Source: an uncultured Oscillospiraceae bacterium
GTDB lineage: Bacteria; Bacillota; Clostridia; Oscillospirales; Oscillospiraceae
DNA length: 33,820 nt
Reading direction: 5' to 3'
Assembly (NCBI GenBank): GCA_947624035.1
Contig: CANQIH010000004.1
Location: 1 to 33,820, forward strand
Shown: piece after piece, positions 1-33,820 of the stretch
How positions within the stretch are numbered: the first letter of the stretch is position 1
How the letters are laid out: every line of letters begins with the position of its first letter
The notes under the pieces: generated by a model
Databases searched by the model: none
Told to the model about the DNA's origin: nothing
The model's input: only the letters and a program-made list of their open reading frames with translations
Position numbers and translations under genes: made by a program

Positions 1-1
1 C

Positions 2-77
2 GACTTAGTAGCTCAGGCGGTAGAGCAACTGCCTTTTAAGCAGTGGGTCCGGGGTTCGAGTCCCCGCTAGGTCACCA
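2..77 (+). tRNA. tRNA-Lys (anticodon TTT)
   Basis: A complete cloverleaf is visible. The 7-bp acceptor stem pairs GACTTAG with CTAGGTC (one G-T wobble). The anticodon stem ACTGC/GCAGT encloses the loop CTTTTAA, giving anticodon TTT. The T arm GGGGTTCGAGTCCCC is followed by discriminator A and an encoded CCA. It is the likely integration target of the phage-like block that starts just downstream. Its promoter lies off the left edge. Confidence 0.95.
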
Positions 78-80
78 AAG

Positions 81-115
81 AAAACCCTAGAACCATCGCG
101 GTTCTAGGGTTTTTA
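81..115 (+). terminator. Intrinsic terminator after tRNA-Lys
   Basis: AACCCTAGAACC and GGTTCTAGGGTT form a perfect 12-bp stem with a 5-nt loop, followed by a T run. It is placed directly behind the tRNA. The A run on the other side means it could also stop the leftward phage transcript. Confidence 0.9.
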
Positions 116-138
116 ATGTTTGATGGTGGAGATGATTT

Positions 139-160
139 GTTAGTAACGTGTTAGTAACGT
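139..160. repeat. 11-bp tandem repeat (GTTAGTAACGT x2)
   Basis: Two exact head-to-tail copies of GTTAGTAACGT lie between the tRNA terminator and the last phage-like gene. Tandem sites of about 11 bp beside a tRNA resemble arm-type binding sites of tyrosine integrases. No integrase gene is in the window, so this role is inference. Confidence 0.55.
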
Positions 161-468
161 CAAAGGTTGCCTATCTTTCGCATGACGCTATCATACACCC
201 TTGGATATGCCACTTTGAGCGTGTCCATAAGGTCGTCGATGATGTCCCACGCAGATTCCTCTTTGCCTTTCACCGCCCGCAGGAAGTCGCTGGATACCTC
301 CAACTTGGCAGACATGATAGGCGCAGACGCTTGGGAATATCCTGTGTCCCCCATTAGGTTTGAGCGCACAATATAGAGGTCGGCCAATTTAGAGCAAATA
401 CCGGCGTTTGGATTTTTGACGTTCTCATACTCCGCTATTGCGCTTTCGACCTCGCGTAATGTAAGCAT
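160..468 (-). CDS. Small phage-type protein of unknown function, 102 aa
   Basis: Last gene of the leftward phage-like cluster. The start is supported by GGGAGG 7 nt upstream of ATG. The product is mixed-charge and predicted largely helical, with no signal peptide or membrane segment. I recognise its type only as an uncharacterised protein that travels with the next two genes in gut Clostridia phage-like clusters (from memory, not checked). The upstream 145-aa gene ends 18 nt before this start, so the two are probably co-transcribed. No function is assigned. Confidence 0.75.
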   Translation of the reverse strand: MLTLREVESAIAEYENVKNPNAGICSKLADLYIVRSNLMGDTGYSQASAPIMSAKLEVSSDFLRAVKGKEESAWDIIDDLMDTLKVAYPRVYDSVMRKIGNL

Positions 469-486
469 GGCCGAACCTCCCTATTG

Positions 487-924
487 TTACATCTCTTTCA
501 ACTGCTTCTTGAAGCGGCGGATAGCCTCGCGCTGTTCCTCGGTATCGGCCTCCTCCATCATTGCGTCGACGTGTTCCATCATACCACCACGGCTATACCG
601 ACGGCCACGCATGGAGTTACCGTCACGGTAGCCATCGTCGCGGCTGTACCGGCCCATACTGTCACGGTTGCGGCGATAAGAGTTGCCACCCTCGTTATAG
701 CCGTCACGGGCATACTGATCGCCAAAGCGGCCACGGGCCTCCCAATCGCCAGCCTGAGAGTAACCGCCGCCCTCGTCCATGATGCAGATTTTGTCGATGT
801 TCTTGATGGTGTCGGTCAGCTTGTGAGCCAGTTCAAGGTCACCAGCGCCCATCTCGGGCTTACGGGCAACTTCGTCCAGTTCCTCGCACAGCTTGTCCCG
901 CAGTTCATACATAGATTTACCCAT
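487..924 (-). CDS. Arg/Gly/Tyr-rich phage-type protein, 145 aa
   Basis: Starts at ATG with AAAGGAG 6 nt upstream. The N-terminal 50 residues are a helical, acidic segment (MYELRDKLCEELDEV...). The middle (about 60-115) is a low-complexity stretch rich in Gly, Arg, Tyr, Ser and Asp with recurring YSR/RY/RDG motifs. The C-terminus returns to acidic/basic helix. The organisation suggests a helical oligomerisation region with a disordered cationic linker that could bind nucleic acid or act as a scaffold; that is inference. Homologues I recall are annotated hypothetical. It sits 12 nt downstream of the 148-aa gene. Confidence 0.75.
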   Translation of the reverse strand: MGKSMYELRDKLCEELDEVARKPEMGAGDLELAHKLTDTIKNIDKICIMDEGGGYSQAGDWEARGRFGDQYARDGYNEGGNSYRRNRDSMGRYSRDDGYRDGNSMRGRRYSRGGMMEHVDAMMEEADTEEQREAIRRFKKQLKEM

Positions 925-936
925 TATTTACTCCTT

Positions 937-1383
937 TCACGCCACGCGGGTAAACGCAATGGCCGCATTGGTTACGTTTATACCCTGAGTGATTGCCTCC
1001 ACGGTGACGGTAGCACAGCACCCGCGCGGAACGTCTACGTAAGCGAATGTAGACACGTGATTAATATCCGTCACAACAGCGGCGGGGGTCACAGTGGCGA
1101 TAGAGCTTGCCAGAGGTTCACCGTTTAGCGCAATAGCCACGGTCGCGCCGGTAGCCGGAGTGCCGCCGTCAGCGACAGCAAGGTTGCCCTGGAACTGCAC
1201 CAAATAGCGTGCAAAGCACTGGTTACAAGCGCAACCGGGGCCACGCAAAGTAAACAGGCCGCTGTCCTGACGGTGAATCACAAGGCCCTTATTGCAAGGT
1301 ATCGGGCTTTCGGTAAAAATCACGTTCTGCCCTGCGATGACGGCTTGCTGTGCGATTGAAGTGTAATATGCCGTAAAAATCAT
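937..1383 (-). CDS. Putative TNF/BclA-like beta-jelly-roll structural protein, 148 aa
   Basis: The frame is open back to 1527, but the upstream part overlaps the end of the HNH gene and lacks an SD, so I take the ATG at 1383, giving MIFTAYYT. AAAGGA abuts this ATG with almost no spacer, which is unusual. The protein is mostly beta-type, with a pattern resembling the C-terminal trimeric domain of BclA or C1q/TNF-like proteins: a hydrophobic N-terminal strand, FTLRG, a YLVQFQGNLAV strand, ALNGEPL, and a closing segment ending in AFTRVA. Several Cys cluster in its middle (GCACNQC). A virion-surface or adhesin role is inference; fold similarity is judged by eye. Confidence 0.65.
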   Translation of the reverse strand: MIFTAYYTSIAQQAVIAGQNVIFTESPIPCNKGLVIHRQDSGLFTLRGPGCACNQCFARYLVQFQGNLAVADGGTPATGATVAIALNGEPLASSIATVTPAAVVTDINHVSTFAYVDVPRGCCATVTVEAITQGINVTNAAIAFTRVA

Positions 1384-1400
1384 TCCTTTCGTAAAAGATA

Positions 1401-1426
1401 GCGGCGAGGGCATACACCCCCGCCGC
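1401..1426 (-). terminator. GC-rich hairpin, probable terminator of the HNH gene
   Basis: On the minus strand GCGGCGGGGG pairs with CCCUCGCCGC (10 bp, one G-U) around a 6-nt loop, followed by UAUCUUUU. It lies between the HNH gene stop and the next gene's start, ending only 17 nt before that ATG. It may terminate the inserted HNH unit, or shape the leader of the next gene. Confidence 0.5.
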
Positions 1427-1484
1427 TTGTGTACAGTATCGGCATAAACCGACCATTTTGCCGACGAAGGCAAAAAGCTGTTTA

Positions 1485-2117
1485 TTATTCGGATTTCGGA
1501 TTTTTCCAAGCTGGTGTTGTAAGGCAATCTTCAACACTCCACCCTTTTAAAATCCTCATCCTAATTGTGTTTTTGTGTAATCCCGTTTTTCTTGCCCACT
1601 GTGAATAGGTCAACCTTTTTCCGTCAAACTCAATATATTTGTTCGTATATCTATTATTTGCCTGCTGGATAGCAGTCGCCCACCGGCAATTTTCTGGGCA
1701 ATAATCTCCATCGTTGTCTATCCTATCAATGGTCAAATCATCTGCATACCCGTGAGACACGGACCATTTAACAAACTCTGAAAAATCTTCCCATTCCTTA
1801 CAGACTGTTATTCCCCTTCCTCCGTACAATTTGTAACCATTGGCGCATGGGTCTGAACATCTTTTTTTCATTCCCTGCCATATATGATTTAGACGCTTGT
1901 AGGATTCTCGGGACAATCCGCTTGTTTTTCTGGCCTCTGTTCTAATATAATGCATACAACCACATGATTTTATGGTACCGTTTTTAAGATGGTGTGCATA
2001 ATGGATGGATTGATTTCCGCAATCACATTGGCACAGCCACTTTCCGCCTCCAATATACTTTATCGGAGTAAGCATTCCGTATTTTCCCCCGGTAATATCA
2101 GTATGTTTCCGTGGCAT
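1485..2117 (-). CDS. HNH-like homing endonuclease with zinc ribbon, 210 aa
   Basis: N-terminal zinc ribbon (CQCDCG...SCGC, about residues 29-54), then YGGRGI.VCKEWEDF and the core IDRIDNDGDYCPENCRWAT (about 135-153), then a C-terminal NUMOD-like helix-turn-helix (FDGKRLTYSQWARKTG). The core matches the DH-x-N...NLRWAT pattern of HNH_3-type free-standing homing endonucleases, with Arg where the usual first His sits. ATG at 2117 follows GGAG at good spacing. The gene is clearly more AT-rich than its neighbours and has its own promoter (TTGACT-17-TATAAT), so it looks like a separate mobile insertion. It is divergent from a ribbon-helix-helix gene. Confidence 0.8.
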   Translation of the reverse strand: MPRKHTDITGGKYGMLTPIKYIGGGKWLCQCDCGNQSIHYAHHLKNGTIKSCGCMHYIRTEARKTSGLSRESYKRLNHIWQGMKKRCSDPCANGYKLYGGRGITVCKEWEDFSEFVKWSVSHGYADDLTIDRIDNDGDYCPENCRWATAIQQANNRYTNKYIEFDGKRLTYSQWARKTGLHKNTIRMRILKGWSVEDCLTTPAWKNPKSE

Positions 2118-2130
2118 TATATCAATCTCC

Positions 2131-2203
2131 TTACCTAAGATTACCTAAATTATATCACTTTTTCGGTTGACAGTCAAGCGTAATTTGTGGTATTCTTAGG
2201 TAA
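2131..2203. promoter_or_regulatory. Back-to-back promoters with repeated TTACCTAAG operator-like sites
   Basis: Leftward promoter: TTGACT (2172-2177 complement), 17-nt spacer, TATAAT (2149-2154 complement). Rightward promoter: TTGACA (2167-2172), 18-nt spacer, TATTCT (2191-2196). The two -35 boxes overlap. TTACCTAAG at 2131-2139, TTACCTAA at 2141-2148 and the inverted copy CTTAGGTAA at 2195-2203 sit at the two start-site regions. Repeated short sites of this kind suit binding by the neighbouring ribbon-helix-helix protein. Autoregulation is inferred. Confidence 0.7.
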
Positions 2204-2217
2204 AGGAGTTGATTTTT

Positions 2218-2382
2218 ATGCCAAATAACGAAGGGCTTACAAACCGTTGCCGTCTTACTGTTTCGGTAGATAAGGAGCTAATTGCCAAATTAAAGGATTA
2301 CTCGAAAAAAACGATGGTGCCAGTCAGCAGGCTATTAGATGTTGCAATCAAAAGGCTTTTGGAGCAAGGGATTAACCAGTGA
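2218..2382 (+). CDS. Ribbon-helix-helix (Arc/CopG-like) DNA-binding protein, 54 aa
   Basis: Too short for the ORF track. ATG at 2218 follows AAAGGAG 9 nt upstream and the frame ends at TGA 2380-2382. The product reads RLTVSVDKELIAKLKDYS, then VPVSRLLDVAIKRLLEQ. This is the classic RHH layout: one beta strand carrying DNA contacts, then two amphipathic helices. It is divergent from the HNH gene and shares its promoter DNA, where three TTACCTAAG-like sites lie. The likely role is repressor of the HNH gene and of itself. It ends one base short of the convergent Gly-rich gene, showing very tight packing. Identification is by motif pattern, not by search. Confidence 0.8.
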   Translation: MPNNEGLTNRCRLTVSVDKELIAKLKDYSKKTMVPVSRLLDVAIKRLLEQGINQ

Positions 2383-2383
2383 T

Positions 2384-3423
2384 TTAGGCGGCGTAACCGT
2401 TGCAACCGCAGCCGCAACCGCTGTTGTTCAGACCAATCCCGTAAGAGGACTGGAAGGGAGAACAAGTGATATAGGCGGGCTGGGGGCAAGGCCGCAGGGT
2501 GTTCACCAGATAGTTGTTCTGGGCCTGCTGGCTAGCGGCCAGATCGGCGCGGAACAGCTGCTGATTGAGTGCGGTGATCTGCGCGTCCTTCGCAGCGATC
2601 TCCTGCTGGGTCAGCTTGTCCAGCACAGCGCGGGCATTGTCGTTCTGGTTGGTGATGATGTCCCGCGTCATGGTCTGCATGGCATACCGGGTGTCGCAAG
2701 CCTGAGCACTGATGTTGCTGTTGATGCCCGCAAGGGTCTGCTGAGCATCGCAGCAGCAACCGGCAATCTGGGTAGCCAGCGCGTTCTGGCCCTGCAACGT
2801 GGCAATGGTCTGCGCGTTGAAGCCCTGCTGGACAGTGGTACCGAGAGCGTTGATTTTGCCAGCGGTGTCATACTGCTGGTTGCAGATAGTGGAGTTGAGG
2901 TTGGCAAAGCCCAGGTTGACGGCATCGTTGGCGTTCTGGATTTCGCGCTTGACATCCTGGAAGGACATATCCTGGCACAGCTCGCCGCGAGTGAGGGCCT
3001 GACCGCCGCCGCCGTTACCGCCGAAACCGCCGCCAAAACCGCCCCACCCCCAAGCGAAGATGAAGAAGAGGATTATCCCGTGTTGTTATCGTAAAGGCTT
3101 TTTATCCTATACTTCTATTGCTTTCTATTCGCAATAGTCCGGCATACCTTTTCAACTCATAGAGTTGTCGCGGTCTCGTGGACGGATTATATCTTTTCAC
3201 CGTCTATGCTCTGCCCCTGACTATACTTTGCATAGCCTTCGGTTCTGATTCCCATTTCAGGGTTCCAGCTTAATACCGCGATTTTTCAATGTGCGTCACC
3301 GCACAAAGTGGCAGATTTCTACCAGGCACCATCGCCGCCCCACATGCCAGAATTGTTGTTACCACAATTCCCGGTGCATGCGGCAATATCAGCGGGCGTC
3401 ATAGAATCTACGGTTAGAGACAT
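2384..3423 (-). CDS. Gly/Trp-rich phage-type membrane protein, split by a group I intron (join 3423-3321, 3078-2384)
   Basis: Exon 1 (3423-3321, 103 nt) starts at ATG behind AAAGGAG and encodes MSLTVDSMTPADIAACTG...GDGAW. Exon 2 (3078-2384, 695 nt) continues WIILFFIFAWGWGGFGG. Joined they give 798 nt, exactly 265 codons plus stop, with the junction inside a Trp codon. The ORF track shows only the internal 194-aa part. The protein has one TM segment (about 33-47), a Gly-rich hinge, a long Gln/Asn/Ala-rich helical region with repeated short helices, and a Cys-rich tail (CGCGCNG). It resembles a family common in gut Clostridia phage-like clusters, of unknown function (recalled, not searched). 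A divergent promoter pair lies upstream. Confidence 0.8.
3079..3320 (-). ncRNA. ORF-less group I intron (242 nt)
   Basis: On the minus strand the 5' exon ends ...GCCUGGU and the intron ends in G, the two hallmark bases. The exon end UGGU pairs with intron GCCA, placing a U-G wobble at the splice site (P1). P2 is UGUGC/GCACA. P3 is UCGCGGU with the distant ACCGCGA. P7 can form from GCAUA and UAUGC, with a GACGG.../CCGUC insert hairpin between the P7 5' strand and P3'. P8 is CAACUC-UAU-GAGUUG. A CUAUUG...CAAUAG hairpin fits P9. Strand order matches the group I core. Removal restores the host frame exactly. An HNH-like gene lies just upstream, which suggests endonuclease-in-trans mobility (inference). 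Confidence 0.88.
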
Positions 3424-3448
3424 TGTTTTCTCCTTTGATAAAAATATT

Positions 3449-3500
3449 TCTATAAAATCGGCCGATTTCAATAGACAATTAAGTGGATATGTGATATAAT
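3449..3500. promoter_or_regulatory. Divergent promoters for the intron-split gene and HNH gene 2
   Basis: Rightward: TAGACA (3472-3477), 17-nt spacer, TATAAT (3495-3500), driving the HNH gene. Leftward: TTGTCT (complement of 3473-3478), 18-nt spacer, TATAGA (complement of 3449-3454), driving the intron-split gene. The -35 boxes overlap, as in the other HNH module, and GTGATATAAT occurs at the -10 of both HNH genes. Confidence 0.65.
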
Positions 3501-3543
3501 TGCATTATGGGGACGGGGTAAATAAAGCTAAACGGAGGCACAA

Positions 3544-4398
3544 ATGCAATCGTATTCAATGAGGAAAATAGAAGATTATATCGGTAAGCGTTACGGGCAT
3601 TTGACCGTTATAGGTGAAGCGCCGAAAACACACAAATACTCAAACTCTTTTCTGTTCCAGTGCGATTGCGGGAATGTGATTGCGGAACAGCCTACAAGGG
3701 TTATGTCCGGGCATAAATCAAGTTGCGGAAAATGTGAGTATGCCGGGAAAACTGGAATACCAACATTTAACCCGGATGATTACATAGGGCGAAAGAATAA
3801 TATGTTGACCGTGATAGGCGTAGCTGACAAAAAGCCAACCGAAAAACGATGGAAACTAAAATGCCTTTGCGATTGCGGAAACTACACAGAAATATATCCA
3901 GACCAATTCAACCGGGGCGCTGTGAAGTCTTGTGGGTGTTTGCGCCGCCGTGGTACACGCACAGTAGACAGCCGCTCAAAACATCCTCTTTATGGGATAT
4001 GGAACCAGATGATGGGCCGTTGCTACCGCAAGTCAGATAAGCATTACCACTTGTACGGCGGGCGTGGTATCAAGGTGTGTGAAGAATGGCACGATTTTTG
4101 GAACTTTGCGAAATGGTCTGATTCTATCGGTGGCAGGCCGGACAATGAAGAAATTGACCGCATAGACAATGACGGCGACTATTGCCCGGAGAATTGCCGC
4201 TGGGCCACGCGAAAGCAACAAAACTCTAATAAGTCAAATAACATCGTCATTGAGTACAACGGAAAGAAACAGACCCTTGCTGAATGGTCGGAAGAAACGG
4301 GTATAAGATGGGGAGTGCTAAACCATCGGTATCACCGTGGGTGGAGCGCAGAAAGAATGTTGACAACGCCCGTACAGATACACAAAAAGCACGACTAG
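3544..4398 (+). CDS. HNH-like homing endonuclease with two zinc ribbons, 284 aa
   Basis: ATG follows GGAGG at 7 nt. The N-terminus has two related units, each starting YIG...LTVIG and ending in a CxCG...C-G-x-C zinc ribbon (about residues 13-60 and 80-137). Then come YGGRGIKVCEEWHDF, IDRIDNDGDYCPENCRWAT (about 205-223), and a C-terminal NUMOD-like HTH (EYNGKKQTLAEWSEETG). It is a longer paralogue of the HNH protein at 1485-2117; the duplicated ribbon is the main difference. It is AT-rich, runs against the surrounding phage genes, and starts 120 bp upstream of exon 1 of the intron-split gene. It may therefore be the mobility enzyme for that intron or for its own spread. Arg replaces the first His of a typical HNH motif. 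Confidence 0.8.
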   Translation: MQSYSMRKIEDYIGKRYGHLTVIGEAPKTHKYSNSFLFQCDCGNVIAEQPTRVMSGHKSSCGKCEYAGKTGIPTFNPDDYIGRKNNMLTVIGVADKKPTEKRWKLKCLCDCGNYTEIYPDQFNRGAVKSCGCLRRRGTRTVDSRSKHPLYGIWNQMMGRCYRKSDKHYHLYGGRGIKVCEEWHDFWNFAKWSDSIGGRPDNEEIDRIDNDGDYCPENCRWATRKQQNSNKSNNIVIEYNGKKQTLAEWSEETGIRWGVLNHRYHRGWSAERMLTTPVQIHKKHD

Positions 4399-4508
4399 TC
4401 TAACCGCTGGGCGGTTTCTTCTTCGTCGGTCCAGTCTTTACCGAACAAAGCGCAAAAGAGCATTAGTATAATCCATGCGCCGTCATCGTTCCAAATATCT
4501 TCTGTCAT
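4395..4508 (-). CDS. Tiny membrane peptide, 37 aa
   Basis: Below the ORF-track cutoff. ATG at 4508 overlaps the upstream gene's TGA (ATGA), a sign of translational coupling. The peptide reads MTEDIWNDDGAW, then IILMLFCALFG, then an acidic tail. It therefore carries one short hydrophobic segment. NDDGAWIIL closely matches GGDGAWWIIL at the TM segment of the intron-split protein, so it may be a short relative. Its stop codon overlaps that of the convergent HNH gene by four bases. Function unknown. Confidence 0.6.
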   Translation of the reverse strand: MTEDIWNDDGAWIILMLFCALFGKDWTDEEETAQRLD

Positions 4509-4723
4509 TTGAACATATCCTGGAACTGGCTCGCCATCTGTTGTGCCATATTAAGCTGCTGCTGGCTGATCTTGCCGGAGTTGACCATGTTCATCACGGT
4601 CTGCTTGGGGTCGCCCTGGAAGGTCTGACGGAACTGTTTGAAGCTCTGTACCATCTGCTGCATATTGCCAAACGGTCCGGGCATGGAACCGCCGCCGAGG
4701 GCTGAAAACAAGGGATTAGGCAT
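4505..4723 (-). CDS. Small Met/Gln-rich phage-type protein, 72 aa
   Basis: AGGAGGT lies upstream of the ATG, inside the end of the previous gene (overlap ATGCCTAA). The Gly/Pro-rich N-terminus (PLFSALGGGSMPGPFG) is followed by an amphipathic Met/Gln/Phe-rich helical region. No domain is recognised. It belongs to the same leftward set of small phage-type genes and is coupled on both sides by short overlaps. Function unknown. Confidence 0.75.
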   Translation of the reverse strand: MPNPLFSALGGGSMPGPFGNMQQMVQSFKQFRQTFQGDPKQTVMNMVNSGKISQQQLNMAQQMASQFQDMFK

Positions 4724-5195
4724 CCTCTGTTACCTCCTTTTTGGGCTTGCAAGTGCATTTCTTGGCTTTAAGAGCCTCTAATTCGTCTACTACGGACTGG
4801 AACTCTGCGCGGGTCACATAGTCAGGAATAGGAGCGGCGGCAGGTGTCCTCTGCGCCGCTGTGCGCTCTGTGTAGTCCAGCACGCGCATGGACGGCATAC
4901 CAGAGGAATCTACGGTCTTGATGTATACGGTCTGGTTTTCGCTATCCCACAAGGGAACGGTGTTCCCGTTTCCAACGAGGAAAGACTTTGCCCCGGCCTC
5001 GCCCTGGACCCATATCATGCTGTTGTTAGGCTGAGGAACGGGCTGTTGCATTGGTTGGGGCATTGGTGCCCCCGCCATCGGCTGCTGAAAGTTCATAGCG
5101 TTACGATTCCTAAGCATTGCAAGATTGTCAGGCATAGGAGCGTAATTAATGTTTCCGCCGTTAGGTGTATTATCGGGAACCCACATATAACCCAT
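4716..5195 (-). CDS. Phage-type protein with Pro/Gln-rich N-terminus, 159 aa
   Basis: The ORF opens at 5210, but GGAGGGC sits 8 nt upstream of the ATG at 5195, so the start MGYMWVPD is preferred. Layout: short aromatic N-terminus, a Met/Pro/Gln-rich disordered stretch (about 30-60), a compact beta segment with IWVQGEAGAKSFLVG and NQTVYIKTVDSSG, then a coiled-coil-like tail (FQSVVDELEALKAKK) ending in a CTCKPKK cluster. This looks like a small structural or assembly protein; no function is assigned. The upstream gap contains the 20-bp repeat array. Confidence 0.75.
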   Translation of the reverse strand: MGYMWVPDNTPNGGNINYAPMPDNLAMLRNRNAMNFQQPMAGAPMPQPMQQPVPQPNNSMIWVQGEAGAKSFLVGNGNTVPLWDSENQTVYIKTVDSSGMPSMRVLDYTERTAAQRTPAAAPIPDYVTRAEFQSVVDELEALKAKKCTCKPKKEVTEDA

Positions 5196-5288
5196 GTTTT
5201 TGCCCTCCATTTATCAAAATTTCTCTTAACTGTTACCGGATTTTGTTAACTGATTTAGCTTTTGTTAGCTCATTTGTTTGATTATTAA

Positions 5289-5399
5289 GTTGATGTTTGC
5301 TTATTGAGTTGATTTATCAGTTGGTGAATTGATTTTGCGGTTGGTGAATTGACTTTCCAGTTGATTAATCTCTACGTCAGTTGACCTATCTTCTGGCGG
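5289..5399. repeat. 20-bp phased GTTGRT repeat array
   Basis: GTTG-starting units begin at 5320, 5340, 5360 and 5380, exactly 20 bp apart, with further GTTGAT at 5289 and 5308. Two adjacent units share GGTTGGTGAATTGA. The rest of 5211-5385 is AT-rich and non-coding. A 20-bp phase puts the sites on one DNA face, as in arrays for a cooperative binding protein or iterons. The last unit enters the end of the papain-like gene. Function unknown. Confidence 0.6.
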
Positions 5400-5775
5400 T
5401 CTGGTCCATATGCTCCCAGTAATATAAGGGTATCTCATCGGAGCTGTCCCACGTATCAAAAATAATTCCTTGTTTAACGCACACAACATGCCCAGAAATC
5501 GCGAGGACGTACGTCCCTGTCGGATTATCCCTTGCGAAGTCGGCGACCGTGTACGGCTCTCCTACGTCTGGTATGAGGTGCCGCCGGAATCCGTGGTCTT
5601 TGAGATACTCGCCCCATATGAAGTTGCTGGACGGCATGTCACAAAGCTCATAGCCTTTAAGGACTATACCTGTATAGGTTTCATCCCACGTCTGGTCTAA
5701 TGCCTTGGATATGGCCCGGATAACGCAGTCACCCACACGTTTCCCTTTTGGGCTAGGGTTATACTCCTGCCACAT
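5386..5775 (-). CDS. Papain/C39-like predicted cysteine peptidase of phage type, 129 aa
   Basis: The start at ATG 5775 overlaps the upstream TGA (TGATG), so translation is probably coupled; the longer ORF start at 5808 would overlap that gene further. The layout matches a small papain-like fold: GDCVIRAIS near residue 15 with the candidate nucleophile Cys, GTYVLAISGHVV with the candidate His, and FDTWDSS with the candidate Asp/Asn. Conserved DCV.RA and SGH motifs recur in uncharacterised phage proteins. A role in head maturation, ubiquitin-like processing or wall cleavage cannot be chosen from sequence. The catalytic assignment is by motif only. Confidence 0.65.
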   Translation of the reverse strand: MWQEYNPSPKGKRVGDCVIRAISKALDQTWDETYTGIVLKGYELCDMPSSNFIWGEYLKDHGFRRHLIPDVGEPYTVADFARDNPTGTYVLAISGHVVCVKQGIIFDTWDSSDEIPLYYWEHMDQTARR

Positions 5776-5942
5776 CAGCCGACAGCCTCCTGCGCGATCT
5801 GCTCGCACTCTTGGCGATATATTCTCTCCTGCTCTTCGATGAACTCTTCTAGTTTTCCGTCACGGCGAAGTCTAAAGACCATGCCGACAGCCTCAGAGAG
5901 AGGAAAACCGAAGGATATCAATTTAAGTTCATCTTCGCCCAT
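5775..5942 (-). CDS. Small charged protein, 55 aa
   Basis: The ORF track opens at a TTG at 5978, but GGAGG lies 6 nt before ATG 5942, giving MGEDELKLISFG. A second SD (AAAGGAGGG) lies 12 nt before the TTG, so a 67-aa form is possible. The product is an N-terminal hydrophobic patch followed by a Glu/Arg-rich helix (EEFIEEQERIYRQECEQ). It is coupled to the papain-like gene by a TGATG overlap. Function unknown. Confidence 0.6.
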   Translation of the reverse strand: MGEDELKLISFGFPLSEAVGMVFRLRRDGKLEEFIEEQERIYRQECEQIAQEAVG

Positions 5943-5963
5943 AACGGCCTCCAAAAAGATAGA

Positions 5964-5993
5964 GGGAACACGTACCAATGGTATGTTGTTCCC
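5964..5993. promoter_or_regulatory. Palindrome over the SD of the 55-aa gene operon
   Basis: GGGAACA-CGTACC-AAT-GGTATG-TTGTTCCC is an imperfect 13-bp inverted repeat with a 3-nt centre. On the minus strand its first arm overlaps AAAGGAGGG. It could be an operator or a leader hairpin controlling translation. Confidence 0.45.
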
Positions 5994-6041
5994 TCCTTTG
6001 ATTTAATTGTACATCGGGCCGATTTTCTTTGTGGGAAGGTT

Positions 6042-6063
6042 ATGGGTAAGATATGGGTAAAAT
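6042..6063. repeat. 11-bp tandem repeat (ATGGGTAAGAT/ATGGGTAAAAT)
   Basis: Two head-to-tail 11-mers differing at one base lie in the gap between two phage operons. Spacing and layout match the pair next to the tRNA, though the sequence differs. They may be arm-type integrase sites or a second element boundary. Confidence 0.5.
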
Positions 6064-6092
6064 TAAAAGCGGATGGATCACTCCACCCGCTT
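6060..6092 (-). terminator. Intrinsic terminator after the HTH gene
   Basis: On the minus strand AAGCGGGTGGA pairs with TCCATCCGCTT (11 bp, one G-T) and is followed by TTAATTTT. It overlaps the end of the frameshifted HTH gene and separates it from the next operon. Confidence 0.75.
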
Positions 6093-6381
6093 CATTTCTT
6101 TGGCCCTTCTCTCGGCGGCTATCTCCACTTTGAAAAGGATTTTATGTAGTCTGTTCGCTATGGTCTTTCTCGTGACGCCGTAGTCTGCGGCAATGTCCTC
6201 TTGAGCCATAAAGCCTATAAGATACTTCGTTGCAATTTCCTGGTCCTGTTTGCTAAGAGCGGCTTCACTTATAACACATTCCCAATCGGAACGCAGGAAG
6301 CTACTTGTGTTTTCTAACCCGCGTACCCTTGCTCTTGCCGTTTTTCTTTTTCCTAACCCTGGTTTTCCGTATTCTCGCCAT
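6078..6381 (-). pseudogene. Sigma-70 region-4-like HTH protein, frameshifted
   Basis: A frame starts at ATG 6381 (MARIRKTRVRKKK..., very basic) and stops at TAG after 24-25 codons. The +1 frame then continues without interruption as SSFLRSDWECVISEAALSKQDQ...MAQEDIAADYGVTRKTIANRLHKI...KRVE to TGA at 6078. The span is 304 nt, one base over 101 codons; removing one A from the AAAA run gives a continuous 100-aa protein. The second part reads as a sigma region-4-like HTH (AQEDIAADYGVTRKTIANRL), typical of small phage late regulators. It is either a frameshift mutation, a programmed +1 shift, or a sequencing error. The start overlaps the upstream membrane-protein gene. Confidence 0.65.
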
Positions 6382-6670
6382 TCGTCAGTTCTTCCATGAT
6401 ACGGATAACATCGTCAGGAGTGAGATCGGATGCGATAACATTCCCGTTGGCGTCCTCAACGACGTACACGCCGGTGTTGTCAACCGTACTCACGTAGTCG
6501 TACTGGCACCAGAGCCACACGAACGCGCACACGATGAGCACAACGGAAACAGCCCAGCACACGAGAAGCCGGAGCACCGTCTTGTGGTTCCGCGTCATGC
6601 ACATCTCATGGTACGCCAGCGGGACGGTCGCCTTTTCGTCAGCCGTAAAGGTCTCTTCCTTGTTATCCAT
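6353..6670 (-). CDS. Single-pass membrane protein, 105 aa
   Basis: ATG 6670 is preceded by AAAGGACG at 9 nt. The cytoplasmic N-terminus (about 1-33) is charged, then comes one clear TM helix (VLRLLVCWAVSVVLIVCAFVWL, about 32-53) and a short outside domain with VYVVEDANGNVIASDLTPDD. It lies directly after the lysis genes. It could be a spanin-like or lysis-control protein, or superinfection exclusion; the sequence does not decide. Confidence 0.7.
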   Translation of the reverse strand: MDNKEETFTADEKATVPLAYHEMCMTRNHKTVLRLLVCWAVSVVLIVCAFVWLWCQYDYVSTVDNTGVYVVEDANGNVIASDLTPDDVIRIMEELTNGENTENQG

Positions 6671-6733
6671 ATCACCACGTCCTTTCTTTGAGAATTGTAT
6701 TATAAGTCAGCCGAAATTGCAACCGGTTTTTGC

Positions 6734-7534
6734 TCACAGCGCGGTCAGCACCTGTTTCCAGGTATCCTTACCGACCACGCCGTCGGCGTTGAGGCCCAGC
6801 TGCTTCTGGAGCGCCTGGACGCCGGTCTTTGTGGCCGGGCCGAACTCGCCATCTACTTTGAGCGTGCGGTCGATGCCTCTCGCGAAGATGATGCGCTGGA
6901 TAGTGGAGACCTCCGGGCCAGCACATCCCTTGGACAGCTCGTGCAGGCCGATGTCGGAGTACACGACCTTCCCGTACAGGTCGCCGGTGGGCTCGGGCTC
7001 GTTGCCGGAGGACGCGGCATAGTTGGGACGGACGTAGCCCCAGATGTAGGAGCTGGTGAGCGGATAGGACCGTGTACGGACCATATTGGCGCTGTTGCCC
7101 TCGATGGTGTACACATACGTCTTATCGGCTGCGTAAACCATGCCTGTATGGGTCCTTGTGCTGCCGTTGTCGCTGAACACGATGACGTCACCGGGCTTGG
7201 GAGACCACGCGCCGCGCCTGCCCTTCATGCTGGACGGGGCCGCGTCATAGAGCTGGTTGCAGGCCACATACGGCCACACGCCGCACATGACCTCCTTCGC
7301 CACGGACTTGTCCTGCCCGCAGGCGTCATAGATGGCTGTGGATACCGTGGCAGCACAATACGGCTGGCCCTGCACGCCGCACAGATAGCCCATGTAGGTG
7401 TAGTTGTTGGCACCCTTGTTTAGGACGAACGCGCTCTTTTCTCTTGTACTGGCATACAGGGACGAAGCCTTCTCATAGTAGCCCTTGTAGTACTCAAACG
7501 CCTTTACCGCCTGGGCGGCTGTACACTTAGCCAT
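6734..7534 (-). CDS. Phage endolysin: CHAP-type peptidase/amidase with peptidoglycan-binding domain, 266 aa
   Basis: ATG 7534 (MAKCTAAQ) follows GGAGGTG at 7 nt, and that SD lies inside the end of the holin gene (8-nt gene overlap). N-terminal catalytic domain about 1-160: PYCAATVSTAIYDACG carries the candidate nucleophile Cys, THTGMVY the His, and EGN the third residue, a CHAP/NlpC pattern; WSPKPGDVIVFSD is the usual beta segment. C-terminal PG_binding_1 domain about 200-266 (VSTIQRIIFARG, VDGEFGPATKTGVQALQKQLG, DGVVGKDTW). It lacks a signal peptide, as expected for holin-dependent export. It cleaves peptidoglycan at the end of the lytic cycle. Confidence 0.88.
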   Translation of the reverse strand: MAKCTAAQAVKAFEYYKGYYEKASSLYASTREKSAFVLNKGANNYTYMGYLCGVQGQPYCAATVSTAIYDACGQDKSVAKEVMCGVWPYVACNQLYDAAPSSMKGRRGAWSPKPGDVIVFSDNGSTRTHTGMVYAADKTYVYTIEGNSANMVRTRSYPLTSSYIWGYVRPNYAASSGNEPEPTGDLYGKVVYSDIGLHELSKGCAGPEVSTIQRIIFARGIDRTLKVDGEFGPATKTGVQALQKQLGLNADGVVGKDTWKQVLTAL

Positions 7535-7808
7535 TGCCGCCACCTCCCAGCTGCTTCACGGCCTGATTGACGCCGGTCGCTGCGAGGCCGGACACGATGC
7601 CGACGGCCACGGCGGTCAGCACATCAGGAGCCGGGAAGTCAGGCATAAAGAAGTAGCCCACGACGCCCAGGACGCCGCCAACCGCGCCGACGATGACCGG
7701 GATAAACTTGCTGTCCAGGCCGCTCACTTTCACGCCCGCGCCCACCAGGTAGCAGATGACCGTGATAGCCGCCACGCCAGCGATGCCGAATGTGTCAAGA
7801 ATACTCAT
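7527..7808 (-). CDS. Phage holin, 93 aa
   Basis: ATG 7808 follows GGAGGTTACATAAT. Three hydrophobic segments are visible: about 6-26 (IAGVAAITVICYLVGAG), 36-55 (FIPVIVGAVGGVLGVVGYFFM) and 64-82 (VLTAVAVGIVSGLAATG), with a charged C-terminal end. Size and layout fit the Phage_holin_5_2-like group of Firmicutes prophages. It overlaps the endolysin gene and forms the lysis cassette with it, permeabilising the membrane to release the endolysin. Confidence 0.85.
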   Translation of the reverse strand: MSILDTFGIAGVAAITVICYLVGAGVKVSGLDSKFIPVIVGAVGGVLGVVGYFFMPDFPAPDVLTAVAVGIVSGLAATGVNQAVKQLGGGGNG

Positions 7809-7829
7809 ATTATGTAACCTCCTAAAAAG

Positions 7830-8198
7830 TTATTTCCAGTTGTCCACGACCGGTAGCTTGTCCACCTCGCGCATGACCGTATCAAGGTGACCGTTGCCGC
7901 CCAGCCTCTCATAAGCGTCGTGCATCTCGTGAAGGGTCTCTTTGTCCTCCAGCGTTATCTTCTTCGCGCCGATGTAGCACAGGCCAAGATACCGTATCCG
8001 CTCCGTGGTGATGACCTTCTGACTGTTCACCACCGCGTCCAGCTTCTCCTCCATCTTGTCTACCCGGGACGCGGAGATGGTCTCTGCGTCGTCAGACTTT
8101 TTCCATTTTCGCTTTACCGCGTCTGCCAGCAGGGTAGCAAGCGCGCCCATTGCACTTGACCCCAATATGGCCGCGAGAACTGTTGCCCATGCGCTCAA
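7830..8198 (-). CDS. Small phage protein with N-terminal TM and coiled coil, 122 aa
   Basis: The start is a TTG overlapping the upstream TGA; GGGG lies about 9 nt upstream, so initiation looks weak. Residues 5-25 (ATVLAAILGSSAMGALATLL) form one TM segment, then a basic stretch (KRKWKK), then a helical, coiled-coil-like region (VDKMEEKLDAVVNSQ) and a small C-terminal domain. It lies immediately before the holin, a common place for lysis accessory proteins. Role inferred only from position. Confidence 0.7.
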   Translation of the reverse strand: MSAWATVLAAILGSSAMGALATLLADAVKRKWKKSDDAETISASRVDKMEEKLDAVVNSQKVITTERIRYLGLCYIGAKKITLEDKETLHEMHDAYERLGGNGHLDTVMREVDKLPVVDNWK

Positions 8199-8470
8199 GC
8201 TTCATCATCCCCTTCAAGGATCTCTTGCTTCTCTTCGTCAAACGCTTCCTCCGTCTTTTCAGCGGGTTCACCGTCCAGCCAGTAGATGGTGTCGATGAAG
8301 TCAGCAACCGGGTCTTTTGCGTCCTTGCCCTTCGTCTTGGCGACCTTCATCTGCTTTTCCAGCATTTCCTTTTTCGCTTTCTCGCTCCACTTGTGAACGA
8401 TAAGCGGGGTATCACCAACGATGTGAATGTGGGCATACTGGATGTCGATGCGCGGGATAGTGATAGCCAC
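8195..8470 (-). pseudogene. Truncated phage protein at the prophage edge, 91 codons
   Basis: The frame begins at a GTG with no SD and encodes ITIPRIDIQYAHIHIVGDTP...HKWSEKAKKEML...DPVADFIDTIYWLDG...EEAFDEEKQEILEGDDEA. The first 75 residues resemble the N-terminus of a phage protein I recall as well over 200 aa long. Here the protein ends soon after TEEAF with an acidic tail, so the body is missing. The 5' side abuts unrelated rightward coding remnant DNA. I read it as a deletion remnant marking the right end of the prophage block. If family length is not conserved, it could be an intact short gene. Confidence 0.5.
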
Positions 8471-8475
8471 GGTTG

Positions 8476-8577
8476 CTGGACACGGCCATGTTCCAGCACC
8501 CCGAGCGGAAGAGCTATGTGATCAAAGCAAAGCCGCCCATGCCGGTCAATGATCAGGAAGGGGGTGATACGCCCTAA
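8476..8577 (+). pseudogene. 3' remnant of a rightward gene
   Basis: An open frame with no start reads LDTAMFQHPERKSYVIKAKPP and ends EGGDTP-stop; upstream in frame there are three stops before 8470. The composition looks coding, and a hairpin terminator sits on its stop. It is probably the tail of a gene cut by the insertion or deletion that left the prophage edge at about 8470. No family recognised. Confidence 0.4.
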
Positions 8578-8587
8578 CCACCCCCTT
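8558..8587 (+). terminator. Hairpin at the end of the gene remnant
   Basis: AAGGGGGTG and CACCCCCTT form a 9-bp perfect stem around a 12-nt loop that contains the stop codon. The T run is short. Confidence 0.55.
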
Positions 8588-8648
8588 GTTATGAGACCCG
8601 TATGCCGGATGCAGCGTCTCCCCCTGCGCTGTCATCTGGATCTGCAAA

Positions 8649-8681
8649 GCCCTGTCGCTCTCTGCGGCAGGGCCCTTTTTT
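8649..8681 (+). terminator. Intrinsic terminator
   Basis: GCCCTGTCGC pairs with GCGGCAGGGC (one mismatch) around a short loop, followed by CCTTTTTTAT. It isolates the macro-domain gene from upstream transcription. Confidence 0.85.
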
Positions 8682-8756
8682 ATATGGTTTTCCGCTTTCC
8701 CGCGCGCCGGCCCGGGACCCGCCCGGCGGCCCTCCGGCCGGAAACATACGTTCCCC

Positions 8757-8786
8757 TTGCCAAGACCGCCGGACCGCGCGTATAAT
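8757..8786 (+). promoter_or_regulatory. Promoter of the macro-domain gene
   Basis: TTGCCA (8757-8762), 18-nt spacer, TATAAT (8781-8786). The leader is short, and GGAGG lies 9 nt before the ATG at 8812. Confidence 0.7.
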
Positions 8787-8811
8787 GAAAAAAACGGAAG
8801 GAGGCGCGGCC

Positions 8812-9918
8812 ATGCCACTGCAGATCATCCGGGACGACATCACAAAGGTACAGTGCGACGCCATCGTGAACGCGGCCAAGAGCACCCTTCTGGGGGGCGG
8901 CGGCGTGGACGGCGCCATACACAAGGCCGCCGGGCCTGGGCTGCTGGCCGAGTGCCGGACCCTGGGCGGCTGCGAGACCGGCCAGGCAAAGATCACCGGC
9001 GGGTACGACCTGCCGGCCAAATACGTCATCCACACCGTGGGTCCGGTGTGGCACGGCGGGGACCAGGGGGAGAGGCGGCTTTTGGAGAGCTGCTACCGCT
9101 CCTCCCTGACCCTGGCCAAGGCCCACGGCTGCCAGAGCGTGGCCTTCCCCCTGATATCCGCGGGGGTGTTCGGCTACCCCAAGGACCAGGCCCTGCGGGT
9201 GGCGGTGGATTCCATCAGCGCGTTCCTGCTGGAGAACGACGACATGCTGGTGTATCTCGTGGTGTTCAGCCCCACGCCCTACCTTCTGAGCAAAAAGCTC
9301 TTCTCCGACGTGCGGGCCTACATCGACGACCACTATGTGGACACCCACTACGACGCCTGCGCCCAGCGGATGCGGGCCGCACAGTTCCAGGGGCGTACGG
9401 GAGAATTCGCCCCGCCCGAGGACGTCATGAGTGTGACCATGAACATGCCCATGGCGGCCGCCCCTCCCCCTGCCTCTGCCCCGGCGGAGCCCAAGACCGC
9501 CCGGAAGGGCCTTTTCAAGCGCCGCAGGGAGAAGGCTGCCCCTCCGGCGGAGACCTTGGCGGAACGGCTCAGCCACATCGACGAGAGCTTTTCCCAGATG
9601 CTCCTGCGGAAGATCGACGAGAGCGGCATGACCGACGCGGCCTGCTACAAGCGGGCCAACATCGACCGCAAGCTCTTCTCAAAAATACGCTCCGACGCCC
9701 AATATAAGCCCAGCAAGCAGACGGCCATCGCCTTTGCCATCGCCCTGGAGCTGAGCCTGGACGAGACCCGCGAACTGCTCATGAAGGCGGGCTATGCCCT
9801 CTCCCCCGCCAGCAAGTTCGACGTCATCATCGAGTACTTCATCCGCCAGGGCAACTACAACATCTTCGAGATCAACGAGGCCCTGTTCGTGTTCGACCAG
9901 AACCTCCTGGGAGCCTGA
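8812..9918 (+). CDS. Macro-domain protein with C-terminal HTH-like domain, 368 aa
   Basis: ATG 8812 follows GGAGG; the ORF extension back to 8602 crosses a terminator and a promoter, so it is rejected. Macro domain about 1-160: [26 protein letters not shown] is the ADP-ribose-binding loop, with further loop [14 protein letters not shown] and [11 protein letters not shown]. Such domains bind or hydrolyse ADP-ribose adducts. A Pro/Ala-rich linker with a basic patch (KRRREK) follows at about 215-245. The C-terminal 110 residues ([37 protein letters not shown]) form an XRE-like helical domain plus [22 protein letters not shown] similar domain appears in the 373-aa protein at 15911. Substrate unknown. 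A VWA gene follows. Confidence 0.85.
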
Positions 9919-9928
9919 CGCCCCAGGT

Positions 9929-10104
9929 CCCTTGCCTCCCCTTGGGAGAAAAAAGCGCCATGCCCCTCGGCTCCCCCTACGGGGGAGCTGGCCGCCGCCA
10001 ACGGCGGCGGTCTGAAGGGGGAAAACCTACACTGGGTCTAACTTTCAGCCTTTCCCCCTTCCGCCTCGCTTCGCTCGGCACCTCCCCCCAAGGGGAGGCA
10101 AGGG
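9929..10104. repeat. MITE/REP-like element with 18-bp perfect inverted ends
   Basis: CCCTTGCCTCCCCTTGGG (9929-9946) is matched by its exact reverse complement at 10087-10104. Inside are nested hairpins: GGCTCCCC...GGGGAGC, GCCGCCG..CGGCGGC, and AGGGGGAAA with TTTCCCCCT. It carries no gene. Elements of this style occur many times in Oscillospiraceae genomes (recalled). Copy number here needs the genome. Confidence 0.7.
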
Positions 10105-10290
10105 GCTTGGCGGTGGACCGACCCCCGCAGGGGGAGCCAATGGGTGCATCAAAATGGGGTCCCCACGCGGCACGCTTGCCGCGTGGGGAGAGGAGGCGCC
10201 GCGTTGTATTCGAGCCTTGCCGCTTGCGGCGAGGGGAGACCTACAACGCGTGCACCGACGATTTGTCGCTTGCCAGGCGACCACATGACA
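10105..10290. other. Hairpin-rich non-coding stretch before the VWA gene
   Basis: Successive inverted repeats: TTGGC...GCCAA around CCCCCGCAGGGGG; TCCCCACGCGGC-ACGCTT-GCCGCGTGGGGA; GCGTTGTA...TACAACGC enclosing CCTTGCCGCTTGCGGCGAGG; and GTCGCTTGCCAGGCGAC. No credible gene. It could be further repeat-element units or a structured leader RNA of the VWA gene. Confidence 0.45.
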
Positions 10291-10295
10291 TCCAA

Positions 10296-10337
10296 GACCT
10301 CCTATACTGTGATCAACAAAACACAGTACAGGAGGTC
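10296..10337 (+). promoter_or_regulatory. Hairpin masking the SD of the VWA gene
   Basis: GACCTCCTATACTGTG (10296-10311) pairs with CACAGTACAGGAGGTC (10322-10337): 16 bp with one mismatch and a 10-nt loop. The right arm contains the AGGAGGT SD of the VWA gene, seven bases before its ATG. As RNA this would block ribosome entry. As DNA it could be an operator overlapping TATACT. Confidence 0.6.
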
Positions 10338-10343
10338 ATCATC

Positions 10344-10991
10344 ATGGCAAACAACAACATTACCGAGCTCGTATTCATCCTGGACCGGTCCGGGTCCATG
10401 GCGGGACTGGAGGACGACACCATCGGCGGCTTCAACGCCCTCATCGAAAAGCAGCGCGCCCTGCCCGGCCAGGCCTACGTGTCCACGGTCCTCTTCGACA
10501 ACGACGCCAAGGTGGTCCACGACCGGGTGAAGCTGGCGGACGTGAAGCCCATGACCCGCCGGGACTACCAGGTGGGCGGCTGCACGGCTCTCATGGACGC
10601 CCTGGGCGGTGCCATCCACCACATCGTGAACGTCCACCGCTACGCCCGGCCCGAGGACGTGCCCGAGCACACCCTGTTCGTCATCACCACCGACGGCATG
10701 GAGAACGCCAGCCGCCGGTACTCCAGCGACAAGGTCAAGGCCATGATCGAACACGAGAAGGCCAAGTACGGCTGGGAGTTTTTGTTCCTGGCGGCCAACA
10801 TCGACGCCGTGGAGACCGCCGCCCGCTTCGGCATCGGAGCGGAGCGGGCCGTGAACTACCAGGCCGACAGCCAGGGCACCGGGGTCCTCTATGAAGCCGT
10901 ATCCGACGCCGTGTGCTGCATCCGGGCCAACGCGCCGCTGTCCAAGAGCTGGGCAGACCGCATCCGCCGGGACAACAAGCGCGGGAAGTAA
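10344..10991 (+). CDS. VWA-domain (MIDAS) protein, 215 aa
   Basis: ATG 10344 follows AGGAGGT; the ORF extension to 9942 runs through palindromic non-coding DNA. Nearly the whole protein is one von Willebrand A domain: the MIDAS motif DRSGSM near residue 13, the Thr of GGCTALMDALGG near 80, and the Asp of FVITTDGMEN near 115. There is no signal peptide or TM, so it is cytoplasmic. VWA proteins of this compact kind mediate metal-dependent protein contacts, often with stress or ATPase partners. It follows the macro-domain gene in the same direction, although a hairpin-rich gap of 425 bp separates them. Partner unknown. Confidence 0.85.
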   Translation: MANNNITELVFILDRSGSMAGLEDDTIGGFNALIEKQRALPGQAYVSTVLFDNDAKVVHDRVKLADVKPMTRRDYQVGGCTALMDALGGAIHHIVNVHRYARPEDVPEHTLFVITTDGMENASRRYSSDKVKAMIEHEKAKYGWEFLFLAANIDAVETAARFGIGAERAVNYQADSQGTGVLYEAVSDAVCCIRANAPLSKSWADRIRRDNKRGK

Positions 10992-11009
10992 TGGGCGGAC
11001 ACAAACAAA

Positions 11010-11048
11010 GACCAGACGGATGCGCACTGCATCCGTCTGGTCTCTTTT
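11010..11048. terminator. Bidirectional intrinsic terminator
   Basis: GACCAGACGGATGC and GCATCCGTCTGGTC form a 14-bp perfect stem with a 5-nt loop, with TCTTTT on the right and AAAG on the left. It serves the convergent VWA and SLH genes. Confidence 0.9.
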
Positions 11049-11054
11049 CAGTTT

Positions 11055-13334
11055 TCATTCCACGGGAACGACCGCGCCGGGGTCCGGGGCAGCTGCTCCC
11101 CCGCCGCCGGCCGCGCCGCCCTCAGCGCCGCCTCCGGCATCACCGCCGCCACCGCCGGTATTGTCCACCGGGGGCACCTCCACCGGGGGGACCTCCACTG
11201 GAGGCACCTCTACCGGGGGATCGGTGGTCACAGGCGGGTCCGTGATCACCGGGGGATCGGTGGTCACGGGCGGGTCTGTGGTCACCGGGGGCTCCTGGCC
11301 GTTCCAGGGGGTGGGCGTGGGCTCGCTCCAGCCTCCCTCCGGGGGCGTAGGCGTGGGTTCGCTCCAGCCATCCGGGGGCGTGGGGGTGGGCTCGCCGCCC
11401 CACCAGCCCTGCTCGCCGGGCGGCGTGGGGGTGGGCTCGCCGCCCCACCAGCCGCCCTCGGGAGGCGTGGGGGTGGGCTCGCCGTTCCACCACTCGCCGG
11501 GGGTGGGCGTGGGCCACTCGGGCCCCGGCGTGGACACCGCCCCGTTGGGGACCGTGCGGGTCACCGTGACGCCCGCGTTGGGGCCGGTGAGGTAGGTGAT
11601 GGAGATGGTGGTGGTACCGTCGCCGTTATCGTGGTAGGAGATGACGTAGTCCACGCCCTCCACCAGCGGCGTGCCGCCCTCGCCGGTGAGCAGGTCGCCA
11701 TAGCCGCTGCTGCCGGGGTCGCTGGGGTCCTGGGGGGCGTTGATATCGTCGCCCAGAGCGCCCTCGTCGTCCTTCGGCGGGGCGATGAAGTCCTCGCCGG
11801 GGAAGATGTAGTAGAGCACCGAGGCGCCCCGCAGCTGTTTGAAGAGGTTACGGCCGGGCCGGATCTCCACCCGCCCGTGGGCTCCGGTCCGGTAGGCCCA
11901 ATCCAGCTCCACGTCATAGATATACTGGTTGCCGTAGTCGTCGTCGATCATGCACCAGGCGTGGATGGCGTTGTTCTCGTTGACGCCGCCGCACACGGGG
12001 TAGGCCTGGAAGCCCAGCCGCCGGGCCAGGTACACGAAGGCCGCCGCCCAGTAGTAGCAGGACCCGCCCTTGGTCTGATACATGACCTTGGCGCACTCCA
12101 GCTCCCAGCCGGTGCTGCCCCGGACCCAGCCGGTGTTCCGGGCCAGATAGTCGTAGCCGCCGTTGATCATGTAGTCATAGGCCTCCCGCAGCTTGGTCTC
12201 ATTGAGGAGGCTGGCCGTATCGTTCTGGATGATGGGGGCCATGATCTGGTTGAGCAGGGCGTCGCAGTCCGGGTCTGTGGTGGTATAGCGGCCGTTCTCG
12301 CCGAAATAGAGCCGCTCCAGGGTGTAGTTGGTCACATAGGGGCCGTCGGCCTTCTCGACGTAGAACATGGACCCGTCCAGCTCCTGGAGGCCAGGCTGGT
12401 TGCGGCGGATGAAAAAGCCGTCCTCATCCACGTAGTAGAGCCCGCCGTCCACGGTGTGGAAGCCCTTCTCATAGAAGTCCAGGCCGCCGGTTCCGGCGTT
12501 GACGTGGCACATGCGGCCGTCCAGCAGCATGAGGCCGGGCTGCACGCCCTCCACCTCGCCGTACACATAGGCGAGAAAGTCATTGGTATAGGCCGCGTCC
12601 AGGATGTCGTAATAGGCCCAGCTCCGGGGAGGCACATCCACATAGGGATAGCTCTCGCAGGCCATGTCCAGGGCCTTGGTGTTGACGGCATAGTCCCGCA
12701 CCCGGTTGACCAGCACGGCGGTCTCCGCCCGGGTAGCCGGGGCGTCTGGGTAGAAATTGCCGTCGCCGCAGCCGGACAGCCAGCCCCGGGTCACCATGGC
12801 CGCGATATAGCCCATGGCCCAGTGGTCCTCGCCCACGTCCGGGAAGGCCAGGGCCTCCACCTGCTCCTGCCCCATGAGGCGGCACAGCGCCGCGCACAGC
12901 TCCGCCCGGGTGATGGGCTCATTGGGGCAGAACCGGCTGTTGCCCCGCCCGGCCATCAGGCCCAGGGCGGACACGGTCTGCACGCTGGTATAGAAGCTGT
13001 CCTGCTCCGTCACGTCAACATAGGCGGCGGTCCTGTTGGGGATATCGGTGTCCTCGTCCAGCAGCGCGCAGAGGATGGCCGCGGCCTCCGCCCGGGTCAC
13101 AGGGTCGCCAGGCCGGAACTGGCCGGCGGCGCAGGGCATATACCGGACGTGGCCGCCCCGGACGGATATGCCGGAGCTGGTGACGATGGTGGAGTTCAGA
13201 CTGCTCACGCCGCTGTTCCCCAGGGCGGGGTCGTTCCCCTCCTGGCGGGCGGCTGCCTCCCGGGTGATGCAGGAGGCGCATATACACAAGATAAGGCTGA
13301 GAGAAATCAATATGACAGCGGATATTTTTCTCAT
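11055..13334 (-). CDS. Secreted SLH-domain, transglutaminase-like surface protein with Pro-Thr-rich tail, 759 aa
   Basis: ATG 13334 follows GAAGGAG. Signal peptide about 1-30 (basic N-terminus, then ISLSLILCICASC). Three SLH repeats about 64-235 (FRPGDPVTRAEAAAILCALL, FCPNEPITRAELCAALCRLM, FYPDAPATRAETAVLVNRV), expected to bind cell-wall polymer. A transglutaminase-like core about 400-500 has GGSCYYWAAAF (Cys), NAIHAWCMID (His) and YDVELDW (Asp), a complete Cys-His-Asp set. The C-terminal 160 residues are low-complexity: PTPTPPEGGW units, PPVTTDP units, then VEVPP and a Gly/Ala tail. It may crosslink or cleave surface proteins; which one is not visible. The PTPTP style recalls linkers of the nearby kinases. 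Confidence 0.85.
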   Translation of the reverse strand: MRKISAVILISLSLILCICASCITREAAARQEGNDPALGNSGVSSLNSTIVTSSGISVRGGHVRYMPCAAGQFRPGDPVTRAEAAAILCALLDEDTDIPNRTAAYVDVTEQDSFYTSVQTVSALGLMAGRGNSRFCPNEPITRAELCAALCRLMGQEQVEALAFPDVGEDHWAMGYIAAMVTRGWLSGCGDGNFYPDAPATRAETAVLVNRVRDYAVNTKALDMACESYPYVDVPPRSWAYYDILDAAYTNDFLAYVYGEVEGVQPGLMLLDGRMCHVNAGTGGLDFYEKGFHTVDGGLYYVDEDGFFIRRNQPGLQELDGSMFYVEKADGPYVTNYTLERLYFGENGRYTTTDPDCDALLNQIMAPIIQNDTASLLNETKLREAYDYMINGGYDYLARNTGWVRGSTGWELECAKVMYQTKGGSCYYWAAAFVYLARRLGFQAYPVCGGVNENNAIHAWCMIDDDYGNQYIYDVELDWAYRTGAHGRVEIRPGRNLFKQLRGASVLYYIFPGEDFIAPPKDDEGALGDDINAPQDPSDPGSSGYGDLLTGEGGTPLVEGVDYVISYHDNGDGTTTISITYLTGPNAGVTVTRTVPNGAVSTPGPEWPTPTPGEWWNGEPTPTPPEGGWWGGEPTPTPPGEQGWWGGEPTPTPPDGWSEPTPTPPEGGWSEPTPTPWNGQEPPVTTDPPVTTDPPVITDPPVTTDPPVEVPPVEVPPVEVPPVDNTGGGGGDAGGGAEGGAAGGGGAAAPDPGAVVPVE

Positions 13335-13424
13335 GCTTTCTCCTTCGGATCCTATCTATCTGGAAAGCCTGCGCAGGGCCTGGCCCGCGCGGCAGATCAC
13401 TTACTTTGTCAGCTCGATTTTTTT

Positions 13425-13433
13425 ATTATAACA
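13425..13433 (-). promoter_or_regulatory. Extended -10 promoter of the SLH gene
   Basis: On the minus strand TGTTATAAT (TGnTATAAT) lies about 90 nt upstream of the ATG. No good -35 is seen, as is typical for extended -10 promoters. Confidence 0.5.
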
Positions 13434-13522
13434 CAGGCGGGCCGATTATACCAGAGCATCCTGCGTCAAGTTCCAAAAACCTTTTCCTTCTGAAAGATTC
13501 TCTTTCATTTATGTTTCTAATG

Positions 13523-13536
13523 TGTTATACTATAAT
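13523..13536 (+). promoter_or_regulatory. Extended -10 promoter of the CobW operon
   Basis: TGTTATACT (TGnTATACT) overlaps a second TATAAT at 13531-13536. It sits about 100 nt upstream of the first GTPase gene. An imperfect ACACCG...CGATGTGT dyad at about 13565-13588 lies in the leader. Confidence 0.5.
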
Positions 13537-13627
13537 TTGATGCGGTTTCCATATCCTGCATTATACACCGACCGCGGGGCCGATGTGTGAACAGTTTATT
13601 ATCTCTATTCTCAGAAAGGCGATACAC

Positions 13628-14818
13628 ATGACCAGGATCGACATTTTTTCAGGCTTTCTCGGCGCCGGGAAGACGACGCTCATCAAGAAGCTCCTCAAAG
13701 AGGCCTATGCCGGGGAGAAGCTGGTGCTCATCGAAAATGAGTTCGGTGAGATCGGCATCGACGGCGGCTTTCTGAAGGACGCGGGCGTCATCGTCAACGA
13801 GATCGAGTCCGGCTGCATCTGCTGCAGCCTCACCGGCGACTTCCGGGAGGCCCTGCACATGGTGGCCGAGCAGTACCACCCCGACCGCATCCTCATCGAG
13901 CCGTCAGGCGTGGGAAAGCTGTCGGAGATCGTGGCGGCGGTCCAGTCCGCCGGGGACCAGTTCCAGCTGGGCGGGCTCACCACCGTGGTGGACGCCGCCA
14001 AGGCCAAAATGTATATCAAGAACTTCGGCGAGTTCTTCAATAACCAGGTCCAGTCCGCCAACTGCATCGTCCTCAGCCGCACCGGCAGCCTCTCCCAGGA
14101 GAAGATCGCCCAGGCCGAGGCCCTGCTGCGGGAGAAAAACCCCGAGGCGGTCATCGTCTCCACCGACTGGTCCCAGCTCACCGGCCAGCAGATCCTGGAC
14201 GCCATCGATAAGCGCAGCTCCATCTCCTCGGAGCTGGCCGCCCTGCTGGAGGAGCACTACCGGGAGGAGGCCGAAGAGGACGAAGAGTGCGACGACCCCG
14301 ACTGCGAGTGCCACCATCATCACCATCACGATGATGACCACGACGAGCACGAGCATCATCACCACCATCATGACGATGACGAGGATGATCACGACCACGA
14401 CCATCACCACCATCATGACCATGACGAGGATGATGACGAGCACGAGTGCTGCCACCATCATGACCATGACGAGGACCATGACCACGACGGCCATGAGCAC
14501 CACCATCACCATCACCACCATCATCACCACGGCCACGACGCCGACGAGGTGTTCCAGAGCTGGGGCGCGGAGACCTCCAAAAAATACACCGCGGAGGAGA
14601 TCGGCGCGGCCCTGGACAAGCTGGCCGACGGCGAGGCCTACGGCATGATCATCCGGGCCAAGGGCTATGTGGCCGCCCCCGATGGCACCTGGGTCCACTT
14701 CGACTACACCCCCGGCGAGAAGGACGTGCGCACCGGTCCCGCCAACGTGGCCGGGCGCATCTGCGTCATCGGCGCGGGCCTGAAGGAGGACGCGGTAAAG
14801 GAGCTGTTCGGGCTGTGA
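13628..14818 (+). CDS. CobW/COG0523-type GTPase metallochaperone with giant His/Asp tract, 396 aa
   Basis: ATG 13628 (MTRIDIFSGFLGAGKTT) follows AAAGGCG; the ORF opens 15 codons earlier without an SD. G1 is GFLGAGKTT, the CxCC metal site is SGCICCSLTG, and the Walker B region is ILIEPSGVG, all canonical. The G4 motif NKxD is replaced by SRTG (IVLSRTGSLS). Residues about 228-315 are an extraordinary His/Asp/Glu tract with over 50 His and some Cys. A C-terminal CobW_C domain follows (about 320-396, TWVHFDYTPGE). The family moves metal, mostly Zn, to client proteins using GTP. The His tract implies metal storage or sensing. It overlaps the next gene by GTGA. Confidence 0.88.
   Translation: MTRIDIFSGFLGAGKTTLIKKLLKEAYAGEKLVLIENEFGEIGIDGGFLKDAGVIVNEIESGCICCSLTGDFREALHMVAEQYHPDRILIEPSGVGKLSEIVAAVQSAGDQFQLGGLTTVVDAAKAKMYIKNFGEFFNNQVQSANCIVLSRTGSLSQEKIAQAEALLREKNPEAVIVSTDWSQLTGQQILDAIDKRSSISSELAALLEEHYREEAEEDEECDDPDCECHHHHHHDDDHDEHEHHHHHHDDDEDDHDHDHHHHHDHDEDDDEHECCHHHDHDEDHDHDGHEHHHHHHHHHHHGHDADEVFQSWGAETSKKYTAEEIGAALDKLADGEAYGMIIRAKGYVAAPDGTWVHFDYTPGEKDVRTGPANVAGRICVIGAGLKEDAVKELFGL
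14311..14540 (+). repeat. CAY/GAY simple-repeat tract encoding His/Asp
   Basis: Long runs of CATCAC and GATGAC triplets encode the metal-binding tract. The antisense frame gives a spurious Met/Val-rich hydrophobic ORF. The tract is likely to vary in length among strains by slippage. Confidence 0.8.
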
Positions 14819-15759
14819 AGCAGATCCCCGTGTATCTGTTCACCGGCTTTCTGGAGGCCGGCAAGACCAAGTTCATCCAGGAGACATTGGAGGACCCCCG
14901 CTTCAACAGCGGCGAGCGGACGCTGCTGCTGCTGTGCGAGGAGGGGGAGATGGAGTACGAGCCGGACAAGTTCGCCAAGGGCAACGTGTTCCTGGAGGTC
15001 ATAGAAGACGAGGGGGACCTCCAGCCCGATACCCTCCAGGCCCTCTATGACAAGCACCGGGCCGACCGGGTGATGGTGGAGTACAACGGCATGTGGATGC
15101 TGGACAGCCTCTACCAGCGGATGCCGGAGGCCTGGGTGGTGGCCCAGGAGTTCCTGTTCGCGGACGCCAACACTTTCGTGAGCTACAACGCCAACATGCG
15201 CCAGTTCGTCTATGACAAGCTGCGCAGCTGCGAGCTGGTGGTATTCAACAGGTGCGGGCCGGCCGTGGACCGGATGGAGCTGCACAAGATCGTCCGGGCG
15301 GCCAGCCGCCGGGCGGACATCGCCTACGAGGCCCCGGACGGCAAGGTGGAGTACGACGAGATCGAGGACCCCCTGCCCTTTGACCTGGACGCCCCGGTGG
15401 TGGATATCAAGGACGAGGATTACGCCCTCTTTTACTCCGACCTCTCCGCCGACATGGGCAAGTACAGCGGCAAGACCGTGCGCTACAAGGGCATGGCCGT
15501 GAAGAGCCCCCGCCTCGCGGAGGACACCTTTGTCTTCGGCCGCCAGCTCATGACCTGCTGCGCCAACGACATCCAGTTCACCGGCCTGGTGTGCCGCTGG
15601 CCGGAGGCCAGGACCCTGGCCAAGGGCGAGTGGGTCACCGTCACGGCCACCATCGCCATCAAGTGGCACCGGGGCTACGGCCGGAAGGGCCCGGTGCTCA
15701 CCGCCACCCACGTGGAGCACGCGGAGCCCCCTGAGCAGCCGGTGGCCACCTTCTACTGA
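14815..15759 (+). CDS. CobW-like GTPase fused to a DUF1980/TIGR03943-like C-terminal domain, 314 aa
   Basis: Starts at GTG overlapping the previous stop (GTGA), so translation is coupled. N-terminal P-loop IPVYLFTGFLEAGKTKF; the CxCC motif of CobW proteins is absent and G4 is degenerate (VVFNRCG). The C-terminal domain about 215-300 (GKTVRYKGMAV, FVFGRQLMTCCANDIQFTGLVC, EWVTVTATI) resembles the OB-like domain of YcgQ/TIGR03943 proteins, with the MTCC(A/N)D signature. Such proteins usually pair with a YcgR-type permease in metal homeostasis; none is found here. The fusion suggests an accessory GTPase for the same metal pathway. Confidence 0.8.
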   Translation: MKQIPVYLFTGFLEAGKTKFIQETLEDPRFNSGERTLLLLCEEGEMEYEPDKFAKGNVFLEVIEDEGDLQPDTLQALYDKHRADRVMVEYNGMWMLDSLYQRMPEAWVVAQEFLFADANTFVSYNANMRQFVYDKLRSCELVVFNRCGPAVDRMELHKIVRAASRRADIAYEAPDGKVEYDEIEDPLPFDLDAPVVDIKDEDYALFYSDLSADMGKYSGKTVRYKGMAVKSPRLAEDTFVFGRQLMTCCANDIQFTGLVCRWPEARTLAKGEWVTVTATIAIKWHRGYGRKGPVLTATHVEHAEPPEQPVATFY

Positions 15760-15779
15760 CCTATCCCGCAAAATACACG

Positions 15780-15814
15780 GCCCCCGGCGCGGGATGACTG
15801 CCCGCGCCGGGGGC
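15780..15814 (+). terminator. GC-rich hairpin after the GTPase operon
   Basis: GCCCCCGGCGCGGG and CCCGCGCCGGGGGC form a perfect 14-bp stem with a 7-nt loop. No real T run follows, so termination efficiency is uncertain. Confidence 0.6.
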
Positions 15815-15830
15815 TCTCCATGATATGCCG

Positions 15831-15859
15831 TTGATTTTCGGCCGTCTTTCCGGTATTAT
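15831..15859 (+). promoter_or_regulatory. Promoter of the 373-aa gene
   Basis: TTGATT (15831-15836), 17-nt spacer, TATTAT (15854-15859), about 50 nt before the ATG. Confidence 0.65.
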
Positions 15860-15910
15860 AGCGTTATCGGTTTGTAGTGTTATCTATGCAGCGCTGAAAA
15901 GGGGCAAAGA

Positions 15911-17032
15911 ATGAGCAGAGAAGTGGCCGCCGCGTCTGCGGCGGACTATGACGCCATCATGTACGGGCACATGACGCCCGCCATGGCCGCGGCCTACCTC
16001 CAGGACGGCCGCGTCTCGCTGCGCACCTTTGCCGAGACGCTCCGGGAAATGTACCCCGGCGGGGACGCCCTGGACCGGCTGACGGACTTCTTTTGCCGCT
16101 ATACCGACCCCGCCGCCCAGCGGTCCGTGCGCCGGAAGATACGCAACTGGCTTTCCGGGCGCCACGCGCCCTCCAGCCGGGAGGACATCTTCCTCATCGC
16201 CTACGCCCTGGAGCTGAGCGAGCAGCAGCTGGACCGGCTGCTGTGCCTGTGCACGGACACGGGCATCCAGTACCGGGACGGGCGGGACGCGGTGTTCGCC
16301 TGGTTCCTGCGCATGGCCAGGTCCTACGACGAGGCCGCGGCCTTTTACGCCAGTCTGCCCCCGGCCCCGGGGATGGAGGCGGCGGAGGACCCCGGCGCCT
16401 CCCGGGTTACCCACGAGATATACAACGATCTTATGCACATCCGCACCGAGGAGGAGCTGCGGACCTTCTACCTCCGCAACCTGGACCGGTTCGGCAGCCT
16501 GCACCTGCGGGCGTACTACTACTTTGAACTCTATCTGCGCCAGCTCATCCGCCCCGCGCCGCCCTGGGCGGACGAGGAGGAGCGGGACTGGTCCGTGGAG
16601 ACGGTGGTGGACACCTACCTCTCCCTGCACATGCCCCGGGGCCGGGTCCGCCAGGGCTACAGCCTGGTCCAGCGGCTCATCCGCCAGAACTGGCCCAACG
16701 CCACCAGCCTCAAGAACATCCGCCTGCACAAGGAGGACGTGCCCCGCAAGCTCCTGCTGCTGCTCTATGTGGCCACGGAGAACGTGGGCGTGGAGGACAG
16801 CCCCTTCTATGACGACGCCGGCGAGGAGGACCTGACCGTAGAGGAGCGGGTGGAGGACCACTGGTGGACCCTCAACGCCCTGCTCACCGACTGCGGCATG
16901 GCGCCCCTGGACCCCCGGAACGCCACGGACTGGCTGTTTCTGTACGCCATGTGCTGCGACCCGGACGAGTCCATGAGCGACCGCCTCTCCCAGGTCATCG
17001 ACCACATGTTCAAAAACGTGCGGGAGTCATGA
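15911..17032 (+). CDS. HTH-domain regulatory protein of unknown family, 373 aa
   Basis: ATG 15911 follows AAAGGGG at 7 nt. It is all-helical by composition, with no signal peptide or TM. Residues about 60-130 (VRRKIRNWLSGRHAPSSREDIFLIAYALELSEQQLDRLL) form an XRE-like domain. This closely parallels the macro protein's C-terminus: a basic R(K)KI start, an (A/K)PS segment, then A(I)ALELS and LL. A shorter helical segment with DAVFAWFLRMARSYDEAAAFYASL follows in both. The remaining 200 residues look like helical repeats of a TPR-like or scaffold kind. It converges on the kinase array across a shared terminator. Possibly a kinase-pathway regulator; that is inference from neighbours. Confidence 0.75.
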   Translation: MSREVAAASAADYDAIMYGHMTPAMAAAYLQDGRVSLRTFAETLREMYPGGDALDRLTDFFCRYTDPAAQRSVRRKIRNWLSGRHAPSSREDIFLIAYALELSEQQLDRLLCLCTDTGIQYRDGRDAVFAWFLRMARSYDEAAAFYASLPPAPGMEAAEDPGASRVTHEIYNDLMHIRTEEELRTFYLRNLDRFGSLHLRAYYYFELYLRQLIRPAPPWADEEERDWSVETVVDTYLSLHMPRGRVRQGYSLVQRLIRQNWPNATSLKNIRLHKEDVPRKLLLLLYVATENVGVEDSPFYDDAGEEDLTVEERVEDHWWTLNALLTDCGMAPLDPRNATDWLFLYAMCCDPDESMSDRLSQVIDHMFKNVRES

Positions 17033-17046
17033 ACAGCATACGAAAA

Positions 17047-17082
17047 TCGCCCCGGCGGGGATATCCCGCCGGGGCGGCTTTG
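17047..17082. terminator. Bidirectional terminator between the HTH gene and the kinase array
   Basis: CGCCCCGGCGGG and CCCGCCGGGGCG form a 12-bp perfect stem with a short loop, followed by GCTTTGTT on the right and preceded by GAAAAT on the left. Confidence 0.8.
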
Positions 17083-17102
17083 TTCTATTCTGTTTCCGGT
17101 GC

Positions 17103-20100
17103 TCAGGGCTGGATGATCGCCGGTTCGCCCTCCACGGTGTACCTGTCGGTGCCGTCGCCCCGCTCCGATATGATGAGCTCGCCGCTGTTCTGGATGGGCT
17201 GGGATATGTCGATATGGCCGCTTATCTCCATCCTGCTCCGGTTGACGATGGTCCCCTCGGAGGCGGTGCTGGCCGTGCCCCAGCCGCCGAACCACATGTG
17301 GCCGCCGTTGTCCAGCACGGTGTCCCCGTCCATGTACAGGTCCACCGCCTCGAACACCACCTCGCACTCCTCCTCCGTGGTGACGGTGCAGCCTCGCAGG
17401 GTGACGCCCGGGCTGGTGATCCGCACGCTGCCGTATCTCTCCGTCACGTCGATGGCGCAGCCGGTCAGCTCCGTGGGCCCGATGAGGTAGATCTCGCTGT
17501 TTTCCACCGTGAGGGCCATGTCCTCCGCGGCGAAAGCCAGGGTGCCGGGCAGCATGAAAAAGGCGTCCGCCGCCATGACGGCGGTCCCGTCCATATCAAG
17601 GCTCTCCAGCCGCTCCGGCACGAAGCTGGCGTATTCCATGGTCAGCCGGGCCCCGGACAGGTCAAGGCTCCTGCCCTCGCCGGTGAGGATGGCGTTGTCC
17701 GCCATATAGAGCTCGCCCCCGGCCGGCACTGTGAGAGACGACCCCTCCGTCATGAGAAGGCCCGCGCCGTGCAGCAGCCGCAGCTCCGCCGCCTCCAGGG
17801 ACCCCTCCCCGTACAGCACCAGCGCCGTGCCGCTGACGGTGATGGCCGCATCGGGCCCCGCCGTCACCGAGCCGCCGATGTAGAGGGGCTGCCCGATCTC
17901 GACAGGCCCCATGATAACGAGGTCCCCCGGGACGAATACAGCCTCGTCCCCCTCCAGGGCGGCGCGCAGCTCCTCCTCGGTCTGGACGGTGACAGTCCGC
18001 TCCGGCAGCCGTTCCGGCAGGGGCAGCGCCTGGCCGCAGAACCGCCAGTCGATGTTCTCCCCGCTCTCCGCGCTGATGACGCCGGGCCCGAACACCCGGC
18101 CATGCCAGACCGAGGCCCCGTCCTCCGCTGCCACCTCGCCGTGGCGGTTATAGACCGCGCCCAGATAGCTCTCCGCGCCATCGTCCAGCTGAAAGCAGCC
18201 GTCGTTGACCAGCCAGCCGTCGCTGCTGTAGTAGGCGCCGCCGCACACGGTGAAGGTGCCGCTGTTGTAGATGCTGGTGCCGTTGAGCGTGGAGAGGCAG
18301 GACTTCTGCTCGTCCCCCTCCTGGGGGGTGGGCAGGTCCATATCGCCCAGGTTCGAGATGCGGCCGCCTGTAGCGCTCATGTCGACCGTGGCAAGGCGCC
18401 CCAGATTCGTCAGCTGGGCGCCGGTCTCCAGCTCGCAGCCGCCCGCCGTGACCAGCTCGCCATAGTTGAGCAGGGTGCAGCCGCGCCCAAACTCCATGGT
18501 CAGGGCCCGGCCCTGGTCGGTGCAGCCGTCAAATCCGCCATAGTTGAGGACGGCGCTGTCCTCCGCCCGGATGCCGCAGAGAAGCTGGCCGCTGTTCACC
18601 AGTACGCTGTCACGGAGCTGCAGGCCCGCCTCGGTGTTTTCCGGCCACAGCACGCCGTCCTCGCCGATGAACAACGTCTTGCCGGAGATGTCGTACCATT
18701 GGGAGAGTGCGATGCTGCCCCGGATCATCAGCGTGTCGTGGAGCCGCAGCCCCTCGTTCAGGGTCCGCAGGTCCGTGACCTCGTAGGCCAGTTCCGCCTC
18801 CGGGCGGATCACCAGACGGCTGCCCAGGGTCTGGGCCAGCCTCTCGTCGTCGACCAGAAGGTTGGCCCGCTCATCCATGAGGAACACCGCCGTCTCCTCC
18901 CCCGCCGGGGACAGGCGGCCCTCCAGACGGAGCCGTTCACCGCTGCCCTCCAGGGTGACGAGGCCCCGGCAGTCCAGCGTCCCCTCCATCAGCAGGGTAC
19001 CGCCCTCCGGCACGGTGAGCAGGTTGGCGCAGAGCGTGGCGCCCTCCTCCACCAGCAGGGGCTTTTCCAGCACGGTGGTGTCGTTGTCCAGGGTGTTCAG
19101 GTCCAGGGTGGCGCCGCTGCGCAGGATGACGGACGGCACGGTCTCGTCATCCATGAGCTTCATGAGCTCGTCCCGGCTGTAGATGTCGTCCGCAAGCTCC
19201 GTGCCGCCCTCGAAGAGCCTGGACAGGCTCCGGTCCCCCCGGGCCGTCCCGGACCGGGGCCCCAGGGACAGGGCCACCGCGGCGGCCAGGCAGGCAGCGG
19301 CGGCGACGCCCAGGCCGCCCAGGACCCAGGCCCGGCGGCGGGACCAGCGTCCTGACCGGACCGGCGGCATATCCGGCCCGGTCTCCCACGGGGCCTCCTC
19401 CGCCATAGGCCCCTCCTTGTACAGGGCCCGCCGGAAGTCCTCCATGGACTGGAACCGGCGGCGGGTCTGGATGCGCAGGGCCTTGAGCAGCGCCAGCTCC
19501 TGCCGCTTGGTCAGCGGCGCGCCCAGCTTCGTGGGCAGCAGCAGTGTGTCCTCCGGCACCCGGTCCAGGGGCTGGGGCGGGGCCTTGCCGGTGAGCCCGA
19601 AGTAGATGGTGGCGCCCAAGGCGTACACGTCCGTCCAGGGCCCCTGGCCCTTCTGGCGGTACTGCTCGATGGGCGCGTAGCCGTGCTTGATGGCGATGGT
19701 CAAGGTCTCCTGGCCCTGGTCCGCCTCCCGGGCGCAGCCGAAGTCCAGAAGACGCATGGCCCCGTTTTCCAGCATCAGGTTGTCCGGGGAGATGTCCCGG
19801 TGGATGAGGCCGCTCTCGTGGAGCCCGCTCAGCGCCCGGAACACAGGCTCCATCAGGGGCAGCAGCTTCTCCGGCGCCATGGGGCCGTCCCGCTCCACGA
19901 TCTGCTTGAGGGTGACGCCCTCCACGTACTCCATGACGATGTAGGCGGTGTTGTTGGCCTCGAAGTGGTCCAGCACGCCCACGATGGCCGGCTGCTTCTC
20001 CAGCCGGGCCATGATCCGGGCCTCGTCCAGAAACCGCTGGCGGCCCCGCTCGAAGGTCTCCTTCGCGAGGCCGGTAAGGCTCACCAGGGACAGGGACGCG

Positions 20101-20363
20101 GCGCTGTTGCGGGTAGCCCTGTCCAGGGGGTAGTACTCCTTCACCGCGGCCTTCCGGGCCAGGCGGCGGTCGTAGGCCACATAGGTGATGCCAAAGCCGC
20201 CCTCGCCGATGACCCCGCCGACGGTGTACCGGCCCGCCAGGACCGTCCCCGGGGGCAGGTGGTGGGGCGACGGGACATAGGCCGCCGCCGGCTTTCCGCA
20301 GCGGGGGCACACCTCCGCCCCCTCCAGCGCCGTCATGCACCAGGGGCAGTATTCCATCTCCAT
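17103..20363 (-). CDS. Receptor-like Ser/Thr kinase A: zinc ribbon, kinase, TM, beta-solenoid ectodomain, 1086 aa
   Basis: ATG 20363 (MEMEYCPWC) follows GGAGG at 7 nt. Zinc ribbon 5-22 (YCPWC...CPRCG). Kinase about 42-310: GEGGFGITY P-loop, VKEYYP lysine, HRDISPDN loop, LLDFGCA (DFG), then APIEQY and DVYALGATIYFGLTG. Basic RRRAW precedes TM 345-367. The roughly 700-aa ectodomain carries repeated N-x-G rungs (LVNSGQL, VLNYGGF, LLNYGEL, LTNLGRL, ISNLGDM, IYNSGTF, LVNDGCF) and a C-terminal rung group. It is the most diverged member and has no Pro-Thr linker. It has its own promoter. Expected topology: kinase inside, sensor outside. Ligand and substrate unknown. Confidence 0.9.
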   Translation of the reverse strand: MEMEYCPWCMTALEGAEVCPRCGKPAAAYVPSPHHLPPGTVLAGRYTVGGVIGEGGFGITYVAYDRRLARKAAVKEYYPLDRATRNSAASLSLVSLTGLAKETFERGRQRFLDEARIMARLEKQPAIVGVLDHFEANNTAYIVMEYVEGVTLKQIVERDGPMAPEKLLPLMEPVFRALSGLHESGLIHRDISPDNLMLENGAMRLLDFGCAREADQGQETLTIAIKHGYAPIEQYRQKGQGPWTDVYALGATIYFGLTGKAPPQPLDRVPEDTLLLPTKLGAPLTKRQELALLKALRIQTRRRFQSMEDFRRALYKEGPMAEEAPWETGPDMPPVRSGRWSRRRAWVLGGLGVAAAACLAAAVALSLGPRSGTARGDRSLSRLFEGGTELADDIYSRDELMKLMDDETVPSVILRSGATLDLNTLDNDTTVLEKPLLVEEGATLCANLLTVPEGGTLLMEGTLDCRGLVTLEGSGERLRLEGRLSPAGEETAVFLMDERANLLVDDERLAQTLGSRLVIRPEAELAYEVTDLRTLNEGLRLHDTLMIRGSIALSQWYDISGKTLFIGEDGVLWPENTEAGLQLRDSVLVNSGQLLCGIRAEDSAVLNYGGFDGCTDQGRALTMEFGRGCTLLNYGELVTAGGCELETGAQLTNLGRLATVDMSATGGRISNLGDMDLPTPQEGDEQKSCLSTLNGTSIYNSGTFTVCGGAYYSSDGWLVNDGCFQLDDGAESYLGAVYNRHGEVAAEDGASVWHGRVFGPGVISAESGENIDWRFCGQALPLPERLPERTVTVQTEEELRAALEGDEAVFVPGDLVIMGPVEIGQPLYIGGSVTAGPDAAITVSGTALVLYGEGSLEAAELRLLHGAGLLMTEGSSLTVPAGGELYMADNAILTGEGRSLDLSGARLTMEYASFVPERLESLDMDGTAVMAADAFFMLPGTLAFAAEDMALTVENSEIYLIGPTELTGCAIDVTERYGSVRITSPGVTLRGCTVTTEEECEVVFEAVDLYMDGDTVLDNGGHMWFGGWGTASTASEGTIVNRSRMEISGHIDISQPIQNSGELIISERGDGTDRYTVEGEPAIIQP

Positions 20364-20396
20364 CGCCTCACCTCCTCACCTTCTCAGTTATACTTT

Positions 20397-20425
20397 ATTA
20401 TACCGTCTGTTGGCGTTTTTCTCAA
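20397..20425 (-). promoter_or_regulatory. Promoter of kinase A
   Basis: On the minus strand TTGAGA, 17-nt spacer, TATAAT, in the 63-bp gap behind kinase B. It lets kinase A be expressed apart from the other four. Confidence 0.75.
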
Positions 20426-20426
20426 C

Positions 20427-23400
20427 TCACTCGTCGTATATGGCGTGTTCTCCGACGACCTCCACGAGCTGCCCATCCCCGTGATAGTGCAGCTCGCCCC
20501 GGTTGAGGACCGGCAGTTTGACGTCCGTCTCCTCCGCCTCGGTCCAGTCCATATACCCCGCGTTGGTGATGTGGCTCTGGCGGTCCATGGTGATGGTGCG
20601 CTCCAGCCAGCCGTCGATACTGGCGTACCCGGCGTTATAGAGGGCGCTCCCGGCCAGCTCCAGTCTGGCGGGCCGGAGGACGATCGTACACCCCTCCGAG
20701 GCCGAGGAGATCTGGCTGTCCTGGAAGACGGCGCTCCGCCCCGCGACCTCCAGGATGCTCTCCTGATCCGGGCCGCTGACCGTGAGGTCGATGTCGGCCC
20801 CGTTCAGCCGGACCTCCCCCAGCAGGCGGACGGTGCTGTCCTCCGCCGAGATGGTCATGTCCCTGGCGGAGAACGCCTCGGACATGGGCGTCATGAACAG
20901 GGAGCGGGAGGCCGCCGTGACCTGGGCACTGTTCATGGCCAGGCTGTCCGCCCGCATGGGGATGAAGCAGGCGCGGTCACGGAGGGACACCTGGGCCCCT
21001 GTGAGGTCGATGCTGCCGCCGGCGGCGAACAGCGCGGAGGACTCCGCCTCCAGCGTCTCCGTCACCTTCAGGCTGCCGCCGCCGCTGACGCTGAGCTTGG
21101 CGAACCACCCGGTGCCGCTGTCCGCCTCCAGGCGGAGGTCGTCCGTCACCAGGCTGCCGCCCCCGCAGATGTACACCTGGCCGCCGGACACGGTGACCGA
21201 CGGCGCCGTGACCTTCCCGCAGATGTACAGCGTACCGGCCACCACCAGCCGCTGATTGAGCTCGATGTCCCGGACGACACGCCCCTTCTCGCCGGCGGCG
21301 GCGGAGGCCCAGAGGGCGTCCGCGCTCTCCACCACGGTGCAGTCAGCGGGTATGAGTCCCGCCTGGCTGTCCGTCTGGAAGGAGGCAAGGCTGTCCGTGG
21401 CCAGCCGGGCCGTGCCCGGGCCGTAGACCACCCCGGCGGGCCAGCTCTCCCCGCCCACGGTCACGGAGCCGTTCATGTTGTAGATGCTGCCCGCGCCATA
21501 GCCCAGGCCGTCCTGGATGTCGATGGTGCCGCCGTCGTTCACGGTCCAGCCGTACAGGTCCAGCTCCGAGCCCCGCTCACAGACTATCGTTCCGCTGTTG
21601 TAGAGGACGGAGTCCCACTCCGTGCCGAGGAGGGCCGCGTGGTCCATACCGCTGGCCTCCGACATCTCCGGCAGCAGGAGCCGGCCCAGATTCACCATAT
21701 CGGCGCCCACCATGTACATATCCCGCGCCGTGACCGTCCCGGTGTTCAGCAGCAGGCCGTCGTCCCATATCCGGGCGAAGAGGTCCTGCTCCAGGTCGCC
21801 GAAGTTCAGCAGCAGGACGCCGCCCTCCAGATAGTATCCCTCCGTATGGCTGTCGAAGGGCTCGATGGAGCCGTAATTATAGATGACCGTGTCGTCGTCG
21901 GCCCAGATCGCCGCCCGGATCGTCCCGCAGTTCACCAGGGTGCAGTGTCCGTCGCCGTAGCTTTCAAAGCACAGCGTGGACTCTCCTCCCGAATCACGGC
22001 CGCGTACGCGCACCGTCACGCCCTCGCTGACCCACACGTACGCACAGTCGAAGGTATAGTCTGCAGGCAGGCTGATGCTCTGGTCGATGGAGATCGGCTT
22101 GCCGGAGGCCACGGCGGCGGCCAGGTCCTCCACCGCGGTGACGGAGACGGCGTTTTCCGGCTTCCGGGGCGTGATCTGCACATGGGTGCCCATGCGCCCC
22201 AGAAGGCCGCTGTCCGCCAGGGCCAGGTTCTGCCCGTCGTCCATGAGGATGACGGCGCAGTCCTGCCCCTCGCCGGTGAGGCCGCCGGTCTCATTCACAT
22301 ATAGCCGCGTGCCGCTGCCCTCCAGGGTGATGAGGCCCCGGCAGTCCAGTGTGCCGTCCACCTGCAGGGCGGAGCCGTCGGGCACGCGCAGGTGGTTGGC
22401 CCGCAGCGCGGCGCCCTCCCTCACCAGCAGGGGCTTTGGGAGGACGTACTCGCCGCTGCCGCCCGCGTTCAGGTCCAGCACCGCGCCCGCCTCCAGGGCC
22501 ACGGCCTTGACGCCGTCGCTCTCCATGAGGCTCTCCAGGTCGTCCCGGCCGTAGACGCCGGCGGCGATGGTCTGGGCGTTATCGAAAGTGTTCTCTTTCA
22601 GGGCCTTGCCGCTGCCCGGGTCGTGGACGGCGGAGTCCGGATGGCTGTCGCGCCAGGACAAAAAGCCCAGCACGCCCGCCACAAGCGCCACGGCGGCCAG
22701 GCTCAGGACGGCCCAGAGGCCGGTGCGGCGGCCGGATCGCTTCTGCTGCTGCTTTTGCTGCTTCTCCTGCTGCTTCTGCTGCCGGGCCTCCTGCTCCTGG
22801 CGTTTTTTCTCCTCGGCGGCCCGGCGGCGCTCCTCCTCCAGCCGCTTTTTCTCCCGGGCCTGCTCCTCCCGGCGGCGAAGCTCCTCCTTCTCCTCCGGGA
22901 ACAGGCCGTCGTACAGCGCGTCGTGCAGGTCCTCCATGGACTGGAGCCGCCCCTGGGGCGCGGCGTTCATGCCCCGCAGCAGCGCCTTTTCCTCCGTCTC
23001 CGTCAGCGCCGCCCCCAGCTTGATGGGCAGCATCAGCGTGTCCTCCACCAGCCGGTCCGGGGCCCGGGGCGGCACCACGCCGGTGAGGCAGTAGTATATC
23101 GTCGCGCTCAGGGCGTACACGTCCGTCCAGGGGCCCTGGCCCTTCTGGCCGTACTGCTCCATGGGGGCATAGCCGTGCTTGAGGGTCACGGTCTGGGTCT
23201 CGCTGCCCTCCGCCTCCCGGGCGCAGCCGAAGTCCAGCAGCCGGGCGCGGCCGTCCTCCACCATGATGTTGTCCGGGGAGATGTCCCGGTGGATGAGCCC
23301 GGTCTTATGGAGCGTGGCCAGCGCCCCGAATATGGGCTCGATGAGCGGCAGCAGCTCCCCCGGCGGGATGTGGCCCCGCCGCTCGGTCATGGTCTTGAGG

Positions 23401-23852
23401 GTCACCCCGTCCACATATTCCATGACGATGTAGGCGGTGTTGTTGGCCTCAAAAAAGTCCTGTACGGTGACGATGGCCGGCTGCTTCACCATCCGGGCCA
23501 TGATCTGGGCCTCCTTGAGGAACCGCTGCTTGCCCTTCTCATAGCTCTTGGCCTGTGGCCCGATGGGGCTCGTGACCACCACCGATACGGTGGCGTCCCG
23601 GCTCACCTTGTCCCGGGGGTAGTACTCCTTCACGGCCACCCGGGTCTCCAGACGCCGGTCCAGGCCTATGTAGGTGATGCCGAAGCCCCCCTCGCCCAGG
23701 ACCCCGCCGACGGCATACCGGTCCGCCAGTACCGTGCCCGGCTGCAGATGGTGGGGCTGGGGCATATAGTCCGCCAGTGCCCTGCCGCACTTGGGACACG
23801 TGTGCCCCTCCCCCGCCGGGGCCATGCAATACGGGCAGTATTTCTTATCCAA
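20427..23852 (-). CDS. Receptor-like Ser/Thr kinase B with coiled-coil juxtamembrane, 1141 aa
   Basis: The ORF opens at ATG 23873 (overlapping the previous TGA). I prefer TTG 23852: GGAGG lies exactly 8 nt before it, and it aligns with the ATG of kinase A (M-x-x-x-YCP). Zinc ribbon, then kinase about 45-315 (GEGGFGITY, AVKEYYP, HRDISPDN, DFGCA, APMEQY). Unlike C, D and E, the cytoplasmic juxtamembrane part (about 318-385) is a Glu/Arg then Gln/Lys-rich coiled coil (KKRLEEERRRAAEEKKR), suggesting dimerisation. TM about 386-406 (LWAVLSLAAVALVAGVLGF). The ectodomain has seven ordered N-x-G rungs (LVNCGTI to TVNDGGT) plus a C-terminal set. Part of its kinase DNA is identical to kinase C. Confidence 0.88.
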   Translation of the reverse strand: MDKKYCPYCMAPAGEGHTCPKCGRALADYMPQPHHLQPGTVLADRYAVGGVLGEGGFGITYIGLDRRLETRVAVKEYYPRDKVSRDATVSVVVTSPIGPQAKSYEKGKQRFLKEAQIMARMVKQPAIVTVQDFFEANNTAYIVMEYVDGVTLKTMTERRGHIPPGELLPLIEPIFGALATLHKTGLIHRDISPDNIMVEDGRARLLDFGCAREAEGSETQTVTLKHGYAPMEQYGQKGQGPWTDVYALSATIYYCLTGVVPPRAPDRLVEDTLMLPIKLGAALTETEEKALLRGMNAAPQGRLQSMEDLHDALYDGLFPEEKEELRRREEQAREKKRLEEERRRAAEEKKRQEQEARQQKQQEKQQKQQQKRSGRRTGLWAVLSLAAVALVAGVLGFLSWRDSHPDSAVHDPGSGKALKENTFDNAQTIAAGVYGRDDLESLMESDGVKAVALEAGAVLDLNAGGSGEYVLPKPLLVREGAALRANHLRVPDGSALQVDGTLDCRGLITLEGSGTRLYVNETGGLTGEGQDCAVILMDDGQNLALADSGLLGRMGTHVQITPRKPENAVSVTAVEDLAAAVASGKPISIDQSISLPADYTFDCAYVWVSEGVTVRVRGRDSGGESTLCFESYGDGHCTLVNCGTIRAAIWADDDTVIYNYGSIEPFDSHTEGYYLEGGVLLLNFGDLEQDLFARIWDDGLLLNTGTVTARDMYMVGADMVNLGRLLLPEMSEASGMDHAALLGTEWDSVLYNSGTIVCERGSELDLYGWTVNDGGTIDIQDGLGYGAGSIYNMNGSVTVGGESWPAGVVYGPGTARLATDSLASFQTDSQAGLIPADCTVVESADALWASAAAGEKGRVVRDIELNQRLVVAGTLYICGKVTAPSVTVSGGQVYICGGGSLVTDDLRLEADSGTGWFAKLSVSGGGSLKVTETLEAESSALFAAGGSIDLTGAQVSLRDRACFIPMRADSLAMNSAQVTAASRSLFMTPMSEAFSARDMTISAEDSTVRLLGEVRLNGADIDLTVSGPDQESILEVAGRSAVFQDSQISSASEGCTIVLRPARLELAGSALYNAGYASIDGWLERTITMDRQSHITNAGYMDWTEAEETDVKLPVLNRGELHYHGDGQLVEVVGEHAIYDE
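23198..23514. repeat. Kinase-core tract identical to 26581-26897 (copy 1)
   Basis: 317 nt within the kinase B catalytic region match kinase C base for base, at a constant offset of 3383. Flanks differ on both sides. This indicates recent gene conversion or recent duplication. Confidence 0.8.
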
Positions 23853-23869
23853 CGTCTCCGCCTCCCCCG

Positions 23870-26800
23870 TCATACCTTGGGTTCGATATATCCGTAGTTC
23901 TCCACCGGCTGATGCAGATCTCTCTCGCCGAAGAGATACATCTCGCCGTGATTCGTGATCCGGGCGCTGTCGCCGGTGGTCAGGCTGCTCTCCTGCCGCC
24001 AGCCGCCAAAGCTCGTAAAGCCGTAGTTCACAAGCTGGGTCTCACCGCGCAGGAAGGTATCGGCATGATCAAAGCTCAGCGTGCAGCTGCCTACGTCCGT
24101 TCCCTCCGCGCCCACTGTGATGCCGCTGCTCCCCTCAAAGACGTTCGTCTTCCCGAGGCACAGAAGGCGGCTGTCCCCGTAATAGCCTGTATAGCGCACC
24201 GAGACGGACCCGTCCGTCAGCGAAACACCGCCAGGCAGACTCGCATGGCTGTCCTCCACCGTGAGGGCGAGCCCCGCCGCCGTGAGGGGCGTCCCGCTCG
24301 GCATGCAGAGCCAGGAGGCGGAATACACGCCCACGCTGGCGCCGTCCAGGCCGGTCACCTCCGCCCCCGCAGGGAGGAAGCACCCGCCGTTTCGCAGGAG
24401 CACGGCCGCGCCGCTCAGCGCCAGCGTGCCGCCCTCGCCGTAGAGGATCGACCCGCTCACGGTCAGGGAGCCTGTCACCTTCAGCGAGGCGTTCCGGGCA
24501 AGGAACAGCTCCGCGCCGCCGCCAAGGCTCAGTTCCTCCGTCTCCAGGCTCCCGCCCTCGCACAGGACGAGCATGGAGCCGCTCACGGCGGCCGAGGGCG
24601 CCTTGATGGACCCAGCCACGTACAGCGGCGCCGTCACCGCCAGGGGCTCCGTGAGCTCCACGTCCCCCGTCAGGAGCACCGGGCCGCCGGCCGCCAGGGC
24701 GGAGAGCAGCGTCTGTCCGTCCGCCGCCGGGGCCGCGCCGGCCTTCGCGGCGTCGGTCTCCCCGGTCCGGCGGACATGCCCGTCCTGCTCCTGGGCCGCT
24801 GCCTCCACGGCGCCCGGGCCGTATATGAGCTCGGGCAGCCAGGCGGTCTCCGCCGCCGTGACCGTCCCGCCGCGCAGGTTGTACACCGCGCCGTCGAGAC
24901 CGCCGCTGATATCCACCTGGCCGCCGTCGTTCCACAGCCAGCCGGACACGATCGCCGTCGCGCCCTCGTCCACGGTCATCCGGCCGCTGTTGTACATCGC
25001 GGCGCCGTTGGCCACCGTCAGGCCATCGCCATTGGTATCCACGGAAACAGTCAGCTGTCCCAGATTCACGAAGCCAGCGCCCATCTGCTCGAAGTCATAG
25101 GCGCAAAACTGCCCCGCGTTGACCAGCAGCGCCTCGCCGCTCATGCGGGAGCGCAGGGTGGCGTCGATCTCGCCAAAGTTCAGCACCAGCGCCCGGCCAT
25201 CCAGGGCCATGCCCGTGCCGTTGCCCATGTTTTCGTTATAGACGCCGTAGTTATAGACGGCCGCGCCGCCCTTGATGCCGCCCTGGATGGTCCCCTCGTT
25301 CACCAGCACGGACCCCTCGTCCAGGCACAGAGTCCCCATGCGGTCATTCCACCTGTTCACGACGTCGGTACGGCGCACCGTCACGCCCACGCTGACCCAG
25401 ACGGTCTTGCCGCGGCCCCAGAGCTCCTCGCCGTAGATATCGATGCTCTTGTCGATGGAGACCGCCGTCACCGTCTCGTCCGCAAAGGCGGCCTGGAGCT
25501 CCTTGAAGCTGGTGACGGACGTCATATCCGCCGGCCGCCGGGGCACGATCTGTATATGGCCGCCCAGGCGCTCCGTCAGGGCCCCGTCTGCCACGGACAG
25601 GGCCGTCCACTCGTCCATAAGGAACACGGCGCAGCGCTCCGCCTGCTCCGTGAGCGCGCCGGTCTGGCCGATGCTGAGCCTGGTGGTCCCACCCTCCAGG
25701 GTGATGAGGCCCCGGCAGTCCAGGGTACCGTCCACCTGCAGGGCGGCGCCGTTGGGGATGCGCAGCCAGTTGGCCCGGAGGGTGGCCCCCTCCTTCACCA
25801 GCAGGGGCTTCGCGAGGCGGTACTCGCCCTCTCCGCCCCCGTTCAGGTCCAGCGTGGCCCCCGCCTCCAGGGCGATGGCCCCGACGGACCCGTCGCGCAT
25901 GAAGCCCGCCACGTCTCCGGCGTCGTAATAGCCCGCCGGGAGGGTCTTGACATTCTTATGCGCGCTCAGGTCCAGCGGCTGGCCGCTGCCCGGGGCCGGT
26001 GTGGGCTTGGGCGTGGGCTCTGCCGTGGGCGCCGGGGTGGGCTCCGCCGTGGGCACAGGTGCGGGCGAGGCGGCCGGCTCTCCGCCGCCGCGGCTGAACC
26101 AAAGGACCGCCGCGGCGATGGCCGCCAGCGCCAGGACCACGGCCACGATGGCGCCCGTCTTTTTCCGGGGCCTCGGCTGGGGCTTTGGCGCGGGTACGAT
26201 AGGCTCCGGCTCATGTATAGGCTCAGGTATCACGGGCTCCGGCCCGGGGCCCTGATCGGGCTTCGGTCCCGGCTCCAGCGGGAAAACGCCGTTATAGAGC
26301 GCGTCATAAAGCTCCCTCACGGACTGGAACCGGCCCTGTGGCATCACATTCATGCCCCGCAGCAGCGCCCTTTCCTCCGTCTCCGTCAGCGCCGCCCCCA
26401 GCTTGATGGGCAGCAGCAGCGTGTCCCCCATCACCCGGTCCGGGGCCCGGGGCGGCACCACGCCCGTGAGGCAGTAATATATCGTCGCGCTCAGGGCGTA
26501 TACGTCCGTCCAGGGGCCCTGGCCGCCCTGGCTGTACTGCTCCATAGGCGCGAAGCCGTGCTTGAGTGTCACGGTCAGCGTCTCGCTGCCCTCCGCCTCC
26601 CGGGCGCAGCCGAAGTCCAGCAGCCGGGCGCGGCCGTCCTCCACCATGATGTTGTCCGGGGAGATGTCCCGGTGGATGAGCCCGGTCTTATGGAGCGTGG
26701 CCAGCGCCCCGAATATGGGCTCGATGAGCGGCAGCAGCTCCCCCGGCGGGATGTGGCCCCGCCGCTCGGTCATGGTCTTGAGGGTCACCCCGTCCACATA

Positions 26801-27235
26801 TTCCATGACGATGTAGGCGGTGTTGTTGGCCTCAAAAAAGTCCTGTACGGTGACGATGGCCGGCTGCTTCACCATCCGGGCCATGATCTGGGCCTCCCGG
26901 AGGAACCGCTGCCTGCCCTTCTCATAGCTCTTGCCCTGAAGTCCGATGGGGCACGTGATGGCCGCGGAGGCGGTGGCGTCCCGGCTCACCTTGTCCCGGG
27001 GGTAGTATTCCTTCACGGCCACCCGGGTCTCCAGACGCCGGTCCAGGCCTATGTAGGTGATGCCGAAGCCCCCTTCGCCCAGGACCCCGCCGACGGCGTA
27101 CCGGTCCATGAGCACCGTGCCCGGCTGCAGATGGTGGGGCTGGGGCACGTAGTCCGCCAGCGCCTTTCCGCACCTGGGGCACGTGTCATCCTCCCCCGCC
27201 GGGGCCATGCAATACGGGCAGTATCTCTTATCCAA
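23870..27235 (-). CDS. Receptor-like Ser/Thr kinase C, 1121 aa
   Basis: The preferred start is TTG 27235, 8 nt after GGAGG and aligned with kinase A; ATG 27250 is the alternative. Zinc ribbon, kinase about 45-315 with the same motif set, then a Pro/Glu-rich cytoplasmic stretch (EPIHEPEPIVPAPKP), basic RPRKK, TM about 358-378 (TGAIVAVVLALAAIAAAVLWF) and an outside Pro/Thr linker (PTAEPTPAPTAEP). Ectodomain rungs run LVNEGTI, VYNYGVY, VLNFGEI, LVNAGQF, FVNLGQL, MYNSGRM, LWNDGGQ, then a terminal group LVNYGF, ITNHGE, VENYGY. It sits 17-18 nt from both neighbours, so it is in an operon. Confidence 0.88.
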   Translation of the reverse strand: MDKRYCPYCMAPAGEDDTCPRCGKALADYVPQPHHLQPGTVLMDRYAVGGVLGEGGFGITYIGLDRRLETRVAVKEYYPRDKVSRDATASAAITCPIGLQGKSYEKGRQRFLREAQIMARMVKQPAIVTVQDFFEANNTAYIVMEYVDGVTLKTMTERRGHIPPGELLPLIEPIFGALATLHKTGLIHRDISPDNIMVEDGRARLLDFGCAREAEGSETLTVTLKHGFAPMEQYSQGGQGPWTDVYALSATIYYCLTGVVPPRAPDRVMGDTLLLPIKLGAALTETEERALLRGMNVMPQGRFQSVRELYDALYNGVFPLEPGPKPDQGPGPEPVIPEPIHEPEPIVPAPKPQPRPRKKTGAIVAVVLALAAIAAAVLWFSRGGGEPAASPAPVPTAEPTPAPTAEPTPKPTPAPGSGQPLDLSAHKNVKTLPAGYYDAGDVAGFMRDGSVGAIALEAGATLDLNGGGEGEYRLAKPLLVKEGATLRANWLRIPNGAALQVDGTLDCRGLITLEGGTTRLSIGQTGALTEQAERCAVFLMDEWTALSVADGALTERLGGHIQIVPRRPADMTSVTSFKELQAAFADETVTAVSIDKSIDIYGEELWGRGKTVWVSVGVTVRRTDVVNRWNDRMGTLCLDEGSVLVNEGTIQGGIKGGAAVYNYGVYNENMGNGTGMALDGRALVLNFGEIDATLRSRMSGEALLVNAGQFCAYDFEQMGAGFVNLGQLTVSVDTNGDGLTVANGAAMYNSGRMTVDEGATAIVSGWLWNDGGQVDISGGLDGAVYNLRGGTVTAAETAWLPELIYGPGAVEAAAQEQDGHVRRTGETDAAKAGAAPAADGQTLLSALAAGGPVLLTGDVELTEPLAVTAPLYVAGSIKAPSAAVSGSMLVLCEGGSLETEELSLGGGAELFLARNASLKVTGSLTVSGSILYGEGGTLALSGAAVLLRNGGCFLPAGAEVTGLDGASVGVYSASWLCMPSGTPLTAAGLALTVEDSHASLPGGVSLTDGSVSVRYTGYYGDSRLLCLGKTNVFEGSSGITVGAEGTDVGSCTLSFDHADTFLRGETQLVNYGFTSFGGWRQESSLTTGDSARITNHGEMYLFGERDLHQPVENYGYIEPKV
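26581..26897. repeat. Kinase-core tract identical to 23198-23514 (copy 2)
   Basis: Second copy of the 317-nt identical tract, in kinase C. It covers the region encoding the VQDFFEANN to REAEGSET segment, including HRDISPDN. Confidence 0.8.
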
Positions 27236-27253
27236 CGCCTCCGCCTCCATTCA

Positions 27254-30200
27254 TCAGAACTCCCTGTACTCCGCCGGTATGCCCTTGACCACGCTTGGAT
27301 CAAAGTCGGGATAGTTGTAGAAAAAGCTGCCCCGGTTGTCCACGGGCTGGACCAGGTCCGCCTCCATGGAGAAGAAGATGGTCCCGTTGTTGACGAAGGA
27401 CGCCTCAGCGTCTCCCGTCATATGATAAGCCCCCCAGCCGTCAAAGTTCATCTGGCCGTTGTTCACGATCTGGGTGTTCCCATTCAGCTCCACGTCCGCA
27501 AACTGCGACCACAGGCCGCAGTTGGTCCCCTCCAGGGTGATGGCGCAGCTGTCGAAGGCCAACCGGTCCCCGGTGAACACCAGGCCGGCGCTGTCCTCCC
27601 AGGTGCTCCGGTCCGTGATGGAGGAGCCGGCCAGCTCCACGGGGCCAAAGGCCCAGAATTCTCCGTCCTCCACAGTCATCACAAGGCCGCTGGCGGAGAA
27701 GGTCATATCCCCGGGTGTTGTAAAGATAGAGCCAGTCGCCAGCCTCAGCCGGGTCCTGTCCATGGACAGCCCCTCCAGCTTTCGGAGCGCGAAGGCGCTG
27801 TCGTACGCAATATCGAGGATGGCTCCCGACAGGTCCACGGCGCCGCCGCCGGCGTAGAGGGCCGCGCCGGTCATCCCCATGGAGCCGGTCACGGTCAGGC
27901 CGGCGCCCTTCGTCAGGATCAGCCAGGCCGTCTCCGCCATATCGCCCGTGTCGTTCACGGCGGCCAGGGCCTCCGCCTCCAGGCTGCCGCCCTCGCACAG
28001 GGTCAGCTGCGTGCGGTACACCGTGAGGGCGGACGCCTTCAGCCGCCCGGCCACGTACACCGGCGCCGTCAGCGTCAGGGGCTCGGACACGGTCAGATCG
28101 TCCCGGAGCAGCACCGTCATCCCTGCCTGCTCGGCCTGCCGCAGGGAGGCCTCGTCGTGGACCTCCACGGCGTTCGCCGGCACAGAGCCATCGGTCAGGT
28201 TCGGGTAGAAGGACATATTTACATCCTCCCTGCCCTTCTCCGCCGTGCCGGGGCCGCAGATCAGTCCGGAGCTGCCGCCCTCCACATAGCAGCGGCCGCT
28301 GAAGTCGTTGTAGACGCTGCCGCGCAGGAAGCCGCCGTCCTTCACATCCACCGTGCCCCGGTTGACCATCCAGCCATGTACAGTCACGCTGCTGGTATCC
28401 TCCACCGTAAAGGTGCCGCTGTTATAGATCCCGGCGCCGTGGAAGGTCTCGAGCCGGTGCCAGCCGGCGAGTCCGCCCACGGTCACCTGGCCCAGGTTCA
28501 CCATATCCGCGTCCGTCAGAAAGCAGTCTGCGAGGCCGATCTCGCCTGCGTTGAGCAGGAAGCTGTTCTCACTGAGGTCAAAGGACCGTTGGTACCTGAT
28601 CTGGCCAAAGTTCAGCACCAGCGACATGCCCACGCCCCAGGATACGCTCTCGCTGGCCGGATCGCTCATAACGCCGTAGTTGTAGATCGCAGACCTTCCC
28701 TCTATACAGATGCAGCTGTTGACGGTCCCCTCGTTCACCAGGACCGCCCCAGGGAGATTCGGGTGTTCAAATAAGGTGTCCGGGTCGATCATGTTGATAT
28801 ATCCGCCGCCCTCATTTTCGGAGGTAACGTTGAGCGTCACGCCTTCGCTGACCCACACCGTCTTTCCGGAGCTGATGGCCAGCCCTTCTGTGGCGGTGAT
28901 ATCCCCGTCCACGGAGATGGCGGTCACCTTCTCGTCCTCCAGCGCCTCAAGGAGCTGGTCCAGGGTGGTGACGGACAGGATGTCCTCCGGCCGCCGGGGC
29001 ATGATCTGCATATGGCCGCCCAGGTGCCGGCGGAGGTTCGTGTCCGCCACGGACATGGCCTCGCCGGAGTCCATGAGGAACACCGCGCAGCGCTCCGACT
29101 CCTCGGGAAGGCCGCCGGTCTTGCTTATGCTGAGCTTCGTCTCCTCGCCCTCCAGGGTCACCAGGCCCTGGCAGTCCAGCTGCCCGTCCACCTGCAGGGC
29201 GCCGTCCCCGGATATGCGCAGCCAGCTGGCCCGGAGCGCGGCCCCCTCCCCCACCAGCAAGGGCTTTGTGAGGGTGTACTCGCCCTCTCCGTTCAGGTCC
29301 AGCACAGCCCCGTCCGCCAGGGCGACGACCCCAACGGAATCGTCGTTCATCAAGTCCTCCACGTCCGCGGCGGTGTAGCTGCCCGCCGGGAGGGTGTGGA
29401 TATCCTCATAGGCGCCCAGGTCCAGGGGCTGGCCCCGTCCAGGGGCCGGGGTGGGCGGCGGCGTGGGTTCCGGCGTGGGCTCCGGGGTGGGCGTGGGCTC
29501 CGCCGTAGGCTCCGGGGTGGGCGTGGGTCTGAGAGATGCCAGCCCCCCGCGGCTGAACCAGAACACCGCTGCCGCGATGACCGCCAGCGCCAGGACCGCC
29601 GCCACGACGGCGCCCGTCTTCTTCCGGGGCTTGGGCTCCGGCTTTGGCATGGGCTTGGGCTCCGGCTCGGATACTATAGGCTCCGGCTCGGGTATAGGCT
29701 TTGGTATTATGGGCTCCGGTCCAGGCTCCGGCTTGGGTACCGGCTCTTTTGGGACCTTCTTCGCCGGGAACACGCCGTTGTAGAGGGCGTCATAGAGCTC
29801 TCTCACGGACTGGAACCGGCCCCGGGGCAGCACGCTCATGCCCCGCAGCAGCGCCTTTTCCTCCGTCTCCGTGATGGCCGCCCCCAGCTTGATGGGCAGC
29901 ATCAGCGTGTCCTCCACCGCCCGGTCCGACGCCCGGGGCGGCACCACGCCGGTGAGGCAATAGTATATCGTCGCGCTCAGGGCGTACACGTCCGTCCAGG
30001 GCCCTTGCCCGCCCCGGCCGTACTGCTCTATGGGCGCGAAGCCCTGCTTGAGGGTCACGGTGAGGGTCTCGCTGCCCTCCGCCTCCCGGGCGCAGCCGAA
30101 GTCCAGAAGCCGGATGTGCCCGTGCTCCACCATGATGTTGTCCGGGGAGATGTCCCGGTGGATGAGCCCGGCCTCATGGAGCGTGGCCAGCGCGCCGAAC

Positions 30201-30721
30201 AGCGGCTCGACCATGGGCAGCAGCTCTCCGGGCGGGATGTGGCCCCGCTGCTCCGTCATCTCCTTGAGGGTCACCCCGTCCACGTACTCCATGACGATGT
30301 AGGCGGTGTTGTTGGCCTCAAAGAAGTCCCGGACCGTGACGATGGCGGGCTGCTTCACCATTTTGGCCATGACCTTGGCCTCCCGGAGGAAGCGCTGCTT
30401 GCCCTTCTCGTAGCTCTGGGCCTGGGGCCCGATGGGCCCCGTGACCGCCACGGAGGCGGTGGCGTCCCGGCTCGCCTTGTCCCGGGGATAGTATTCCTTG
30501 ATGGCCACCCGCATCTCCAGCCGCCGGTCCAGGCCTATGTAGGTGATGCCGAAGCCGCCCTCGCCCAGGACCCCGCCAATGACATACCGGTCCCGGAGCA
30601 CCGTGCCCGGCTGGAGATGGGACGGCTGGGGCTCATACCCCGCCGCCGTCTTCCCGCACTTGGGGCATACGCCGTCCTCCCCCACCGGGGCCATGCACCA
30701 GGGACAATACCTCTTTTCCAA
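27254..30721 (-). CDS. Receptor-like Ser/Thr kinase D, 1155 aa
   Basis: The ORF is open to 30838, but the extension overlaps kinase E. ATG 30739 has no SD; TTG 30721 has GGAGG exactly 8 nt upstream and aligns with the other starts, so it is used. Zinc ribbon YCPWC...CPKCG; kinase about 45-315 (HRDISPDN, DFGCA, APIEQY). The cytoplasmic stretch is full of KPEPGPEP-type repeats, then RKK, TM about 378-398 (GAVVAAVLALAVIAAAVFWF) and an outside PTPEPTAEPTP linker. The ectodomain has rungs LVNEGTV, IYNYGVM, VLNFGQI, LLNAGEI, MVNLGQV, IYNSGTF, MVNRGTV, and the terminal group IVNNGQ, FVNNGT, VDNRGS. Closest relative of kinase E. Confidence 0.88.
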   Translation of the reverse strand: MEKRYCPWCMAPVGEDGVCPKCGKTAAGYEPQPSHLQPGTVLRDRYVIGGVLGEGGFGITYIGLDRRLEMRVAIKEYYPRDKASRDATASVAVTGPIGPQAQSYEKGKQRFLREAKVMAKMVKQPAIVTVRDFFEANNTAYIVMEYVDGVTLKEMTEQRGHIPPGELLPMVEPLFGALATLHEAGLIHRDISPDNIMVEHGHIRLLDFGCAREAEGSETLTVTLKQGFAPIEQYGRGGQGPWTDVYALSATIYYCLTGVVPPRASDRAVEDTLMLPIKLGAAITETEEKALLRGMSVLPRGRFQSVRELYDALYNGVFPAKKVPKEPVPKPEPGPEPIIPKPIPEPEPIVSEPEPKPMPKPEPKPRKKTGAVVAAVLALAVIAAAVFWFSRGGLASLRPTPTPEPTAEPTPTPEPTPEPTPPPTPAPGRGQPLDLGAYEDIHTLPAGSYTAADVEDLMNDDSVGVVALADGAVLDLNGEGEYTLTKPLLVGEGAALRASWLRISGDGALQVDGQLDCQGLVTLEGEETKLSISKTGGLPEESERCAVFLMDSGEAMSVADTNLRRHLGGHMQIMPRRPEDILSVTTLDQLLEALEDEKVTAISVDGDITATEGLAISSGKTVWVSEGVTLNVTSENEGGGYINMIDPDTLFEHPNLPGAVLVNEGTVNSCICIEGRSAIYNYGVMSDPASESVSWGVGMSLVLNFGQIRYQRSFDLSENSFLLNAGEIGLADCFLTDADMVNLGQVTVGGLAGWHRLETFHGAGIYNSGTFTVEDTSSVTVHGWMVNRGTVDVKDGGFLRGSVYNDFSGRCYVEGGSSGLICGPGTAEKGREDVNMSFYPNLTDGSVPANAVEVHDEASLRQAEQAGMTVLLRDDLTVSEPLTLTAPVYVAGRLKASALTVYRTQLTLCEGGSLEAEALAAVNDTGDMAETAWLILTKGAGLTVTGSMGMTGAALYAGGGAVDLSGAILDIAYDSAFALRKLEGLSMDRTRLRLATGSIFTTPGDMTFSASGLVMTVEDGEFWAFGPVELAGSSITDRSTWEDSAGLVFTGDRLAFDSCAITLEGTNCGLWSQFADVELNGNTQIVNNGQMNFDGWGAYHMTGDAEASFVNNGTIFFSMEADLVQPVDNRGSFFYNYPDFDPSVVKGIPAEYREF

Positions 30722-30749
30722 CGCCTTTGCCTCCCTCATGTTTTTTTGA

Positions 30750-33700
30750 TCAGCCGCCGTCGTATACCGGCGCCGCGCCCTCGACCTTGCCGGCGTCGAA
30801 GCCGAGTCTGTCGTAGTAGAACTGGCCTCGGTTGTCAATGGCCCGGGACAGCTCCGCCGGCATATAGAGCCTGAACTCCCCGTTGTTGACGATGGACGTC
30901 TCCGCGCCCGTCTTCAACAGAAAGTCGTCCCAGCCGTTAAAGCTCATCGAACCGCTGTTCACGATCCGGGTGCTGCCCTTCAGCTCCACGTCCGTAAAGT
31001 CCGTTACAAAGGAGCAGCCGGGCCCCTCCAGGGTGATGGCGCAGCTGTCGAAGACCGCCCGGCCTCCGGCGAACATCTGCGTGGTGTACCACTCCTCTGT
31101 GACCCGGGCCGTGATGGAGGAGCCTGTCAGCTCCACAGGGCCGAAGGCCGTGAACTCCCCGCCCTCCGCCGTCACCACAAGGCCGCTGGCGGAGAGGGTC
31201 ATATTCCCGGGCGTTATAAAGCCGGAGGCCTCGTTCAGTGTCAGCTGGGTCCTGTCCATGGACAGCTTATCCAGCCGCCGGGGCGCGAAGATGCTGCCGC
31301 CCGCCGCGGTGAGGCTGGCCCCGGACAGGTCCACCGTGCCGCCGTCGGCGTAGAGGAACGCGCCGTTCATCCCCATGGAGCCGGTCACCTTCAGGCTGGC
31401 GCCCTCCGTCAGGCGCAGCCAGGGCGTCCGCGCTATATCGCCCGTGTCGTTGACGATGGTCAGGTCCTCCGCCTCCAGGCTGCCGCCCGCGCAGACCGTC
31501 ACCGGCGCATGGTACGACGTGAGGGCGGATGCCTTCAGCCGTCCGGCCACGTACAGCGGCGCCGTCAGCTCCAGGGGCTCGGACACGGTCAGATCGTCCC
31601 GGAGCAGCACTGTCATCCCGGCGCTCTGGGCCTGCCGCAGAGCGGTCTCGTCGTGGACCTCCACGGCGCTCACAGGTACAGTTCCGGCCGTCAGGTTCGG
31701 GAAGAAGGGCGAGTGTATCACGCCCTCCGGCCCGGGCATCTCCACCGCGCCGGGGCCGCAGACGATGCCGGAGCTCCCGCGGCCGAACATGGCCTCTTCT
31801 TCGCCCCGGACGGTGCCGTTCACGTCGTTATAGACGCAGCCGAACAGGTGGCCGCCGGCCTTCACGTCCACCGTGCCCCGGTTGACCAGCCAGCCGAAGA
31901 GATCCACACAGCCATTGTGTTCCACCGTGAACGTGCCTCTGTTATAGATGACGCCGCCGCCGTAGCTGCCGCATTCGGTCCCCCACTCGCAGGAAGACTC
32001 GCTGGCGGTCAGCTGACCCAGGTTCGCCATATCCGTGCCCATCATATAGAAGTGGAGGGCGTTGAACTGGCCCACGTTGACCAGGAAGCTGTCATCCCAG
32101 AACCGGGAGCACCAGTCGGCCTTGATCTGGCCAAAGTTCAGCATCAGCGTCCGGCCCTCGTACCAGGCCCCGCCATAGGATTTGGTCTCGTCTATGACGC
32201 CGTAGTTGTAGATCACGGCGCTGTCCGTGCCATTGAGGGAGCCAATGACCGTTCCCTCGTTCACCAGGATCGGGTAGTCGCTGAGAGGGCCGCCCAAGCC
32301 GAGCGCGTGGCCGATGGCGCCGGTGCACGTCACCGTCACACCCTCGCTGACCCACACCGTCTTTCCCGCATCGATACCCATCTCATCGCCGGAGATGGTG
32401 ATATCCCCGTCCACGGAGATGGCGGTCACGCTCTCGTCCCGCAGCGCACTGCGGAGCTCCTCCCGGGTGGTGACAGACAGGATGTCCTCCGGCCGCTGGG
32501 GCACGATCTGCATCTGCACGCAGCTGTCCAGGCGCGTGCGGAGATCCCTGTCCGCCACGGCCATGGCAGCGCCCGAGTCCATGAGAAACACCGCGTGCTC
32601 CTCCGACTCCTCCGTGAGGCCGCCGGTCTTGCTTATGCTGAGCCTTGTGTCCTCACCCTCCAGGGTCACCAGGCCCTGGCAGTCCAGCTCTCCGTCCAGC
32701 TGCAGGGCGCCGTCCCCGGATATGCGCAGCCAGCTGGCCCGGAGGGTGGCCCCCTCCCGCACCAGCAGGGGTTTTGTGAGGGTGTACTCGCCCTCTCCGT
32801 TCAGGTCCAGCACAGCCCCGTCCGCCAGGGCGATGACCCCAACGGAATCGTCGTTCATCAAGTCCTCCACGTCCGCGGCGGCGTAGCTGCCCGCCGGGAG
32901 CGTTTTGGCGTCCTCATAGGCGCCCAGGTCCAGGGGCGCGCCGCTGCCCGGGGCCGGGGTGGGCGACGGGGTGGGCTCCGGCGTGGGCCGGGGCGTGGGG
33001 GTGGGCTCCGCCGTGGGCGCCGGGGTGGGCGTGGGCTTGAGAGAGGCCAGCCCCCCACGGCTGAACCAGAACACAGCCGCCAGCGCCAGGACCACGGCCA
33101 CGACGGCCCCCGTCTTTTTCCGGGGCTTGGGCGCGGGTCTCGTCTCCGGCTTGGGCTCCGGCTTTGGCGTGGGCTCATTCTCCGGCGTGACCGTCTGCGT
33201 GTGCTCCAGGACGGCCGCAGGCTCCGGGCCGGGGACCGGTCCGGGGGCAGGCGCCTCCAGGATCTTCTCCAGGGGGAACACGCCGTTATAGAGGGCGTCA
33301 TATAGCTCCTTCACAGTCTGGAACCGGCCCTGGGGCAGCACGCTCATGCCTGTCAGCAGCGCCTTCTGCTCCGTCTCCGTGATGGCCGCTCCCAGCTTGA
33401 TGGGCAGCATCAGCGTGTCGCCCACCATCCGGTCCGACGCCCGGGGCGGCACCACGCCCGTGAGGCAATAATAGATGGTGGCGCTCAGGGCGTACACGTC
33501 CGTCCAGGGCCCTTGCCCGCCCTGACCGTACTGCTCCATGGGGGCGAAGCCCTGCTTGAGCGTCACGGTGAGGGTCTCGCTGCCCTCCGCCTCCCGGGCG
33601 CAGCCGAAGTCCAGAAGCCGGATGTGCCCGTCCTCCACCATGATGTTGTCCGGGGAGATGTCCCGGTGGATGAGCCCCGTCTCATGGAGCGTGGCCAGCG

Positions 33701-33820
33701 CGCCGAACAGCGGCTCGACCATGGGCAGCAGCTCCCCGGGCGGGATGTGGCCCCGCTGCTCCGTCATCTCCTTGAGGGTCACGCCCTCCACAAATTCCAT
33801 GACGATATAGGCGGTGTTGT
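30750..33820 (-). CDS. Receptor-like Ser/Thr kinase E, partial (5' end off the window)
   Basis: The frame stays open to the right edge (NTAYIV before MEFVEGVTLKEM), so the ORF-track start at 33800 is internal. The zinc ribbon, P-loop and catalytic Lys lie outside the window. Visible: HRDISPDN, LLDFGCA, APMEQY, DVYALSATIYYCLTG; a Pro/Glu-rich cytoplasmic stretch, KPRKK, one TM (TGAVVAVVLALAAVFWF), an outside PTPTPAPTAEPTP linker, then the ectodomain with rungs LVNEGTV, IYNYGVI, MLNFGQI, LVNVGQF, ANLGQL, IYNRGTF, LVNRGTV and terminal IVNSGS, IVNNGE, IDNRGQ. It ends 28 nt before kinase D, so it is the upstream visible gene of the operon. Confidence 0.88.
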   Translation of the reverse strand, partial: NTAYIVMEFVEGVTLKEMTEQRGHIPPGELLPMVEPLFGALATLHETGLIHRDISPDNIMVEDGHIRLLDFGCAREAEGSETLTVTLKQGFAPMEQYGQGGQGPWTDVYALSATIYYCLTGVVPPRASDRMVGDTLMLPIKLGAAITETEQKALLTGMSVLPQGRFQTVKELYDALYNGVFPLEKILEAPAPGPVPGPEPAAVLEHTQTVTPENEPTPKPEPKPETRPAPKPRKKTGAVVAVVLALAAVFWFSRGGLASLKPTPTPAPTAEPTPTPRPTPEPTPSPTPAPGSGAPLDLGAYEDAKTLPAGSYAAADVEDLMNDDSVGVIALADGAVLDLNGEGEYTLTKPLLVREGATLRASWLRISGDGALQLDGELDCQGLVTLEGEDTRLSISKTGGLTEESEEHAVFLMDSGAAMAVADRDLRTRLDSCVQMQIVPQRPEDILSVTTREELRSALRDESVTAISVDGDITISGDEMGIDAGKTVWVSEGVTVTCTGAIGHALGLGGPLSDYPILVNEGTVIGSLNGTDSAVIYNYGVIDETKSYGGAWYEGRTLMLNFGQIKADWCSRFWDDSFLVNVGQFNALHFYMMGTDMANLGQLTASESSCEWGTECGSYGGGVIYNRGTFTVEHNGCVDLFGWLVNRGTVDVKAGGHLFGCVYNDVNGTVRGEEEAMFGRGSSGIVCGPGAVEMPGPEGVIHSPFFPNLTAGTVPVSAVEVHDETALRQAQSAGMTVLLRDDLTVSEPLELTAPLYVAGRLKASALTSYHAPVTVCAGGSLEAEDLTIVNDTGDIARTPWLRLTEGASLKVTGSMGMNGAFLYADGGTVDLSGASLTAAGGSIFAPRRLDKLSMDRTQLTLNEASGFITPGNMTLSASGLVVTAEGGEFTAFGPVELTGSSITARVTEEWYTTQMFAGGRAVFDSCAITLEGPGCSFVTDFTDVELKGSTRIVNSGSMSFNGWDDFLLKTGAETSIVNNGEFRLYMPAELSRAIDNRGQFYYDRLGFDAGKVEGAAPVYDGG

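Follow-up and report, generated by a model that had tools for sequence, protein, structure and literature searches.

Bacterial receptor kinases of known structure mostly sense the cell wall via PASTA domains. The PASTA kinases (PknB, PrkC, StkP and Stk1) resemble the kinase array described here in having a cytosolic Hanks-type kinase, one transmembrane segment (TM), an extracellular sensor and a PP2C partner; the array differs from them by a zinc ribbon, a 720-aa solenoid, tandem copies, FHA and HtrA proteins and a convergent partner gene. The logic of kinase, PP2C and FHA found in the array's gene module is also that of the type VI secretion threonine phosphorylation pathway PpkA-PppA-Fha, but the hosts of the array are Gram-positive clostridia with no type VI genes.

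Another case is known from Planctomycetota, whose membrane kinases bear arrays of WD40 or TPR repeats (PMC11032199). As with the array, TM Ser/Thr kinases that expose long repeat domains on the non-cytosolic side have expanded in a lineage-specific way; however, the repeats of Planctomycetota lie within single proteins and adopt other folds, and no such conserved module accompanies them. In the accessible part of a paper on GAP1-N2 systems (PMC7159879), a zinc-ribbon kinase is combined with PP2C and vWA proteins, but these are GTPase-centred conflict systems of actinobacteria only, and that part reports neither a solenoid nor an array, the FHA/HtrA order or a convergent partner. Conversely, no GTPase of the GAP1-N2 kind was noticed in the module of the array. 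Clusters of solenoid adhesins are also known (PMC9210967). The adhesive solenoids of PF20585 and the binding region of L. reuteri SRRP are likewise extracellular, pectate-lyase-like and from gut Firmicutes, and are distant kin of the array ectodomains in sequence and fold, but they are secreted or wall-anchored adhesins, whereas in the array the solenoid serves as sensor for a kinase. The individual parts of the array are thus of known kinds, and the novelty lies in their combination. The initial annotation knew of no described family with this architecture, and no published description of the architecture or the combination was found in Pfam, NCBIfam and the openly accessible part of the literature.

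Organization of the Kinase Array

The window, i.e., the whole stretch of 33,820 nucleotides that was analysed, corresponds to contig C4 of a 2.1 Mb MAG assembly (75% complete) from an uncultured Oscillospiraceae bacterium of the gut. The following features were considered:

15911..17032, plus strand: convergent partner, 373 aa, predicted all-alpha, XRE-like helical repeats suggested
17047..17077: terminator hairpin between K1 and the partner, strong, bidirectional, z -4.42
17103..20363, minus strand: K1, 1086 aa; zinc ribbon, Ser/Thr kinase, TM and solenoid; ectodomain about 17103-19250
20397..20425, minus strand: sigma-70-like promoter upstream of K1, 11/12 matches, consensus match only
20427..23873, minus strand: K2, 1148 aa; common architecture and a cytosolic coiled coil; ectodomain about 20427-22616
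23870..27250, minus strand: K3, 1126 aa; common architecture and a Pro/Thr-rich outer linker; ectodomain about 23870-25978
27254..30739, minus strand: K4, 1161 aa from ATG 30739; common architecture; ectodomain about 27254-29437
30750..33818, minus strand: K5, 1022 aa visible, cut within the kinase domain where the contig ends; common architecture; ectodomain about 30750-32957

The five tandem receptor-like Ser/Thr kinases proposed in the initial annotation were confirmed as five same-strand genes filling positions 17103-33818, transcribed in the direction from K5 to K1 and all matching Pkinase PF00069 (Pfam profiles, E 4e-21 to 1e-33). K1-K4 have the full set of Hanks-type motifs (the Gly loop, the VAIK Lys, the HRD Asp and the DFG Asp), and K5 shows the C-terminal half of the kinase only. 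The zinc ribbon expected in the four receptors with visible N-termini was present as CPxC..CPxC knuckles with weak Pfam scores, the N-terminus of K5 being off the contig; N-terminal CxxC..CxxC knuckles precede the kinase in K1-K4 and in most clostridial zinc-ribbon kinase relatives. Each receptor has a single hydrophobic segment followed by 721-766 aa, in agreement with the one TM and outside domain of about 700 aa proposed earlier. As for the supposed Pro-rich or coiled-coil juxtamembrane part, a coiled coil was seen in K2 only, on the cytosolic side, and a Pro/Thr-rich stretch was found as the outer linker of K3.

Chance open reading frames are excluded by the presence of five long homologous frames with ectodomain identities of 33-61% and coding-type third-position GC. 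The GC content of the array is 0.65-0.71, and the long plus-strand frames across it were dismissed as high-GC shadows. For K4, the homologous ATG at 30739 is the likely start rather than the listed TTG at 30838, which would give 1194 aa and overlap K5. Membership of the PASTA kinases was also rejected, since there is no PASTA match in the array and the NF033483 scores of 98-181 bits lie below the cut-off of 450.

The genes are separated by 10 bp (K5-K4) and 3 bp (K4-K3), overlap by 4 bp at an ATGA (K3-K2), and are 63 bp apart at K2-K1. Based on the short gaps from K5 to K2 (10, 3 and -4 bp), these four genes probably form one transcript, and several specificities are then probably displayed together. 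K1 may be transcribed from its own start as well, given the promoter-like sequence upstream. On its other side, 70 bp containing the terminator hairpin separate K1 from the end of the partner gene.

Elsewhere in the window, positions 1-8470 contain a late prophage end with an endolysin (6734-7543), a holin (7530-7811) and several PHROG unknowns. It adjoins a tRNA-Lys at 2-77, and its GC content is 0.47-0.53 over most of its length, against 0.65-0.71 in the array. A secreted SLH and transglutaminase-like protein with Pro/Thr repeats is encoded at 11055-13334. Its neighbours are a VWA gene at 9942 and CobW-type GTPase genes at 13583 and 14815.

Fold and Divergence of the Ectodomains

Based on an alignment of 31 ectodomains (18-39% identity to that of K2), AlphaFold2 predicted a beta-solenoid made nearly entirely of beta strand (pLDDT 90.5, pTM 0.91), which bears out the fold suggested from the letters alone. 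The top PDB fold matches were all beta-helices, namely Ag43, PL6 alginate lyases, TibA and tailspikes; their global TM scores were low, which is to be expected when long solenoids differ in twist, so that the fold class is supported and no specific relative is. The adhesive domain PF20585 (Pectate_lyase_5) was matched by 12 of the 31 ectodomains, the best being a relative (E 3.8e-12), and the ectodomains of the window stayed under the Pfam gathering score (18.0-21.8 bits vs. 24.3). The solenoid is distantly related to this named adhesive family, a link that the initial annotation had missed. The invariant columns among the 31 sequences are structural G and N only, forming an N-x-G ladder, with no conserved catalytic-looking residue, which supports a binding role over catalysis. 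Kinase-less secreted or lipoprotein solenoids matching the ectodomain profile occur at L135:5567-9484 (E 7e-21) and L136:6794-10417 (E 8e-13), and such proteins are a possible source of the receptor ectodomain.

The kinship to adhesive solenoids also fits a reading in which adhesion comes first: the solenoids would serve mainly for attachment to fibre, mucin or neighbours, and occupancy would be reported by the kinase to the envelope machinery, much as PASTA kinases do for the state of the wall, with no dedicated transcription output. By inspection of the sequences, related zinc-ribbon kinases bear PASTA-like, LRR-like or MORN-like outsides, which speaks for the same reading.

The claim that the kinase is conserved and the ectodomain divergent held up in both comparisons made. 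Among pairs of K2-K5, the kinases share 82-93% identity and the ectodomains 36-61%, with dN/dS of 0.21-0.43 and 0.85-1.06, respectively; ectodomain values between array paralogs overall were 0.8-1.2. The cleanest control was provided by L038 and L062, two rabbit-gut MAGs in which dS is similar in the kinase and ectodomain parts; their orthologs gave dN/dS of 0.19-0.29 for the kinase, 0.56-0.80 for the ectodomain and 0.15 for the partner. It should be noted that absolute dN/dS values are rough, being Nei-Gojobori counts on alignments of diverged solenoids. Between array paralogs, the kinases are under constraint and the ectodomains are not. For K2/K3, the kinase parts gave a dS of 0.14 and the ectodomains one of 0.68; the kinase halves were therefore probably homogenised by recombination, or the ectodomains exchanged. 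In no pair was dN significantly above dS, the last part of K4/K5 included (1.26, bootstrap P(dN>dS) 0.93), and positive selection on the ectodomains was dropped for this reason.

Ectodomains diversifying to tell kin from competitors, as in self/non-self or allorecognition, would agree with dN/dS near 1 in the array, with the homogenised look of the kinases and with the presence of the self-associating adhesin Ag43 among the top fold matches. We consider this quite improbable, because no ratio significantly exceeds 1 and ortholog ectodomains keep the values given above. In addition, no free-standing solenoid ligand of the array type was found in the genome (5/5 matches were the array itself), and the close spacing of the genes speaks for co-expression and not for alternative use.

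The Conserved Clostridial Module

Through a genome-wide search, 80 loci in clostridial genomes were collected. A common gene order was seen in 14 solenoid loci, namely FHA, zinc-finger/weak FHA, PP2C, PP2C, HtrA-like protease/FHA, short zinc-ribbon kinase and solenoid receptor kinase, the first FHA gene (often with DUF805) being off the contig or missed in some of them. Most loci have one receptor copy; there are three tandem copies each in L038 and L062 and at least five in the window. The proposal of a shared output with diversified input agrees with the divergence pattern but had missed that the receptor is usually a single-copy member of a module with FHA, PP2C, HtrA/FHA and partner genes; overall, the interpretation in the initial annotation is partly supported.

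In the genome of the window, contig C94 carries the upstream part of the module, running from a DUF805-FHA gene through those for a zinc-finger protein, a pair of PP2Cs, HtrA/FHA and a short TM kinase. These are followed by a pseudokinase-like copy that lacks both DFG and the Gly loop, and by the first 95 residues of an array-type kinase. C94 hence adds three zinc-ribbon kinases of the same operon to those of C4, the last one cut by the contig end. The last 61 bases of this cut N-terminus are identical to a copy on C4. The array thus very probably continues onto C94. From the gene order in relatives, we infer that C94 precedes C4, with a gap of about 132 bp if the cut gene is K5, although additional copies may lie in between; no end sequence is shared between the K5 start and C94.

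In the ectodomain tree, K1 falls together with the terminal receptors of L038 and L062 (support 100/99), and K2-K5 form a separate clade (95/95), which points to a lineage-specific expansion. K1 is the ancestral last receptor, adjoining the convergent partner gene. Judging from the sequences, the array arose when the gene at the end of this clostridial module was multiplied in one lineage.

In L038 and L062, the middle receptor has lost the Gly loop, and NFA replaces DFG, with the VAIK-type Lys retained; this pair is under purifying selection (dN/dS 0.29). Having lost motifs yet being under purifying selection, they look like conserved pseudokinase receptors. Pseudokinase-like array members lacking the Gly loop and DFG are located at L038:3257-6604, L062:6672-9911 and L025:6811-7797. 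Such copies, seen on C94 and in L038/L062, together with ectodomain dN/dS near 1 between array paralogs, would also be expected of decaying duplicates whose ectodomains drift neutrally after duplication. This is highly unlikely, as all five frames are open over more than 1000 codons, the N-x-G ladder is invariant in the 31 sequences, the catalytic motifs of K1-K4 are intact, and even the pseudokinase receptor is kept by purifying selection.

Counted across genomes of the family, as the initial annotation had suggested, solenoid receptor kinases are patchy (3/151). At the class level, few hits were seen among 391 genomes, with at least six for A3 and at least six for A4, which are lower bounds from the few candidates scored. 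The congener G095 (97% complete) has no solenoid receptor kinase. At E<=1e-10, the genome of the window encodes 16 kinases, compared with 2 in the congener and 0-9 across 120 further genomes of the family. The species therefore shows an unusual expansion of kinases, to which the array belongs. The other kinases of this genome carry RCC1 repeats, LytR-CpsA-Psr, NPCBM, InlB-type repeats, SH3 or TPR; those with TM and RCC1, LytR-CpsA-Psr, NPCBM, SH3 or TPR are found in L019-L027, often beside PP2C. Also, L019 contains WXG100-like small proteins and a large ATPase-like frame (by eye) at about 15687-19998, a possible type VII secretion locus, and PP2C and kinases on the same contig.

The Convergent Partner

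Searches of Pfam, NCBIfam, PADLOC and PHROGs assigned the partner to no family. Its model is all-alpha (pLDDT 85, pTM 0.83), and neither Foldseek nor a PDB sequence search gave a match. Homologs, mostly 45-69% identical, occur in most solenoid loci, convergent to the last kinase and usually less than 250 bp away. Considering loci with enough downstream sequence, the partner stands beside the last receptor in 18/22 solenoid loci and in 6/46 other zinc-ribbon-kinase loci (Fisher p 4.7e-8, a descriptive value, since loci picked for their resemblance to the query form no random or independent sample). With a dN/dS of 0.15 between L038 and L062, the partner is the most conserved element.

Relatives of about 145 aa matching the N-terminal part of the partner, with an XRE-like look by eye, adjoin Hanks kinases in L148-L151 but not in L152 (4/5 contigs). 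No HTH profile was matched by the partner of the window; among 25 members, a single one gave a weak match to Pfam HTH_31 (E 0.067), the best obtained. We read the family as putative kinase-linked regulators that are probably DNA-binding and may be of the helix-turn-helix type, as judged from motif resemblance and weak matches. A conserved Thr of the partner was left out as an FHA docking site because the model puts it in a helix. The C-terminal 134 aa of a macro-domain protein at 8602-9918 of the window resemble the XRE-like N-terminal part of the partner (hhalign E 0.0027, probability 11%).

Signaling from adhesive solenoids to the envelope machinery would also agree with the presence of HtrA/FHA and PP2C in the module. 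However, the partner tracks the solenoid kinase type and is the most conserved element, which argues for a dedicated output, and a role centred on adhesion appears unlikely.

Distant partner homologs (20-34% identity) adjoin kinase-NACHT/NB-ARC proteins in L129 and L132 and a kinase in L131; that in L130 has no kinase nearby, and a weaker match in L133 lies in a PP2C/VWA/kinase cluster. The kinase-NACHT and kinase-NB-ARC-TPR proteins concerned are located at L129:8344-12138 and L132:5517-8534. This neighbourhood and the scores of the kinase domains with the PADLOC models PD-T4-6 and mad6 could suggest anti-phage or intracellular-conflict signaling, with the kinases as part of a defence cassette. 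We regard this as very unlikely: the PADLOC matches are confined to the kinase part, with none for the partner or PP2C, and reflect the generic kinase fold, the sensor is extracellular, and the module holds no other defence gene. Membership of the MADS/PD-T4-6 defence kinases was likewise rejected, as the NCBIfam MADS6 model (NF047741) gave 108-124 bits for K1-K4 against a cut-off of 460.

Proposed Signaling Pathway

Based on the above results, we suggest as the fairly likely reading that the array encodes surface-binding receptors feeding one phospho-signaling hub and a dedicated regulator, with the array as a lineage-specific expansion. Like adhesive pectate-lyase-like solenoids, those of the array would attach to a target on a surface or in a matrix, a polysaccharide or glycoprotein being the likeliest, and binding or clustering would alter kinase activity. 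The resulting phosphothreonines would be read by the FHA domains of the module and erased by its two PP2C proteins. The convergent partner would be the dedicated output, a transcription regulator of the helix-turn-helix type controlled by phosphorylation or by an FHA complex. Kinase and partner would be kept because of the common output, and ectodomain copies would diverge, widening the range of ligands. Such a phospho-relay from solenoid to regulator is the most economical reading, as the writer, reader, eraser and candidate output are encoded together.

More tentatively, and with considerable doubt, the data might reflect an undescribed pathway in which fast-diverging solenoid receptor kinases, some in tandem and some pseudokinases, signal through the FHA/PP2C/HtrA hub to a new regulator family that also serves cytosolic kinase-NACHT/NB-ARC sensors, giving one output for surface and internal surveillance.

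If the proposed relay is true, these bacteria would possess a class of receptors apparently made for reading gut surfaces, whose paralogs differ on the outside only. A full writer-reader-eraser set would be encoded beside these receptors, and the candidate output would belong to a conserved protein family that is new. The partner would also offer a function-linked handle on an unannotated family adjoining both membrane kinases and kinase-NACHT proteins.
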